From: Sanguibacter suaedae
GTDB lineage: Bacteria > Actinomycetota > Actinomycetes > Actinomycetales > Cellulomonadaceae
Length of the DNA: 64,000 nucleotides
Assembly: GCF_016342785.1 (NCBI RefSeq)
Contig: NZ_JAEINH010000005.1
Location: forward strand, 171,224-235,223
Reading direction: 5' to 3'
Shown here: one piece after another, positions 1 through 64,000 of the stretch
Position numbering within the stretch: the stretch's first letter is position 1
How the letters are laid out: each line of letters opens with the position of its first letter
Translations under genes and position numbers: made by a program
Notes under the pieces: generated by a model
Databases searched by the model: none
The model's input: the letters and a program-made list of their open reading frames with translations, nothing else
Told to the model about the DNA's origin: nothing

Positions 1-64
1 CTGGGGCCCCGCCGCCGCGACCCTTCCGGGGTGAGTGGCGCTCACCCGTCCGCGACGTGACCCG

Positions 65-418
65 TCAGCGTGACGGGCGGTGCGGCTCGATCTCGTACTC
101 GTCGTCACCGAGCTTCGTGACGATGCGACCGCTCACGGGACCGTCGTCGTCCGCGTCGTCGTCGCCCTCCTCGTCGTCGCCCTCATCATCGTCGTCCTCG
201 TCGTCCTCATCGTCGTCCTCGTCGCCGAGGTAGAACGGCGTGGCCTCGCTGTGGACGGTCCCCAGCGCCTCGTCGTAGACCTCGAAGGCGTCCGCGAGGA
301 CGTAGTACGCGTCGTCCACGGCGGGGTCCTCGTCGTCCCGGCGGTTGACGATCGCGGTGTAGTGGGCTTCGAGGGCGGCAACGAATCGATCGAGTGCGGC
401 GCGAGGGTCGACGGTCAT
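65..418 (-). CDS. Acidic low-complexity hypothetical protein, 117 aa
   Basis: I do not recognise a function. The first ~70 residues look like a short helical domain (it begins MTVDPRAALDRFVAALEAHY). A run made almost only of Asp and Glu follows (about residues 73-100), and then a short tail ending in EIEPHRPSR. The frame stays open far upstream, but the upstream part is Arg/Pro-rich and reads like a shadow, so I place the start at the ATG at 418. Similar acidic actinobacterial proteins are often labelled 'primosomal protein'; nothing here supports that role. It is divergent from the DUF5703 gene across a 172-bp gap in which I see no clear motif. Confidence 0.6.
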   Translation of the reverse strand: MTVDPRAALDRFVAALEAHYTAIVNRRDDEDPAVDDAYYVLADAFEVYDEALGTVHSEATPFYLGDEDDDEDDEDDDDEGDDEEGDDDADDDGPVSGRIVTKLGDDEYEIEPHRPSR

Positions 419-590
419 ACCCTGACGGTAGCGCCGACGGTCGACGATTGGCACGTGGTACGGGATCGAGTTCGCGCCGGGCGCAGGAGGAGGACGGGCG
501 GACCCCCTGGGACCGGTCCGGCTGTCGGCGGCCCGATGTAGCGTTGCACCGCCGGGCCTGCCCGGCTCATCGACGGACGGAGAGTGACCG

Positions 591-833
591 ATGACCGCTT
601 CCCCACGCGCGCGGACCCGTTCCGACGACAGCAGCTGGGCCGCGCACGGCGCCCAGTACGAGTACCGCACGCTGACGATCCCGCGTGATCTCTCGGGGAA
701 CGACGCCCGCCGCATGCTCACCGAGCAGGCCGAGTACGGCAGGTGGGAGCTGGCCCGCTCCACCCTGTACATCGGCGGCGAGCGCCGCGTGTGGTTGCGG
801 CGGAAGATCATCCGGGTCCGCAGCACGCTCTAG
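591..833 (+). CDS. DUF5703 family protein, 80 aa
   Basis: This small basic protein (begins MTASPRARTRSDDSSW, ends RRKIIRVRSTL) has the look of the actinobacterial DUF5703 family. A central YEYRTLTIPRDLSGNDARRM segment is followed by an Arg-rich C-terminus. The function of the family is unknown. A gagag stretch precedes the ATG at 591 at a usable ribosome-binding distance. The gene ends 23 bp from the 3' end of the convergent M20 peptidase gene. DUF5703 genes commonly sit beside M20-family hydrolase genes in Actinobacteria, which supports the call. There are no membrane segments or signal peptide. Confidence 0.75.
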   Translation: MTASPRARTRSDDSSWAAHGAQYEYRTLTIPRDLSGNDARRMLTEQAEYGRWELARSTLYIGGERRVWLRRKIIRVRSTL

Positions 834-856
834 CGGTGAACCCTGGCGCTCCGTCG

Positions 857-2203
857 TCAGGCGGTGCGGAGCATCCGGTCGAGGACCCGCACGCCGAACT
901 TCAGCGCGTCCACGGGCACGCGCTCGTCCACACCGTGGAACATGCCCGGGAAGTCGAGCTCGGCGGGCAGCCGGAGCGGTGCGAAGCCGTACCCCTTGAT
1001 CCCCAGGCGGGCGAGCGACTTGTTGTCGGTCCCGGCGGAGAGCGCGTACGGCAGGACGGTCGCGCCGGGGTCCTCGGCGAGGACCGAGTCGACCATGGTG
1101 TCGACGAGGTGCCCGCTGAACGGCGCCTCGAGGGCGATGTCCTCGTGGATGGGCTCGATGCGCACGTGGGGTCCGGCGAGCTCGCGCAGGGTGTCCATGC
1201 CGCTCTCGGTGTGCCCGGCGAGGAAGCGCACGTCGACGGCGGCCTCGGCGCGGCCGGGGATGACGTTGGCCTTGTACCCCGCGGACAGCTGGGTGGGGTT
1301 CGACGTGTTGCGCACGGTGGCGCCCACGAAGCGTGCCGCCGGACCGAGGGCGTCGATGAGGGCGTCGACGAGCGCCGGGTCCTGCGGGTCGTACCGCAGG
1401 CCGGTGAGGTCCGAGACGCCGCGCATGAGGGCGTCGACGGTCGGCGTCATGACGTAGGGCCACTCGTGCTGCCCGATGCGCGCCACGGCAGCGGCGAGGT
1501 GCGTGACGGCGTTGTCGACGGCCACCTGGGAGCCGTGGCCGGCACGCCCGTCGGCGACGAGCCGCAGCCAGCCGATGCCCTTCTCGGCGGTCTGCAGGAG
1601 GTACGCACGACGCCCGGCGATCTCGACGGAGAACCCGCCGACCTCGCTGACCGCCTCGGTGGCGCCCTCGAAGAGGTCGGGGCGCGTGGCGACGACGTGC
1701 CCCGCCCCGAACTTTCCGCCGGCCTCCTCGTCGGCGAAGAACGCGACGATCACGTCGCGCGCGGGGCGTCGCCCCTCGCGGACCATCTGCCGCACGACCG
1801 CGAGGATCATCGCGTCCATGTCCTTCATGTCGACGGCACCGCGGCCCCACAGCAGCCCGTCGATCTCCTCGCCCCCGAAGGGGTCCACCTGCCAGTCCTC
1901 GGCCTGCGCGGGCACCACGTCGAGGTGTCCGTGGAGGACGAGCGCGGGACGCGCGGGGTCCTCGCCGGGGATCCGCACGACGAGGCTGGACCGGCCGGGT
2001 TCCGACTCCATGAGCTCGGGCTCGAGGCCCACCTCGTGGAGGAGACCCATGACGTACTCGGCCGCGGCGCGCTCCCCCGGTCCGGAGCCGTCGCCGTAGT
2101 TCGACGTGTCGATGCGCAGGAGGTCCTGGCAGATGCGGACGACCTCGTCCTCCGCGGTCACGGTCGCGGGCTGGGGCTCGTGGCTGCGGGGTCCGGGAGT
2201 CAT
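857..2203 (-). CDS. M20-family metallo-hydrolase (peptidase), 448 aa
   Basis: This is a zinc-dependent aminoacylase/peptidase of the M20/M25/M40 family, expected to cleave terminal amide bonds of small peptides or acylated amino acids in the cytoplasm. Visible family motifs are HGHLD (residues 91-95, zinc ligand and neighbouring Asp), GAVDMKD (about 123-129, bridging Asp) and ADEEAGG (about 157-163, catalytic Glu pair). The middle (about 200-320) is the dimerisation lid and the C-terminus carries the last His region. The length is normal for the family. It starts only 4 nt after the stop of the upstream M3 peptidase, so the two peptidase genes probably form an operon. The exact substrate cannot be read. 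Confidence 0.9.
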   Translation of the reverse strand: MTPGPRSHEPQPATVTAEDEVVRICQDLLRIDTSNYGDGSGPGERAAAEYVMGLLHEVGLEPELMESEPGRSSLVVRIPGEDPARPALVLHGHLDVVPAQAEDWQVDPFGGEEIDGLLWGRGAVDMKDMDAMILAVVRQMVREGRRPARDVIVAFFADEEAGGKFGAGHVVATRPDLFEGATEAVSEVGGFSVEIAGRRAYLLQTAEKGIGWLRLVADGRAGHGSQVAVDNAVTHLAAAVARIGQHEWPYVMTPTVDALMRGVSDLTGLRYDPQDPALVDALIDALGPAARFVGATVRNTSNPTQLSAGYKANVIPGRAEAAVDVRFLAGHTESGMDTLRELAGPHVRIEPIHEDIALEAPFSGHLVDTMVDSVLAEDPGATVLPYALSAGTDNKSLARLGIKGYGFAPLRLPAELDFPGMFHGVDERVPVDALKFGVRVLDRMLRTA

Positions 2204-2207
2204 ACCG

Positions 2208-4319
2208 TCACGCTACCGGGTCGGTCGCGGTGGTCAGCCCTCGTCGGGCGAGGAGGGGCGCGATGTCCGGGCCGCGCCCGCGCAGATCCGCGAACGCGAC
2301 CATCGGGTCGAGGGACCCGCCGCGCGACAGGAGCGCCGCGCGGAACGCGTCGCCGTTGCTCCGGTCGAGCCCGCCCCGCTCCTCGAACCAGGTGACCGTG
2401 TCGGCGTCGAGCACCTCGGACCAGATGTACGAGTAGTACGCGGCGGAGTACCCGCCTCCGAAGACGTGGTTGTAGTAGGTCGTGCGGTACCGCGGCGGGA
2501 CCGCGGGCAGGGCGAGCCCGGCACGCTCGAGGGCGGCCTGCTCGAAGGGGATCGCGTCGTCGACGTCCGTGGGCACCTCGTCCGGGCCGAGGAGGTGCCA
2601 CGCCTGGTCGAGGACGGCCGCGGCGAGGTACTCGGTGGTGGCGAACCCCTCGTTGAACTGTCGCGAGGCGATCATCGTCCGTACCCATTCCTCGGGCATC
2701 GGCTCCCCCGTGGCGTGGTGCACGGCGTAGGAGCGCAGGATCTCCGGGTGCCACACCCACATCTCGTTGACCTGCGACGGGTACTCGACGAAGTCGCGCG
2801 GGACGGCGGTCCCCGAGTGGGAGGGATAGCGCACCCGGGAGAAGAGTCCGTGGAGCGCGTGGCCGAACTCGTGGAAGAGCGTGACGACCTCGTCGAGCGC
2901 GAGGAGCGTGGGCTGCCCCGCCGGCGGCCGGACGATGTTGAGGTTGTTCACGACGACGGGTCGCTCGTCGAGGAGCGTCGACTGGTCGACGAGGTTGTTC
3001 ATCCACGCCCCGCCCCGCTTGGTCTCACGGGTCCAGAGGTCGGCGAGGAAGAGCCCGAGGCCGGTGCCGTCGTGGTCGAGGACCTCGAAGACGCGGACGT
3101 CGGGGTGGTAGCCGACGAGGTCGGTCCGCTCGGTGAAGGACACCCCGTAGAGGAGCGTCGCCGCACGGAAGACGCCGTCGTGCAGCACGCGGTCGAGCTC
3201 GAGGTAGGGGCGCAGCAGCGCGTCGTCGAGGGCGAACCGCTCCTTGCGGACGCGCTCGGCGTAGTAGGCCCAGTCCCAGGCCTCGAGGACCGCGTCGGGG
3301 TCTGCGACGTCGGCGGCGAGCGCCGCCTGGAGGTCGGCAGCCTCGCGCCGGGCGTTGGCGGCCGCGGCGGGTGCGAGGCGGTCGAGCATGGCGGTGACGG
3401 CCTCGGTGGTCCTGGCCGTGCTGTCCTCAGCGACGTACGCGGCGTGGTGGGGGTACCCGAGGAGGCGGGCGTGCTCGGCGCGCAGCCGGGCGAGCTCGAG
3501 GACGGTGCGTCGGGTGTCGTGCTCGTCACCGGCCGCACCGCGGGTGACGGACGCGCGGTGCACGCGCTCCCGGACGTCGCGTCGGCGCAAGGAGGCGAGG
3601 ACACCCTGCTGGGTGGGGAGCTGCATCTCGAGCAGGTATCGGCCGGGCTCGCCGCGGTCGGCCGCCGCCTGCGCGGCGGCGGCGATGACGTCGTCGGCGA
3701 GGCCGTCGAGCTCGGCGACGTCGTCGAGGAGGACGGCTGCGGCGTTGGCACCGGCGAGGAGGGCGCGGCCGAACGCTGCCTCGAGGATGGTGATGCGTGC
3801 GTTGAGGTCCCTGAGCGTCGCCTGGTCCTCGGGAGCGAGGTCGATGCCGGAGCGTCGGAAGTCGACGAGGAGCGTCTCGAGGAGCCGTGCCGCCTCGGGG
3901 TCCGCGGTGACGGTCCCGTCGCGGACCGCGTCGTCGAGGGCCACGACGCGGCGGTACAGGCGCGGGTCCATGTAGATGGCGTCGTGGTGGGCCGAGAGCT
4001 CGGGGGCGAGGAGCTCCTCGATGTCCTCGATCGACGAGGTGGCGTCCGCGCTCGCGACGTTGTCGAGCGCGGTGAGGGCCCGGTCGAGGACCGCCCCGGC
4101 GGTCTCGAGCGCGTCGAGGGTGTTGGCGACGGTGGGCGGCTCCGGGTTCTCGACGATCGCGGTGATCTCCTCGAGCTCGAGGGCCATCCCCGCACGGATC
4201 GCTGGCACGTAGTGCTCGTCGCGCACGGCCGCGAAGTCGGGCAGGGAGTACGGGAGCGTGGAGGGCACCGCGAAGGGGTTCGCCGGGTCGAGCGCTGTGG
4301 GCTGTGGCATGACACCCAT
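2208..4319 (-). CDS. M3-family zinc metallopeptidase (peptidyl-dipeptidase type), 703 aa
   Basis: This is an oligopeptidase of the thimet/Dcp type that degrades peptides in the cytoplasm. The zinc motif HEFGHALHG lies near residue 480, and the conserved segment ending in the GGYSAAYYSYIWSEVL stretch near the C-terminus is characteristic of M3 peptidases. There is no signal peptide. At ~700 aa the length matches Dcp/OpdA. The start at 4319 may be replaced by the ATG at 4310 (MPQPTALDP), which removes only three residues. It is the first gene of a probable two-gene peptide-degradation operon with the M20 hydrolase and is divergent from the short-chain dehydrogenase gene. Confidence 0.92.
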   Translation of the reverse strand: MGVMPQPTALDPANPFAVPSTLPYSLPDFAAVRDEHYVPAIRAGMALELEEITAIVENPEPPTVANTLDALETAGAVLDRALTALDNVASADATSSIEDIEELLAPELSAHHDAIYMDPRLYRRVVALDDAVRDGTVTADPEAARLLETLLVDFRRSGIDLAPEDQATLRDLNARITILEAAFGRALLAGANAAAVLLDDVAELDGLADDVIAAAAQAAADRGEPGRYLLEMQLPTQQGVLASLRRRDVRERVHRASVTRGAAGDEHDTRRTVLELARLRAEHARLLGYPHHAAYVAEDSTARTTEAVTAMLDRLAPAAAANARREAADLQAALAADVADPDAVLEAWDWAYYAERVRKERFALDDALLRPYLELDRVLHDGVFRAATLLYGVSFTERTDLVGYHPDVRVFEVLDHDGTGLGLFLADLWTRETKRGGAWMNNLVDQSTLLDERPVVVNNLNIVRPPAGQPTLLALDEVVTLFHEFGHALHGLFSRVRYPSHSGTAVPRDFVEYPSQVNEMWVWHPEILRSYAVHHATGEPMPEEWVRTMIASRQFNEGFATTEYLAAAVLDQAWHLLGPDEVPTDVDDAIPFEQAALERAGLALPAVPPRYRTTYYNHVFGGGYSAAYYSYIWSEVLDADTVTWFEERGGLDRSNGDAFRAALLSRGGSLDPMVAFADLRGRGPDIAPLLARRGLTTATDPVA

Positions 4320-4458
4320 TCATACGGGACTTCGGGCGCACGGTCGACCTCTCCCCCGGGCGGGTCCGGTCCGGCGACGGTCCCTGGCGATCCGGATGCG
4401 GCCCCGCAGGCCTCGTCCGAGGATGGGAGGACGCATCCGTCGAACCTCAGGAGGTCTC

Positions 4459-5340
4459 ATGACGCCGCAGACGCCCGACACCCAGGACTCCGCGGGCTTC
4501 CCCGCGCAGCAGCAGACTCCGCCCGGGCTCACCGAGGACATGGTGCCCACGCCCGACCACGGCGAGTCCTCGTACACCGGGCACGACCGCCTCGTGGGGA
4601 AGAAGGCCCTCGTGACGGGTGGGGACTCCGGCATCGGGCGGGCGGTCGCTCTCGCGTACGCGCGGGAGGGCGCCGACGTCGCCATCTCGTACCTCCCGAG
4701 CGAGCAGGAGGACGCCGAGGAGACGCGCCGCCTCGTCGAGGAGGCCGGACGTCGCGCGGTCCTCGTCCCGGGCGACCTCACGCAGGAGGAGGACTGCCGG
4801 TCGCTGGTGGCCACCACCGTCGAGGAGCTCGGCGGGCTCGACGTCCTCGTGAACAACGCGGGCTTCCAGATGGCCCGGCGGGAGTCGATCGCGGACATCA
4901 CGACCGAGCACCTCGACCGCACCTTCAAGACGAACCTGTACGCCCTCTTCTGGGTCACGCAGTCGGCCCTGGAGCACCTCGGCGAGGGTGGCTGCATCAT
5001 CAACAACGCGTCGATCCAGGCGTACCAGCCGTCCACGTCGCTGCTCGACTACGCGTCGACGAAGGCCGCGATCACGAACTTCACGGTGAACCTCGCGGCG
5101 GAGGTCGGCGAGCGCGGCATCCGCGTGAACGCCGTGGCGCCGGGTCCGATCTGGACGCCCCTCCAGCCGGCGACGCAGCCGTCGGAGAAGCTCGAGTCCT
5201 TCGGGACCGACACGCCGCTGGGTCGGGCCGGGCACCCCGCGGAGGTGGCCCCGGCTTTCGTGTTCCTCGCGGACGGCGCGTCCGCCGGCTACGTCTCGGG
5301 CACGGTCCTCGGCGTCACCGGCGGCAAGCCGGTCTTCTAG
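4459..5340 (+). CDS. SDR-family oxidoreductase, 293 aa
   Basis: This is an NAD(P)-dependent short-chain dehydrogenase/reductase. It has a ~45-residue N-terminal extension, then a Rossmann fold with the dinucleotide motif GGDSGIGR (about residues 54-61), the NNAG motif, and the catalytic YASTK (about 197-201) with an upstream Ser. The long N-terminus with a Pro/Gln-rich stretch and the GDSGIGRA form resemble the YhdF/YghA subgroup of 'general stress' SDRs; the substrate is unknown. I chose the ATG at 4459 because an aggagg ribosome-binding site ends a few bases before it, although the frame is open further upstream. It is convergent with ald, with stops only 6 nt apart. Confidence 0.9.
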   Translation: MTPQTPDTQDSAGFPAQQQTPPGLTEDMVPTPDHGESSYTGHDRLVGKKALVTGGDSGIGRAVALAYAREGADVAISYLPSEQEDAEETRRLVEEAGRRAVLVPGDLTQEEDCRSLVATTVEELGGLDVLVNNAGFQMARRESIADITTEHLDRTFKTNLYALFWVTQSALEHLGEGGCIINNASIQAYQPSTSLLDYASTKAAITNFTVNLAAEVGERGIRVNAVAPGPIWTPLQPATQPSEKLESFGTDTPLGRAGHPAEVAPAFVFLADGASAGYVSGTVLGVTGGKPVF

Positions 5341-5346
5341 GTCCGG

Positions 5347-6480
5347 TCACAGCACGTCCACGGCCTCGAGGCCGTGCGCGGCGGCCACCTCGGCGTTGAC
5401 GAGGTGGCCGTCGTGCGTGGTGAGGCCCCGGGCGAGGGCACGGTGCTCGTCCTTGCGGAGGGTCGCGACGACGGCATCGCCGGGGCGGCGGCCGTCGTCG
5501 CCCGAGACGAGTGCCAGCAGGTACGGCAGGGTGACTCCTGCGAGGGCCTGGGTGCTGGTCACCGGGACGGACCCGGGCATGTTCGCGACGGCGTAGAACG
5601 TGGATCCGTGGACCTGATAGGTGGGGTCCGCGTGGGTGGTGGGACGGGTGTCCTCGAAGCAGCCACCCTGGTCGACGGCGATGTCGACGAGCACGGAGCC
5701 CGGCTGCATGGCGGCGACGAGCTCGTTGGTCACGAGGTGGGGCGCGCGCGCACCGGGGACCAGGACGGCCCCGACGACGAGGTCCGCACGGAGGACCTCC
5801 TGCTCGATGGCGAGGGCGCTCGACCGGACCGTGCGGACCGTCCCGGAGAACTCGGTGTCGACGGCCCGCAACGCCTGCGCGGACAGGTCGACGACCGCCA
5901 CCTCGGCACGCATGCCCACCGCGATCTGGGCGGCGTTGCGACCCGCGGTCCCTCCCCCGAGGACGACGACCCGGGCGGGGCGCACCCCGGGGACGCCGCC
6001 CATGAGGACGCCCCTGCCCCCCACGCTGCGCAGGAGGAAGTAGGCACCCACCTGGGTGGCGAGCCGGCCGGCGACCTCGCTCATCGGGGCGAGGAGAGGC
6101 AGGGAGCCGTCGTCGAGCTGGACGGTCTCGTAGGCGACCGCCGTGGTCCCCGCGTCGAGGAGCGCACGGGTGCAGGCCTCGTCGGCGGCGAGATGGAGGT
6201 AGGTGAACAGCACGAGGTCGTCGCGCAGGTGGCGGTACTCGTCGGGGACGGGTTCCTTGACCTTGCACACGAGGTCCGCCCCTCCCCACGCGCTGTCCGC
6301 GTCGGGGACGATGCGGGCCCCGGCGGCGGCGTACTCGTCGTCGGGGATCGCGGAGCCGGACCCCGCGCCGGCCTGGACGAGGACCTCGTGGCCGGCGCGC
6401 GTGAGCTCGCGGACGCCCGCGGGCGTCATCGCGACGCGGAACTCGTTGTTCTTGACCTCGGTGGGGACGGCGATGCGCAT
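5347..6480 (-). CDS. ald: Alanine dehydrogenase, 377 aa
   Basis: This enzyme catalyses reversible NAD-dependent deamination of L-alanine to pyruvate and ammonium. It begins MRIAVPTEVKNNEFRVAMTP, the typical N-terminus, with the substrate-binding Arg of the EFRVAMTP motif. CKVKEP holds the pyruvate-binding Lys, and a Rossmann motif VLGGGTAGRNAA lies near the middle. The length is normal for hexameric alanine dehydrogenase. The start codon overlaps the stop of the upstream AI-2E-family gene by one base (TGATG), so the two are probably translationally coupled. Alanine dehydrogenase often helps maintain NAD balance under low oxygen, which would fit the nrdDG genes in this window; that link is inference. 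Confidence 0.95.
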   Translation of the reverse strand: MRIAVPTEVKNNEFRVAMTPAGVRELTRAGHEVLVQAGAGSGSAIPDDEYAAAGARIVPDADSAWGGADLVCKVKEPVPDEYRHLRDDLVLFTYLHLAADEACTRALLDAGTTAVAYETVQLDDGSLPLLAPMSEVAGRLATQVGAYFLLRSVGGRGVLMGGVPGVRPARVVVLGGGTAGRNAAQIAVGMRAEVAVVDLSAQALRAVDTEFSGTVRTVRSSALAIEQEVLRADLVVGAVLVPGARAPHLVTNELVAAMQPGSVLVDIAVDQGGCFEDTRPTTHADPTYQVHGSTFYAVANMPGSVPVTSTQALAGVTLPYLLALVSGDDGRRPGDAVVATLRKDEHRALARGLTTHDGHLVNAEVAAAHGLEAVDVL

Positions 6481-7745
6481 CAGGGCTCCTGGGTGACGAC
6501 GGTGGGTGGGTCGGTCTGCACGGTGTCGTCGGCGAGATCGTCGCCGGCGTCCGGGTCCATGGGAGGGTCGAGCGTGCGGAGCTTGGCGAACACCGCCCAG
6601 GCGACCGCGACGAGCGGGACCGCGATGACGGCCCCGAGGATGCCGGCGAGGAGGGTGCCGCCGGTGACGACGACGGCGACGACCACCGGGTGCAGGGACA
6701 CCTGCTTGCCCATGACGAGCGGCTGGAGGACGTGGCCCTCGAACTGTCCGATGAGCGCGATGCCGATGCCCACGACGGCCGCCTTGACGATGCCGTCCGC
6801 CGCGAGCGCGACGACCATGGCGATGAGCATGGCCAGCGGGGCGCCGATGAGCGGGACGAACCCGCCGAGGACGACGAGGACCGCGAGGGGCATGGCGAGG
6901 GGGACGCCGATGATCGACAGGAAGATGCCGGCGAGGACACCGTCTGACGTGGCGATGATCACGGTCCCCCGGGTGTAGCCGGAGAAGGTGTACCAGCCGG
7001 CGTCGCCGACGACGGTCCAGGCGTCGCGCGTCCTCGCGGGGAGCTGGTTGAGGAACCACGTCCACATCTGCTCGCCGCGGGCGAGGAAGAACACCGTCGT
7101 GAAGATGGCCAGGGCGAGCGTGGTGAAGACCTTGACGACCGTCCCTGCCTGCTGGAAGGCCGTGCCGGCGATGTCGCCGGCGTGGTCGACGACCCACTGC
7201 TGGGCGTCGTCCACCCAGCGCTGGAGGTCGGCGACGGTGATGGAGACGGGCAGCGGGCCGTCCTCGAGGAAGTCGAAGATCTGGTCGGTCCCGGAGGCGA
7301 ACTGGTCGGAGAGCGACTGCCACTGGCCTGCGACGGACGCGACGACGTAGGTGACGAGCCCGGACACGACGAGGAGACCCGTGAGCATCGCGAGGGCTGT
7401 CGCGAGCGCCCGGGGCATGATCCGCGCGTAGACGGTGACGAGGGGGCGCAGGACTGCGGTGAGGACGAGCGCGAGGAAGACCGCGATGAACACGAGCTGG
7501 ACGCGGGACGTGGCGACGAACACGAGGAGGACGGCGGCGGTGACGAGGATGAGCCTCCACGACCACCCGGCGGAGGTGACGAGCCACCCCGGAACAGAGT
7601 CGGGGGCGGTCTGGGTCGCCGGAGGGCGGATCGATGCTGTGTTCCGCCTCACAGCCGCACTCCGCACACGCTGGCCTGCCATCCACGCTCCCCACATCGC
7701 CGGCAGATCAGAAAAAGTGCCTCTGACCAGCACGAACATCACCAT
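6480..7745 (-). CDS. AI-2E family (PerM/DUF20) membrane transporter, 421 aa
   Basis: This polytopic membrane protein is of the AI-2E/PerM family, whose members are proposed exporters or permeases of mostly unknown substrate. An N-terminal pair of hydrophobic helices, an amphipathic middle segment (about residues 140-200) and a C-terminal block of several membrane helices are visible. The conserved Pro/Gly-rich LGGFVPLIGAP segment is typical. The C-terminal tail is acidic and Pro-rich. The annotated start at 7745 may be too early: the in-frame ATG at 7697 (MWGAWMAGQ) gives 405 aa and is equally plausible. It lies upstream of, and overlaps by one base, the alanine dehydrogenase gene. Confidence 0.85.
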   Translation of the reverse strand: MVMFVLVRGTFSDLPAMWGAWMAGQRVRSAAVRRNTASIRPPATQTAPDSVPGWLVTSAGWSWRLILVTAAVLLVFVATSRVQLVFIAVFLALVLTAVLRPLVTVYARIMPRALATALAMLTGLLVVSGLVTYVVASVAGQWQSLSDQFASGTDQIFDFLEDGPLPVSITVADLQRWVDDAQQWVVDHAGDIAGTAFQQAGTVVKVFTTLALAIFTTVFFLARGEQMWTWFLNQLPARTRDAWTVVGDAGWYTFSGYTRGTVIIATSDGVLAGIFLSIIGVPLAMPLAVLVVLGGFVPLIGAPLAMLIAMVVALAADGIVKAAVVGIGIALIGQFEGHVLQPLVMGKQVSLHPVVVAVVVTGGTLLAGILGAVIAVPLVAVAWAVFAKLRTLDPPMDPDAGDDLADDTVQTDPPTVVTQEP

Positions 7746-7900
7746 CGGACACGCCGGGAGCCCGGAGCGCCACAGGCCGCCGATACCTCGCCCGGCCTCT
7801 CGTCAGTCTGCCGCAGCCCGTCGATTCATGCTCGACGTCGAAACCGTGCTAGATTTTCCGACGCACCCAAGAGGGCGGAAACGCACTCGAAGGTCCACCT

Positions 7901-7985
7901 GTCCGGGTGGCGGAATGGCAGACGCGCTAGCTTGAGGTGCTAGTGCCCGTATTAGGGCGTGGGGGTTCAAGTCCCCCTCCGGACA
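7901..7985 (+). tRNA. tRNA-Leu (anticodon GAG)
   Basis: A class II tRNA can be folded by eye. The acceptor stem is GTCCGGG (7901-7907) with TCCGGAC (7978-7984), closed by one G-T pair. The anticodon stem is CTAGC/GCTAG with loop TTGAGGT, which places GAG at positions 34-36. A long GC-rich variable arm and a GGGGG/CCCCC T-stem around GTTCAAGTC follow. The discriminator base is A at 7985. No CCA is encoded. GAG reads the leucine codons CUC and CUU, heavily used in this genome. Confidence 0.95.
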
Positions 7986-8000
7986 CTCGTTGAGACAGCG

Positions 8001-8044
8001 AACGACGAAGGCTCCGACCCGCGAGGGTCGGAGCCTTCGTCGTT
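8001..8044 (+). terminator. Perfect 20-bp hairpin behind the tRNA
   Basis: Two perfect inverted 20-nt arms (8001-8020 and 8025-8044) flank a GCGA tetraloop, 15 nt after the end of tRNA-Leu. No long T-run follows, which is usual for high-GC actinobacterial terminators. It is well placed to end the tRNA transcript and, being symmetrical, could also stop readthrough from the convergent subtilase gene that ends at 8142. Confidence 0.8.
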
Positions 8045-8141
8045 GGTACCCGGGAGATCCCCGGAGCGGCAGGGGGCCGGCCTCCCCGATCCCGTCACGG
8101 CGGCCGGCTCGGTGAGGAGCCGACCGCCACGACCGAGAGAC

Positions 8142-11100
8142 CTACCTCGGGCAGAACTTGCCGCTCTGCATGTCGAGGAACGGCCACCACCACCACGGCG
8201 GGCGCGGGATGCAGGGCTTCGGCGGGTCCGTCGGAGCGGGCGTCGGCGTCGCGGCGGTCTGCGTCACCGGGACCACCTCGGTGCGGTCGCCGGACGCGTT
8301 GTGCAGGTGCAGGAGAAGGACGTCGGCGACCTCGACCGGAGCCGCCGGCGGCTGGCCCGGCTTCGGACCCTTGCCCTTGCCCTTCCCTCTGCCCTTCCCG
8401 TGCTTCGCGGTCTCGGCCCCACCCTGCGGAGCCACGACCTGCCCGCTGCTCGGGACGGTCCGGTTCACCGTGAGGGTCCCGGGCGTGTCCTGGAAGACGA
8501 CGGTGCCGGTGGTCGTGGGGATGCCCCCACCGAACCAGACGGTCGGCTCGAAGACGTCGAACGTCGCCGCGTCGGTCTGGTCCACCACCACGTCGCTCGG
8601 GTCCTCCACGGCGCCGGGGGCGTAGTAGGACTCGGTGTGCACGGAGTAGCTGATGGTGGTCTCCGTCGAGTCCGCCGTGTAGCCGAGGGCCGCGAGCGAG
8701 ACGGGGAGCACCACGGTGCTCGTGTCGAAGACGTTCGCGTCACGCCCGCCCGGCTGGACGTTGACCGTCTGCAGGTCCACGACCGTGCCCTCGGCGTCGA
8801 CCGTCGCCGCGGCGCTCACGTCGATGTCCGTGAGGCGCGTGACGTACGTCTCGAAGTCGGTCTCGCCGTCTCCGTCGACGTCGATGGAGACGACCGGGTA
8901 CCCGGCCACGCCGAGCGTCGCCGTGTCACCCTCCATCGCGATCCCGAAGGCGAGGACGCCCTGGGAGGGGTCGGCGAGCTGTGGCGCCGTCGACGCCGCA
9001 CCGGCGTACCGAACGTCGAGCCCGGTGAGGGTCTGCCGTGCGGACCCCTCGGGGAACTCCTCGGCGGGGTCCTCGATGCCCAGCTGGAAGGGCGCGAAGA
9101 GCGACATGTACCCCTCTGCCCCCTCCCCCTGGAGGACGCTGCGTCCCTGGAGGACGAGCGGCGCTGTCGTGGCCTTCGCGTCGGCGAACCGGACCTCGCC
9201 CGCGGCGGACATGTCGCTCACCGGCTCGGGCGCGCTGAACACGGCGACCCGGAGCCTCGAGGACTCCCCCGACGTGGGGGTGAGCTCGACGACACCGGAC
9301 GCTGCGGCGACGAACTCCCGCACCAGACCGTCCTGGACGGTCTCCATGGTCGGGTCGATCGTCCGCCGCAGGGCCGCGGGGTCGGCGATCGTCATCGTGA
9401 CCGTCACCTCGGCCGTGCCCCAGGGGGCGAGGCTCACGCTCTCGGTGTCGAGCGTGTACTCGACACCCGGCACCGTGGTGCGGGGCAGGTAGGCGAGCGT
9501 GTAGTCGACCGGCTGGTCGCCGTGGTTGGTCACCTGGAGGGTGCGCTGGGCGGTGACCGCCTCGGCGCCCACCTCGACGACGCCGAACGACGCGGTCACG
9601 AGACCGCCGGCGTCGAGCGTGCGGACGGTGACGGCCGTCGTGACCGCCTGGAAGGCGTCCACGCGTCCCGTGCCCACGCGCAGCGGCCCGTACGGCGTGG
9701 CGTCGTCGCCCTCCACGGTGACGTCGTGGGTCGCGGTGTTCATCACCGCGGCCTTGATGTCGTCGGGCGTCCAGTCCGGGCGTGCCTGGGCGACGAGCGC
9801 CGCGATGCCGGCGACGAGCGGGCTCGCCATCGACGTCCCGCTGCTCGCGTCCTTCCCGGTCCCGGTGCCCGAGTCCACGGAGATGATCGACACGCCGGGG
9901 GCTGCGACGTCGGGCTTGACGATGTCGTCGTAGGACCCGTGCACCCCGCGGGAGGTGAAGCCCGCCGGGGTGTCCACGAGGGCCCCGTCGAACTGCTCGG
10001 AGGCGCCCTTGAGGTCGCTGCGCAGCTCGACCTGGAGGGTCCCGTCGTGCGCCGCGTCGGTGAGGGCCGCGGTCGCGGTCCCGGTGATCTGGAGGCCGGG
10101 GATCGTCGTGCTGCCGGCGATGCCAGACTCGAAGGCATCGAGCTCCGACGTGAGGATCACCCCCGTGGCACCGGCGGCTGCAGCGTTCGCGAAGCGCGTG
10201 CCGGACCCGCAGACGATGTTGTCGTCGTCCCACTCGAGCCAGGCGATCTTGCCCGACAGCAGGGCCGCGTCCTCCTCGTCGAAGGGCTGGCAGCCCTCGA
10301 GGTTGTCGGGCGCGACCGGAGCCGCGACCGTGCCGGACACGGCGAAGTCGCCGGAGTAGTTCACGGAGTACTGGCCCGGGTAGGGCGAGCCCGCCGCGAG
10401 GTCGCCGGGCGCCGTGACGACCATGGCGTCGAGGAGGCTGTGCCCGTTCGACGTGGCGGCCACCGCCAGGGAGCGGCCCGTGTTTCCGGGGCTGCCTCCG
10501 ACGTCGGTGAGGTCACCGGCGTTGCCCGCCGCGATGACGGGCAGCACGCCGTGGTCCATGAGTGCCGCGATCTTCGCGTTGTCGGGGTCGTCCACCACCC
10601 CGTAGTCGCTGCCGAGCGACAGGTTGATGATGTCGATGGGGTTGCCCTCGGCGATGGAGCGGCCCACCCAGTCGATGGCCGCGCCGGTGAGGTCGGTGCT
10701 GCCACCGGCGTCACCGAAGACCTTGAGTGCGTAGAGGCCCGCGTCGGGGGCGGCGCCCGGCCCGAGGTCGAAGGCGTCGAGGTCGCCGCGCGTGAGGGTC
10801 GTGTAGTCACCCTCGAACGTCTCGCCCTCGGTGTCGATGCCGTACCCGAGCGTGGTGCCCGCCACGTGGGAGCCGTGGCCGCCACCTTCGCCGTCGACGG
10901 GGTTCGCGTCCGGTGCGGGCACCGGGTCGTACGCCGGCGACCTGGGGTCGGCGTTGTACGTGGGGCCTGCGAAGTCGTACCCGCCGAGATACTTCTCGGG
11001 GTCGTACCAGCCCTCCTGCGGGGCGTCCGTGGACGCCACCGCGGCGGCGTACGCCTCGGCCGTCCCGGGGCCGCCGAACCCGGCGTGGGTGTAGTCGACA

Positions 11101-11711
11101 CCGGTGTCGATGACGGCGACCGTGACACCGTCGCCGGTCTGCCCGGTCTGCGTCCACGTGTCGATGGTCTGGACGAGGTCGGCCGAGTTCGCGTTCTGCG
11201 GGTCGGCGGCCTGCGGCTCCGGGATGCTGCGCGGCACGATGAGGCTGATCCGCACCACGTCGGTCTCGTCCGCGAGGTCGCGGATCGCGTCGGCGTCGGC
11301 GGCGAGCGCGACGCCCGGGACGCTGTACTCGGAGACGTAGAGGACCTCGGCCTGCGGGTCGTCGGCGAGGACCGTGTCCTCGATGGTGGCGGCCGTGTCG
11401 GCGATCTCGGCGGCACGCTCGATCCCCGCGTCGGACTGTCCCTGGGACTGGCTGCGCTGGGTGGCCTTGGCCTTCTGGTCGGCGTCGAGCGCGCTCTCCC
11501 CGGAGGTCTGGACGAAGACCGACACGCGGCCCTCGAGGTCGGCGATCCTCGGCGAGAGGACGGCGGAGCGGTCCGGTGCCGCGTCGATCTCGAAGCCGGT
11601 CACCTCGTCGTCCGCGGGTTCTGCGACCGCCGGGAGCCCCGAGGCCGCGAGAGCGGCCGCCAACGTCGCTGACAGGACGGCGGTGGTGCGCATGGTCTTC
11701 CGTGAACGCAT
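8142..11711 (-). CDS. Secreted S8 subtilisin-family serine protease with PA domain, 1189 aa
   Basis: This is an extracellular subtilase that probably degrades proteins outside the cell. A signal peptide is visible (MRSRK basic start, Ala-rich core, likely cleavage after AVA near residue 30). An inhibitor_I9-like propeptide region follows. The catalytic triad is Asp in AVIDTGVDYTH (about 200), His in GGHGSHVAGT (about 277) and Ser in SSGTSMASPL (about 625). A protease-associated insert (about 480-560, with AAAAGATGVIL) lies between His and Ser. The last ~500 residues are beta-rich Fn3-like segments. The C-terminus is odd: Lys/Gly repeats, a Pro-rich stretch, then PPWWWWPFLDM and two Cys; there is no LPXTG sorting signal. 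An aagggg stretch precedes the ATG at 11711. Confidence 0.92.
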   Translation of the reverse strand: MRSRKTMRTTAVLSATLAAALAASGLPAVAEPADDEVTGFEIDAAPDRSAVLSPRIADLEGRVSVFVQTSGESALDADQKAKATQRSQSQGQSDAGIERAAEIADTAATIEDTVLADDPQAEVLYVSEYSVPGVALAADADAIRDLADETDVVRISLIVPRSIPEPQAADPQNANSADLVQTIDTWTQTGQTGDGVTVAVIDTGVDYTHAGFGGPGTAEAYAAAVASTDAPQEGWYDPEKYLGGYDFAGPTYNADPRSPAYDPVPAPDANPVDGEGGGHGSHVAGTTLGYGIDTEGETFEGDYTTLTRGDLDAFDLGPGAAPDAGLYALKVFGDAGGSTDLTGAAIDWVGRSIAEGNPIDIINLSLGSDYGVVDDPDNAKIAALMDHGVLPVIAAGNAGDLTDVGGSPGNTGRSLAVAATSNGHSLLDAMVVTAPGDLAAGSPYPGQYSVNYSGDFAVSGTVAAPVAPDNLEGCQPFDEEDAALLSGKIAWLEWDDDNIVCGSGTRFANAAAAGATGVILTSELDAFESGIAGSTTIPGLQITGTATAALTDAAHDGTLQVELRSDLKGASEQFDGALVDTPAGFTSRGVHGSYDDIVKPDVAAPGVSIISVDSGTGTGKDASSGTSMASPLVAGIAALVAQARPDWTPDDIKAAVMNTATHDVTVEGDDATPYGPLRVGTGRVDAFQAVTTAVTVRTLDAGGLVTASFGVVEVGAEAVTAQRTLQVTNHGDQPVDYTLAYLPRTTVPGVEYTLDTESVSLAPWGTAEVTVTMTIADPAALRRTIDPTMETVQDGLVREFVAAASGVVELTPTSGESSRLRVAVFSAPEPVSDMSAAGEVRFADAKATTAPLVLQGRSVLQGEGAEGYMSLFAPFQLGIEDPAEEFPEGSARQTLTGLDVRYAGAASTAPQLADPSQGVLAFGIAMEGDTATLGVAGYPVVSIDVDGDGETDFETYVTRLTDIDVSAAATVDAEGTVVDLQTVNVQPGGRDANVFDTSTVVLPVSLAALGYTADSTETTISYSVHTESYYAPGAVEDPSDVVVDQTDAATFDVFEPTVWFGGGIPTTTGTVVFQDTPGTLTVNRTVPSSGQVVAPQGGAETAKHGKGRGKGKGKGPKPGQPPAAPVEVADVLLLHLHNASGDRTEVVPVTQTAATPTPAPTDPPKPCIPRPPWWWWPFLDMQSGKFCPR

Positions 11712-11862
11712 TGGATCCCCTTTTCCAGATGCTCAGGTGACGACCGCGCTCCGACGTGTGACGCGGAGCACGTTGGAGAGAGAATAGGTCGAATCTGGGC
11801 AGAGGGGAACGATCTCGACCTTCTCAGCGCGCCGCCACCGGTCGTCGACCGGTCCGTGCGCG

Positions 11863-12696
11863 TCAGCGATCCGTGGCTGACGTGCCTCTGACCTCGTCGA
11901 GGACCGCGTCGGTGAGCACGGGCCACACCTCCGCGGACCATGGTCCGAAGTCGCGGTCGGTGAGCGCCACGCACGCGACCCGGGCCTCGGGGTCGACCCA
12001 CAGGAAGGTGCCGGCCTGGCCGAAGTGTCCGAAGGTCCGCGGGGAGCTCGTGGCCCCCGTCCAGTGGGGCGACTTGTGCGCACGGATCTCGAAGCCCAGG
12101 CCCCAGTCGTTGGGGTTCTGGCGGCCGAAGCCGGGCAGCACCCCGTCGACGCCCGGGTACGCGACGGTGGTGGCCTCGGCGAGCGTCGTGGGGTGCAGGA
12201 GGGTGGGCGCCTGGAGCTCGCGGGCGAAGCGCACGAGGTCCGCGACGCTGCCACGGGCGTCGGCGGCGGCCGACCCCTCGAACGACGCGTCCTCCATGCC
12301 GAGGGGTACGAGCACGGCGTCGCGGAGGTAGTCGGGGAACGCGATGCCGGACCGTTCAGTGACAGTCTCCGCGAGGACCTCGTACCCGGTGTTGGAGTAG
12401 ATGCGTCGGATCCCCGGCTCGGCGCGACGGGTGCGCTCGGTGAAGTCGTAGCCGCCCGTGTGGGCGAGGAGGTGCCGCACGGTGGAGCCCTCGAGGCCCG
12501 CGGGGTCGTCGAGCCCGAGCGCCCCCTCCTCGACGGCGACGAGCACCGCGGTCGCTGTGAGGAGCTTGGTGACGGACGCCAGGCGGTACACCCGGTGCTG
12601 GTCGCCCCGGCTGCCGAGGATCTCGCCGTCGGCGGAGACCACCGCCACCGAGACGTTGTCGACGGGCCAGGAGTCCACGAGTTCGAGGCTGCGCAT
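11863..12696 (-). CDS. Serine hydrolase, class C beta-lactamase fold, 277 aa
   Basis: This protein belongs to the beta-lactamase/penicillin-binding family (pfam Beta-lactamase, class C type). The nucleophile motif is SVTK (residues 41-44) and the second motif is YSN (about 100-102) within IYSNTGY, followed by the expected LAETV helix. No signal peptide is seen, so it is probably a cytoplasmic esterase or peptidase-like hydrolase and not a resistance enzyme. At 277 aa it is shorter than AmpC-type enzymes. It lies 38 bp downstream of the DapA-like gene on the same strand and may be the last gene of that transcription unit. The substrate is unknown. Confidence 0.85.
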   Translation of the reverse strand: MRSLELVDSWPVDNVSVAVVSADGEILGSRGDQHRVYRLASVTKLLTATAVLVAVEEGALGLDDPAGLEGSTVRHLLAHTGGYDFTERTRRAEPGIRRIYSNTGYEVLAETVTERSGIAFPDYLRDAVLVPLGMEDASFEGSAAADARGSVADLVRFARELQAPTLLHPTTLAEATTVAYPGVDGVLPGFGRQNPNDWGLGFEIRAHKSPHWTGATSSPRTFGHFGQAGTFLWVDPEARVACVALTDRDFGPWSAEVWPVLTDAVLDEVRGTSATDR

Positions 12697-12734
12697 GCCT
12701 CGACCCTAGAACACCCGGGACCGACGGGCGCCCG

Positions 12735-13751
12735 TCAGCCGGCGTGCCTGCCGGGGGTGGCGACAGGTGCTCCGTCGCCGGCCGGCGCGTCGTCGTCCTC
12801 GTCGGGGAGGGTCACCGGGGTCCGCTGACGCTTGGGGCGGGGCGGGGCGGGCACGTCGATGCCGTCGAGCGCGAGACGCACGAGCGCCCGGGCGTCGTCG
12901 GGCAGCGGCAGGAGGGGCTTGGGCAGGTGCCCGACGTCCGAGCCGAGGAGCTGGGCGACGGCGTGCACCGTGCGGATCCCGCCGTACTGGCGGGCGATGA
13001 CGGACAGGGGCGTGAGCTGGCGCTGGAGGCTGCGCGCCTCGAGGGCGCGGTCCCCCGCCGCGGCCTGGGCGATGGCGACGCACACGGTGGGCAGCACGCC
13101 GGCGAGGCCGGAGTGCCACGTGGATGCGCCGGCCATGAGGATCTGCGCACCGAGGCCGTCCCCGCTGAACCCCCAGTCGAGCCGCTTGGCGGTGCGCTGC
13201 GGGAGCTCGGCCCCGATCCGCGCCATGCGTTCCTTGATGTCCGTCGCGTTGGCAGCGCTGTCCTTGAACCCGGCGACCCCGGAGAGCCTGCCGAGCCGCG
13301 CGAGCTCCTTGACGCCGAACCGGTGACCGGTCGTGGCCGGGTTGTTGTAGACCCAGATGGGGATGTTCGCCGCCGACGACGCGTCCCGGTAGAGGCCGTA
13401 GATCTCGTCGGCCTGGAGCGGCTGGTAGGACATGGGCTGCAGGAGGGCGCCGCTGGCCCCGACGGCCTCCGCCTCGGCGATGTTCGCGAGGACCTCGGCG
13501 GTGCTCAGCGCTCCCACGCCCACGATGACGGGGACCCGCCCGGCGGCGACCTCGACGGCGCTGCGGGCGATCCTCTTGCGCGTGGAGCGGGGCATGTAGG
13601 CGAAGCCCCCCGTGCTGCCCAGCACACCGACGGCGTTGGCGCCAGCGGTGACCGCGGCGTCGACCAGCTGTTCGAACGAACGGGTCAGCAACCGCCCGTC
13701 CTCCCCACGCGGGGTCAGCGGGTACGCGACGAGGGGACCGATCGGAGGCAT
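12735..13751 (-). CDS. Dihydrodipicolinate synthase (DapA)-family aldolase/lyase, 338 aa
   Basis: This is a TIM-barrel class I aldolase of the DapA/N-acetylneuraminate lyase superfamily. The conserved catalytic elements are VYNNP (about residue 135) and the Schiff-base Lys in GFKDSA (about 163). It probably is not the biosynthetic DapA: the N-terminus PLTPRGEDGRL and the overall sequence fit the broader 'dihydrodipicolinate synthase family', whose members act on various 2-oxo acids. A ~45-residue basic, Pro- and Asp-rich C-terminal tail is appended. It begins 52 bp after the dnaE2 stop on the same strand, so it may be read through from the SOS cassette, but no functional link is known. Confidence 0.87.
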   Translation of the reverse strand: MPPIGPLVAYPLTPRGEDGRLLTRSFEQLVDAAVTAGANAVGVLGSTGGFAYMPRSTRKRIARSAVEVAAGRVPVIVGVGALSTAEVLANIAEAEAVGASGALLQPMSYQPLQADEIYGLYRDASSAANIPIWVYNNPATTGHRFGVKELARLGRLSGVAGFKDSAANATDIKERMARIGAELPQRTAKRLDWGFSGDGLGAQILMAGASTWHSGLAGVLPTVCVAIAQAAAGDRALEARSLQRQLTPLSVIARQYGGIRTVHAVAQLLGSDVGHLPKPLLPLPDDARALVRLALDGIDVPAPPRPKRQRTPVTLPDEDDDAPAGDGAPVATPGRHAG

Positions 13752-13803
13752 CAGTTCAGAGTAGCCATGCGTCGGACGTTTGGGTGGTTGAAATCTCCGC
13801 GAG

Positions 13804-16800
13804 TCAGCGAAAGTCCCGTGAAGATGTGCCGACCTGCAGGGACAACGGTGCGAGGTGCTCGGCGACGAGGTTGGTCACGCCGTCGGCACGCTCCACGCGC
13901 CCTCGGACGACGAGCGCCGCGGACGTCCGTGCGACGCGGCGGAACCGGCTCCACAGCCCGGGCGAGCAGACGACGTTGAGCAGCCCCGTCTCGTCCTCGA
14001 GGGAGAGGAACGTCACACCGCGCGCGGTGCCGGGTCGTTGCCGGTGGGTGACCACCCCGGCCACCGCGACCCGGCGGCCCGCCTCGTGCGCGAACGTCTC
14101 GATGACCGTGAGCACGCCCGCGTCCACGAGCCCGGGGCGCACGTGCTCCGTGGGGTAGGACTCCGTGGAGACCGACGTGGCCCACACGTCGGCGACGTCC
14201 GTCTCGAGCGCCGTCATGCCGGGCAGGGTGGGCGCCGTGACACCGACCGAGACGCCCGGCAGGGTCCCCGGGGTCTCCTGCGCGAGCGCACCCGCGGCCC
14301 ACAGGGCTTCCCGCCGGTCGACGCCCAGGCCCTCGAGGGCGCCGGCCGTGGCGAGGGCCTCGAGCTGCGCGGTGCTCAGCCGGACCCGCCGGGCGAGATC
14401 CCGCAGGTCGACGAACGGGCCGCCCGCGGCCCTCGCGTCGACGAGCGCCTGCGCCACGTCCTCGCTCACGGTCCGCACCGACGCGAGCCCCATCCGCACG
14501 GCGAGCCGTCGCTCCCCCGCGCCCGGCCCCCGCGCACCCCGGTCCCTGGCCCCCGTCCTGCCGGTCGCGTCGCCGTCGGAGGCGTCGTCGCCTCCGACCC
14601 ACTCGGCGCCGGCCTGCACCCCGGAGGCGAGGACGTCCGGGCGGAGCACGTCGATGCCGTGCCGGCGGGCGTCGGCGACGAGGGACTGCGGCGAGTAGAA
14701 GCCCATGGGCTGCGCGGCGAGGAGCCCTGCGTAGAACTCCGCGGGATGGTGGGCCTTGAGCCACGCGCTCGCGTAGACGAGGAACGCGAAGGAGTAGGCG
14801 TGGGACTCGGGGAACCCGAAGTCGGCGAAGGCCTTGAGCTTGTCGAAGATCTGCTCCCCGGTGCTCCGGTCGATGCCGTTGGCCGCCATGCCCTGGAGCA
14901 GCCGCGAGCGCAGCGCCTCCATGCGTTCGGTGGACCGTTTGGACCCCATGGCACGGCGGAGCCGGTCGGCCTCGGCAGGGGTGAAGTCGGCGACGTCCAT
15001 GGCCATCTGCATGAGCTGTTCCTGGAAGAGGGGGACGCCGAGGGTCTTGGACAGCGAGGGTTCGAGGAGGGGATGGAGGTAGGTGACCTTCTCGCGGCCG
15101 CGGGCGCGGTTGATGTAGGGGTGGACGGAGTTGCCCTGGATGGGGCCGGGGCGGATGAGGGCGACCTCGATGACGATGTCGTAGAAGCGTCGGGGCTGCA
15201 GGCGGGGCAGGGTGGACATCTGGGCGCGGGACTCCACCTGGAACACGCCGACGGTGTCGGCGGCGCACAGCAGGTCGTAGACGGCGGGGTCGTCCTGCGG
15301 GAGGCCGTGGAGGGTGAGGTGGACACCCTCGAGCTCGGCGACGAGGTCGAAGCCGATGCGCAGGGCGGTGAGCATCCCGAGGCCAAGGAGGTCGAACTTC
15401 ACGAGGCCGGCGTCGGCGCAGTCCTCCTTGTCCCACTGGAGGACGGTGCGCCCGGGGGTGCGCGCCCACTCGACGGGGCACACCTCGATGACGGGGCGGT
15501 CGCACATGACCATGCCGCCGGAGTGGATGCCGAGGTGGCGGGGCAGGCGCAGGAGGCGTTCGGCGAGGTCGACGACGGTGTCGGGGATGCCGTCGACGTC
15601 GCTCGAGGGGGTGGGGGCCTCGGGCCACAGGCCCTCGCGGGTGGCGTGGCGCTCCGCGCGGGCGGTGCGCGGGGTCTGCGGGCGGTCCGGGGCACGCGTG
15701 GGCACGGGCTCGGGCGTCGCGGGGGCGGGCGCGCGCAGGGAGCCCCACCGTTCGATGCGTTTGCTCCAGGCGTCCTGCTGCCCGGCGTCGTAGCCGAGGG
15801 CGCGGGCGGCGTCGCGCACGGCGGACCGTGGCCGGTAGGTGATGACGTTGGCGACCTGGGCGGCGTGGGTGCGGCCGAACTTCTCGTAGAGGTGCTGGAT
15901 GACCTCCTCGCGGCGGGCGGACTCGATGTCGACGTCGATGTCGGGGGGGCCGTCGCGCTCGGGGGCGAGGAACCTCTCGAAGAGCAGACCGTGGGCGACG
16001 GCGTCGACGGCGGTGACGCCCAGGGCGTAGCAGACGGCGGAGTTCGCGGCGGAGCCCCGACCCTGGGCGAGGATGCCCCGGACGCGGCAGAGCTCGACGA
16101 GGTCGTAGACGATGAGGAAGTACCCGGGGAAGCCGAGCTCCTCGATGACGCGCAGCTCGTGGTCGATCTGGGCGTGGGCGCCGGGCACGCGCTCGGCGTC
16201 GCGGGGGCCGTACCGGTCGAGGGCGCCGCGTCGGACGAGCTCGCGCAGCCACGTGGCCTCGGTGTGCCCGGGCGGCACGGGGTACGGGGGGAGGTTGGGG
16301 GCGACCAGCGACAGGTCGAACGCGCACTCGGCGCCGAGCGCGGCGGCGGTGGCGACGGCGTGGGGGTGGCGGCTGTGGCGGGCGAGCATCTCGGTGGCGG
16401 ACCGCAGGTGGGCGGTGGGTCCGGCGGGCAGCCACCCGTCCATGTCGTCGAGGGAGGAGCGTGCCCGGACGGCGGCGAGGGTGGCCGCGAGGTCGGCGTC
16501 GCGGGGGTGGGCGTAGTGGGCGGCGGTCGTGGCGACGAGGGGCAGGCGGGCGGAGCGTGCGAGGTCGGCGAGGAGGTCGTTGCGCTCGGTGTCGAGGGGC
16601 GCACCGGAGTCGGTGATCTCGACGGCGACGTTGTCGTGGCCGAAGGTGGCGACGAGGCGGTCGAGCTCGCGTCGGGCGGCGGCGACGTCCCACCCGTGGG
16701 GCGCGCCCTCGAGCGCCTGGCGCACGGCGCCCTTGCGGCACCCGGTGAGGACGAGCCACTCCCCCGCGGCCTGCTCGCCGAGCCGGTCGAGCTCGTACCG

Positions 16801-17172
16801 GGCGGCGCCCTTGCGGCCGGCGTCCAGGTGGGCGGTGGCGATGGCGCTGGAGAGCCTGCGGTACCCCTCGGGGCCGCGGGCGAGGACGAGGAGGTGGGTG
16901 GACCGCGGGTCGGGGACGCCCGTGGGTGCGTCGAGGGTGCCGTCGGCCGTGGGCAGGTGGAGCTCCGCCCCGAAGACGGTGGCGAGCCCGAGGTCACGGG
17001 CGGCCTGGGCGAACCGGACCACCCCGTAGAGGCCGTCGTGGTCGGTGAGGGCGAGCGCGGACAGCCCGAGGCGCGCGGCCTCGGCGGCCATGTCCTCGGG
17101 CTGGGTGGCGCCGTCGAGGAAGCTGAACGCGGAGTGGGCGTGGAGCTCGGCGTACGCGGGGCCGTCAGTCAT
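13804..17172 (-). CDS. dnaE2: Error-prone DNA polymerase DnaE2 (ImuC), 1122 aa
   Basis: This is the C-family translesion polymerase of the SOS mutasome. The N-terminal PHP domain begins YAELHAHSAFSFLDGA and contains the ALTDHDGLYG motif. The polymerase catalytic acidic residues are in PDIDVDIES (about residue 425). A C-terminal helix-hairpin-helix and an OB-fold (GVVTHRQRPGTARGVTFLSLED) are visible. The length suits DnaE2, shorter than replicative DnaE1. I chose the ATG at 17172 because the protein begins there with the PHP domain; it overlaps the imuB stop by 8 nt, suggesting coupling. An Arg/Ala/Pro-rich insert near residues 480-520 varies in this family. Expression is probably controlled by the LexA box before imuA. 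Confidence 0.96.
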   Translation of the reverse strand: MTDGPAYAELHAHSAFSFLDGATQPEDMAAEAARLGLSALALTDHDGLYGVVRFAQAARDLGLATVFGAELHLPTADGTLDAPTGVPDPRSTHLLVLARGPEGYRRLSSAIATAHLDAGRKGAARYELDRLGEQAAGEWLVLTGCRKGAVRQALEGAPHGWDVAAARRELDRLVATFGHDNVAVEITDSGAPLDTERNDLLADLARSARLPLVATTAAHYAHPRDADLAATLAAVRARSSLDDMDGWLPAGPTAHLRSATEMLARHSRHPHAVATAAALGAECAFDLSLVAPNLPPYPVPPGHTEATWLRELVRRGALDRYGPRDAERVPGAHAQIDHELRVIEELGFPGYFLIVYDLVELCRVRGILAQGRGSAANSAVCYALGVTAVDAVAHGLLFERFLAPERDGPPDIDVDIESARREEVIQHLYEKFGRTHAAQVANVITYRPRSAVRDAARALGYDAGQQDAWSKRIERWGSLRAPAPATPEPVPTRAPDRPQTPRTARAERHATREGLWPEAPTPSSDVDGIPDTVVDLAERLLRLPRHLGIHSGGMVMCDRPVIEVCPVEWARTPGRTVLQWDKEDCADAGLVKFDLLGLGMLTALRIGFDLVAELEGVHLTLHGLPQDDPAVYDLLCAADTVGVFQVESRAQMSTLPRLQPRRFYDIVIEVALIRPGPIQGNSVHPYINRARGREKVTYLHPLLEPSLSKTLGVPLFQEQLMQMAMDVADFTPAEADRLRRAMGSKRSTERMEALRSRLLQGMAANGIDRSTGEQIFDKLKAFADFGFPESHAYSFAFLVYASAWLKAHHPAEFYAGLLAAQPMGFYSPQSLVADARRHGIDVLRPDVLASGVQAGAEWVGGDDASDGDATGRTGARDRGARGPGAGERRLAVRMGLASVRTVSEDVAQALVDARAAGGPFVDLRDLARRVRLSTAQLEALATAGALEGLGVDRREALWAAGALAQETPGTLPGVSVGVTAPTLPGMTALETDVADVWATSVSTESYPTEHVRPGLVDAGVLTVIETFAHEAGRRVAVAGVVTHRQRPGTARGVTFLSLEDETGLLNVVCSPGLWSRFRRVARTSAALVVRGRVERADGVTNLVAEHLAPLSLQVGTSSRDFR

Positions 17173-18841
17173 AGAGCGCCTCGCAGGTCCACCGTCCGCC
17201 GGTGCAGGCGAGCAGCAGGGCGGTGCCGTCCTCGAGCTCGACCTGGAGGTGGACGCGCCGTGTGCCGCCGCCCGTCCACCAGCGTTCGGCGAGCGCCCAG
17301 GGCCCGGCCCACCCGTGGACGCGGTGGGTGGCGTCGGGGGCGACGACGGTGGCGGGGTCGCCGCTGGTGGTGAGCCGGGCGGTGACGACGACGGGCGCCC
17401 CTCGTGCGTCGAGGACGTCGACGGGCAGGGGTTCGGGCAGGACGGTCGCCGGGGCGGGGTCGGGCAGGCGGCCCGGCCAGGGGCGGTCCGCGGGGCGCAC
17501 GGGGGGTGCGGCGTCGCCCCAGGGCACGAGGTGGACCTGGTCGACGAGGCCGCGCCCACCCTGGAGGGTGGCGCTGAGCACGGCGTCGCCGCCGAGGAGT
17601 CCCTGGACGCGTTCGGTGGCGCGTCGGGCACGGAGGTCGTCGCCGCTGGCGGCGCCCCACAGGCGTCCTTGCTGGGCGCCGGCGGGGGCGACGTCCTCCG
17701 CGGTGATGGTCAGCCGGACGAGCGGTGAGGGGGCGGGCACCTCCTCGGTGGTCCCGGGGGCGGGGCGCGCACGGGTGAGCCAGCCTTCGAGCTGCCAACG
17801 GACGCGGTCGGTGATGCGGGGCGCGGAGAACCCGCCGAGGGCCCCGTCGTCGGTGCGCCAGGTGCGGGCGAGCTCGGTGCCCTCCTCGGTGGTGGCGCAG
17901 ATGCGGATGCGCCCGCACGTCACGGAGCGGGCGAGGACGAGGGCGTGGAGCTCCTCGGCGAGCGTGCGGGCCGCGAAGGTGGCGGTGTCGACGCGCTCGG
18001 CGGGCGGGTCGAGGGCGCACCCCACCTCGATGTCGGGCTCGACGCGGCGGGCGGCGGGCGGGCGGAGGTCCGCCCCGCGGGCCAGGCGGTGGGCCCAGCG
18101 GCCGAGGTGCCCGAACCGGGTGTGGACGTCGGCCTCGGCGAGCGCGGCGAGGTCGCCGAGGGTGCGCAGCCCGAGGCGTCCCCAGAGGTCGACGAGGTCG
18201 TTCACCCGGGGCACGGTCTGCGGGCTGGTGGCGGCGTGCAGGAGCGCGTGGAGGGGTTGGGCGGCGATGTGGCTCACGGACGTGCCGGGCGGCAGGATGC
18301 GGGCGTCCCGTGCGGCGAGGATCGCGGCGAGGACGCCGTCGCCGACGCCCACCTGGCTCTCGTGACCCGTCCGACGGGCGACGGTGTCCACGAGCAGCGA
18401 GGCGAGGGCCTCCTCCGAGCCGTGGTACCGGCTCGCGCCGGCGGCGGGGAGCAGGAGGAGGCCCGGGCGGGCGACCTCGAGACCGGCGACGAGCGTCTCG
18501 GCCGCGGCGGCCACGGGTTCGAACTCGCGGGTGTCGCGCCCGTCGTCGGCGGGGAGCAGCACGAGGTCCGGGCAGCACTCCTGCGCGGCCCGCAGGCGCA
18601 TGCCGCGGCGGACCGCCTGGGTGCGGGCCAGGGCGGAGGCGGCCGTGACGCGGCGACCGTCGTGGACCGCGGCGGGCAGGTCCGGGGGGACGCCGTCGGA
18701 GCGCACCGCGGCGAGGACCGGCCAGTCCGGGACCCACAGGACGGCGGTGCGGAGGGCGACGACGTCCTGCGCAGCCTCCGTGGCCTGCTCGGCCTGCGCA
18801 GCCTCGTCGAGGCTGGTGGTCACGGGACGCACAGGATTCAC
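17165..18841 (-). CDS. imuB: ImuB, Y-family polymerase-like mutasome protein, 558 aa
   Basis: ImuB is a catalytically degenerate Y-family polymerase that bridges ImuA', DnaE2 and the beta clamp during induced mutagenesis. The visible sequence has the family layout: a palm region with AVLWVPDWPVLAAV, HhH-like LGLRTLGDLAALAEADV, and a little-finger-like C-terminus. The catalytic acidic residues of active Y-family enzymes are not evident (WVPDWP replaces the usual D-x-D-x-F region), as expected for ImuB. The start is uncertain; I chose GTG at 18841, which overlaps the imuA stop as GTGA, over a far-upstream ATG that would run deep into imuA. Its stop overlaps dnaE2 by 8 nt. Confidence 0.9.
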   Translation of the reverse strand: MNPVRPVTTSLDEAAQAEQATEAAQDVVALRTAVLWVPDWPVLAAVRSDGVPPDLPAAVHDGRRVTAASALARTQAVRRGMRLRAAQECCPDLVLLPADDGRDTREFEPVAAAAETLVAGLEVARPGLLLLPAAGASRYHGSEEALASLLVDTVARRTGHESQVGVGDGVLAAILAARDARILPPGTSVSHIAAQPLHALLHAATSPQTVPRVNDLVDLWGRLGLRTLGDLAALAEADVHTRFGHLGRWAHRLARGADLRPPAARRVEPDIEVGCALDPPAERVDTATFAARTLAEELHALVLARSVTCGRIRICATTEEGTELARTWRTDDGALGGFSAPRITDRVRWQLEGWLTRARPAPGTTEEVPAPSPLVRLTITAEDVAPAGAQQGRLWGAASGDDLRARRATERVQGLLGGDAVLSATLQGGRGLVDQVHLVPWGDAAPPVRPADRPWPGRLPDPAPATVLPEPLPVDVLDARGAPVVVTARLTTSGDPATVVAPDATHRVHGWAGPWALAERWWTGGGTRRVHLQVELEDGTALLLACTGGRWTCEALYD

Positions 18842-19827
18842 CCGACCCTCGGCAGGCCGGGGTCCGCCCCCGGCCCCGCGGCTGCAGGACGGGCGGAGGG
18901 CGCGTCGTGCGGGCCGACGGGCGGCACGCCCGGGCGGGTGGTGGGTGCGTCGGCGGGGCGCACGGGCAGCGCGACGTCGGCCCGCAGGGTCCGGCCACCG
19001 GCACCCCGCCCGGAGCGGGCGACGGTGAGACGTCGCGTGCGGAGCCTGCCGTGCCCGGAACCCAGTCCGGACCACCGGGTGTGCTCGGTCGTCAGGACGA
19101 GGTGCGCCCCCGGCCAGGTGGTCGTGGACACGAGGACCGACGCCCGCTCCCGCGCCCGGGACGCGAGCCGTCGCCGGTCGCCGTCCGCGAGCGCGGCGTC
19201 GGGCCCCACGACCACGACGTCCATGCCGTCGAGGAGCGCGGCGACGACGACGGCGGTGTCGGGCCCGGGGGCGGGCACGAGCACGAGCCGGTCGAGGGCC
19301 ACGCCCATCTGGGCGGCGGCGAGCACCCCGGTCCGTGGTGCGCCGACGACGGCGACCCAGCCGCCGTCGCGGGTGACCTCGGCGAGCAGGGCGAGGAGCA
19401 GCGACGTGGACCCGCTGACCGTGGCCGTGCTGCCGCGTCGGATGCCCTCGGGGACGAGCGCCGCGAGCTCGGCGGGGACGGGCAGGGCGGGGCGTTCCCG
19501 GGTGGTGAGCGCCCGCACCGGTCGGTCCGCGCGATCGACGCCCGCGAGGTCCGTGACTTCGCCCGGGGCCGGGGACGGGTCGGGGGCGACGGCGAGGTGC
19601 CCGCCCGGCGGACGGGACGGGGGCCCCGGGGCGCGACCGTGGTCCGAGGTGAGCTCGGTGGTCCCCTGGTCCACCTGGACCACGGACCTCGCGCCGGTGA
19701 GCTCCTCGGCCCGACGCAGCGCGGCCCGGGCCCGCTCGGCGCGGGAGACGGGCGCCGTGCCGTCTGTACCGTCAGCGCCGTCGGTGTCATCGGTGTGGTC
19801 GGTGCGGGAGGTCCCGGGGGCGTGCAT
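18838..19827 (-). CDS. imuA: ImuA', RecA-fold mutasome accessory protein, 329 aa
   Basis: This is the actinobacterial ImuA' protein, first gene of the imuA'-imuB-dnaE2 cassette. It has a weak RecA-like core: a Walker-A-like GSTSLLLALLAE segment about midway, then GGWVAVVGAP and a hydrophobic VVVAALLDGMDVVVVGPD strand. The N-terminal ~80 residues are polar with a Thr/Asp-rich stretch, and the C-terminus is Pro/Ala-rich. The ATG at 19827 is preceded by a strong aggagg site. Its stop overlaps the imuB GTG. A perfect actinobacterial SOS box lies 79-94 nt upstream of the start. Confidence 0.88.
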   Translation of the reverse strand: MHAPGTSRTDHTDDTDGADGTDGTAPVSRAERARAALRRAEELTGARSVVQVDQGTTELTSDHGRAPGPPSRPPGGHLAVAPDPSPAPGEVTDLAGVDRADRPVRALTTRERPALPVPAELAALVPEGIRRGSTATVSGSTSLLLALLAEVTRDGGWVAVVGAPRTGVLAAAQMGVALDRLVLVPAPGPDTAVVVAALLDGMDVVVVGPDAALADGDRRRLASRARERASVLVSTTTWPGAHLVLTTEHTRWSGLGSGHGRLRTRRLTVARSGRGAGGRTLRADVALPVRPADAPTTRPGVPPVGPHDAPSARPAAAGPGADPGLPRVG

Positions 19828-19905
19828 CGTGGACCTCCTCGTGCCGGGGTGGGCGGTCGCTCCCGGGCTGCCGTGACGGTGTGCGGCGGGGACGACACAC
19901 CCTGT

Positions 19906-19921
19906 TCGAACGTGTGTTCGA
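19906..19921 (-). promoter_or_regulatory. LexA (SOS) box TCGAACGTGTGTTCGA
   Basis: The 16-mer is a perfect match to the actinobacterial LexA consensus TCGAAC-N4-GTTCGA, with GTTCGAAC repeated at both edges. It lies in the divergent region between imuA (minus) and the ybhB-type gene (plus), 79 nt from the imuA ATG. LexA control of imuA'-imuB/dnaE2 is known in mycobacteria and relatives; DNA damage should therefore induce this cassette. The neighbouring plus-strand gene could also be affected. Confidence 0.9.
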
Positions 19922-20017
19922 ACACGATACGTCACCCGGTGGCGCCACCGCCCCCCGCGAGCGGGTGATGATCCGCTCGTCGTGCGCCCACCGGTCCCCG
20001 GGTCGCATGATGGGGGC

Positions 20018-20545
20018 ATGGACCTCTCACGCCCCGTCCCGCCCGAGCCCTACTCCCTCCTGCCCTCCGTGCCGTCGTTCTCGCTCACGAGCGAGGACAT
20101 GACCGACGGGGGCCACCTGGACCCGGCGTTCTCCGCCGGCGGGAGCAACACGTCGCCGCACCTCGCCTGGTCGGGCTTCCCCGAGCAGACGCAGTCCTTC
20201 CTCGTGAACATGTTCGACCCCGACGCCCCGACGCCCGCGGGTTGGTGGCACTGGACCGTCGTCGACGTCCCCACCGACGTCACGGAGCTCCAGCCCGGCG
20301 ACGGGTCCAGCGACCTCATGCTCCCGGGCGCAGCGTTCCACGTCCGCAACGACGGCGGCGAGTTCGACTACTCGGGCGCCGCCCCGCCCGCCGGCGACCG
20401 CCCGCACCGCTACGTCTTCGCCGTCCACGCCCTGGACGTCGACACCCTCGACGTCGACCCCGAGCAGAGCCCGACGCTCGTCGCGTTCACCGCCGTGTTC
20501 CACACGATCGCGCGCGCCACGCTCACCGCCACCTTCCAGGCGTAG
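20018..20545 (+). CDS. YbhB/YbcL family Raf-kinase-inhibitor-like protein, 175 aa
   Basis: This is a small cytoplasmic protein of the PEBP (phosphatidylethanolamine-binding) fold. The family signature is clear: FSLTSEDMTDGGHLDP at the start, SPHLAWSGFPEQTQSF, then FDPDAPTP followed by GWWHWTVVDVP, and RYVFAVHALDV near the end. Bacterial members have no firmly established role. I chose the ATG at 20018 because the family similarity begins just after it. A short hairpin (arms 20545-20551 and 20558-20564) directly follows the stop and could act as a terminator. The upstream region is shared with imuA and carries the LexA box. Confidence 0.93.
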   Translation: MDLSRPVPPEPYSLLPSVPSFSLTSEDMTDGGHLDPAFSAGGSNTSPHLAWSGFPEQTQSFLVNMFDPDAPTPAGWWHWTVVDVPTDVTELQPGDGSSDLMLPGAAFHVRNDGGEFDYSGAAPPAGDRPHRYVFAVHALDVDTLDVDPEQSPTLVAFTAVFHTIARATLTATFQA

Positions 20546-20613
20546 CCGCCCGCGCAGGGGCGGCCACCGGGACCACCTGGCAGCCGCCCCGCGCCCGCGG
20601 CTACCCTGCCCGC

Positions 20614-21213
20614 ATGACACAGCACACCGGACCCGGCGACGGCACGAGCGCGGCCGCAGCCACGGCCACCGTCCTCGGCACGCTCGAGTGGGCACCTGCC
20701 ATCGAGCACCCCGAGCTGCTCGCCGACGCCACCTCGCAGGCCCTCGCCCGCTGGGCGCTCGACGTCCCCGAGGTCGCCCACGAGGTCCTCGTCGCCGAGA
20801 TCGACCCGGACCTGTCCGACACCGCCGCCATGAGCGACGCCTACGCGATCCCCCTCGAGGCGTCCGTGAACTGCGTGCTCGTCGGCGGCCGACGCGAAGG
20901 CACCGAACGGGTCGCAGCCCTCGCCGTGCGCGCCTCGACGCGCGCCGACGTCAACGGGACCGTCAAGAAGCTCCTCGACGTCCGCAAGGCGTCCTTCGTG
21001 CCCACGGACCGCGCCGTCGCGGACTCCGGCATGGAGCACGGAGGCATCACCCCCGTCGGCCTCGACGCCTCCTGGCCCCTCCTCGTCGACGCCGCAGCCC
21101 TCACCGGGACCGTGGTCATCGGGTCCGGGGTGCGCCGCTCCAAGCTCGCCCTCCCCGGAGCGCTCCTCGCCACGCTCCCCGGAGCCCGCGTCGTCGAGGG
21201 CCTCGCACGGTGA
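20614..21213 (+). CDS. YbaK/EbsC family protein (aminoacyl-tRNA deacylase-like), 199 aa
   Basis: The protein resembles the YbaK/ProX editing domains that hydrolyse mischarged aminoacyl-tRNAs. Typical features are the SVNCVLVGGRREG segment and the VNGTVKKLLDVRKASF motif with its conserved Lys pair, followed by the Gly-rich GGITPVGL loop that lines the substrate pocket. It is slightly longer than E. coli YbaK because of an N-terminal extension. The amino acid and tRNA that it edits cannot be told from the sequence. Its stop overlaps the GTG start of the following acetyltransferase by 4 nt (GTGA), so they are coupled. Confidence 0.88.
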   Translation: MTQHTGPGDGTSAAAATATVLGTLEWAPAIEHPELLADATSQALARWALDVPEVAHEVLVAEIDPDLSDTAAMSDAYAIPLEASVNCVLVGGRREGTERVAALAVRASTRADVNGTVKKLLDVRKASFVPTDRAVADSGMEHGGITPVGLDASWPLLVDAAALTGTVVIGSGVRRSKLALPGALLATLPGARVVEGLAR

Positions 21214-21806
21214 GCACCCCCGACCCCGGGGCGAGCAGCGCACCGAGCACCATGCCGGGCGCCGCACCGGGCACGCTCACGGTCCGCTCCGCCCGACGCT
21301 CCGACACCGCGGCGCTCGCGGAACTCGCTGCGGTGACCTTCCCGCTGGCGTGCCCGCCGGGCACGGAGCAGGCGGGCATCGACCACGTCCTGGCGACGAC
21401 GCTGTCCGCCGGGGGCTTCGCGCGCTTCCTCGAGGACCCGGCGTCCACCGTCCTCGTCCTCCAGGACGAGGCGGGGACGCTCGTCGCGTACACGGTGCTC
21501 GTGGCCGGGACCCCGGACGACCCGGAGCTGGCGGCCGCCGTGACTCCCGGGCGGACGGTCACGGTGAGCAAGTTCTACGTGCTGCCGGGCCTGCACGGCT
21601 CGGGTGCGGCGCGGCGGCTCATGACCGCCGCCCTCGACGCGGCCCGTGCGGGCGACGCCCAGGTGGTGTGCCTGGGCGTGAACCAGCAGAACGCTCGGGC
21701 CCAGGGCTTCTACGCGCGCTCGGGCTTCGAGGTGGTGGGGGTCCGGCACTTCCGGACGGGCGACCAGGTGCACGAGGACCACGTCATGGAGATGCGCCTG
21801 GGCTGA
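21210..21806 (+). CDS. GNAT-family N-acetyltransferase, 198 aa
   Basis: This is a Gcn5-related acetyltransferase that uses acetyl-CoA. The core shows TVSKFYVLPGLHGSGAARRLM, where the V/FYVLP beta strand and the HGSGAARRL pyrophosphate-binding loop are the family hallmarks. It is followed by CLGVNQQNARAQGFYARSGFEVVG, the conserved C-terminal helix and strand. The acceptor substrate is unknown. The GTG at 21210 overlaps the YbaK-type gene stop; this start leaves a Pro/Ala-rich N-terminal extension of about 25 residues, and a later internal start is possible. It is convergent with the TetR gene, leaving 3 nt between the stops. Confidence 0.88.
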   Translation: MSTPDPGASSAPSTMPGAAPGTLTVRSARRSDTAALAELAAVTFPLACPPGTEQAGIDHVLATTLSAGGFARFLEDPASTVLVLQDEAGTLVAYTVLVAGTPDDPELAAAVTPGRTVTVSKFYVLPGLHGSGAARRLMTAALDAARAGDAQVVCLGVNQQNARAQGFYARSGFEVVGVRHFRTGDQVHEDHVMEMRLG

Positions 21807-21809
21807 GGG

Positions 21810-22370
21810 TCACACGAGGCGCGCGCGGAGCCCGTCGACGAAGACGCTCAGCCCGAACCCGAACCGTGCGGTGCCGCTCGCGAGCGCGCCCGGCGCCCCG
21901 GCGGGCTCGTGCTCGGCGGCCTGGGCGTGCGACTGCTCGTCGGCGGTGTGGCCGAACACGTAGTGGAGGAGGGTGAGCGCGGCGAGCTCGGCCTCGGTCT
22001 CGTCGAGGCCCGCGTCGGCGAGGACCTCCGTCATGAGGCGCACGGTCTGGCCGCGCCCGGTCTGCAGGGCGTAGGCGGCGGCGACCACCTCGGCACCGTC
22101 GCGGTGGGCGAGGAGCGCGGCGCGCAGGCGGTGGGCGAGCTCGGTGATGCGCGTGTCCCAGTCCCCGACAGGGAGTCCGCCGTCGAGGCCGTCGAGGATG
22201 CGGTCGGCGATCGCCCCGAGGAGGGCCTGCTTGTTGGCGACGTGCCAGTAGAGGGCGCCGGGCTGGACGCCGAGCGACCCAGCGAGACGGCGCATGGTGA
22301 GGTCGCCGAGGCCGTACTCGTCGAGGATCGCGAGCGCACCGGTGAGCACGTCGTCACGGGTGAGAGCCAC
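21810..22370 (-). CDS. bioQ: TetR-family regulator, probable BioQ-type biotin repressor, 186 aa
   Basis: An N-terminal helix-turn-helix (about residues 15-50, with LTMRRLAGSLGVQPGALYWHVANK) is typical of TetR regulators and is followed by a helical ligand/dimerisation domain. It starts with GTG at 22370 and is divergent from bioY. In corynebacteria the TetR protein BioQ represses biotin genes by binding TGAAC-N3-GTTAC sites. Two TGAAC-N3-GTTCA sites lie here in the 104-bp gap between this gene and bioY. I therefore infer a BioQ role and probable autoregulation; the protein sequence alone only supports TetR. Confidence 0.75.
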   Translation of the reverse strand: MALTRDDVLTGALAILDEYGLGDLTMRRLAGSLGVQPGALYWHVANKQALLGAIADRILDGLDGGLPVGDWDTRITELAHRLRAALLAHRDGAEVVAAAYALQTGRGQTVRLMTEVLADAGLDETEAELAALTLLHYVFGHTADEQSHAQAAEHEPAGAPGALASGTARFGFGLSVFVDGLRARLV

Positions 22371-22398
22371 GCTTGACCGTACCGCAGCCCAGAACTAT

Positions 22399-22434
22399 CT
22401 TGAACACCGTTCAAGCACCTGAACGGTGTTCAAG
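22399..22434. promoter_or_regulatory. Paired BioQ-type operators forming one long inverted repeat
   Basis: CTTGAACACCGTTCA (22399-22413) and its exact reverse complement (22420-22434) are separated by 6 nt. Each arm itself contains a TGAAC-N3-GTTCA dyad (22401-22413 and 22420-22432), with centres 19 bp apart. The element sits 29 nt from the TetR start and 41 nt from the bioY start, so it can control both directions. Confidence 0.8.
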
Positions 22435-22474
22435 CGCGGTGCGCGGAGCGCGCCGCCCGTCCCCCTGGAGCCTC

Positions 22475-23074
22475 ATGACCTCGCCCGAGCTCGCCGGCAG
22501 CCCCGCCCGCACCGTCCTCGCCGACCGTGTCCCCGTCCTCGCCACGAGCCGCGCGCTCACCGACACGGTCCTCGTCGTCACCGGGACGCTCGTCGTCGCG
22601 CTGCTCGCCCAGCTGAGCATCCACCTGCCCTTCACCCCGGTGCCCATCTCCCTGGCGACCTTCGGGGTCCTGCTCACCGGGGCGGCGCTCGGGTCCGGGC
22701 GCGGCGCGGCGAGCATGGGCCTGTACGTCGCGGCAGGCGTGCTCGGTGCACCGTTCTACGCCGAGGGCGCGAGCGGCTGGGCCTTCGCGTCCTTCGGGTA
22801 CGTCCTCGCCTACGTCCCGGCCGCGTTCCTCGCCGGGCACCTCGCGCGCCGCGGCGCGGACCGCACCCCGCTGCGCACCGTCGCGCTCGTGGCCACGGCC
22901 ACCGTGGTCGTCTACGCCGGGGGCGTGCCGTGGCTCATGGCGTTCCTCGACGTGGACCTCGCCACGGCCCTGACGCTCGGCGTCGTGCCGTTCCTCGCGG
23001 GCGACGCCGTGAAGGCGGCCCTGCTGTGCGTTGCGCTGCCGACCGCGCGCAAGGTCGTCACGCCCCGCGACTGA
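22475..23074 (+). CDS. bioY: BioY, biotin transporter substrate-binding (S) component, 199 aa
   Basis: This integral membrane protein captures biotin and works alone or with an ECF energizing module. The family pattern is visible: LLAQLSIHLPFTPVPISLATFGVLLTG early, GLYVAAGVLGAPFYAEG in the middle and DAVKAALLC at the end, with about six membrane helices. I chose the ATG at 22475; an earlier in-frame ATG would extend through the operator. No bioM/bioN genes adjoin it, so the energizing ATPase is either shared or elsewhere. Expression is probably repressed by the divergent TetR/BioQ-type protein through the operator pair just upstream. Confidence 0.93.
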   Translation: MTSPELAGSPARTVLADRVPVLATSRALTDTVLVVTGTLVVALLAQLSIHLPFTPVPISLATFGVLLTGAALGSGRGAASMGLYVAAGVLGAPFYAEGASGWAFASFGYVLAYVPAAFLAGHLARRGADRTPLRTVALVATATVVVYAGGVPWLMAFLDVDLATALTLGVVPFLAGDAVKAALLCVALPTARKVVTPRD

Positions 23075-23081
23075 GCCGTCG

Positions 23082-23116
23082 GCCGGGCCGGGCCGCGCAC
23101 CGCGGACCGGCCCGGC
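23082..23116. terminator. GC-rich bidirectional hairpin between convergent genes
   Basis: Arms at 23082-23097 and 23101-23116 pair over 16 positions with one mismatch and a CAC loop. The hairpin follows the bioY stop by 8 nt and precedes the stop of the convergent gene at 23139, a good position for a shared terminator. No T-run is present. Confidence 0.6.
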
Positions 23117-23138
23117 CGGTCAGCGCGGGCCGGGCCGG

Positions 23139-23714
23139 TCAGCGCAGCGCGGACTCGACGTGCACGACGGGCGGGACGTCCGCGTCGGCGAACTCGTCCG
23201 GGAGCTCGATCACCGTGGTGGTGGGCGCGTAGTCCTGCGTGCACATGACGTCGCCGGCAGGCCCCTCGACGTCGACGTGGATCTCGCCGTCGACGATCTC
23301 CATCGAGACCGGGGTGAGCGGACACGACGAGCTGCCGTAGGTGACGACGTGGATGGTCCCCTCGTCGAGCATGACGACGGCGCCCGAGTCCTGGCCGGAG
23401 AACCCGTCGGGCGTCCCGGCGTGCTGGTCGACCACGGTCACCGACAGGCCGGTGGCGTCGGGCACGGTACCGGGGTCGGCAAGGTCCGTCCCCGGGTCGG
23501 CGGGATCGGGCGCGTCGCCCGTGCCGCCGTCGGTGGTCGTGGGCGCCGGGCCGGGGCTCGCGGTGCTCGTCGGGTCCGCTCCCCCGTCGTCGGGGTCGTC
23601 GCGCAGGGCGAGCACCACGACGGTCGTCACCGCGACGGCGAGGACGACGAGCGCGGCGACGACGATGGTGCGGCGCGAGACGGACCGTGGGGCGGGCGCG
23701 GGTTCCTGGGTCAT
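23139..23714 (-). CDS. Hypothetical membrane-anchored protein, 191 aa
   Basis: I do not recognise the family. A short cytoplasmic N-terminus (MTQEPAPAPRSVSRR) is followed by one strongly hydrophobic helix (about residues 17-36). A ~50-residue Thr/Pro/Asp/Gly-rich linker then leads to a small outside domain (about 90-191) with two Cys (SSSCPLTP and DVMCTQDY) that could form a disulfide. There is no lipobox, so it is best read as a type II membrane-anchored protein of the cell surface. It lies 19 bp downstream of the siderophore-interacting protein gene and may be co-transcribed with it. Confidence 0.7.
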   Translation of the reverse strand: MTQEPAPAPRSVSRRTIVVAALVVLAVAVTTVVVLALRDDPDDGGADPTSTASPGPAPTTTDGGTGDAPDPADPGTDLADPGTVPDATGLSVTVVDQHAGTPDGFSGQDSGAVVMLDEGTIHVVTYGSSSCPLTPVSMEIVDGEIHVDVEGPAGDVMCTQDYAPTTTVIELPDEFADADVPPVVHVESALR

Positions 23715-23733
23715 CTGCCCACGGTAGCGACGG

Positions 23734-24567
23734 TCAGTGGGTCTTGCCGACCTTCCAGTAGCCGCAGAACACGATGTTCTCCTTGGGGACGCCCGCGGCG
23801 ACCCAGTGGCGGCGGAGCCCGACGGGCAGCGCGGACTCCCCCACCACCCAGCCGTAGAAGGGCTCGGTGGGCACGGGCAGCGCGCGGGCCGCCTCGAGGG
23901 CGGCGTGCCCGGGCTGCTCGTCGGAGCCGCCGCGGGCCACCCAGCGGACGTCGACACCAGCGGGCGCCTCGAGGTCCTGCCGGTCGTCGCCGGTGGGGAT
24001 CTCCACGACGACGGTGCCGGTCGTGTCCGCGGGCAGGGAGCGGAGGATCCCTGCGACGGCGGGCAGCCCGGTCTCGTCGGCGACGAGGACCACGTGCCCC
24101 AGGGCGGGGTCGGGGGCGAAGCTGATGCCCTCGTCGAGGACGGCGACCACGTCGCCGGGGGCGCAGGTGCGGGCCCACGTGCTCGCGGGACCCGCGGTGC
24201 CGTGGGCGTCGTCGCCGTGGAGGACGAGGTCGACGTCGAGCTCCGGACCCTGCGGGCCGTCGTCCCGGAAGTCACGGACCGTGTAGTTGCGCAGCACGGG
24301 GCGTGACGTCTTGGAGATGGTGAGGAACTTCAGGTAGGCGAGGGTGCTGAGCTTCTGCGGGAGGCGTTCGAGGGAGTCCTCGGCGACGGGGATGAACAGG
24401 CGGAACCACTGGTCGAACCCCATGGGGCGGAAGCGGTCGATGTCGCGTCCGCCGAGGGTGACGCGCACGAAGCTCGGCGAGATGCGCCGGGTGGCGAGGA
24501 CCTCGAGGACGAGGAGCTCGGACGTCTCGGGCTTGAGGCGGGTCTGGGTGGCGCTGGTGCGGGGCAT
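23734..24567 (-). CDS. Siderophore-interacting protein (FAD/NAD(P)H ferric reductase), 277 aa
   Basis: This cytoplasmic flavoprotein is expected to reduce ferric siderophores and release iron. The N-terminal FAD-binding barrel contains LRNYTVRDFR (the R-x-Y-T/S flavin motif, about residues 93-102). The middle has GDVVAVLDEG and VLVADETGLPAVAGIL, the NAD(P)-binding start. The C-terminus ends with the family's conserved GYWKVGKTH. The length is typical. I chose the ATG at 24567 because the family similarity begins soon after it. An imperfect iron-box-like palindrome lies 22-43 nt upstream, consistent with repression by an IdeR/DmdR-type regulator. Confidence 0.93.
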   Translation of the reverse strand: MPRTSATQTRLKPETSELLVLEVLATRRISPSFVRVTLGGRDIDRFRPMGFDQWFRLFIPVAEDSLERLPQKLSTLAYLKFLTISKTSRPVLRNYTVRDFRDDGPQGPELDVDLVLHGDDAHGTAGPASTWARTCAPGDVVAVLDEGISFAPDPALGHVVLVADETGLPAVAGILRSLPADTTGTVVVEIPTGDDRQDLEAPAGVDVRWVARGGSDEQPGHAALEAARALPVPTEPFYGWVVGESALPVGLRRHWVAAGVPKENIVFCGYWKVGKTH

Positions 24568-24588
24568 GCTCGCTCCGTCGTCGAGGGT

Positions 24589-24610
24589 CAGGTAAGCGCA
24601 GCCTAACCTG
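24589..24610 (-). promoter_or_regulatory. Candidate iron box (IdeR/DtxR-type)
   Basis: Read on the minus strand this is CAGGTTAGGCTGCGCTTACC followed by TG. The left half matches the iron-box half site TTAGGTTAGGCT well; the right half is degenerate and offset. The position just upstream of a siderophore-interacting protein gene supports it. It may also affect the divergent ABC-F gene. Confidence 0.45.
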
Positions 24611-24734
24611 CGTGCGCCGTGGGCAGAAGGGGTCGTGGACGCGCGCCCGCCGCGCACGGCCGCTTTGTAGACTCGGGGCTCGCCCTGTGCCGGACACTCC
24701 TCCGAGCTGCGCGCCCTTCCCTCGAGAGGTCCCC

Positions 24735-26327
<1,593 letters not shown>

Positions 26328-26339
26328 GTGGGTGCACCG

Positions 26340-28556
26340 TCAGGCCAGGAGAGGCGAGGTGACTCCGCTCCACGAGACCGCGAGCTCGTCTCGTGCACGT
26401 GTCGAGGCGACGTAGAGCAGGGAACGTTCGCGGAGGATCGCGTCGTTCCATGAGCTCTCGGAGTACTTCTCGGAGCGCAGTCCTGCTGGGATGGAGCTTT
26501 CGCTCATTCCGAAGAGCAGCACGCGGGAGAACTCGGTCCCCTTGGATCGGTGCATGGTCATCACGACCGGCATGCCACCTTTGATCTCTTCGCGGTCGAC
26601 GGCTCGTGCGCCCACTCCTCGTTCTCCGAGGGCTGCGACGACTTTGTCGCGGAGGAGTCGGTCGCGGACGAGCACCGCGATGGTGTCGGGGACGACCCCT
26701 CCAGCCAACCACCCCTTGATGGTGTCGGCGGCGTGGTCGTACTCCTCGGCGATTCCGGTGCAGGCACGCAGGGACGGGACGGGCCCTGACCGCGCGGACC
26801 GGTAGTCGGAGGACTTCTCCTGCTCGTCATCGAGGTCCGTGTAGGTTCCCGGTGCGAGGACACCGAGAGCAAAGGCGAGGTTCTGGGCGGTGGTGCGGTA
26901 GTTGAGGGTCAGTCGACGTGAGCGGCCGACGATCGCGATGCCGTATCGGGAGAGCACGACCTTCTGCCCGTAGATTCGCTGGTGGGAGTCTTCGGCGATG
27001 AAGAGGTCGTCCGGGCGTTGCTCGGGTCCGGCGAGGGCACGCAGCAGCCGCCATCGTGAGGGTGTGAGGTCCTGGCCTTCGTCGACGAGGACGTGGTCGG
27101 CGACGTAGCCGCTGCCGTTCACGCTGAGCGAGTTCAGGTGCTCGGCGGCGACTGCTGCGGCTTCGTCGAAGTCCATCTGACGGTCGAGCGCTCCGTGGTT
27201 CCGGTATGCGGCGATGACTCTCCACACTGCTCGGCGTCGGGCCCGGTCCAGAGAGACGCCTCGGCCGGGCCGGCGGACCTTGAGGTACTCGGCTTCGGTG
27301 GTGATCTGTGCCGGCAGCACGACGGTCGCGTACTCGGCGTCGAGGAAGGACGCGCTGCGCAGCTCCGTGGGGAGCTCGTCGCCGTGGATGTCGAGGACCT
27401 CGTTCCAGCGGGCGTTGCCCGGTCGGAGGGCACCGACACGGGCTCCTGCACCCAGGACCGCCGCGGCGGCGACGTGTCCTGCTTCACCCGCGTGCTTGAG
27501 GACTCGGGCTGCCAGTGCGTCGATTCCTGCGACGTAGACCCCGGGGTCGCCGAGGGTGTTGGACACGGTCAGCTGGGGGTCCAACCGGTAGAGGTCTCGC
27601 TTCATCGCGTCGGCGAGGTTCGTCGTGTACGTGGTGACGATGACGCGCCGGCCCTGGCCGCTTCTCGCCAGCGATCGCGCACGGTGCAGGACGACGACGG
27701 TCTTGCCTGTCCCGGCACCACCGGAGAGCCGGAAAGGGCCCTTCCACCGTCCCGTGACGTACCGGCGCTGCTCGGGGTGGAGGAACACCCGCCAGGAGCC
27801 GAAGTCTCCTTCGTCGATCGCGCGCCGCAGCTCGTCGTTGCTCTCGATGTACGTGAACGACAGCTTGGCGGCAGCGTGGTCGAGGCCTCTGAGGATGGCT
27901 TCGTCGTCGTTCGTGGAGGCTTCGACGGGCTGGTCCAGGGCGAGCCGCTCTCGCACCTCCGCAAGGTTGTGGCCGGAGGCGAGGTCGATCAGCGCCAGGC
28001 CTTGCCACTCGACCGCGCCGCCTGCGATCTCGAGGAGGTGGTCCTCGGTCGTCGCAGCGAGCGCGGCATCGGCGAGGTCCCGGTCGATCCCGAGGAGGTC
28101 GACGAGGTCGGTGCTCGTGATTCCGAGCGCGTCGAGCACGGGGTGGGGCGCATCGTCGACGGCCTCGACGACGGGTGGTTCGCGAGGTGCCTCGGCCGGG
28201 GTGTCGTACGTCGTCTCGCTCGTGGGTTCGACGGTTCGGATCTCGGTGATCCCGTTGACGGGGTTGACGGTGAGTGTCGTCTTCTTCGCGAGAGCGATGG
28301 CGTCGTCGTGGGGCCAGATGCCGTGGAAGACGTAGGTCGGTTCGGCAGCTCCGGTGATCTTGAACAGCACTGCTCGGAAGAAGTCGTCGACCCGTCCGGT
28401 GCGCACACGCTGGTCGACGGAGTTGTGGATGGGTTCGATGTGGAGACCCGGGGAGGCGTCGTTCTCGGTGAGCTTTTCGAGGAAGGCGTAGGCCTTCTTC
28501 TTCAACGAGGGTTCGAGCTTGTTGCTCGACTTGGACATGATGATGTTGGGCATCAC
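26340..28556 (-). CDS. UvrD-type SF1 helicase with N-terminal RelE-like domain, 738 aa
   Basis: The C-terminal part is an SF1 helicase: Walker A GGAGTGKT (about residue 280), VDEGQDL Walker B (about 491), a QRIYGQK segment and a C-terminal STRARDEL motif. The first ~100 residues (LKKKAYAFLEKL, then RVDDFFRAVLFKI and VFHGIWPHDDAI) have the strand pattern and H-x-D ending of RelE/HigB-type mRNA interferases. A helical region of short hairpin-like units (about 140-215) links the two. GTG at 28556 or the ATG at 28553 can serve as the start; both overlap the stop of the YprA-type gene (4 or 1 nt). It is the last gene of the four-gene defence operon. It may unwind or sense invading nucleic acid; whether the RelE-like part cuts RNA is unknown. 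Confidence 0.85.
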   Translation of the reverse strand: MMPNIIMSKSSNKLEPSLKKKAYAFLEKLTENDASPGLHIEPIHNSVDQRVRTGRVDDFFRAVLFKITGAAEPTYVFHGIWPHDDAIALAKKTTLTVNPVNGITEIRTVEPTSETTYDTPAEAPREPPVVEAVDDAPHPVLDALGITSTDLVDLLGIDRDLADAALAATTEDHLLEIAGGAVEWQGLALIDLASGHNLAEVRERLALDQPVEASTNDDEAILRGLDHAAAKLSFTYIESNDELRRAIDEGDFGSWRVFLHPEQRRYVTGRWKGPFRLSGGAGTGKTVVVLHRARSLARSGQGRRVIVTTYTTNLADAMKRDLYRLDPQLTVSNTLGDPGVYVAGIDALAARVLKHAGEAGHVAAAAVLGAGARVGALRPGNARWNEVLDIHGDELPTELRSASFLDAEYATVVLPAQITTEAEYLKVRRPGRGVSLDRARRRAVWRVIAAYRNHGALDRQMDFDEAAAVAAEHLNSLSVNGSGYVADHVLVDEGQDLTPSRWRLLRALAGPEQRPDDLFIAEDSHQRIYGQKVVLSRYGIAIVGRSRRLTLNYRTTAQNLAFALGVLAPGTYTDLDDEQEKSSDYRSARSGPVPSLRACTGIAEEYDHAADTIKGWLAGGVVPDTIAVLVRDRLLRDKVVAALGERGVGARAVDREEIKGGMPVVMTMHRSKGTEFSRVLLFGMSESSIPAGLRSEKYSESSWNDAILRERSLLYVASTRARDELAVSWSGVTSPLLA

Positions 28557-31500
28557 TTCTCCAGGAGGGCGTCGCTGAGCGTGGGGCTATCGAGCGGAAG
28601 GACGGTCCATCCTGCGCTGACGAGGTCGGTGCGGTCTGTGTGGTCGAGGTCGTGGTCGAGTGCGACCTTCAGGGTGGGCCAGCACACGAAGACGGGGATC
28701 CCGTCTTCGACTTCTTCGCCGACCTCTGGCGCGGGGAGGCCGGCCCGTTCGAGCTGGACGAGCACCTCCCGTTCAGAGGCAGACAGGGGTGCGTGGCCCC
28801 CGGTTGCGGCGGGGTCGGCTTCGAGGATCACTCGCCACTCGTGGGCGAGGTCCACTCGTGGGCTTTGTCCGAGGGATGCGGCGGGGGTTCCGGTTGCTCC
28901 GAGGTCGATCTGGCTCAGGGCGCCGAGGACTGTGGTGTGCGTGCGTAGGTTGATGGCGTTCGACAGGTGGATCCAGCGCTGCCACGCGGCTCGGTGGTCG
29001 GGGCCGGTGACGGCTTCGTCGCGGTCGTCGAGGAGGATGGCGAGCTCGACGTTGCTGGTCTGCTCCTCCCCCTGTGCCCGGGCGAGGAGCACGAGCGGCC
29101 CTTCTCGCCATCTCCATGCGGCTGTCGTTCCCGTGATGTCGGGTTCTCCGAGGAGGTGGTGTGCGGCGTGCGTCTCGAGCGGTGTGTCGGCGTCGAGCAT
29201 GCACTGATCAGCCATGGGCGCGAAGAACCACGGCAGGGTGTCGGCGAGCTGTCTCGTGCCGGTGGTGTCGGTCTTCTGGATCCATGCCATGAGGAATCCG
29301 ATCGCTCCTCCGTTGGCGGCTTCGACAGCGGATGGCGGGAAGGTGAATCCGGCTTCCATGAGGACTTCGACGGTGTGCGAGGAGAGCCACGACGGAGCGA
29401 GCCCGTGCCCGGACCCGACGCCCGCTCCCGCCGTCTCGCTCGCTTCGAGGTCGGCGTGGGTGAGCGCAAGGACGACGTACCCCTCGTCGCGCAGCCCGGC
29501 ACGCTTCTCGGAGTCGACGGCGATGATGTTGTGCGTTGGGCTCGCGTGGTAGAAGTGCCCGTCGGTGAAGATCGCCACGCGAGGGACGTTGGGGTCGTCG
29601 CAGCGCAGCACGAAGTCGGGCTTGACCGGTCCGAGGGGCAGCTCTGGCTCGAAGGACCAACGTCGTTGGCCGCCTGGGATGGTGATCTGCAGGGTGTTGC
29701 CGTGCGGCCCTGGAAGTTCTTTGACGGTGGCGCCGAGGGCTTGGAGTCGTCGTGTGAACAGGGTGCGGAACCGGATCTCGAGCGGCGAGGCGTGGGCTCC
29801 GCTCGGCGGCTCGATCTCGGTGACGTTCCACCCTGATGCGTCGCCGGGGGCCACGGCGTGGGGATCGTCGTCCTGACCGTCAGGGCCTGGCGTTCCACCG
29901 AGCAGGATGTCTCGGAGGTGACGTTCGGCGACGGTGCGCGAGACGGTGTCCGGCCGGTTGTCGGCGAAGGGCAGCAGGCACCGGTGGCAGGCGAGGCGGG
30001 ACTCCTGCGAGCAGGGACAGTCGCGGAGGATCTGCCATGCGGTGGTGAGCACGTCCCACATCGTGTGGTGATCGCTCAGACCTGCGAGGTACCCGGTGCC
30101 GCCGGGGACCGAGTCGTGGAGGAGCAGGGCCCTCGCGGTCTGGCCCCCCGGGCCACCGGCGGTGGGTGGCAGTGGGTCGGCGATGAGCGACACCGTGATG
30201 TGGTCTGGCGAGCCGCCGAGGCGTTCGCGCAATCCCAGCATGACCGCGGCCGAGAGACTGGGTTCGGCGAACGTGTCCGCGCTGGTCACGGAGTGGGGTA
30301 GTCGGATGACGAGCCCTTGGGTCCGCAGGCTTCGGGAGAGCATGAGGTCGACTGTGCTCTCCTGGGCACTCGTCCGGTAGACGCACCAGGGTTTGTGCTC
30401 ACGCGTGTTGTTGGTGCCGTCCCCTGAGCTGAGGTGACCGCAGGCCGCGCAGACTCGGAACCCGCCGACTGGGCACTCGTTCCCGGCCACCGCGAAGGTG
30501 GATCCGAGTCCTGCGAGCTTGCCGGTGTTGAACCAACGCACGTCGAGGTGGCTGAGGTATTTCACGCCGAAGTCGTAGCCGTCCACGAACCACTGCTTGA
30601 CGATGGTGGTCGGGTCGATGTCTGCGGCGACGACGATGCTGTATCTCTGGCGAACGCGTTCGTCGCGGGCGTCACTAATGGCGGCCTCGTCGCGGCGCAC
30701 CTCGGCGGAGACGCGCCGCAGCTCGAGCGCTCTGACGCGTTGCTTGGCGTCGGCGATGTCCAGGGAGAGGCAGCGCGGGCACTGCGTCGGTGCTGGCTGG
30801 GTGGTGTGGATCTCCTGGGCGTACCCGCAGCACGGGCACAGCGACCAGTCGCGGACGTCTTGTCCGTCGGGGCCGAGGTCGACGGTGTCGACGACGATCT
30901 CCATCCCCCGGGCGTAGAAGGTCGACCCGGGGGCGAGCTCGCGGAGCGCGTTCGCGGAGGAGCGCTGGTAGTCGTAGGCCTCGCTCTCGAACTTGCCGCT
31001 GTCAGGGTCGATCCAGGTCAGCGCGACATCGAGGGTCACCGAGTCGTCGAGGAGCGTGTAGTTGGGGAGGATTCCGTACTCCTCGAGGACGGCGATCCAG
31101 TGATCGCCCCGGAGGTCCTTGAGCTGGGCGCGGAGCAGCCGAAGCGTGCCCGCAGCGGACTTGGCCGCAGCCTTGTCATCGTCGTTCGCCGCGGGGAGGT
31201 CCGCGGCGACGTTGAGCTTGGGCAGGGCCTTCTCCAGCGCCGCGATCTGGTGCTTGAGGTCTTGCACCGCGAGGTTCCACCGCGCGGAAGCGGTCTCGAG
31301 GTGCAGGCGGATTCCGCTCGACCCTGTGTCGGCGGAGGGCGTGGCCCAGCGCCGCAAGAGTGCCACCGCATCGTCGCCGAGATCGGAGAAGGCGCCGAGG
31401 AACGTATCGAGGCGTTGTTCGGCTTCTGTCTCAGCGACGGTGGCGAGCTCCCCGAGGAAGGTCCCGGGGTCGGTCTTGCTGATGGCGGCGGTCGCCTTCT

Positions 31501-34500
31501 TGGGGTGGGGGCGTGCCCTGTCGCGCGCGAAGGCGTCGACCAGGTGGGCGGTGTACTGGCGGCGGAGGATCTCTTCGGCTGACAGGTAGGTGGCGGGAGG
31601 TCGCACCTGGCCGTTGATCATCGACAGGGGGTCACCGAGCCGCGGGAGGTGCTCGCCGCGTCCGGTGACGAACGCCAACGACAGGGCGTTGCCGGTGAGG
31701 CGCCCGGCTCGTCCGATGCGTTGCAGGTAGGAGGCGACGGTGCGTGGGAGCGATGAGAGGAGGACTGTCGAGAGGTCCCCGATGTCGATCCCCATCTCGA
31801 GTGTCGGGGTCGCGACGAGGACGTTCGGAGCGTCCGGGCTTGCTTCCCCGACCTTGAACTCGTTCTCATACCGCAGCCGTGTCTCGTCGTCGAGGAGGCT
31901 GGAGTGCTCTCGGGCGACGATCCGGCGCATGTCGGCGGAGGCATAGAGGGTGCGGTAGAAGTTGGTGTCCTGGCGTTCGGGGCGGATACGGCCGGGACAC
32001 CGGCCGAGCATGCACGGTGCGCCGTCCATCTGTCCGTGGACCTCGACGGTCACGGGTACCTGGTGCCGGCACGTGTCGCAGACGAGGAGGTGCCTGCCCG
32101 CGGCAAGATCCTCGTCGGTTGTGGGGTGGACGACGACGCCGCTGGCCGGGATCGCGTACACGGTACCGGTCTTGGTGGGGAGAGCCGTGAGCACGCCCTC
32201 TCGCGTGAGTGCGTCGAGGAGCTGGCGGGCGAGGACTCCAGCGAAGTGCACGGGAACCGAGAGGGTGCGCGCGGTCCACTGGGTGTACCAGCTCTGCGGG
32301 CTGGTGACGGAGTCCAGGAGCGGATCCTTGGTTCCTGTGGCCGGTCCGGTGCGCGGGAAGGCTGGGGCGGAGCGTCCCGGCGGGAATGCGGGCATCCCTT
32401 GGTTCTTGGTGCGCCCGCCCCACAGGCGGTATCTGTTGCCGTCCTCGCCGATGTACTTGGCAAACCACTCGTGCTGGATCGCTCCGCGCTCGCGCATGCG
32501 CTCGAGGGTCCCGCGGACCCACCGGACCAGATCGGCGTCGCCAACGGTGACGAGGCCTTCACCGAGGTGTTCTTGGCTCGACCCATCGGTGAGGACACGA
32601 CGCCCGATGGTTGCGAGCCGCGCGGGAGTACCTGCTTCGACGCCGATGGCTACCGACCCGGTGGCCTCGAGCGTGCGCCCGATGCGCGAGAAGAGGCCGA
32701 CCTCGAGGATGGTGTCGAACAGCACTCGGCGCCGGACGTTCTTTCGCACCCCAACCGGAATGGTGAGCTGCCGGTCTGCCGTCCAGAACGTCTTGAAGCC
32801 GGTGGTGTCGACGAGATCGGGGTGCAGCATGCGGTATCGGCGGAAGGGGTCGTCACCGGCTTGTCGCATGGCTTCGTCGACGATCTCGTCGACGGATCGG
32901 GGCATGTCTCCGACGGCTGCGCGGAGTACTGCGCGCATGGTGAGTGTGTGGGATCGCGCTTCGACGAACCCGGCGCGGTGTGCGGCGTCCTGGACTGAGT
33001 CGGTGAAGACGAGGGCCTTCTTCTCTGCGGCGTCGAGCTGGGCGTCTCCGAAGAGCGTCGAGAGGGTCACGGAGAGCAGGGTGGCGATCGCGGATCCGAG
33101 GAAGCGGATTCCGTCGCGTTGCTGGCAGGAGGGGCAGTGGTCCTTCATGGAGAGGTCGTCTGCGTCTGGTCCCACCTGGGTGAGGACGGGGAGGATCCAG
33201 CCGTCGAGCAGGTCGGGGTCGTCGTCGGCGGGGGGCGCGGTGAGGAAGGTGCGCTGGCGGACATGGAGCCAGGCGAGGTTGGTGGTCTCCGGGTCTGGTC
33301 CGGCCTCGTTGAAGAGCGAGTGGTCGGCTTCTCCGGGTGCGAAGAGCAGCGCGCGGAACCGTCCTTTGCGTGATGCGTGGTTGCGGCGGATCGACGTGTC
33401 GTCCGTGTGCAGGTCGTGACCGACGGGTGCGAGCTCGACGCCCCATCCTGAGCGCCCGCAGTGCCGGCAGTACAGGGCGGGAAAGGCGGGGCGTCCTTCC
33501 CATGCGAAGGCGTCGGACTCCCCCAGTTCCACTCCCCCGTCGTCGCTCCACAGATATTTGGTGGTCGCGGCGGCGACACGGTCGATTCGGGTGAGCTCAC
33601 GCACCCACATGTGGAGGTCCACGGTGAGCGCTGGGCGCCCGGAGATGGCGCGGACGTGCGAGAGGGCGGCGGTGAGGTGCACGAGCATCGCGAGGGCGTG
33701 CTCCGTGGTGATCGTCGTGCGGTGTTCGAGGAACAGCTCGTCGGCGAGGACGTCGAGGGCCTGGGCTTCGGAGGTAGCTCGCACGAGCTGCTGCACGGCG
33801 GGATGCGCTTTGGCGAGGTCGAGGAGTGACACGGAGCCAGCACCAATAAGGGCATGAAGTGTTGCTTGGTCGACGCCGAAGGCGGCAGCAAGGAACGTCG
33901 TGGCGAGGTCAGGGCTGTCGTGGACTGCGTCGAGCTTCTCGATCAGCTCGGGGTGGTCGAGGTCCGCGAGGGCGACGGGGCTCAGTCCTGCGGCGCGCAC
34001 GCGGTGCGCAGCGGCGGCGTCTGCCCATCCGTCGAGGGTGAGTCTGGATTCTCCGACGACTGTGGTCGCGTCGAAGGTCTCACCGAAGACGGTGGTCGCG
34101 AAGTCGAGCATGACTTGCGGGTCGCCTTTGTCGCCGAGCGTCGCCGATGTGGCGATGGGCGTGATGCGACCGAGTGGGCGCGCGTGGTCTTCCGCTGAGA
34201 GGCCGGCTGCGTCGAGGGCATGGGCATCCGTGGGCCAGGACGCTTTGAGGGTGATACCGAGGCGCCGCAGCAGCATGGCGACGTCGGTGCCTTGCGCTCC
34301 GTCGTAGGTGTGGAACTCGTCGAGGACGAGGTACTGGAGCGACGTGGCGCTCTGCTGCCAGAGGTGGTGATCTTCGTGGCGGAGCAGGAGCTGGTCGAGC
34401 ATCTTGTAGTTGGTGAGCAGGATGTCTGGCGGGGTGTCGCGGATGACGACACGGTCGGTGATGAGGCCCTCGGCGGTGACGACGGTGCGGACTTCGTCCT

Positions 34501-35032
34501 GCTGCCCCGTGTAGAGGGCGGCAGTCACACCGGCGAGCTCGGGGCGTGTGGTGATGAGCTCTGCCAGGCGGGCGGCTTGGTCGTTGGCGAGGGCGTTCAT
34601 CGGGTAGAGGATGAGCGCTTTGATGCCGGGAGTGTTGTTGCGGCGCGCGCGGAGCACGTGGTCGAGGATTGGGAAGAGGAATGCCTCCGTCTTCCCCGAC
34701 CCTGTGCCGGTCGTCACGAGAGTTGGCTCAGGGCGGCGTGGTTGGCCTGCGGGGGTGATGCTCACGAGCCTGCTGAACGCTTCAGCTTGGTGCCGGTACG
34801 GCGGGTAGGGCAACTCCCACGACAACAACCGGTCCCATCCGGGCGGGGCTGGTTGAAAGGGCAGCCGGAGCCGAAGGTAGGGGCCTTTGAAGATGCCGGA
34901 GGCCGGCTCGGTGAGGAAGTCGTGCAGGGCGCGGCGGGCGTCTGCATCGGCGAGGGCGAAGGTTGTGGTCAGGTAGTCGAGGAGGCCCGACTGGATTTGC
35001 TCAGCCTGCCGGGTGGGCAGCAGCTCGCTCAT
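28553..35032 (-). CDS. YprA-family DEAD/DEAH helicase with DUF1998 and C-terminal nuclease-like domain, 2159 aa
   Basis: This is a very large SF2 helicase. The N-terminal helicase core has TGTGSGKT (residues 108-115) and DEFH (238-241). The second RecA lobe is near 1060-1120, with TPTLEMGIDIGDL and QRIGRAGR. A DUF1998/MZB-type region follows, with Cys pairs (CACCGYAQ-like near 1410 and CSQESRLACHRC near 1677) that should bind zinc. The last ~400 residues begin with a PD-(D/E)XK-like module: Glu in SPLEIRF, then KPDFVL, then AIFTDGHFYH with a later Lys. This architecture is shared by helicases of DISARM-related systems and Druantia. Start and stop each overlap the neighbouring gene by 4 nt, so translation is coupled. 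Confidence 0.88.
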   Translation of the reverse strand: MSELLPTRQAEQIQSGLLDYLTTTFALADADARRALHDFLTEPASGIFKGPYLRLRLPFQPAPPGWDRLLSWELPYPPYRHQAEAFSRLVSITPAGQPRRPEPTLVTTGTGSGKTEAFLFPILDHVLRARRNNTPGIKALILYPMNALANDQAARLAELITTRPELAGVTAALYTGQQDEVRTVVTAEGLITDRVVIRDTPPDILLTNYKMLDQLLLRHEDHHLWQQSATSLQYLVLDEFHTYDGAQGTDVAMLLRRLGITLKASWPTDAHALDAAGLSAEDHARPLGRITPIATSATLGDKGDPQVMLDFATTVFGETFDATTVVGESRLTLDGWADAAAAHRVRAAGLSPVALADLDHPELIEKLDAVHDSPDLATTFLAAAFGVDQATLHALIGAGSVSLLDLAKAHPAVQQLVRATSEAQALDVLADELFLEHRTTITTEHALAMLVHLTAALSHVRAISGRPALTVDLHMWVRELTRIDRVAAATTKYLWSDDGGVELGESDAFAWEGRPAFPALYCRHCGRSGWGVELAPVGHDLHTDDTSIRRNHASRKGRFRALLFAPGEADHSLFNEAGPDPETTNLAWLHVRQRTFLTAPPADDDPDLLDGWILPVLTQVGPDADDLSMKDHCPSCQQRDGIRFLGSAIATLLSVTLSTLFGDAQLDAAEKKALVFTDSVQDAAHRAGFVEARSHTLTMRAVLRAAVGDMPRSVDEIVDEAMRQAGDDPFRRYRMLHPDLVDTTGFKTFWTADRQLTIPVGVRKNVRRRVLFDTILEVGLFSRIGRTLEATGSVAIGVEAGTPARLATIGRRVLTDGSSQEHLGEGLVTVGDADLVRWVRGTLERMRERGAIQHEWFAKYIGEDGNRYRLWGGRTKNQGMPAFPPGRSAPAFPRTGPATGTKDPLLDSVTSPQSWYTQWTARTLSVPVHFAGVLARQLLDALTREGVLTALPTKTGTVYAIPASGVVVHPTTDEDLAAGRHLLVCDTCRHQVPVTVEVHGQMDGAPCMLGRCPGRIRPERQDTNFYRTLYASADMRRIVAREHSSLLDDETRLRYENEFKVGEASPDAPNVLVATPTLEMGIDIGDLSTVLLSSLPRTVASYLQRIGRAGRLTGNALSLAFVTGRGEHLPRLGDPLSMINGQVRPPATYLSAEEILRRQYTAHLVDAFARDRARPHPKKATAAISKTDPGTFLGELATVAETEAEQRLDTFLGAFSDLGDDAVALLRRWATPSADTGSSGIRLHLETASARWNLAVQDLKHQIAALEKALPKLNVAADLPAANDDDKAAAKSAAGTLRLLRAQLKDLRGDHWIAVLEEYGILPNYTLLDDSVTLDVALTWIDPDSGKFESEAYDYQRSSANALRELAPGSTFYARGMEIVVDTVDLGPDGQDVRDWSLCPCCGYAQEIHTTQPAPTQCPRCLSLDIADAKQRVRALELRRVSAEVRRDEAAISDARDERVRQRYSIVVAADIDPTTIVKQWFVDGYDFGVKYLSHLDVRWFNTGKLAGLGSTFAVAGNECPVGGFRVCAACGHLSSGDGTNNTREHKPWCVYRTSAQESTVDLMLSRSLRTQGLVIRLPHSVTSADTFAEPSLSAAVMLGLRERLGGSPDHITVSLIADPLPPTAGGPGGQTARALLLHDSVPGGTGYLAGLSDHHTMWDVLTTAWQILRDCPCSQESRLACHRCLLPFADNRPDTVSRTVAERHLRDILLGGTPGPDGQDDDPHAVAPGDASGWNVTEIEPPSGAHASPLEIRFRTLFTRRLQALGATVKELPGPHGNTLQITIPGGQRRWSFEPELPLGPVKPDFVLRCDDPNVPRVAIFTDGHFYHASPTHNIIAVDSEKRAGLRDEGYVVLALTHADLEASETAGAGVGSGHGLAPSWLSSHTVEVLMEAGFTFPPSAVEAANGGAIGFLMAWIQKTDTTGTRQLADTLPWFFAPMADQCMLDADTPLETHAAHHLLGEPDITGTTAAWRWREGPLVLLARAQGEEQTSNVELAILLDDRDEAVTGPDHRAAWQRWIHLSNAINLRTHTTVLGALSQIDLGATGTPAASLGQSPRVDLAHEWRVILEADPAATGGHAPLSASEREVLVQLERAGLPAPEVGEEVEDGIPVFVCWPTLKVALDHDLDHTDRTDLVSAGWTVLPLDSPTLSDALLEK

Positions 35033-38000
35033 GCCTGAGCCGCCTCGAGATCTACGGCCTGACCCTGCTCTTCGAGGATCCGCTCGAAGTGTGTGTAGGC
35101 AGCTCGCATGTCTGCTTCTCGATCAAGAAAGGTGAAAGGCAGCTCGTAGACGTAGGTGTTGCCTGCCGGGTTCGTGGCGGTGCGCTCCTCGAGGGTGAGC
35201 GCGTCGCCCTTCTTCCGCCAGGCAGTGCGGACCGGTGTCGGGACAAGACGACCGTTGGCGTCGTAGAGGTAGTCGTTGCGGTCGTAACCGACGAGGACAG
35301 GGAACTGAGTGCGGTAGATCGAACACAGCTCGTCAGCGGTGACACCCAGCATGAGGGCAACGATCGCGTCGATCTCGACAAGAGCTTGGCGGCGGTCGAT
35401 GGCGCGGCGGAGGGGGGTGTCGGAGGTCCAACGAGAGCCGACATCGCCAAGAGCTTCCGTGAGGCCACTTTTCGCGTGACCGATTATAGCCCATTGATCG
35501 CGGGAGAAGGCGCCATCATAGGCTCCTTCCCATAAGTCCGCATAGGCCTCGCTCACGCAGTTCAAGCGAAGCGACCTCAAACGTAGATTAGCACCGAACA
35601 CGTGATCACCCACATAGGGCAACCGGCTTGCAGAGCCAATTCGGATCGTCGACTTGGGGGCAACCCGAATAGCAAAATCACTGAGCAATGATGACATAAA
35701 ACCAGCAATTCCAGCCAGAGCAGCACCCGTGCCGCCGGGAAGCCCAGCCGAGTAGATTCCATCGACGTGCGCCGCGCCCGGCGGGATCATCGAAGGAATC
35801 AATGTTCGTTCACCAGTGTTGGCCGCCATGCAACGCCAGGCGACGCGGTAGTGGTCGCGGGCGGGGTTGGGTTCTTCTTCGGTGCCCCAGTCGGTGTAGG
35901 CGACGTCGTACTCGTAGTCGTCGCCCGCACGCTTGTAGGACGTGACCGGGATCGCGTCGGGAGCCAGGGTCTCGAAGTCTGTCGCCGACCAGTCGAGGTG
36001 GTGAAGCAACGTGGAGTTTGGATTCTTATATAGAGGGGTAGCAACATACAAGTGTGGACCCTGGAGGATCACGTCATCCCATGAGCCAGGGGCGCCCCAC
36101 CGCGACTCAAAATAGCCCTTGGTGCGGTCGTTCTTCTCGTGCCAGCCGGACGAAAACTTCAGATCGAGAGTTCCGATGCGCGGCGCCTTCGAGAGCTTGC
36201 CCAGCACATCAGATACCGATCTATTGACGGTGTACAGCATGCGAGTGCGCATGACAGGGACATCCGTCGACTCGAGGACGGCGTGCCAGGTCTTCAAGAC
36301 CGCCTCGTCCACGGTGATGACGCGACCAACGTGCGGCCGCTGATCCCACTTTCCTTCATCATCCTTAATTCCAGGCTCTACGCCATCGCCGTTGTGGGAA
36401 AGCGACCTACCGACCATGTCCGGATGATATAGAGATACCGCATGCAAGAAACTTACTGATTCCCGCTCCGGACCGTAAACATTCACTCCGTAAGTCTTCT
36501 GATGCTGTATTTCGAACAGGCTGAGCTCATTAATGAACTGCCAATGGCGCCGAGTGCGCCGGTACACCGCAGACCGCAGCAATCCAGCTTTTTCGTCTGT
36601 GAAGTGTGATTCTAGGTGAATCAACACCTGGACCCCCGTTGGCGCCCCATGACGCCATACCTTCTCCATGAAGCAGCGGTAGAGGTCGGGTTGCAAACCT
36701 GCTAGATGCGGATATTCCAACTCAGATCCCACGAATGCTGCAGTTGCTGTAACCTCGCTCGTCTCGTCGAGAACCAAGTCCTTGATCCCCGGGACGGTCA
36801 GAGTCTCGACGCGCTTTATCGCGCGGACCCGTTCGCTGGGTTTGAGCTCCAGCTGCCACCAGGGGTCGCCCTCAGCAAGCAGGGCGTCCACGTCGGAACG
36901 TGGCCGCACCCACGGCGGGTTCCCGACCTGGAGGTCGAACCCGCCGCGCGCGAAGACGGTTGCGAAGTCGAGCTCCCAGTGGAAGAAGCCCTGCTGGGCG
37001 GCGATACGCTCCGTGACCTGGAGCCACGGGTGGCGGGTCAGCACGCCCTCGACGTCGCGGGCACCGACAAAGCGCCGCTCGAGCTCCTCTGCCTCACCCA
37101 GCTCGTCCCAGCTCAGGCTAGACCCGAAGGTCGAGGACTGGCGGGGCTTCGCCAGCGCGGACTCCGAGTGGGACCCGAGGAGCTCCTGCAGGCCGGCGAT
37201 CCACTGATCAACGGTGGGCGGCGCGACAAGGAGCTCCCCACCATCAGTCGTCACACGGCGCGCGTCCTCAGTCAGTGGCCAGAACCACAGGGCACACCAG
37301 GCATCCATGACTCGGCGCAGTCGCTGATAGGAGCCGTCACGGTCAGCGAGCGCCTCCTCGATCTCCTCCCGGCTGACGACCGGGCCGCTGTCAGACCCTG
37401 CGCCGGTCGTGTCACGGCCCCACACGTCGATCGAGCGGCGGATGGCGTCCTCAGCGATCTGGCGACGACGCAGGGCCAGCTGCCACAGCTCCTCGACGCG
37501 GTAGCCGAGGATGACCAAGGCGTCCAGCTGCTTCTTCGTGGGCTTGGTGAGAACAGACTTGCGCCACATGTTCAGCGCCGCACGGGCGTCCGGCGCCAGG
37601 TCCTTGGCTTCCTTCGCTTCGGTGGCCGACCCCCAACCAGCGGCAGGGAGCAAGAAGTGGTGGATCCGACCGGAAACCTCGGGGCCGACGGTGCCCTTCT
37701 CAGCATCAGCGGCGAGCGACACTACGCTCGCCTCGGTCGCAGCAGTCTTCAACCACGACTTCGCGACGACCTGCGCGAGGGAATAGGTGGCGCGGCGGGC
37801 GCCGATGAGGGAGTTGCCACGGCGCAGGTGCAGACCGAACCATGGCGCCTGCAATCCGGCGACCATCGTGTCGAGCCAGAGCGAGATCTCGGCGAGCTCG
37901 ATCGCGGTCGCGTTGAGGTCCACCCCGTACACGTTGTGCAGTGCGATGTACGCCTTGGTGCGCTGCAGCTCGATCGGGTAGGCGTCGGGGTCGATCTTCT

Positions 38001-39789
38001 CGCCGAGCTCGCGCTGGCGCTTGGTGAGGTACTGCTCGGCGAGCTGTCGCACCGCCTCGATCGCGAACGCCCCAGAGCCCAGCGCGGGCTCACAGACCGT
38101 CATCGACAAGATGTCCTCGGCGGTGTGCTCGTCGGTCACGAGCTCCTCGAGAGCCTGCCCTACGGTGAAACGGGTCAGCACCTCAGGGGTGTAGTAGGAC
38201 GCCGACTGCTGACGGTCACGGCCCGCCAGCCGGTAGACGAACGTCCCCGCTCGGTGGCGGACAGCCCGCTCCTCCCCCGTGGCCTCAACCTTCTCCATGA
38301 CAAAGTCCTTGTCGGAGATGCCCGCGCTGCAAGCAACCGGGACCACCCACGAGCCCTTCTCCGCATCACCGCCCTTGGCCACCTCGAAGAGGTCCTCCGT
38401 CGCGAAGAACCCCGTGTAGCTCATGAGGCCCTCATACACCGCACCGAGCTGGTTGATGCCGAGCTCGGCGTACGAGATGAAGCCGCGGTCCTTGCCCCGT
38501 GACTCCTTGCTCAGCAGCAGCTTGCCCAGAACCTGCTGGAGGGCCAGGTTGCCCAGACCGACCTCGTCGATGAGGGCGATCGCTTCCGGGCGGAAGAGGT
38601 CGGCGCGCAGGCTGTTGAACTCCAGGCCCTCGACAGCGGAGCCACCCGCGGTGCCCTCGCTCACGCCCGCGTCGTCCGCACCCTGGTCACCATGCCCGCG
38701 ATCGACCAGGTCGAACAGCACCCCGAGCGAGTCGAAGAGGTGCGTCCCGACCTCCGCCCGCGGGGTCGCCAGTTTGACCAGAGTCAGCTCACGCAGGCGA
38801 TCGATGCTGTACCCCTGTTCGTATTCACCCGCCCCTACAGGAAGGACCTTGAGCTCAGGAGACGCCTCGGCGTAGAGGAGAAAGAGGATGCGGTAGAGGT
38901 ACCGCAACGACTGGGTCGCGAGCACCTGCCCATACGAGGCATCGAGCGGACCGAGACCCTGCGCCGACCGTCGAGCGAGCACCTCGTTCGCGATGATCTC
39001 GATCGAGCGCCGCACCCCCTCCCGCAGGTCCTTCGAGACGCCGACCGTGTGCTTGACCGAAGCCTCCTGGACACCTGTCCACCAGATCACGCCATCGGCA
39101 TCCGGAGCGAGTGACTCGACACCGACGCACGCGATCGCCCGGTCCAGCTCCCCGCCCCGCCTGGTGTCGTTGCGCTCGGCCACCAGCTGCAGGTCGACCG
39201 CCAGGTAGCGGCCCTCCGGCCACCGCTCCTTGTCCGTGATGAGCAGCCATCGGCCGGCCAGCACCAAGGCGAAGTCAGGTCCGTCGTCGCGCACGAAGAA
39301 GGCCGAGAGCAGACGCGACGCGGACGTGATCGCGGGCGCGTCGTCAACGGCGAAGGGCTCGAGGAGCGTGAGCGCGTCCTTCTCCAGCAGCTCCTCGATC
39401 GCCGCAACCGGCCGCGCCTCCACGATGATGAGCGGCGCACCGTCGCCAACCCCCGGAGTGGAGACCTTGCGGACACCGCACTCCTCCTCGATCACACGCC
39501 CAGGACCGGTGTACCCGAGGACGTCGAGCAGGCGGGCGTAGACGTCATGCACCGCGTCGACACTGACAGCCACGCCACCCTCAGGAGTGAGGAGACCACC
39601 CAGGAGCGTCTCGATCTCCCCGCGCGCCCCCGTGAAGACGGCCCGGGCGGACACCCCGTGCTCGGTAGCATCCCAGGCCTTGCGGCGTTCGAGGACCTTC
39701 GCCTGGAAGGACTCCTTCGTCGCATCGGTCGTGAAGTAGTGCTCGGAGATCCAGTCCTCACCGATCACCAGGGCATCGCTGGCCGCCAT
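35029..39789 (-). CDS. Large DNA adenine-type methyltransferase (DrmMI/PglX-like), 1586 aa
   Basis: This is an Eco57I-class SAM-dependent N6-adenine-type methyltransferase. The SAM motif is CEPALGSGAF (about residue 566), preceded by the family's SYYTPEVLTRF. The catalytic motif IV is NPPW (about 956). The N-terminal ~500 residues are helical with no nuclease signature that I can see. The C-terminal third, expected to hold the target-recognition region, is encoded by lower-GC DNA (about 35450-36740) unlike the rest of the gene. In DISARM-like systems such an enzyme marks self DNA. It overlaps the upstream SNF2 gene by 1 nt (TGATG) and the downstream YprA gene by 4 nt. The recognition site cannot be read from sequence. 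Confidence 0.9.
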   Translation of the reverse strand: MAASDALVIGEDWISEHYFTTDATKESFQAKVLERRKAWDATEHGVSARAVFTGARGEIETLLGGLLTPEGGVAVSVDAVHDVYARLLDVLGYTGPGRVIEEECGVRKVSTPGVGDGAPLIIVEARPVAAIEELLEKDALTLLEPFAVDDAPAITSASRLLSAFFVRDDGPDFALVLAGRWLLITDKERWPEGRYLAVDLQLVAERNDTRRGGELDRAIACVGVESLAPDADGVIWWTGVQEASVKHTVGVSKDLREGVRRSIEIIANEVLARRSAQGLGPLDASYGQVLATQSLRYLYRILFLLYAEASPELKVLPVGAGEYEQGYSIDRLRELTLVKLATPRAEVGTHLFDSLGVLFDLVDRGHGDQGADDAGVSEGTAGGSAVEGLEFNSLRADLFRPEAIALIDEVGLGNLALQQVLGKLLLSKESRGKDRGFISYAELGINQLGAVYEGLMSYTGFFATEDLFEVAKGGDAEKGSWVVPVACSAGISDKDFVMEKVEATGEERAVRHRAGTFVYRLAGRDRQQSASYYTPEVLTRFTVGQALEELVTDEHTAEDILSMTVCEPALGSGAFAIEAVRQLAEQYLTKRQRELGEKIDPDAYPIELQRTKAYIALHNVYGVDLNATAIELAEISLWLDTMVAGLQAPWFGLHLRRGNSLIGARRATYSLAQVVAKSWLKTAATEASVVSLAADAEKGTVGPEVSGRIHHFLLPAAGWGSATEAKEAKDLAPDARAALNMWRKSVLTKPTKKQLDALVILGYRVEELWQLALRRRQIAEDAIRRSIDVWGRDTTGAGSDSGPVVSREEIEEALADRDGSYQRLRRVMDAWCALWFWPLTEDARRVTTDGGELLVAPPTVDQWIAGLQELLGSHSESALAKPRQSSTFGSSLSWDELGEAEELERRFVGARDVEGVLTRHPWLQVTERIAAQQGFFHWELDFATVFARGGFDLQVGNPPWVRPRSDVDALLAEGDPWWQLELKPSERVRAIKRVETLTVPGIKDLVLDETSEVTATAAFVGSELEYPHLAGLQPDLYRCFMEKVWRHGAPTGVQVLIHLESHFTDEKAGLLRSAVYRRTRRHWQFINELSLFEIQHQKTYGVNVYGPERESVSFLHAVSLYHPDMVGRSLSHNGDGVEPGIKDDEGKWDQRPHVGRVITVDEAVLKTWHAVLESTDVPVMRTRMLYTVNRSVSDVLGKLSKAPRIGTLDLKFSSGWHEKNDRTKGYFESRWGAPGSWDDVILQGPHLYVATPLYKNPNSTLLHHLDWSATDFETLAPDAIPVTSYKRAGDDYEYDVAYTDWGTEEEPNPARDHYRVAWRCMAANTGERTLIPSMIPPGAAHVDGIYSAGLPGGTGAALAGIAGFMSSLLSDFAIRVAPKSTIRIGSASRLPYVGDHVFGANLRLRSLRLNCVSEAYADLWEGAYDGAFSRDQWAIIGHAKSGLTEALGDVGSRWTSDTPLRRAIDRRQALVEIDAIVALMLGVTADELCSIYRTQFPVLVGYDRNDYLYDANGRLVPTPVRTAWRKKGDALTLEERTATNPAGNTYVYELPFTFLDREADMRAAYTHFERILEEQGQAVDLEAAQA

Positions 39790-42686
39790 CAGTTCGTTCC
39801 TTCGTTCGACTCGACCGCGTGGTCCAACGGCACCAAGACCACCAGAGGGCGCACCAGGCGCTGCGAGGGAGCCATCTGCTCCACGAGCTCGCGTTCCTTC
39901 TCCACGCTCACGCGACGGACCTTGAGGTCCGAACGTTGGATGAGGGCATCAGCCTCGTCCTCCCACGTGGAGAGACGGTGCGACCACTGATCCACCCGCT
40001 GGGCAGCAGAATCGGAGGCGGCTGCGAACAGCTGCTCCATCTCGACCTGCGCGGCACGGACCGCGGGAGCAACCAGAGCCGTCAAGGCATCCACCCCAGC
40101 CACCGCTCCATGGTTCGAGCGCCGCTCGTGGAGCCCCACCGACGCGAGCATCTCCGCAGACGACGAGAACTGCGTCTGCAACGCGAAGTCGGTGTTCGTC
40201 GGGTTCGGGAACTCCACGGACGCGAAGGACGACGCAACCATCTGCCCACGCCTGTTCGTCAACGTCCCGACCAGAAGAACAGTCGGATGGTCGACCGGTC
40301 CGCGAACCGCGAAGACCGAATCCCGATCCAAGCTCGCCAGCGCGCGGTCAGCGGCCCAGTCGAGGACCGGGTGCAACGCACCGAGGTAATGCGCCTCCGG
40401 CCACGTGGACCCCTCGTCCTGCAGCGCACGCGCAAGCGTCTCCTTGCCCCGCGCCTTCGTCACAGCAAGCATGAAGCGCTCAGTGACCTTCCGCTCCGAC
40501 AGGTAGCTCTGCGGCAAGTCCTCGAGGCGGCGCGCCAAGTCTGGGGGCGGAGTCAGCTCCACCAGGGAGTGCGTCGGATGCTCGGACCACCCCACCCCGC
40601 CCGGCAGAGCGTGCGCCGGGGATGCGTACGACTCGGTGAGGGCATCGCGAAGGAAACTCAGGTCGTCAGGGTAGAGACCCGTCGAGCCAGCCTGGGGCCC
40701 GGTCTGCACGATCCCGGCAGACGGCGTCGCGCTGGCCGAGGCCGACTTGTTCAGGCGGGCGAAGAGCCCTGCGACCGTACCCTGGGAAGCAACCTGATCG
40801 GCATCGTGCACCACCGTCTCAAGAGCCACGTCGCCAGCCAAGACGCTACGGATCGCCTTCTCCTCGGCCTCCACGTCGTACTTCCCCATGAGCGACGCCG
40901 CGTCCCCCAGCGCACTGTGCGCCTCGTGCTCCTTCTCGATGAGCTTGGTGAGGACCCGGACGTCACCGGAGAAGTGACCGCTCGTCGGCTCGAGGAGCAA
41001 GGACGTGATCTGCGGTGAATGGCGCTGGCCGTACCGGTCGATGCGGCCGTTGCGCTGCTCGATGCGGATGAGGCTCCACGGGATGTCGAAGTGGATGAGC
41101 TCGTGGCACTGCAGGTGCAGGTTCACGCCCTCCGACGCGACGTCTCCGGTGACCAGGACGCGGATGTCCGAGGACGCCTGCTTGAAGGACTCGATGATCG
41201 CCATCTGCTCGACGTCCGTCAGGCCACCGTGCAGCACCTGGACCTGATCGGCAGACATCTTGAGGTCCTTGCGCAGCCGGTCCCGCAACCAGTGCAGTGT
41301 GGGAACACGTTCAGCAAAGATCACCGCTCGTTCCGGCGTGCCCTTGGCAACCCCGATCCGGTGCAGCTCGTCGAGCAGCGCGTCGTACTTGGCTGAGGTG
41401 CCGCTCACCGCCGTCGTGCTCAACGTGAGGAGGCGCTCCAGCGCCTCCTTCTCCGGGTTGGTGTGCCCGGATGCGGGCTTGATGCGCTTGAGCCGCTCGG
41501 TGACGGTGGCCGTGAGAGCAGCCGGGGAGGAGAGGAAGGCCTTCGCGAGTGTCCAGGGGAAGAGCGAGTTGCTCGCCCCCGGTGCGCTACCGGACGAGGG
41601 GTGCAACCACGTGTCGCTCAGCTCCGTCGCGATCGCGTCCTCGACCGGGGAGGCCTGGACCAGGCGATTGACAGGTTCCTTGCGTGGCGCCCACGCTCCA
41701 CCCACGACCTTTGCGACCTCGGGGCTGTTGCGGTGACGACGCACCACGAGGCGCTTGACCTCGTCCTCGATGACCTTGCCGTCCGGTGCCACAGCGGTCG
41801 GTTCGAGCAGGCGGATGAGCTCGGCGAAGGACTCAGCTTTGCCGTTGTGCGGGGTCGCAGAGGCCAGGATGAGCGCCTCGGTGTTGGGGGCGAGGATCCG
41901 CGCGAGTCGGTTGTTCTGCGCGGAGGAGTTGGTGATGTTGTGCGACTCGTCGATGACGACCGCATCCCAGCGTTGCTTGCGCAGGTGCTGGATGTACTTC
42001 TCGGACTTCAGCGTGTCGATCGAGATGATGACGCGCTTGTAGAACGCGAAGGCGTTGCGCGTGGCCGGCAGCTTCTGTCGGATGCGCTGGATGCCCTGGC
42101 TGTCCAGCCGGATGAACGGCAGCGCGAACCGCGACCACATCTCGTGCTGCATCTGCTCGAGCACGTGGCGCGGGGTCACGATGAGGATCCGGTCACCTCG
42201 ACCGCGACGCACCAGCTCGGAGAGAATCATGCCGATCTCGAGGGTCTTGCCCAGGCCCACAGCATCCGCCAACAGCACCCGAGGGCGCAGGTTCGACGTG
42301 TCGAGAGCCTTCCGGACCGCGATTCGCTGGTACTCCAGCGGGTCCGCGAGCGCAGCGTCAGCCACGGTAAGGGAGTCGTCGTCCAGCGGGATGGCGGTCT
42401 TGCGGAGGGTGGACTCGAGCCAGAGGCGCGCCCTGCGGTACTCAGACGACGCATCGGCCTTCACCGTGGTCGCCGACGGGTCGAACGGCACGATGGTGTC
42501 GAGGCTGTCGTAGAACATGGCCGTGGTGTCACGCACCAGCTCTGAGAGGCCCTGGACCGTGATGAGCGGGCCGTCAGCCGTCTGGTCCACGCCGGTGACC
42601 AACCAGTCCTCGTCGCGGACCCGGACCACCGATCCCGGTGCGACGTTGAGCGTGGTGACGGTCCCGGCAGCTGCACTCATGCACAT
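39789..42686 (-). CDS. SNF2-type helicase (DrmD-like), 965 aa
   Basis: This is an SF2/SNF2-family DNA-translocating ATPase. Walker A lies in DAVGLGKTLEIG (about residue 145), Walker B is DESH in VVIDESHNIT (about 247), and motif III is SATPHNGK. The second lobe has VTGDVASEGVNLHLQ and the motif VI-like RIEQRNGRIDRYGQ. The N-terminal ~60 residues form a small barrel-like part (VAPGSVVRVRDEDWLVTGVDQ). Class 1 DISARM systems carry an SNF2 helicase called DrmD, which this most resembles in architecture. It is the promoter-proximal gene of the leftward operon. ATG at 42686 or 42680 can be the start. Confidence 0.88.
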   Translation of the reverse strand: MCMSAAAGTVTTLNVAPGSVVRVRDEDWLVTGVDQTADGPLITVQGLSELVRDTTAMFYDSLDTIVPFDPSATTVKADASSEYRRARLWLESTLRKTAIPLDDDSLTVADAALADPLEYQRIAVRKALDTSNLRPRVLLADAVGLGKTLEIGMILSELVRRGRGDRILIVTPRHVLEQMQHEMWSRFALPFIRLDSQGIQRIRQKLPATRNAFAFYKRVIISIDTLKSEKYIQHLRKQRWDAVVIDESHNITNSSAQNNRLARILAPNTEALILASATPHNGKAESFAELIRLLEPTAVAPDGKVIEDEVKRLVVRRHRNSPEVAKVVGGAWAPRKEPVNRLVQASPVEDAIATELSDTWLHPSSGSAPGASNSLFPWTLAKAFLSSPAALTATVTERLKRIKPASGHTNPEKEALERLLTLSTTAVSGTSAKYDALLDELHRIGVAKGTPERAVIFAERVPTLHWLRDRLRKDLKMSADQVQVLHGGLTDVEQMAIIESFKQASSDIRVLVTGDVASEGVNLHLQCHELIHFDIPWSLIRIEQRNGRIDRYGQRHSPQITSLLLEPTSGHFSGDVRVLTKLIEKEHEAHSALGDAASLMGKYDVEAEEKAIRSVLAGDVALETVVHDADQVASQGTVAGLFARLNKSASASATPSAGIVQTGPQAGSTGLYPDDLSFLRDALTESYASPAHALPGGVGWSEHPTHSLVELTPPPDLARRLEDLPQSYLSERKVTERFMLAVTKARGKETLARALQDEGSTWPEAHYLGALHPVLDWAADRALASLDRDSVFAVRGPVDHPTVLLVGTLTNRRGQMVASSFASVEFPNPTNTDFALQTQFSSSAEMLASVGLHERRSNHGAVAGVDALTALVAPAVRAAQVEMEQLFAAASDSAAQRVDQWSHRLSTWEDEADALIQRSDLKVRRVSVEKERELVEQMAPSQRLVRPLVVLVPLDHAVESNEGTN

Positions 42687-42953
42687 GATCCTTGCTCTGG
42701 CGACGCGGACGCGTCATCTCCCCTGATCCACGCCCCTCGATGGTCGCCGATAACAGGCTGACCACAGGGAACGTTCACAACGCACTCTATCCACAAGGAG
42801 AGGCCGTACGGTTCAGGCGCCATGAGGAGAACCGCGTCTCACCCGGTACAGCTGCTGGCTGCTCCAGGGGTGATTCACCCCAGCTCCATCTGAGCAGCTC
42901 TACACGGCGTCGGTGGATCCCACTAGCCTTCCGCATATCCCCCAGGAGGCAGA
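42687..42953. promoter_or_regulatory. Divergent control region of the accessory island, with nested inverted repeats
   Basis: This 267-bp gap separates the leftward DISARM-like operon from the rightward HelD-like/DUF4011 pair and must contain both promoters. A perfect dyad GGGGTG-ATT-CACCCC (42867-42881) lies inside a wider inverted pair GCTGCTC (42858-42864) and GAGCAGC (42892-42898). This could be an operator or a leader hairpin. A ccaggagg ribosome-binding site precedes the 42954 start. I cannot place -35/-10 boxes with confidence. Confidence 0.5.
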
Positions 42954-45182
42954 ATGTCGACCACGCACCCCGAGATGCTTGCTGAACAGGCATACCTCGA
43001 CGCGGCGCACGAGCAGCTCAACCGAGGCCACGCCGATGCGGAGGTGAGCCTGCAGACGTTCGTTCCGGGCGACCGAGCAACGAAACGCGCGCTGCAGCGT
43101 GCTCTCGACATCCTTCGAGATTCACGCGGAACCGGTGCTCTCATCTTCGGCCGGTTCGATCGTGACGGTGAGTCCCTCTACGTCGGGCGCAGACGGGTCC
43201 ACACCGACGACAAGGATCTCCTCGTCGTCGGCTGGCACGCACCCGCGGCTGCTCGCTTCTACGAAGCGACTCCCGACGAGCCGCTCGGTCTGGAGCTCAA
43301 GCGAACCTTCATCGAGGAAGATCGCAGATTCGTCCGCATCGTCGACGAGATCCTCGCCGGGTCGGCCGCCGAGGCGAGCGGGCCATCCTCAGCAGGTCCC
43401 ATGATCAGTGATGCCCTGCTCACGGAGCTGGAGCGATCACGCGACGGTGCTATGCGTGACGTGATCGCCACCATTCAGGCTGAGCAGTACCGGATCATCC
43501 GCCACGAGAGCCGCGGCACCGTCGTGGTCCGCGGCGGGCCCGGCACCGGAAAGACGATCGTCGGACTGCATCGTGCAGCATGGCTCGCTTTCAACGACAT
43601 CTCCCTGCGCCGGACCGGGATGCTCGTCGTCACCCCGACGGTCACGCTGCTGAGCTACATCAGCGGCGTGCTGCCTCACCTCGACGTCAAGGACGTCATG
43701 CAGGGCGACCTCGCCGGCCTCTACGGTGGCGACGCTCAGCTCCGCTCGGTCGAGAAGGGGATCGTCGCGCGCACCAAAGGATCCGCGCAGATGGCAACCG
43801 TCCTGGCACGCGCCCTTCAGCAACGAATCGGGTCCGGACAGGACGCGATCGACATCCCGGTGGGCGGCGATCGCGTCCACCTCTCGGCCGTCACGATCGA
43901 CTCGGTCCTCGCAGACGTCCGCGCCAGGGATCTCCCCCACAACGCGGCCCGCGAGCTCCTCCGCGATCGTTTCGCCGCCGAGATCCACCGCGCCTACGTA
44001 GCCCAACGCAAGGAAGCCCAGCGCCCGGCTGTGGCCAACGAGGCGACGATCCGGCGTCTCTCGGCTTTCACCAACGCCCTCGACAGACTCTGGCCGACCT
44101 TCAGCCCAGAAGAACTCCTTCGCAGCCTCTACGGAACGCAGGCCTGGCTCGTCGGAGCCGCCGCCGAGGTCCTCACCGCCGACGAACGGGCGGCCCTGTA
44201 CCGCGCCCCGCAATCCTCGATCGCAGACGAACCATGGACACTCGAGGATCTCTACTGCCTCGACGAGCTGTCGTTCCTCCTCAACGGCGAAGTGATCACG
44301 TACGGGCACATCGTCATCGATGAGGCCCAGGATCTCTCCCCGATGCAAGCACGAGCGCTCGCCCGCCGCTGCCCATCAGGCTCCTTCACCATTCTCGGTG
44401 ACCTCGCCCAGGCCACCGGACATTGGAAGCGCGACGACTGGAGCGAGCTCACGGATCATTTCTCTCCAGCGGTCTCAATCGAAGAGCTGACGATCGGGTA
44501 TCGCGTCCCGTCCTCAGTCCTCGAGCTCGCCGCGCGCCAGCTTCCGCTGATCGCTCCGGGACTGACCGCTCCTCTGTCCGTGCGTGATGGGCTGGACGAA
44601 CCCAGCGCGACCTATGTACCTGACGCCAGCTTGCTGCTCACCACTGCGTGGGCTGAAGCAGAAGCGCTCGTGAAGCTGAGCATGTCTGTCGCGATCATCA
44701 TCGAGGATTCCACCTACCACCAGGCCCTGGAGGCTCTCAGAGCCCTCGGACCGGTGGGTGACGGCCTGGCCGGCGAGTTCAACGAGCCAGTCTCCCTGGT
44801 GCCGGCGAGTCACGCGCAAGGACTCGAGTTCGACGCCGTGGTGCTGGTCGAGCCAGCAGCCATAGTCGACGGTGACGGGCAAGGGCGACGCGCGCTCTAC
44901 GTCGCAATGACCCGATGCTCGCAGACCCTCCGGATCGTTCATCAGCACGAACTCCCCCTCGGACTCGAGGCGCTCGACGGCACACCACCGTCCGCCTTCC
45001 TCGAGGATGCGCCAGACGAGCCACCTACAGTTCATCCAGACCCTGACCGAGAACACCTTCGGGACCTGATCGATCAGCTCGACGAACCAGACCTCACCCT
45101 CGTGCTCCAGCTCGTGTCCAGGCTGCTGAGCCCGACCGACAGACCACTCCTCACTCTCCCGAAGGCGCAGCTCGACCGATGA
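42954..45182 (+). CDS. HelD-like RNA polymerase-recycling ATPase (UvrD-type SF1), 742 aa
   Basis: The N-terminus (AEQAYLDAAHEQL, then FGRFDRDGESLYVGRRRV and HAPAAARFYEATPDEPLGLELKR) has the family pattern of HelD, the ATPase that pries stalled or drug-bound RNA polymerase off DNA. The helicase core has Walker A GGPGTGKT (about residue 192), VIDEAQDLSPMQ (about 453) and a C-terminal YVAMTRCSQTL motif (about 649). The length is close to mycobacterial HelD. The context is unusual: its TGA overlaps the ATG of the DUF4011 helicase-nuclease gene (ATGA), and it is divergent from a defence operon. It may be a specialised HelD paralogue acting with its partner; a general HelD/HelR role (including rifamycin tolerance) remains possible. 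Confidence 0.8.
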   Translation: MSTTHPEMLAEQAYLDAAHEQLNRGHADAEVSLQTFVPGDRATKRALQRALDILRDSRGTGALIFGRFDRDGESLYVGRRRVHTDDKDLLVVGWHAPAAARFYEATPDEPLGLELKRTFIEEDRRFVRIVDEILAGSAAEASGPSSAGPMISDALLTELERSRDGAMRDVIATIQAEQYRIIRHESRGTVVVRGGPGTGKTIVGLHRAAWLAFNDISLRRTGMLVVTPTVTLLSYISGVLPHLDVKDVMQGDLAGLYGGDAQLRSVEKGIVARTKGSAQMATVLARALQQRIGSGQDAIDIPVGGDRVHLSAVTIDSVLADVRARDLPHNAARELLRDRFAAEIHRAYVAQRKEAQRPAVANEATIRRLSAFTNALDRLWPTFSPEELLRSLYGTQAWLVGAAAEVLTADERAALYRAPQSSIADEPWTLEDLYCLDELSFLLNGEVITYGHIVIDEAQDLSPMQARALARRCPSGSFTILGDLAQATGHWKRDDWSELTDHFSPAVSIEELTIGYRVPSSVLELAARQLPLIAPGLTAPLSVRDGLDEPSATYVPDASLLLTTAWAEAEALVKLSMSVAIIIEDSTYHQALEALRALGPVGDGLAGEFNEPVSLVPASHAQGLEFDAVVLVEPAAIVDGDGQGRRALYVAMTRCSQTLRIVHQHELPLGLEALDGTPPSAFLEDAPDEPPTVHPDPDREHLRDLIDQLDEPDLTLVLQLVSRLLSPTDRPLLTLPKAQLDR

Positions 45183-48100
45183 CGCAGACGACCTCAGAAG
45201 CTCTCCTGAACGACAAGCTCCACAAGCAGCTTGACGTGTGGCGTACCAATCTCGTCGCGACCGATCGCCGTCAGAGGCTGCTCTACTTCCGGCACACGGC
45301 CAGCGCTTCTCTCGAGATCATCAAGCCCGGCGTCCACGACGCGCTGCAGTTCGTGAGCCAGGGAACGACATTCGCCGCCATCGAGGTGGACGACGACGAC
45401 AACGATCAGGTGGACGACTTCGACGACCTCGATGACTGCCTGATCGTCAAGGGAAAGACCGCGAGCCAGCTCAAGGCAAGCCTCCGACGGCTCGACCAGA
45501 CTTCTCAGCAGATCTTCGCCGACCGAGGGGTGTGGACCCTTTACCTTGGACTCGGAATCCTCGACTGGAGAGACCCACAGGACGACAAGGTGGTCAGCAG
45601 TCCACTCATCCTCGTCCCGGTGACACTGCACCGAGACTCACCGAGCGTGCCCTACAAGCTCAAGCGCACATCGGACGATGCGGTCCTCAACCCCGTGCTG
45701 ACCTTGAAGCTCGAGAGCGACCTGGGCCTCGAGCTTCCCCCTCTCGACCCCGAGGACTTCTCGGTCGAAGCAGTCTTCGACTCGGTCCGCGAAGCAGTGA
45801 AGAACCATCACGGATGGGCTATCGCTCAACGCACCGTTCTGACGACCTTCACATTCCAGAAAGAAGCGATCTACCGTGATCTCAAGGATCACGAGGAGGA
45901 GATCCTCGAGAGCGGGCTGGTGCAGCTCCTGGCGCTCGGCCCCGACTCCCCCTCCGCGAGCAGCTTCGGGTTCGAGCCTCCCTCCGACGAGATGCTCGAC
46001 CATTCCGCTCCCCCGGAGACGCTCCACAACGTCCTCGACGCTGACAGCAGCCAGCGTCGATGCATCATCTCGGCTCGCGATGGGCACAGCTTCGTCATGG
46101 ACGGTCCACCCGGGACCGGCAAGAGCCAGACCATCGCCAACATCATCGCCGAGCTCATCGCGAACGGAAAGACCGTCCTCTTCGTCAGCGAGAAAGCTGC
46201 GGCTCTCGACGTCGTCCGCAATCGCCTCGCGCACGTGAACCTGGACGGCTTCGTGCTCGAGCTCCACTCCAGCGCGACAACTCGGAAGCAGTACGCCGAC
46301 ACGATGGGTGCTGCGCTCACGACCCGCCTCAAGGTCAGCAGTGCATTCTCGTCCTCCGACGCCAACAACCTCGCACGTCTGCGAAGCAATCTCACAGACT
46401 TCGCCCAGGCGATGAACGAGATACGCCCCTCTCTCGGACGGAGCGTCCACTGGGCGATCGGCCGCCTCGCCCAGCTCGACGAATATCGCGAGTTCAGTCT
46501 CCGCGGCAAGAACGAGTGGGGTGAGCTCTCCGACGACCGCCTGACCCTCATCACGACAACGGCTCGTCGATTGTCAGAGGTCTGGAGCCCTGTCACCCGC
46601 GGCGACGACTTCTTGTGGCGAGACCTTGTGCTCACGTCGCCGAGTCCCGGTGAGATCGAACGCCACAGGCGGCTGTCGTCAGACTCGCACCAGGCCGCCG
46701 AGGAGCTCGTCAAACTCCTGGACGCCATCGACGGGGACACGAAGCTCGCCTCGTCCCGCACAACGCGATCTGCGCACGACCGGTGCATGCTGCTCAAGCA
46801 CCTCGAGGACAGGCCAGACGGAATCCCCCACCAGTGGCTCTCTACTCAGCGGTGGAGCGAGCTCGTCGCCAGAGCCTCGACCTTGCGCGAACGAACTGAG
46901 GACTACCTGGAGCGCGTCTCACGTCTCGAGGAGCGTGCCGGTCCCGGATGGACCGAGCTCGACTTCGAGAACGCTGCATCCATCGAAGGTCTCCTCCAAC
47001 CCGCACCGCTCTGGCACGCTGCCGAGAACACTCCCTCCACCACGGTCAGCGCAGCCGTCTCCTTCGCAGGAACCGCACCACACGACCTCGCCCCCATGAT
47101 CGAGCACGCACGACGGCTCGCTGCACTGTTCGGGGTGTCACCCGACCACCTCTCCATACACCGGGTGGTGGATCTCGTCCGCCTGGCCCAGCTGTCCACG
47201 TCGACGGCCCTTCCAGAACCCACCTGGCTCAACCCCTCTGTGACAAGAGCTCTTGATGAGTCGCGCCGAGTTCTGGAGGAGCTCGTCGAGCTGGTCCGCT
47301 CATGGCAGTCGAACCTCAAGCAGACCTTCACCGACGAGGTACTCACGCTCGACGTCAACGCCATCAAGGTCCGTCTGACAGAGACGTACACCGGACATCG
47401 CCGGTGGGCCAAGCAGGCACGCGCAGACCGCAAAGCCCTCAAGGCCGTGACAGTGGGCGGCAAGGTCAATAAGCAGGTGCTGAGCATGCTCGACGCAGCC
47501 ATCGCATGGAAGTTGGCCGACCATGCGCTCTCGACGAGCGAGCACGACCACGCTGACCGGCTCGGAGGCTATTACCGACGAACCGAGACCGACTTCGCAA
47601 GGGTCAGTGACGCAGTCTCTGTCGCACAGGAAGCGCTCCGTCTTGCGGGATCTGACCTCGACGCGACTGCGCTCTCTCGCCAGCTGTCCACAGCGGGAAG
47701 CCCAGACCCCCTCCTCGTTAACACCGCAGAGAAGCTCCAGGCACTCGTGACCGCGTGGGAGGCGTCCGCCATATCCACCGTGGGGCTAGATACGACCACC
47801 TCATGGAAGTCCATACCCATCCCAGAGCTCGCCGAAGGCCTGCTGAGCCTCCACGGCACGATGGGTGCAGGGGCACGAGGGCTGGCAGACGCCGCAAGAA
47901 CAGCGAGCAAGGACCTGACTGTTCGAGAAGCACTCTCGTTGCTCGACGACGCACGTGCGGCCACCGAGGTTTCCGCTGAGCTCCTGAACACGTTTGAGGG
48001 CGACTCCGCACTGCTGGGGTCCCTGTACAACGCATCCGAGACCGAATGGTCGGATGTCGACGCAGCGCTCACGTGGACAACACAAGCCCGAGACCTTCTC

Positions 48101-50647
48101 GTTGATCCCGTCGCCCCCATGGCCGCTGAGGCACTCGGCGCTCTCGCCATCCGATCGACAGATCTCGAACCCCTGCTGGCCAGGTGGACCCAGAGACGCG
48201 ACGCCTTCCTCGGCCTCTTCACGGACTCTCGTCGGATCGAGCTCGCCGCGGAACTCGACGATGATCTCCACGACGCGATCGAGCTCCTGACCGACATGGC
48301 CGAGGCAGCAAGGACCGAGATCGACGAGTGGTGCGAGTACCGACGGCATCGTGAACTCTTGGAAGAGATTGAGCTCAACACCATCCTCGATGAGCTCGTC
48401 ACCCGACGAGCACCTGCGTCGTTCGTCGCGCCAGCTGTCGAGTTCGCCGTCCTCCAGGCGTGGGCCGACGCGACGATCCACTCCGACACTCGGCTCCGCG
48501 ACTACCGCGCCAAGGACCGAGATGCGTTGGTAGCCCAGTTCCAAGAGCTCGACACCCGTCTGATCTCAGAGAGCTACGCAAGGGTCGTCGATGCCTGTAA
48601 CCGTCGCCGGCCGAGCTCGATCGGCAGCCGAGGAACCCAAGTGATCAATAAGGAGGCGGCGAAGAAGTCCCGTCACCTCCCGATCCGCACCGCTCTGGCG
48701 GACGCGGGGGACGTCGCCCTAGAGCTCAAGCCGTGCTTCATGATGTCGCCGCTGGCGGTCTCCCAGTACCTACCCTCCGCTCTGAAGTTCGATGTCGTGA
48801 TCTTCGACGAGGCGTCGCAGGTGCTGCCCTCCGACGCGATCAACTGCATCTACCGTGGGCGGCAGCTCATCGTCGCCGGTGACGACAAGCAGCTCCCCCC
48901 GACGAGCTTCTTCAGCACCGGCGGGTCTGACGAAGAGAGCGACGACGAGGGCTTCGACGACTTCCAGTCCGTCCTCGACCTGTGCAAGGGGTCAGGGGCG
49001 CTCCCCGCGCTGCCCTTGTCCTGGCACTACCGGAGCGACCACGAGAGCCTCATCGCTTTCTCGAACTACAGCTTCTACGGCGGCAATCTGCACACGTTCC
49101 CCGGAGCACACATCAGCGGTGACTCCGTCGGCGTCACGTCGTACCACGTCCCGAACGGCGTCTACAAGCGCGGTGCGAGCCGGGACAATCCCATCGAAGC
49201 AGTAACCGTCGTCGATCGGATCCTGTTCCACGCAACCAACCATCCTGAGCTCTCGCTGGGTGTAGTGACGTTCTCGAGCGCACAGGAAGACGCGGTACTG
49301 CGCGAGATCGAGATGCGATCTGCGAAAGACCCCGTCCTCTCGGACCTGCTCAACGCGCACGACCGTCTCGACGGGTTCTTCGTGAAGAACCTGGAGAACG
49401 TGCAGGGTGACGAGCGAGACGTCATCATCTTCAGCATCGGGTACGGTCCAGACGAGAATGGCAAGCTGACGAACACCTTTGGGCCGCTCATCCGCCCCGA
49501 CGGGTGGCGCCGTCTCAACGTCGCGATCACCCGCGCACGTCAACGGGTCGAAGTCGTGTGCTCCTTCGCGCCGGAGAGCATGCCTTCCTCATCGAACCCA
49601 AGCATCCGCCACTTCCAGCGATACCTTGACTACGCTCGGCGCGGCATGCCTGCGTTGGCGCTGGATCTCGACCAGTCCGAGGGTGACGCAGAGAGCGTCT
49701 TCGAAGAAGATGTCATCCGCGAGATCCGTGCGATGGGTTACGTGGCGGTCCCTCAGGTGGGCACAGCTGGCTACCGGATCGACATCGGTGTCAAGCACCC
49801 CGATCAGCCCGGGCGCTATCTCCTCGCCGTAGAGTGCGACGGCGCCGCATACCACTCATCAAAGGTGGCGCGGGACCGTGATCGCCTCCGGGAAGGTGTC
49901 CTCCGCCGGCTGGGCTGGACCGTTCACCGCATCTGGGGCATCAGCTGGGTCCGTGACCGAAAGACTCAGATCGACCGCCTGAGGACAGCTATCGAAGACG
50001 CTCTCACCGCTCCAGAGAGCACCGTCCGCCCAGTGACCGTCTCCGCGAGCGCGCCTCCCACGATCGAGAGCGTAGATCTCGATGCCGCTCCAGAATGGGC
50101 GGTTCCCTATGACCTCGATGTCAGCTACGGGTATCAGTATGTCGATGATCTTGCGGGCGCCGAAGCCCGACCGCTTCTCCGCGACTACCTTCAGCGATTG
50201 ATGAAAGCGGAAGCGCCGATCCACGAAGCGGTGATCCACCGCCACATTCGCGAGGACTGGTCCGTCGGACGCATCGGCCACCGGATTCGCGACAACATCG
50301 ACCAAGCTCGAGCGAATGCCCGGGTCGACGGAGCAAAACTGACAGTGGACGCGACCGGGATCTGGCGGATCGCCGGCGCACCGACTCCGGCCCCTCGGTA
50401 CCCGGCAGACCTCAAGAGCGTGCGCAAGCCTCGCGAGGTCGCTATCGAAGAGATCCAGAGCGCTTTGGTCCGGCTCGTCGAGGACGCCGTGTCAGCAGAC
50501 GAGGACATCCTCGCTCAGCGGGTCGCCAAGATCTTCCGTTGGAACAACACGCAGGAAGTTCAGAGGAAAATCAGCGACGCCCTGTGGGACCTCGTTTCGA
50601 ACGGCACCCTCGCGAGAAAACAGACCGGGAGCCTGTACAAAAAATAA
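45179..50647 (+). CDS. DUF4011 / SF1 helicase / Vsr-like nuclease / DUF3320 protein, 1822 aa
   Basis: This giant multidomain protein is of the COG1112-type helicase class. The N-terminal DUF4011 region (about 20-280, with SPLILVPVTLHRDSPS) is followed by Walker A GPPGTGKS (about residue 308). A long helical insertion (about 400-1150) comes before Walker B VVIFDEASQVLP (about 1206), GDDKQLPP (about 1234) and the motif VI-like NVAITRARQRVEVV (about 1446). A Vsr/DUF559-like endonuclease fold follows, with YRIDIGV and AVECDGAAYH (about 1530-1560). The DUF3320 winged-helix region is near 1676-1710. Related proteins are common in anti-phage islands. Coupled to the HelD-like gene by a 4-nt overlap, it probably cuts and unwinds foreign nucleic acid; its target is unknown. 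Confidence 0.85.
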   Translation: MTQTTSEALLNDKLHKQLDVWRTNLVATDRRQRLLYFRHTASASLEIIKPGVHDALQFVSQGTTFAAIEVDDDDNDQVDDFDDLDDCLIVKGKTASQLKASLRRLDQTSQQIFADRGVWTLYLGLGILDWRDPQDDKVVSSPLILVPVTLHRDSPSVPYKLKRTSDDAVLNPVLTLKLESDLGLELPPLDPEDFSVEAVFDSVREAVKNHHGWAIAQRTVLTTFTFQKEAIYRDLKDHEEEILESGLVQLLALGPDSPSASSFGFEPPSDEMLDHSAPPETLHNVLDADSSQRRCIISARDGHSFVMDGPPGTGKSQTIANIIAELIANGKTVLFVSEKAAALDVVRNRLAHVNLDGFVLELHSSATTRKQYADTMGAALTTRLKVSSAFSSSDANNLARLRSNLTDFAQAMNEIRPSLGRSVHWAIGRLAQLDEYREFSLRGKNEWGELSDDRLTLITTTARRLSEVWSPVTRGDDFLWRDLVLTSPSPGEIERHRRLSSDSHQAAEELVKLLDAIDGDTKLASSRTTRSAHDRCMLLKHLEDRPDGIPHQWLSTQRWSELVARASTLRERTEDYLERVSRLEERAGPGWTELDFENAASIEGLLQPAPLWHAAENTPSTTVSAAVSFAGTAPHDLAPMIEHARRLAALFGVSPDHLSIHRVVDLVRLAQLSTSTALPEPTWLNPSVTRALDESRRVLEELVELVRSWQSNLKQTFTDEVLTLDVNAIKVRLTETYTGHRRWAKQARADRKALKAVTVGGKVNKQVLSMLDAAIAWKLADHALSTSEHDHADRLGGYYRRTETDFARVSDAVSVAQEALRLAGSDLDATALSRQLSTAGSPDPLLVNTAEKLQALVTAWEASAISTVGLDTTTSWKSIPIPELAEGLLSLHGTMGAGARGLADAARTASKDLTVREALSLLDDARAATEVSAELLNTFEGDSALLGSLYNASETEWSDVDAALTWTTQARDLLVDPVAPMAAEALGALAIRSTDLEPLLARWTQRRDAFLGLFTDSRRIELAAELDDDLHDAIELLTDMAEAARTEIDEWCEYRRHRELLEEIELNTILDELVTRRAPASFVAPAVEFAVLQAWADATIHSDTRLRDYRAKDRDALVAQFQELDTRLISESYARVVDACNRRRPSSIGSRGTQVINKEAAKKSRHLPIRTALADAGDVALELKPCFMMSPLAVSQYLPSALKFDVVIFDEASQVLPSDAINCIYRGRQLIVAGDDKQLPPTSFFSTGGSDEESDDEGFDDFQSVLDLCKGSGALPALPLSWHYRSDHESLIAFSNYSFYGGNLHTFPGAHISGDSVGVTSYHVPNGVYKRGASRDNPIEAVTVVDRILFHATNHPELSLGVVTFSSAQEDAVLREIEMRSAKDPVLSDLLNAHDRLDGFFVKNLENVQGDERDVIIFSIGYGPDENGKLTNTFGPLIRPDGWRRLNVAITRARQRVEVVCSFAPESMPSSSNPSIRHFQRYLDYARRGMPALALDLDQSEGDAESVFEEDVIREIRAMGYVAVPQVGTAGYRIDIGVKHPDQPGRYLLAVECDGAAYHSSKVARDRDRLREGVLRRLGWTVHRIWGISWVRDRKTQIDRLRTAIEDALTAPESTVRPVTVSASAPPTIESVDLDAAPEWAVPYDLDVSYGYQYVDDLAGAEARPLLRDYLQRLMKAEAPIHEAVIHRHIREDWSVGRIGHRIRDNIDQARANARVDGAKLTVDATGIWRIAGAPTPAPRYPADLKSVRKPREVAIEEIQSALVRLVEDAVSADEDILAQRVAKIFRWNNTQEVQRKISDALWDLVSNGTLARKQTGSLYKK

Positions 50648-50691
50648 GTCGTCGAACACCCGCTATACGATAGGAAGATGAGGAGAGCGGC

Positions 50692-51294
50692 ATGAAGGCA
50701 AAATTGGATGACGGCAGAATCGTCCATCTCAACGAAGATGGCACTTGGAGTTTCGTCGACGGTTCAGGACAGGCTCTCATTACGTCGGAACATGGATTCC
50801 GTCGAGCGAAATGGGGACAGAGCAAATCAGATGTCTTAAGGATCGAAGACAGCGAGCCCACGCTACACAAAAGCGATGCGCTTGGATACTTGGGGAAGAT
50901 CGCAACCTTCGATTGTTTTATTTTCTACACGTTTGTCGATGATCGGCTTGCCAATGGCAGATACGCCTTGAGGGAAGAGCATTCGAATCTGAACTTTCAC
51001 TTGTCGGATTACGAGACCCTAGAGACTTTACTCACCAAGAAGTACGGGCCTTGCACAGAGCAGCAAGAGTTTTGGAGCGACGATCTCTACCGTGATGATT
51101 ACTCGCAGTGGGGCCAGGCGGTTGCGTACGGCCACTACCTCAAACTAACACGATGGTCGGGACCAGAGACTGAGGTCAAACTTGGAATCTCGGGAGACAA
51201 TTTCGAGGTCCACGTGTACATTGATTATTTCGCGACGGCGCTCGAAGATGTGTTACACAGCAAGAGGCAGGATCGCTACCTGGAGGACCTCTGA
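50692..51294 (+). CDS. Lower-GC orphan hypothetical protein, 200 aa
   Basis: I do not recognise a function. The N-terminus KAKLDDGRIVHLNEDGTWSF is a small beta motif seen in several unrelated small proteins. The rest is a soluble alpha/beta protein rich in Asp, Tyr and Trp, without signal peptide or membrane segment. Codon use differs from the neighbours: the stretch 50701-50760 is 29/60 G+C by my count, against about 70% in chromosomal genes of this window. It lies 44 bp behind the DUF4011 gene on the same strand, preceded by atgaggag, and could be its third cistron or independent cargo. Confidence 0.7.
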   Translation: MKAKLDDGRIVHLNEDGTWSFVDGSGQALITSEHGFRRAKWGQSKSDVLRIEDSEPTLHKSDALGYLGKIATFDCFIFYTFVDDRLANGRYALREEHSNLNFHLSDYETLETLLTKKYGPCTEQQEFWSDDLYRDDYSQWGQAVAYGHYLKLTRWSGPETEVKLGISGDNFEVHVYIDYFATALEDVLHSKRQDRYLEDL

Positions 51295-51629
51295 TCACAG
51301 TGGATCTTTCACCACCATGGGTTGCCCCAAACGATTAACACAAGTTCTTCATTAGCCTTCACATCTAGCACCGCACAAGGTTGCAATCGGCGAGCGGTTC
51401 GGCTTCACGAGCTTCTCGTCCCATGTCGTTCCCAACACAGTGGTCACCGTCAAGTGAGTATGCGCCGTCAGACCTCAAGCCGGGCGAGACGGGTGCCATC
51501 GAACCATCCGCCACCTTGTACTTCCGGGCGGTGACGGACTTCCCGCTCGTCGCCGGGTCCCAGGAGTTCCCGACCGACGACTGAGGATCTCGGCGCCCAC
51601 CGCCCGTCAGTCTGGACCGAGACCGACTG
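51295..51629. other. Intergenic region at the right border of the island
   Basis: In this 335-bp stretch I see no convincing gene, tRNA or integrase site. A plus-strand frame at 51381-51584 (67 aa, ending QEFPTDD) has no clear ribosome-binding site and no recognisable domain; it may be a gene remnant. Composition changes from lower-GC on the left to normal high-GC on the right, so the island border probably lies here. Confidence 0.4.
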
Positions 51630-51929
51630 TCAGGCCGTTGCCGGGCGGGGCCCGTCGTCACCTTCTGACGGGCCGAGCGTGGATCGTCGTCCCAGCGCGA
51701 AGCCCATTGCTCCGGCGAGAAGGAGACCACCGAGGATGCCGACGGCGAGCGCGACACGATGGGTGCGCCCCAGCACGGTGACATCCGGGGAGAACGTCTC
51801 GTCGCTCAGTGGCGCGTACTCGAAGCTGATGGTGGGCTGCGCGGGCGGGTACATGACCACCGCGGCTCCGAGGAGGATGCACCCGAGGACGACCAGCACG
51901 GTGACGGGACGAGTTCTCAGCAGACGCAT
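51630..51929 (-). CDS. Small hypothetical membrane protein, 99 aa
   Basis: Two hydrophobic helices (about residues 9-27 and 59-80) flank a ~30-residue polar loop (FEYAPLSDETFSPDVTVLGR), probably outside the membrane. The C-terminus is polar (GRRSTLGPSEGDDGPRP). No family is recognised. The Arg-rich N-terminus and codon use are normal for a real high-GC gene. It is a stand-alone gene between the island and yccF. Confidence 0.6.
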   Translation of the reverse strand: MRLLRTRPVTVLVVLGCILLGAAVVMYPPAQPTISFEYAPLSDETFSPDVTVLGRTHRVALAVGILGGLLLAGAMGFALGRRSTLGPSEGDDGPRPATA

Positions 51930-52013
51930 GCGGGGATCATCCCACCGCCTGTCCCGAATGTCTGCCAGTGCGCCCGGGCGTCACTGCGGCCCGCGGCACG
52001 GCTTCCGTGTCTA

Positions 52014-52400
52014 CTAGAACGTCCCGGGCGCCGAGGGCACGATGTCCTTGCCGAGCGGCATGAGCGACACGGGGATCATCTTGAGGTTCGCGATCCCGAG
52101 GGGGATTCCGATGATCGAGAGGAACAGCGGGATGGACGTCGTGATGTGACCGATGGCCAACCACACGCCGGCGACGATGATCCAGATGACGTTGCCGATG
52201 GTCGAGAACGCGCCGGCCGTCGGCTTGTCGACGACGGTGCGCCCGAACGGCCACAGGGCGTACCCGGCGATCCGGAAGGACGCGATCCCGAATGGGATGG
52301 TCACGATGAAGATGCAGGCGACGATGCCCGTCACGACGTAGCCGAGGGCAAGCCAGAAGCCGGCGAAGACCAGCCAGATGATGTTCAGCAGTGTGTTCAC
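52014..52400 (-). CDS. YccF domain-containing inner membrane protein, 128 aa
   Basis: This small integral membrane protein carries the YccF domain, of unknown function. Two similar halves are visible, each a hydrophobic hairpin ending in a Pro/Phe/Gly turn: IPFGIASFRIAGYALWPFGR and IPLGIANLKMIPVSLMPLGK. The GTG at 52400 (NTLLNIIWLVFAGFW follows) is the natural start because the family begins there, although the frame is open much further upstream across the nrdD region. It is divergent from nrdD across 174 bp that contains two NrdR-like boxes. Confidence 0.88.
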   Translation of the reverse strand: MNTLLNIIWLVFAGFWLALGYVVTGIVACIFIVTIPFGIASFRIAGYALWPFGRTVVDKPTAGAFSTIGNVIWIIVAGVWLAIGHITTSIPLFLSIIGIPLGIANLKMIPVSLMPLGKDIVPSAPGTF

Positions 52401-52483
52401 GCGGGACAGCCTGCCACAGGGATCCTGCGCATACCGCAATGGTGCGATGTCGCTCTCGGGACCTAGGACCCACTCCCGCCTGA

Positions 52484-52499
52484 CCACAAGATCTAGTCT
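52484..52499 (+). promoter_or_regulatory. NrdR-type box 1
   Basis: CCACAAGATCTAGTCT matches the NrdR consensus ACACWATATMTWGTGT at 13 of 16 positions by my count. It is one of a pair upstream of nrdD, 32 bp (three helical turns) from box 2, the spacing typical of NrdR sites. Confidence 0.7.
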
Positions 52500-52515
52500 C
52501 GACAGGACGCCGCGC

Positions 52516-52531
52516 ACACTGCATCTTGTGT
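52516..52531 (+). promoter_or_regulatory. NrdR-type box 2
   Basis: ACACTGCATCTTGTGT matches the NrdR consensus at 14 of 16 positions by my count and is 43 nt before the nrdD GTG. Together with box 1 it predicts repression of nrdDG by the nucleotide-sensing regulator NrdR when dATP is high. Confidence 0.75.
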
Positions 52532-52574
52532 CAGCGTCGATTCCAGCAGAGGCCATCAGGGAGCGAGACACGCA

Positions 52575-54782
52575 GTGACCGTCGTCGAAGAGGACCGGAC
52601 CGAGCACACCCCCACGCGGGCGACCGGCGGCATGCCGAGCATCGTCAAGCGGGACGGGCGCGTGACCGAGTTCGACCCGTCGCGCATCGAGAACGCGCTC
52701 ATGGCCGCGTTCGCCGCGGTCCGTGACGAGCCGCGACCCCTGGTGGGCCCCGTCGTCCAGGGACTCACCCGTGAGGTCTGCGAGGAGATCGTCCGCCGGT
52801 TCCCCCAGACCGTGCAGATCTACGAGGTCCAGAACGTCGTCGAGCACGTGCTCATGGAGAGCCGCCACTACGACGTCGCCGAGGCGTACATCGGGTACCG
52901 CGTGCAGCGGGACATCGCACGCAGCCGGTCCACGGACGTCAACCACTCCATCGGCCAGCTCCTCGACAAGGCGAGCGCCGTCGTCAACGAGAACGCCAAC
53001 AAGGACAGCGACGTCTTCAACACCCAGCGCGACCTCACCGCCGGGGCGGTGGGCAAGGCCGTCGGCCTGACGATGCTTCCCGCGCACGTCGCGAACGCCC
53101 ACCAGAAGGGCGAGCTCCACTACCACGACCTCGACTACCACCCCTACTCCCCCATGACGAACTGCTGCCTCATCGACTTCCGGTCGATGCTCAGCAAGGG
53201 CTTCCGCATCGGCAACGCCGAGGTCGAGCCGCCGCGCTCCATCCAGACGGCGACAGCGCAGATCACGCAGATCATCGCGAACGTCTCGTCGAGCCAGTAC
53301 GGCGGGTGCACGGTCAACCGCATCGACGAGCTCCTCGCCCCCTACGCGGCGAACAACCTCCGGAAGCACCTCGCCGACGCCGAGGAATGGGTGAGCGAGC
53401 CAGAGCGGCGTGAGGAGTACGCCAGGGCGAAGACCCGCAAGGACATCCACGACGCCATGCAGTCGCTGGAGTACGAGATCAACACGCTGTTCACGTCCAA
53501 CGGGCAGACGCCCTTCACGTCGCTGGGCTTCGGGCTCGGCACGGGGTGGTTCGAGCGTGAGATCCAGCGCGCCATCCTCGACATCCGCATCGAGGGCCTC
53601 GGCGGTGAGCACCGGACGGCCATCTTCCCCAAGCTCATCTTCACGCTGCGCCGCGGCGTGAACCTCGAGCCGGCCGACCCCAACTACGACATCAAGCAGC
53701 GGGCGCTCGAGTGCTCCACCAAGCGCATGTACCCGGACGTGCTCAGCTACGACAAGATCGTGGAGCTCACGGGCAGCTTCAAGGCTCCCATGGGCTGCCG
53801 GTCGTTCCTCCAGGGGTGGGAGGACGAGAACGGTGAGGACCTCGTCGAGGGTCGCATGAACCTCGGTGTCGTCACCCTCAACCTGCCGCGCATCGCCCTG
53901 GAGACCCGCGGTGACACCGACGCCTTCTGGGCGTTGCTCTCCGAGCGCCTCGACACGGTGCGCGACGCGCTGCTGTTCCGCATCGGGCGCTGCACCGAGG
54001 CGACACCGGGCAACGCACCGATCCTCTACCGGTACGGCGCGTTCGGCCGGCGCCTGGACCCCGAGGACTCCGTCGACCAGCTGTTCCGCGACGGGCGCGC
54101 CACCGTGTCCCTCGGGTACATCGGGCTCTACGAGGCCGCGGCCGCGTTCTTCGGTGGCGCGTGGGAGGACGACCCGGAGGCGAAGGACTTCACGCTCGAC
54201 ATCCTCCGGACGCTCTCGGGCCGCACCCGCGCGTGGACGGCCACGTACTCCTACCAGTTCTCCGTGTACGCGACCCCGAGCGAGAGCCTCACGGACCGCT
54301 TCTGCCGGCTCGACAAGGAGAAGTTCGGCGCGGTCGAGGACATCACCGACAAGGACTACTACACGAACAGCTTCCACTACGACGTGCGCAAGAACCCGAC
54401 GCCGTTCGAGAAGCTCGACTTCGAGAAGGACTACGCCCCGCTGACCTCGGGCGGGTTCATCCACTACTGCGAGTACCCGATCCTCCAGCACAACCCGAAG
54501 GCCCTCGAGGCTGTCTGGGACTACGCGTACGAGCGCGTCGGCTACCTCGGCACCAACACACCGATCGACCACTGCTACGAGTGCGACTACTCCGGTGACT
54601 TCTCCCCCACGGCCCGCGGGTTCAGGTGCCCGGAGTGCGGCAACGAGGACCCGCGCACGTGCGACGTCGTCAAGCGCACGTGCGGCTACCTCGGCAACCC
54701 GCAGGCCCGCCCCATGGTGCACGGCCGGCACACGGAGATCGCGTCGCGCGTGAAGCACCTGCCCGACGGCCTGGCGGACTGA
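52575..54782 (+). CDS. nrdD: Anaerobic ribonucleoside-triphosphate reductase (class III), 735 aa
   Basis: This glycyl-radical enzyme reduces NTPs to dNTPs without oxygen. The N-terminal ATP-cone (SIVKRDGRVTEFDPSRIENAL, about residues 22-110) gives allosteric control. The body contains the conserved NSCQYGG-like SSQYGGCTVNRIDE segment. The C-terminus has the zinc Cys pairs CYEC and CPEC, then the glycyl-radical motif RTCGYLGNP (about 711-719). Its GTG start at 52575 lies just before the ATP-cone. It is followed after 4 nt by nrdG and preceded by two NrdR boxes. Its presence indicates growth or survival without oxygen. Confidence 0.96.
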   Translation: MTVVEEDRTEHTPTRATGGMPSIVKRDGRVTEFDPSRIENALMAAFAAVRDEPRPLVGPVVQGLTREVCEEIVRRFPQTVQIYEVQNVVEHVLMESRHYDVAEAYIGYRVQRDIARSRSTDVNHSIGQLLDKASAVVNENANKDSDVFNTQRDLTAGAVGKAVGLTMLPAHVANAHQKGELHYHDLDYHPYSPMTNCCLIDFRSMLSKGFRIGNAEVEPPRSIQTATAQITQIIANVSSSQYGGCTVNRIDELLAPYAANNLRKHLADAEEWVSEPERREEYARAKTRKDIHDAMQSLEYEINTLFTSNGQTPFTSLGFGLGTGWFEREIQRAILDIRIEGLGGEHRTAIFPKLIFTLRRGVNLEPADPNYDIKQRALECSTKRMYPDVLSYDKIVELTGSFKAPMGCRSFLQGWEDENGEDLVEGRMNLGVVTLNLPRIALETRGDTDAFWALLSERLDTVRDALLFRIGRCTEATPGNAPILYRYGAFGRRLDPEDSVDQLFRDGRATVSLGYIGLYEAAAAFFGGAWEDDPEAKDFTLDILRTLSGRTRAWTATYSYQFSVYATPSESLTDRFCRLDKEKFGAVEDITDKDYYTNSFHYDVRKNPTPFEKLDFEKDYAPLTSGGFIHYCEYPILQHNPKALEAVWDYAYERVGYLGTNTPIDHCYECDYSGDFSPTARGFRCPECGNEDPRTCDVVKRTCGYLGNPQARPMVHGRHTEIASRVKHLPDGLAD

Positions 54783-54786
54783 CGCC

Positions 54787-55341
54787 GTGCGGGAGCCCCA
54801 GGCGGACTGGGTGTCGGAGCGTCTCAGCCGGGACCACATCGCCGACTACAAGCCGTTCGTGTTCGTCGACGGCGAGGGCGTGCGGTGCAGCCTCTACGTC
54901 AGCGGGTGCCTCTTCGCGTGCGATGGGTGCTTCAACGAGGCCGCCTGGAGCTTCCGCTACGGGCGGCCCTACACGACCGAGCTCGAGGACCGGATCATCG
55001 CGGACCTCGGCCACGAGTCCGTGCAGGGCCTGAGCCTGCTGGGCGGCGAACCGTTCCTCAACACCGGGGTGTGCCTGCGCCTGATCGCCCGGATGCGGGC
55101 GGAGCTGGGCCCGACGAAGGACGTGTGGGCGTGGTCGGGCTTCACCTTCGAGCAGCTCCTCGCGGGCAGCCCCGACAAGGTCGAGCTCCTCAGGGAGCTC
55201 GACGTCCTAGTCGACGGGCCGTTCACGCTCGCCGAACGAGACCTCACCCTGCCGTTCCGGGGCAGCCGCAACCAGCGGGTTCTCGACGTGCGGGCGTCAC
55301 TGCGTGCGGGCGCGGCCGTTCGAGCTCAGCGCGTCGCGTAG
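54787..55341 (+). CDS. nrdG: Anaerobic ribonucleotide reductase activating protein (radical SAM), 184 aa
   Basis: This enzyme generates the glycyl radical on NrdD using S-adenosylmethionine and a [4Fe-4S] cluster. The cluster motif C-x3-C-x2-C is seen as CLFACDGC (about residues 42-49). LLGGEPF is the SAM-binding GGE motif, and VWAWSGFTFEQL and DVLVDGPF follow as expected for NrdG. The GTG at 54787 is 4 nt after the nrdD stop, so the genes form one operon. Its 3' end overlaps the convergent RNA methyltransferase gene by 16 nt. Confidence 0.95.
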   Translation: MREPQADWVSERLSRDHIADYKPFVFVDGEGVRCSLYVSGCLFACDGCFNEAAWSFRYGRPYTTELEDRIIADLGHESVQGLSLLGGEPFLNTGVCLRLIARMRAELGPTKDVWAWSGFTFEQLLAGSPDKVELLRELDVLVDGPFTLAERDLTLPFRGSRNQRVLDVRASLRAGAAVRAQRVA

Positions 55342-56144
55342 AACACCACGGCCGCACTCGCGGCGACGTTCAGCGAGTCCACTCCCCCGGCCATGGGGAT
55401 CTTCACTACGGTGTCCACGGCGTGCAGCGTGGACCGCTGCAACCCGTGCCCTTCGGTGCCGAACACGAACGCCGACCGCTCGTGCCCCTGGGCCACGAAC
55501 TCGTCGAGGGTCTGGGAGTCATCGCTCAACGCCAACGCCGCCACCGTGAAACCCGCACCCCGGAGCTCCTCGACACCACCGGGCCAATCCTCGATGCGCG
55601 TCCACGGCACCTGGAACACCGTCCCCATGCTCACCCGCACGCTGCGCCGGTACAACGGGTCCGAGCACCGCGGCGTCACCAGAACCGCATCCACTCCCAG
55701 ACCCGCAGCACCCCGGAAGATTGCACCGACGTTGGTGTGGTCGACGATGTCCTCGAGGACCGCCACCCGGCGCGCCCCCTGCCCGCCACGTGCCGACGCG
55801 AGGAGCTCCGTGACGGGCATCAACGGTGGTCGATGCATCGATGCGAGGGCGCCCCGGTGCAGGTGGAACCCGGTGATGGACTCCAGGACGGCCGGCTCCC
55901 CCACGTACACGGGGACGTCGGGCCACTCCGCGAGGACGTCCGCCATGGACTCCAACCACTTCTCGGCCATGAAGAACGACCGCGGTCGATGCCCCGCCGC
56001 GAGCGCCCGCCGGATCACCGTCGAGCTCTCCGCGATGAACAGGCCTTTGGCGGGTTCGTCCTTGGAGCGGAGCACCACGTCCGTGAGGTGGGTGTAGTCG
56101 AGGACACGGTCGTCGGAGGCATCGGTGATGATCTGTGGCTGCAC
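55326..56144 (-). CDS. TrmH/SpoU-family RNA 2'-O-methyltransferase, 272 aa
   Basis: This is an SAM-dependent ribose methyltransferase with the trefoil-knot SPOUT fold. The three family motifs are clear: VLEDIVDHTNVGAIFR (motif 1), FVFGTEGHGL (motif 2) and IPMAGGVDSLNVAASAAV (motif 3). An N-terminal substrate-binding part (about residues 15-100) has a FIAESSTVIRRAL stretch. The RNA target (tRNA or 23S rRNA position) is not certain. The GTG at 56144 is chosen because family similarity starts there (QPQIITDASD); upstream codons are Gly/Arg-rich and unlikely. Confidence 0.92.
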   Translation of the reverse strand: MQPQIITDASDDRVLDYTHLTDVVLRSKDEPAKGLFIAESSTVIRRALAAGHRPRSFFMAEKWLESMADVLAEWPDVPVYVGEPAVLESITGFHLHRGALASMHRPPLMPVTELLASARGGQGARRVAVLEDIVDHTNVGAIFRGAAGLGVDAVLVTPRCSDPLYRRSVRVSMGTVFQVPWTRIEDWPGGVEELRGAGFTVAALALSDDSQTLDEFVAQGHERSAFVFGTEGHGLQRSTLHAVDTVVKIPMAGGVDSLNVAASAAVVFYATR

Positions 56145-56193
56145 CTGATGATTCTCCCCGACGCCGCCGCCTCCCCCGTCGACCCCTAGGCCC

Positions 56194-58191
56194 CTACTCC
56201 TCGGCAGCGTCCGCGAACTGGCTCTGGTACAGCCGCGCGTACGCCCCACCGGTGGCGAGGAGCTCGTCGTGGGTGCCCTGCTCCACGATGTCGCCGTGCT
56301 CCATGACGAGGATGAGGTCGGCGTCCCGGATGGTCGACAGGCGGTGCGCGATGACGAAGCTGGTGCGGTGGGCGCGCAGCGCGTTCATGGCCTTCTGGAC
56401 GAGGACCTCGGTGCGGGTGTCCACGGAGCTCGTGGCCTCGTCGAGGACGAGGATGGGCGGGTCGGCGAGGAACGCCCGCGCGATGGTGAGGAGCTGCCTC
56501 TCCCCCGCGCTCACGCTCGACCCCTCGTCGTCGAGCACCGTGCCGTACCCGTCGGGCAGGGTCCGCACGAACGCGTCGACATGCGTGGCCACCGACGCCT
56601 CGAGGAGGCGCTCCTCCGTGACGTCTCCGGGGGCTCCGTACCGGATGTTGTCGGCGATGGTGCCCTTGAACAGCCACGTGTCCTGGAGCACCATGCCGAT
56701 GTTGGAGCGCAGGGCGTCGCGCGTCATCGTCGCGATGTCCACGCCGTCCAAGGTGATGCGCCCGCCGTCCACCTCGTAGAACCGCATGAGGAGGTTCACC
56801 AGGGTGGTCTTGCCCGCCCCGGTCGGCCCCACGATCGCGACCGTGCGGCCGGGTTCGGCGACGATCGACAGATCCGTGATGAGCGGGACCTCGGGCGAGT
56901 ACCCGAAGCGCACGTTCTCGAACGCCACCCGCCCGCGCACCTCGCCCGGTACCGCGGCGTCCTGCGGGTCGGGGGTCTGCTCGGTGGCGTCGAGGAGGTC
57001 GAACACGCGCTCCACGGACGCCACACCGGACTGCAGGAGGTTCATCATGGACGCCACCTGCGTGATGGGCTGCGTGAACTGGCGCGAGTACTGGATGAAC
57101 GCCTGGACATCACCCAGCGTCATCGACCCCGACGCGACCCGCAGGCCGCCCACCACGGCGACTACCACGTAGTTGAGGTTCGCGATGAACCCCATGGCGG
57201 GCTGGATGAGACCCGAGATGAACTGGGCCCGGAAGCTCGACTCGTAGAGCGCCGCGTTCTCCTGCGTGAACGTGTCGATCGCGGACTGCTGGTGCCCGAA
57301 CACCTTCACCAGGGCGTGCCCGGAGTACATCTCCTCGATGTGGGAGTTCACCGTCCCCGTCGCCGCCCACTGCTTGATGAACTGCGGCTGCGAGCGCTTG
57401 GCGATCATGGCGGTGACCACCACGGACAGGGGCACGGTGACCAGCGCGACGACGGCGAGGAGCGGGGAGATCCAGAACATCATGCCGAGCACACCGATGA
57501 TGGTGAGCAGGGCGGTGACGAGCTGGGAGAGGGTCTGCTGGAGGGTCTGGGCGACGTTGTCGATGTCGTTGGTGACTCTGGACAGGACCTCCCCGCGCTT
57601 CTGGGCGTCGAAGTAGGACAACGGGAGGCGGTTGAGCTTCTCCTCGACGCGAGCACGCAGGCTGAGCACGGTGCGTTGCACGACGAGCGCGGTGAGCCGA
57701 CCCTGCAGCCACCCGAAGAGGAACGCGCCGACGTACACGGCGACGACGAGGAGCAGAACGTCCCGCAGAGCCGTGGTGTCGAGCCCCTGGCCGGGGACGA
57801 CGTCCATCCCGGAGACGAGGTCGGCGAAGGTGTCGTCGCCTGCGGCGCGCAGCCCGGTGACGACCTCGTCCTTGGTCTGCCCGGCGGGGAGCTGTCGGCC
57901 CACCACGCCGCGGAAGATGATGTCGGTGGCGGTCCCGAGGAGCTTGGGGCCGAGGACGGTGAGCCCCACGGAGACGACCGCGAGGAGCGTGATCACGACG
58001 ACGCGCAGCCGCTCCGCCCGGAGGTAGCCGCCGAAGCGCCGCAGCGAGCCCGTGAAGTCCATGGCCTTCTCGGAGGGCATCCCCATGCTGCCCATGGGGC
58101 CGCCGGGGCGACCGCCCGGGTGTCCTCCGGGGCGCGGGGCGGGCTTCTCGTCCGGGCGCTCGTCGACCTCGGTGGTGCGTGCGCCGCTCAT
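56194..58191 (-). CDS. ABC exporter half-transporter B, 665 aa
   Basis: This protein has an N-terminal six-helix membrane domain (about residues 55-400) fused to an ABC ATPase. The membrane domain is preceded by a ~35-residue Pro/Gly-rich tail. Walker A is GPTGAGKTT (about 459), the signature is degenerate (SVSAGERQ, about 560), and Walker B is LVLDEATSSVD. The ATG at 58191 overlaps the stop of the other half (ATGA). Heterodimeric exporters of this type pump drugs, lipids or peptides; the substrate is unknown. It is the second gene of the pair, transcribed after the 577-aa half. Confidence 0.93.
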   Translation of the reverse strand: MSGARTTEVDERPDEKPAPRPGGHPGGRPGGPMGSMGMPSEKAMDFTGSLRRFGGYLRAERLRVVVITLLAVVSVGLTVLGPKLLGTATDIIFRGVVGRQLPAGQTKDEVVTGLRAAGDDTFADLVSGMDVVPGQGLDTTALRDVLLLVVAVYVGAFLFGWLQGRLTALVVQRTVLSLRARVEEKLNRLPLSYFDAQKRGEVLSRVTNDIDNVAQTLQQTLSQLVTALLTIIGVLGMMFWISPLLAVVALVTVPLSVVVTAMIAKRSQPQFIKQWAATGTVNSHIEEMYSGHALVKVFGHQQSAIDTFTQENAALYESSFRAQFISGLIQPAMGFIANLNYVVVAVVGGLRVASGSMTLGDVQAFIQYSRQFTQPITQVASMMNLLQSGVASVERVFDLLDATEQTPDPQDAAVPGEVRGRVAFENVRFGYSPEVPLITDLSIVAEPGRTVAIVGPTGAGKTTLVNLLMRFYEVDGGRITLDGVDIATMTRDALRSNIGMVLQDTWLFKGTIADNIRYGAPGDVTEERLLEASVATHVDAFVRTLPDGYGTVLDDEGSSVSAGERQLLTIARAFLADPPILVLDEATSSVDTRTEVLVQKAMNALRAHRTSFVIAHRLSTIRDADLILVMEHGDIVEQGTHDELLATGGAYARLYQSQFADAAEE

Positions 58192-59921
58192 GCTGCCTCC
58201 TCCGCGGAGAGCTGGGACAGGACGATCTCCTGGTAGGTGAGGCACGTCTCGAGAAGCTCGTCGTGGGTGCCCTGGCCGACGACGCGGCCGTTGTCGAGGA
58301 CGACGATCTTCTCCGCCGTCCGGATGGTCGCGACGCGTTGCGCGACGACGATGGTCGTGGCGTCCCGCGTGCGGGGCACGAGGGCGCGGCGCAGGGCAGC
58401 GTCGGTGGCGTAGTCGAGGGCGGAGAACGAGTCGTCGAAGAGGTAGACCTTGGGGTCACGGATGACGGCGCGTGCGATCGCGAGGCGCTGGCGCTGCCCG
58501 CCGGAGAAGTTGGTGCCGCCCTGGGAGACGGGGGTGTGCAGCCCGTCGGCGAGCTCGGACACGAAGTCCTTGGCCTGCGCGACCTCGAGGGCGTCCCACA
58601 TCTGCTCCTCGGTGGCATCCTCACGTCCGTAGGCGAGGTTCGAGGCGATGGTCCCGGAGAACAGGTACGGCTTCTGGGGCACCATGCCGATGTGCGCCCA
58701 CACGTCCGCGCCGACCACGTCCCGCACGTCCGTACCGTCGATGCGGACGGCACCCGCGGTGGCGTCGAAGAGGCGCGGGACGAGGTTGAGGAGAGTCGTC
58801 TTCCCGGAGCCTGTGGAGCCGATGATCGCGGTGGTCTGCCCGGGTTCCGCGGTGAAGGTCACGTCGGACAGCACGGGTTCCTGGGCGCCCGGGTAGCGGA
58901 ACTCGACGCCGTCGAGCTCGACACGACCCGTGACACCGGTGAGCGGTGCGGGCGCGGGCGGCTCGACGACGCTGGGCCGGGTGTCGAGGACCTCGGTGAT
59001 GCGCTCGGCGGACACCGCCGCGCGGGGCACCATCATGAAGATCATCGTGGACATCATGACGGCCATGAGGATGTACATGATGTAGCTGAGGTACGCGATG
59101 AGCGCCCCGACCTGCATCTCGCCCGCGTCGATGCGCTGGGCCCCGAACCACACGACGGCGACGCTCGAGAGGTTCATGACGAGCATGACCACCGGGAACA
59201 TGAGCGCCATGAGCCGGCCCACCCGCAGCGAGGTGTCGAACAGCTCGTCGTTGGCGACCTGGAACCGTCGCTCCTCGTGGCGTTCGCGGACGAACGCCCG
59301 GATCACGCGGATCCCGGTGATCTGCTCGCGCAGCACCGAGTTGATGCGGTCGATGCGCACCTGCACGAGCCGGAAGTACGGCACCATCCTCGAGATGATG
59401 ATCCCGATGGTCAGCCCCAGCACCGGGATGACCACCACGAGCAGCGCCGAGAGGCCCACGTCCTCGCGGAGCGCCATGATCACGCCACCGACGAGCATGA
59501 TCGGCGCCATGACCATGATGGTCAGCCCGAGCATGACGACCATCTGCACCTGCTGCACGTCGTTCGTGGTGCGGGTGATGAGGGTCGGCGCACCGAAGCG
59601 CCCCACGTCCTGGCCGGAGAACGTCTGGACGGTCGTGAACAGCGACTGGCGCACGTCCCGGCCGAAGCCCATGGCAGCACGGGCCCCGAAGTACACGGCC
59701 ACGCCCGCGCAGAGGATCTGCACGAGGCTGATGACGAGCATGAGCCCACCGGTGCGCACGATGTACCCGGTGTCCCCCACGGCGACACCACGGTCGATGA
59801 TGTCCGCGTTGAGGCTCGGCAGGTAGAGGGTCGCGAGCGTCTGGGCGAGCTGCAGGACGAGGACGGCGACGAGCGCCGTCCGGTAGGGCGCGAGGTGGTT
59901 CCGCAACAACCTCAGGAGCAT
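58188..59921 (-). CDS. ABC exporter half-transporter A, 577 aa
   Basis: A membrane domain with about six helices (residues 1-320) precedes an ABC ATPase with Walker A GSTGSGKTT (about 369), signature NFSGGQRQR and Walker B VYLFDDSFSALD. The residue after Walker B is Ser (DDS), where a canonical site has Glu, so one composite ATP site is probably inactive, as in many heterodimeric exporters. It pairs with the 665-aa half, with a 4-nt overlap. The start at 59921 (MLLRLLRNHLAPYR) fits the family. Confidence 0.93.
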   Translation of the reverse strand: MLLRLLRNHLAPYRTALVAVLVLQLAQTLATLYLPSLNADIIDRGVAVGDTGYIVRTGGLMLVISLVQILCAGVAVYFGARAAMGFGRDVRQSLFTTVQTFSGQDVGRFGAPTLITRTTNDVQQVQMVVMLGLTIMVMAPIMLVGGVIMALREDVGLSALLVVVIPVLGLTIGIIISRMVPYFRLVQVRIDRINSVLREQITGIRVIRAFVRERHEERRFQVANDELFDTSLRVGRLMALMFPVVMLVMNLSSVAVVWFGAQRIDAGEMQVGALIAYLSYIMYILMAVMMSTMIFMMVPRAAVSAERITEVLDTRPSVVEPPAPAPLTGVTGRVELDGVEFRYPGAQEPVLSDVTFTAEPGQTTAIIGSTGSGKTTLLNLVPRLFDATAGAVRIDGTDVRDVVGADVWAHIGMVPQKPYLFSGTIASNLAYGREDATEEQMWDALEVAQAKDFVSELADGLHTPVSQGGTNFSGGQRQRLAIARAVIRDPKVYLFDDSFSALDYATDAALRRALVPRTRDATTIVVAQRVATIRTAEKIVVLDNGRVVGQGTHDELLETCLTYQEIVLSQLSAEEAA

Positions 59922-59964
59922 GCGGTCCCAGCTTTCGGGAGGACCCGGGGAGGCCCCGGGAAGG

Positions 59965-59994
59965 ACGGACGGCCAGGATGCTGACCGTCCGTCA
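59965..59994. terminator. Hairpin between two leftward genes
   Basis: Arms GACGGACGG (59965-59973) and CCGTCCGTC (59986-59994) are perfectly complementary with a 12-nt loop. It lies in the 95-bp gap after the lone ABC ATPase gene (stop 60017) and before the exporter pair, on their shared strand, so it may terminate the former. Confidence 0.45.
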
Positions 59995-60016
59995 TCCTAC
60001 GAGGCCCCACCGACCG

Positions 60017-60832
60017 TCAGCCGGAGTGACCCCCGCGCGGCACGTCCTTCTGCGCGGCGCGCGCCGACCAGCGGTCGCCGGTCCGGGTGACCTCGAGCGG
60101 CAGGTCGAACGCGGCGGACAGGTTCTCGTCGGTGAGCACGTCGTCCACGGGGCCCGCCATGTGGATGCGCCCCTCCTTCATGAGCATCACGTGCGTGAAC
60201 CCTGGCGGGATCTCCTCGACGTGGTGCGTCACGAGCACGAGCACGGGTGAGCGCGGATACGCCGCGAGCTCCGCGAGCGCACCGACGAGCTCCTCGCGAC
60301 CACCGAGGTCGAGGCCCGCAGCGGGCTCGTCGAGGAGCAGCAGCTCGGGGTCCGTCATGAGGGACCGTGCGATCTGGACGCGCTTGCGCTCGCCCTCGCT
60401 GAGCGTCCCGAAGCGGCGCCCGGCGAGGTGGTCGACGCCGAAGGCGGCGAGGAGGTCGGCGGCACGGCCCTGGTCGAGGTCCTCGTAGGCCTCCCGCCAC
60501 CGGCCGGTCACGGCGTACGCGGCGGTGAGCACCACGTCGGAGACGAGCTCGCCCGCCGGGATCCGCTCGGCGAGCGCGGCGCTCGCGAGGCCGATGCGGG
60601 GGCGCAGCTCGAAGACGTCGACGCGGCCGAGGCGCGAGCCGAGGACCTCGGCGGTCCCGCTGGTGGGGTGCATGCGCGCGGCGGCGATCTGCAGGAGCGT
60701 CGTCTTCCCCGCGCCGTTGCGGCCGAGGACCACCCAGCGTTCGCCGTCGGCCACCTGCCACGACACGTCATCGACGATGTTCTTCTCGCCGCGGCGGACA
60801 GATACGTTCTGCAGGTCAACAACCCAGGTCAT
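60017..60832 (-). CDS. Stand-alone ABC ATP-binding protein, 271 aa
   Basis: This is a single ABC ATPase domain without a membrane partner nearby. Walker A is GRNGAGKTT (about residue 42), the signature LSEGERKR (about 143), Walker B LLLLDEPAAGLD, and the switch His is in LVTHHVEE. It resembles ModF/YlmA-type actinobacterial ATPases that are often encoded alone. The ATG at 60832 (TWVVDLQNVSVRRG follows) is preferred over one 21 nt upstream because the ABC fold begins there. A transport role cannot be assumed. Confidence 0.88.
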   Translation of the reverse strand: MTWVVDLQNVSVRRGEKNIVDDVSWQVADGERWVVLGRNGAGKTTLLQIAAARMHPTSGTAEVLGSRLGRVDVFELRPRIGLASAALAERIPAGELVSDVVLTAAYAVTGRWREAYEDLDQGRAADLLAAFGVDHLAGRRFGTLSEGERKRVQIARSLMTDPELLLLDEPAAGLDLGGREELVGALAELAAYPRSPVLVLVTHHVEEIPPGFTHVMLMKEGRIHMAGPVDDVLTDENLSAAFDLPLEVTRTGDRWSARAAQKDVPRGGHSG

Positions 60833-60900
60833 GCCTCCAGACCCTATCCGCATCCGGCCCCACCGGGTGACGGAGACGCGAGGAGGCGTACTTTTGTGCG

Positions 60901-61767
60901 GTGAGTCAGTCCAACCAGGCCCCCCGCCCGTCCGCCGACCCGGGGACCCTCCTGCCCCGCTCCGCGTCGCTCGCCCTCTGGGCGCGGGCGACGTCCCCCG
61001 ACGCTCCCGTGCGCCCCGCCGTCCGGGCGGTCGTCGGGGACGACGAGCCGCACGCGGTGAGCGGCCCGCCGGCCGACGCCCTGGGCGTCACGGACCTCGA
61101 GCACCTCCTCGAGGCGTGGGCGGGGAGGGTCGTCGCGTCGGCCGCCCTCTTCCCGGGGCCGGGTGACGCCATGGGCGTCCCCGCGGAGGTGAGCGCCGAC
61201 GCCGTGGAGGCCGAGGAGTGCGTCCTCGTCACGCTCCGCCCCTCGGGCGGTCGCGCCGCAGCGGAGCAGGGGGACGACGGCGGTGCGGACCTCGAGCACT
61301 GGGCTCTGGTCCCGGACGTCCAGGAGTTCGGCTCCGAGTGGGAGCCGGGTCACCTCGTCGTGTGGCGCACGGCCCGGGTTGCCGACTGGTCCTACCGGAC
61401 TCTGGGCACCGTCGGATCACTCGCCGACGCGGAGCGGGCCCTCGTCAAGGGGCTGCGCGACGCCACGGCGGCGCTCGTGTCGCTCGACGTGCCCCGCTGG
61501 CGCGAGGATGCGGGCGAGGCCATCGCGAACCTCCGTCAGACCGTCGACCTGCGTCACCTGCTCCCGCCGGGCGACGACCCGCGGCGCTCCCAGGTGTTCC
61601 AGTCCGCGGCGCGGCTGCGGGCCATCGTCGACCTCGCGGGCGTCGACGATGGCGGTGCCGTGAACCTCTGGCAGGCCGACCAGCGGTCGACCGCGCTCCG
61701 GGAGATCGACCGCGTGGCCCGCCGCGCGATGGCGGCGGCCACCGTCGTCCTCCCCGGGGCTCGCTGA
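60901..61767 (+). CDS. Conserved hypothetical actinobacterial protein, 288 aa
   Basis: I do not recognise a domain. The protein is soluble, Ala- and Asp-rich, with no signal peptide. The N-terminal half contains SASLALWARATSPD and a patterned VVASAALFPGPGD segment. The C-terminal half (about residues 170-285) is helical with conserved-looking WREDAGEAIANLRQTVDLRHLLPPGDDPRRSQVF. The GTG at 60901 is 68 nt from the divergent ABC gene. It is convergent with glgA, leaving 37 bp. Confidence 0.75.
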   Translation: MSQSNQAPRPSADPGTLLPRSASLALWARATSPDAPVRPAVRAVVGDDEPHAVSGPPADALGVTDLEHLLEAWAGRVVASAALFPGPGDAMGVPAEVSADAVEAEECVLVTLRPSGGRAAAEQGDDGGADLEHWALVPDVQEFGSEWEPGHLVVWRTARVADWSYRTLGTVGSLADAERALVKGLRDATAALVSLDVPRWREDAGEAIANLRQTVDLRHLLPPGDDPRRSQVFQSAARLRAIVDLAGVDDGGAVNLWQADQRSTALREIDRVARRAMAAATVVLPGAR

Positions 61768-61804
61768 GCCGCACCCGGCCCGGGCGCGACCTCACGTCGA
61801 GCCG

Positions 61805-63034
61805 TCAGGCGCCGCCGAGCACCGCCTCGTAGACGTCGAGCGTCCGGCGACCGATGGCGTCCCACGCGAAATGGTCCTCGACGCGTCGCCGCGACGCGAC
61901 GCCCATCTCCCGGGCGCGATCGGGGTCGGTGACCACCTGGACGAGGGCGTCCGCGAGGTCGGTGACGAACCGCTCGGGGTCGACGGGCGTGCCGGTGCCG
62001 TCCTGGACCTGGTCGATGGGGACGAGGAGTCCCGTGGTGCCGTGGTCCACGACCTCGGGGATGCCGCCGGTCGCGCTGCCGACCACGGGCAGGCCCACGG
62101 CCATCGCCTCGAGGTTGACGATCCCCAGGGGCTCGTACACGGAGGGGCACACGAAGACGGTGGCGGCGGCGAGGACGGCCACGAGGTCGGGCCGCGGGAG
62201 CATGTCCTCGATCCACACGACGCCGTCGCGCCGCGCGGAGAGCTCGGCCACCGCCGAGGACACCTCGGCGAAGAGCTCCGGGGTGTCCGGGGCGCCGGCG
62301 CAGAGCACGAGCTGGACGTCCTCGGGAAGGCGCTCGGCCGCCCGCAGCAGGTACGGCAGGCCCTTCTGGCGGGTGATGCGACCGACGAAGACCACGGCCG
62401 GGCGCTCCGGGTCGATGCCCAGCGCGCGCACCACGGCGTCGCCGCGCTCGGCCTCGGCGCCCTCGGGGCGCTTCCAGCCGTCGAGATCGATCCCGTTGTG
62501 CACCACGTGCACGCGGTCCGGGTCCACCGACGGGTAGGCGCGGAGGATGTCCGCACGCATGCCTGCGCTCACCGCGATGACGCCCGCGGCGCTCTCGTAC
62601 GCGGTGCGCTCCGCCCAGCTCGAGAGGGCGTACCCGCCGCCGAGCTGCTCGGCCTTCCACGGCCGCAGCGGCTCCAGGGAGTGCGCGGAGACGACGTGGG
62701 GGACGCCGTGGAGCAACGACGCCACGTGGCCCGCGAGGTTCGCGTACCAGGTGTGCGAGTGCACGAGGTCCGCCCCGGCGACGTCGGCCGCCATCTGGAG
62801 GTCGACCCCGAGCGTCGCGAGGGCGGCGTTGGCACCCTCGAGCTCGGCGGGCGGGGCATACCCCGTGACGCCGGGTGCGACGTCGTCGCTGGTCCGGGGC
62901 CCGTCGAAGCACCTCACCCGCACGTCGACGAGGTGGCGCAGCACGGCGGACAGCTCGGCGACGTGCACGCCGGCGCCGCCGTACACGAACGGCGGGTACT
63001 CCCGCGTCAGCAGATCTACTCTCACGATCGACAC
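61805..63034 (-). CDS. glgA: Glycogen synthase / maltose-1-phosphate-forming GT4 glucosyltransferase, 409 aa
   Basis: This is a GT-B fold glycosyltransferase that adds glucose from ADP-glucose. The N-terminus has REYPPFVYGGAGVHVAEL (nucleotide-loop region), the middle VHSHTWYANLAGH and IAVSAGMRADI, and the C-terminal domain VVFVGRITRQKGLPYLL, with the EPLGIVNLEAMAVGLPVV donor-binding motif (E-x7-E). Actinobacterial homologues (GlgA/GlgM, GT4) make glycogen or maltose-1-phosphate. It is divergent from glgC across only 49 bp, the classic arrangement for ADP-glucose-dependent polymer synthesis. Confidence 0.93.
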   Translation of the reverse strand: MSIVRVDLLTREYPPFVYGGAGVHVAELSAVLRHLVDVRVRCFDGPRTSDDVAPGVTGYAPPAELEGANAALATLGVDLQMAADVAGADLVHSHTWYANLAGHVASLLHGVPHVVSAHSLEPLRPWKAEQLGGGYALSSWAERTAYESAAGVIAVSAGMRADILRAYPSVDPDRVHVVHNGIDLDGWKRPEGAEAERGDAVVRALGIDPERPAVVFVGRITRQKGLPYLLRAAERLPEDVQLVLCAGAPDTPELFAEVSSAVAELSARRDGVVWIEDMLPRPDLVAVLAAATVFVCPSVYEPLGIVNLEAMAVGLPVVGSATGGIPEVVDHGTTGLLVPIDQVQDGTGTPVDPERFVTDLADALVQVVTDPDRAREMGVASRRRVEDHFAWDAIGRRTLDVYEAVLGGA

Positions 63035-63083
63035 GGTAGCGCTTCTTGATGCATCCCGGGGCGCGCGGCAATAGGGTCAGGGC

Positions 63084-64000
63084 ATGGCAGCCCCCAAAGT
63101 TCTCGCGATCGTCCTGGCTGGCGGCGAAGGAAATCGGCTCAAGCCCCTCACGGCAGCACGGGCCAAGCCCGCTGTGCCGTTCGGGGGCATCTACCGGCTG
63201 GTCGACTTCGCCCTGTCCAACCTGGTGAACTCGCACTACCTGCACATCGTCGTGCTCACCCAGTACAAGTCGCACAGCCTCGACCGCCACATCAGCAAGA
63301 CGTGGCGCATGTCGGCGCTCCTCGGCAACTACGTGGCACCCGTCCCCGCCCAGCAGCGCGTCGGCAAGCACTGGTACCTCGGCAGCGCCGACGCCATCTA
63401 CCAGTGCCTGAACATCATCGAGGACGAGCGCCCCGACATCGTCGTCGTCGTCGGTGCCGACCACGTGTACCGCATGGACTTCTCCCAGATGGTCGACGCG
63501 CACCTCGCGTCGGGCGCGGAGATGACCGTGGCCGGCATCCGCCAGCCCATCGCGCTCGCCACCGAGTTCGGTGTCATCGACACCCAGCCCGACGACCCCA
63601 CGAAGATCCGCGCGTTCCTCGAGAAGCCGGCGAACCCGACCGGCCTCTCCGACTCCCCCGGCGAGATCCTCGCGTCCATGGGCAACTACGTCGTCAACGC
63701 CGACGCCCTCGTCGAGGCCGTCACGCGCGACTCGGAGAACAAGGACTCGCGCCACGACATGGGCGGCGACATCGTCCCCTACTTCGTGGACCGCGGGACG
63801 GCCGGGGTCTACGACTTCATCCGCAACGACGTCCCCGGGTCCACCGACCGGGACCGCGACTACTGGCGCGACGTCGGGACCATCGACTCGTACTACGAGG
63901 CGAACAAGGACCTCATCGCCGTGACGCCCGTGTTCAACCTCTACAACTCCGAGTGGCCCCTGCACACCGGATACGTGGGCCTGCCGCCCGCGAAGTTCGT
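63084..64000 (+). CDS. glgC: Glucose-1-phosphate adenylyltransferase, 5' part (runs off the window)
   Basis: This enzyme makes ADP-glucose from glucose-1-phosphate and ATP, the committed step to glycogen. The first ~305 residues are present: [20 protein letters not shown] (nucleotide-binding loop), [19 protein letters not shown], the [10 protein letters not shown] metal-binding motif, and the [15 protein letters not shown] and FNLYNSEWP motifs near the window end. The C-terminal beta-helix is cut off. The ATG at 63084 is preceded by aatagggtcagggc. The promoter region is shared with glgA. Confidence 0.95.

Follow-up and report, generated by a model that had tools for sequence, protein, structure and literature searches.

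The stretch of Sanguibacter suaedae DNA analysed here (the window, 64,000 nucleotides) carries four large genes that a first-pass annotation read as a DISARM-related defence operon, giving it the name ARMADA and suggesting that its RelE-UvrD gene may define a distinct subtype. The questions that this locus raises are which system these genes make up and how such a system might act. The genes (armA-armB-armC-armD) span positions 26340-42686, all on the minus strand, and successive genes overlap by 1, 4 and 4 nt, the last overlap being 1 nt if the ATG of the GTG-ATG start of armD is used; the ORF list agrees exactly with the first description of four large one-strand genes with junctions of 1, 4 and 4 (or 1) nt. 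All four reading frames are intact, with no internal stops.

39789..42686, minus strand: armA, SNF2/RapA (BrxHII-like) helicase, 965 aa (ORF, domain and profile searches)
35029..39789, minus strand: armB, PglX-like (Eco57I/MmeI-type) DNA methyltransferase, 1586 aa (ORF and domain searches)
28553..35032, minus strand: armC, YprA-family helicase-nuclease, 2159 aa (ORF, domains and tree)
26340..28556, minus strand: armD, RelE-like domain fused to a GajB-like UvrD helicase, 738 aa (ORF, domains and homologues)

Pfam searches find SNF2 and Helicase_C domains in ArmA, an Eco57I-type methyltransferase in ArmB, DEAD, Helicase_C and MZB domains in ArmC, and UvrD in ArmD. ARMADA type II was described in 2025 by Bell et al. 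with the RelE-UvrD gene as its mark (PMC12458937), and its gene order of BrxHII/RapA-like, PglX-like, YprA-like and RelE-UvrD is present in the window. We are nearly certain (probability about 0.97) that armA-armB-armC-armD of the window form an intact anti-phage operon of ARMADA type II. The name given at first was right, with gene set, order and YprA tree all fitting type II; the RelE-UvrD gene does mark a subtype as suggested, but not a new one, since it is the mark of a type already published, and we therefore dropped the idea of an undescribed subtype (PMC12458937). The operon is thus an instance of a described system in an actinobacterium. Profile searches, proposed at the outset as a check, give the four proteins four separate best names in PADLOC 2023, and no single entry therefore recognises the operon: this 2023 annotation library breaks ARMADA II into 'DrmD' (ArmA), 'type IIG' (ArmB), 'DruE' (ArmC) and 'NERD-UvrD/GajB' (ArmD).

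The gene arrangement is not due to chance, because 14 of 221 family genomes have a relative of ArmC over most of its length and all 14 have ArmD, ArmB and ArmA in the same order. In each of these operons at most 66 bp separate ArmC from the ArmD that follows, with ArmB and ArmA upstream, and the A-B-C-D unit whose conservation was put forward as a check is thereby found in 14 of 14. In seven of them (G058, G118, G122, G125, G141, G146 and G166) other DNA, 2.5-12 kb long, separates ArmB from ArmC; in G129 the frame of ArmB is broken into two parts, and there is one TGA within the ArmD match of G058. The same conservation bears on a reading in which ArmB would be a type IIG restriction-modification enzyme working by itself, next to helicases unrelated to it. 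This reading is prompted by the PADLOC type IIG model PDLC03611, which covers ArmB over its whole length (1454.7 bits). The position of ArmB is kept in all 14 family operons and in the annotated copies of E. coli, Streptomyces, Microvirga, Haematobacter, Pseudanabaena and Martelella, and we dropped the stand-alone enzyme as very improbable on these grounds.

Within ArmC, the domains are arranged as follows.

34256..34729, minus strand: DEAD domain, residues 102-259 (Pfam)
31697..31915, minus strand: Helicase_C domain, residues 1040-1112 (Pfam)
29975..30256, minus strand: MZB zinc-binding domain, residues 1593-1686 (Pfam)
29453..29779, minus strand: predicted Vsr/MTES_1575-like nuclease, approximately residues 1752-1860 (alignment, homologue Pfam and profile comparison)

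The DEAD, Helicase_C and MZB domains agree with the initial view that helicase and DUF1998 parts form one 2159-aa protein. The C-terminal Vsr-type nuclease that characterises ARMADA type II is present as a predicted domain. Residues P1805, D1806, D1824, H1829, D1840 and R1844 are invariant in 39 of 39 aligned ArmC C-termini (last 460 residues), of which 17 match Pfam MTES_1575 (best 5.3e-5) and one matches Vsr (best 0.0078) at E≤0.1; the window's own C-terminus has no Pfam match. A profile of the ArmC C-terminus matches the MTES_1575 nuclease of a ProA-like protein encoded nearby (see below) with 92% probability. The predicted structure of this region has a pLDDT of 86.4, and a PDB fold search with it gave no convincing match; PDB sequence searches with profiles of the ArmC C-terminus and the ArmD N-terminus gave chance-like matches only. 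Further criteria for ARMADA type II are BrxA-like, beta-barrel and MarR-like inserts in ArmC; the structure predictions made here covered the ArmC C-terminus and the ArmD N-terminus.

The YprA-family tree, also proposed at the outset, was built from RecA1 and RecA2 helicase cores (41 rows, 471 columns), with DrmA rows omitted because their RecA1 domain is not reliably alignable. It places the window ArmC inside a 28-row type II clade (support 97/100), together with two E. coli copies and cyanobacterial, alphaproteobacterial and other actinobacterial proteins. A second clade (99/85) holds the Natrinema archaeal type I protein and the actinobacterial G162, L237 and L238, which we call ARMADA I-like from this grouping. 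Five actinobacterial DruE-like proteins form a third group (93/86) with E. coli DruE and one more protein, these last two being long branches, and the fork that joins the type II clade to the DruE group is supported at only 92/68.

ArmA is a homologue of DrmD and ArmB of DrmMI (PADLOC models score 300.3 and 156.5 bits respectively), and the operon could on that account be a variant of DISARM that has lost DrmC and carries DrmA and DrmB as one fused protein. ArmC, however, scores 280.4 bits with PADLOC DruE models and a far lower 70 bits with DrmA, and both NCBIfam cut-offs are missed, by ArmA for DrmD (331.8 bits against 610) and by ArmC for DrmA (23.4 bits against 999). When scored with core profiles derived from ArmC and from DruE-like proteins, which favour ArmC by construction, eight DrmA proteins score 1.9-9.2 bits for RecA1 and 21.8-31.5 for RecA2, and the window protein 373 and 271. 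We dropped the DISARM variant, which is scarcely credible given these profile scores. The operon is indeed 'not classical DISARM', as the first-pass annotation put it, and neither DrmB nor DrmC, whose absence as separate genes it had remarked on, has a match among the six island proteins scanned.

The N-terminus of ArmD supplies the RelE-like domain of ARMADA type II as a predicted fold.

28227..28547, minus strand: ArmD RelE/YoeB/YafQ-like predicted fold, approximately residues 4-110 (AlphaFold2, Foldseek and homologues)

The AlphaFold2 model of residues 1-250 has a mean pLDDT of 92.6, and the first 17 Foldseek PDB rows for the N-terminal fold are small YoeB/ParE/YafQ/RelE-type toxins (E 0.012-0.08, with no match below 0.001; probability 0.92-1.00); Pfam has no match to the window ArmD N-terminus. 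R55, R61, H83 and D84, which may form an RNase-like site, are kept in 111, 112, 111 and 111 of 113 homologues; all 20 homologues that lie beside other systems have them. Eight homologues have more than 120 extra C-terminal residues; HisKA_3 scores above the Pfam cut-off in all five such tails scanned, and sub-cut-off HATPase_c matches occur in four.

Bell et al. mutated eight residues in the E. coli system, ArmA K136/D236, ArmB G605/N971, ArmC K110/D234 and ArmD K266/D454 (PMC12458937), and all eight are kept in the window, as ArmA K147 (Walker A) and D246 (Walker B), ArmB G571 (SAM motif) and N957 (NPPW motif), ArmC K114/D238 and ArmD K285/D492. The E. coli plasmid copy used here (L065, 16 kb) fits the published NCTC 12900 residue numbering exactly. 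Among 5426 complete E. coli genomes 528 match it, and in 513 the match covers at least 80% of its length. Identity between the window and Tsukamurella proteins is 44% for ArmA, 47% for ArmB and 37% for ArmD. The E. coli system protects against 13 of 80 phages and requires all four genes; dye uptake on infection is minimal, indicating that cells stay intact, the defence is direct and non-abortive, and lysis still occurred at the highest phage doses (PMC12458937). The NPPW mutant N971A of ArmB abolishes protection, whereas G605A in the SAM motif causes a partial loss and the ArmD Walker B mutant retains some activity; the RelE-like domain is not among the mutants named in the main text (PMC12458937).

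For the window operon the genes, order, motifs, phylogeny, folds and mobility are observed here, and from the E. coli ARMADA II and DruE data we infer the individual biochemical roles: ArmC as effector, ArmB as the source of discrimination, ArmA as translocase and ArmD as accessory. By analogy, the mechanism would be a direct, non-abortive attack by ArmC on phage DNA intermediates, with ArmB providing discrimination, and we put this at about even odds. DruE, a relative of ArmC, loads on 3' single-stranded DNA, assembles on long single-stranded DNA and cuts long DNA (PMC13192584). ArmC might likewise load on 3' single-stranded parts of phage replication intermediates and translocate by its YprA core, with the C-terminal Vsr-like nuclease cutting, while ArmA, as a RapA-like double-stranded DNA translocase, would remodel or scan the target. 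ArmB may methylate host DNA at some motif, or sense unmodified DNA, and so distinguish self from non-self, the sense in which the first-pass annotation's term 'methylation-guided' might apply. ArmD would unwind DNA with its UvrD motor and bring the RelE-type RNase-like domain to the site, perhaps to act on transcripts of the attacked DNA.

Two of these roles could be assigned differently. The methyltransferase may be a sensor or loader instead of an epigenetic marker, with DNA structure alone providing discrimination; the partial loss of activity in G605A fits this, as does the proposal that DruE recognises DNA architecture and not sequence (PMC13192584), but N971A leaves no protection and we regard this reading as rather unlikely. 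Less likely still, in our view, is a role of ArmD as the effector: on sensing, its RelE-like domain would degrade RNA of the host or the phage, and defence would be in part translational or abortive. The predicted toxin-like fold of ArmD with the conserved R55, R61, H83 and D84, and the several other defence systems that ArmD homologues adjoin, would suit such a role, whereas the intact cells seen on infection in E. coli speak against it (PMC12458937). An intact ARMADA type II operon with a helicase-nuclease-based attack on phage DNA is probably the best explanation overall.

The operon lies in an inserted island, the limits and neighbours of which are these.

26287..52453, no strand: inserted island, approximately 26.2 kb by comparison with G203 (empty sites in relatives)
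24612-26327: ABC-F ATPase gene, island flank
52575-54782: island flank gene, which we take from its sequence to be nrdD
42954..45182, plus strand: HelD/HelR-like SF1 gene, divergent from armA (ORF and profiles)
45179..50647, plus strand: ProA/Hhe-like helicase-nuclease with DUF4011, AAA_11/12, MTES_1575 and DUF3320 (ORF, domains and profiles)

The HelD-like and ProA/Hhe-like genes, which overlap by 4 nt, are island neighbours outside ARMADA, and the ProA/Hhe-like protein scores below the NCBIfam cut-offs for both ProA (1174.6 against 1500) and Hhe (776.4 against 2000). Three relatives (G203, G205 and G206) lack the island, with ABC-F and nrdD adjoining and only 86, 336 and 283 bp respectively of unmatched DNA between them. 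The G+C content is 0.60-0.68 in the island and 0.66-0.79 outside it (2-kb steps). G207 has ArmC and ArmD 82% and 80% identical to the window proteins, and its ARMADA is at C13:64-80 kb, with the orthologous ABC-F site at C13:227-229 kb. Since the island is missing from the site in relatives and the G207 operon occupies a different locus, the ARMADA operon is mobile. Pfam scans of eight island ORFs recognised no integrase, no exact repeats longer than 9 bp link the left edge of the island to 50641-52700, and phage records gave no ArmC matches at E≤1e-30. A tRNA-Leu was called at 7901, 18 kb from the island edge.

ArmD also occurs outside ARMADA II. With up to four candidates scored per genome, the 221 family genomes contain 26 close homologues (above 550 bits; the next score is 168.6), of which 14 are beside ArmC, one is a tandem second copy (G166), and the remaining 11 are within 10 kb of another YprA-type locus, as named by PADLOC on representative loci to which the others were matched locally. 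Five are beside DISARM class 1, with gaps of 3-168 bp, next to DrmD in G210, G163 and G170 and to DrmC in G194 and G190. Three (G184, G164 and G172) are beside a TmtA-like - UvrD - DrmA - DrmB set (gaps 146-1280 bp) and one (G162) is 29 bp from an ARMADA I-like YprA gene. In G117 and G191, ArmD is 7-10 kb from a large gene that precedes a DruE-like gene, itself 12-14 kb away. This large gene was considered as DruH and rejected, having no PADLOC DruH match (L089, L187), where E. coli DruH scores 2540 bits, and no similarity to E. coli DruH; we thus term these loci DruE-like only.

From a scan of named genomes with an ArmD profile, 80 loci were kept out of at least 411 relatives. Among these 80, ArmC is upstream on the same strand at 60 and within 300 bp at 58, three of them with broken or cut ArmC frames. 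DISARM genes are within 10 kb at four of the 80 (L180, L225, L227 and L235), a TmtA-DrmA set adjoins ArmD at two (one of which is the same genome as G164), ARMADA I-like genes are near at two (L237 and L238), and DruE-like or type I-like genes, or a neighbour of such genes, at three (L187, L212 and L226, the last labelled from a fragment at 9 kb distance, whose nearest relative is the type I-like reference). The other nine of the 80 have none of these systems within the flank examined, which on the left is under 500 bp in four and under 3.5 kb in two more. On a quickly built ArmD tree, with a simple model, SH-aLRT as its only support measure and 113 rows that include at least two same-genome pairs (L162/G204 and L199/G164), at least six changes between 'ARMADA II' and 'other system' are required.

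The link of ArmD to other systems may be new: RelE comes up three times in the main text of Bell et al., each time in connection with type II (PMC12458937), and among the papers listed by our full-text literature search none reports, by title or abstract start, ArmD beside non-ARMADA II systems. We tentatively suggest, at somewhat less than even odds, that ArmD is a portable module recruited repeatedly by YprA-family defence systems as a common accessory, the recruiting systems being ARMADA II, ARMADA I-like, DISARM class 1, TmtA-UvrD-DrmA-DrmB and DruE-like, and that one lineage of it has a histidine-kinase-like tail. It could serve in RNA or R-loop processing at attacked DNA, for example, or in sensing of attack. 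Should a single RelE-UvrD protein work with DISARM, with both ARMADA types and with DruE-like systems, deleting it beside several of them would test its role, and the purpose of a RelE-type domain in DNA-targeting defence becomes directly testable.

Among known systems, Druantia III shares with the window the YprA core architecture of DruE and ArmC. It consists, however, of DruE and DruH only, DruE having PLD nuclease domains, and E. coli DruE groups with the DruE-like proteins (93/86) outside the type II clade. DISARM class 1 likewise has DrmD-like and DrmMI-like genes and a YprA-family helicase, but its DrmA and DrmB are separate genes, DrmC is present, and DrmA is distant from the window ArmC; the DUF1998-type part, which has its own gene in DISARM, is in the window the MZB domain within ArmC (PMC12458937). 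ARMADA type I, of which a Natrinema plasmid is an archaeal example, has ArmA-, ArmB- and ArmC-type genes as in the window, but the YprA gene is generally first (PMC12458937), the Natrinema copy has no UvrD gene after it, and its YprA protein is in a separate clade. The E. coli ARMADA II of NCTC 12900 and ATCC 8739 sits in a Zorya-Druantia-ARMADA array (PMC12458937), whereas the island neighbours in the window are the HelD-like and ProA/Hhe-like genes; and although the proteins share only 31-34% identity, the two have the gene set, the strict order and the domain types in common (PMC12458937).

Extra DNA separates ArmB, the PglX-like methyltransferase, from ArmC, the YprA-family helicase-nuclease, in L077, L080 and other loci; within the family, 7 of the 14 ARMADA type II operons show it. 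Among the matches listed from the ArmD profile scan, ArmB lies directly before ArmC in 28 of the 55 named loci with enough flank and not in the other 27, in most of which ArmB is beyond the flank covered. Two of the armB-armC inserts are DUF262/HEC-06/mREase_IV-like, and the gap looks like a cargo slot.

Beside the operon, the island carries an overlapping gene pair:
42954-50647, + strand, HelD/HelR-like gene and ProA/Hhe-like helicase-nuclease gene, overlapping by 4 nt

Close ProA relatives are present in 3 of the 221 family genomes, each with a close HelD homologue directly to its 5' side. The pair directly follows ArmD in one family genome (G010) and likewise in Pseudarthrobacter (L188); no HelD gene was seen directly before ProA at L179, L226 and five further loci of the order. 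ArmC-ArmD pairs whose nearest reference is that of E. coli also occur on four IMG/VR contigs predicted to be viral (L257-L260).

Comparison of 113 ArmD homologues identifies eight with long C-terminal tails, and a Pfam scan of five of these tails shows a HisKA_3 histidine-kinase-like module in all five:
L083, L090, L097, L100, L103 (genomes G166, G117, G184, G172, G164), RelE-UvrD proteins with HisKA_3 tail, 952-1000 aa

L083 (4020-9273) encodes a tandem pair of ArmD homologues, the second of which has the histidine-kinase-like tail and groups in a quick ArmD tree with ArmD proteins from loci other than ARMADA II. Three of the five tailed genes are adjoined, in divergent orientation, by a TmtA-like - UvrD - DrmA - DrmB operon. 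This set is recurrent (L097, L100-L101, L103-L104 and L233), with a TmtA-like protein of 1596 aa in L097, and differs in gene content from classical DISARM.

At five actinobacterial loci a large gene, with a product of 1060-1483 aa, directly precedes a DruE-like gene:
L089, 8071-12522, large gene before DruE-like gene
L187, 17152-20523, large gene before DruE-like gene
L091, 2971-6159, large gene before DruE-like gene
L107, 1692-4874, large gene before DruE-like gene
L099, 7056-10385, large gene before DruE-like gene

None of the five proteins has similarity to E. coli DruH, PADLOC gives no match for the two scanned (L089 and L187), and a Pfam scan of that in L089 is likewise negative. The DruE-like gene and the large gene before it represent a DruE-like system whose partner gene is unnamed. 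In L107 and L086 (genome G133) these two genes are located approximately 250 bp from an ARMADA II armA and are divergent from it, an adjacency that recalls the Druantia-ARMADA arrangement of E. coli.
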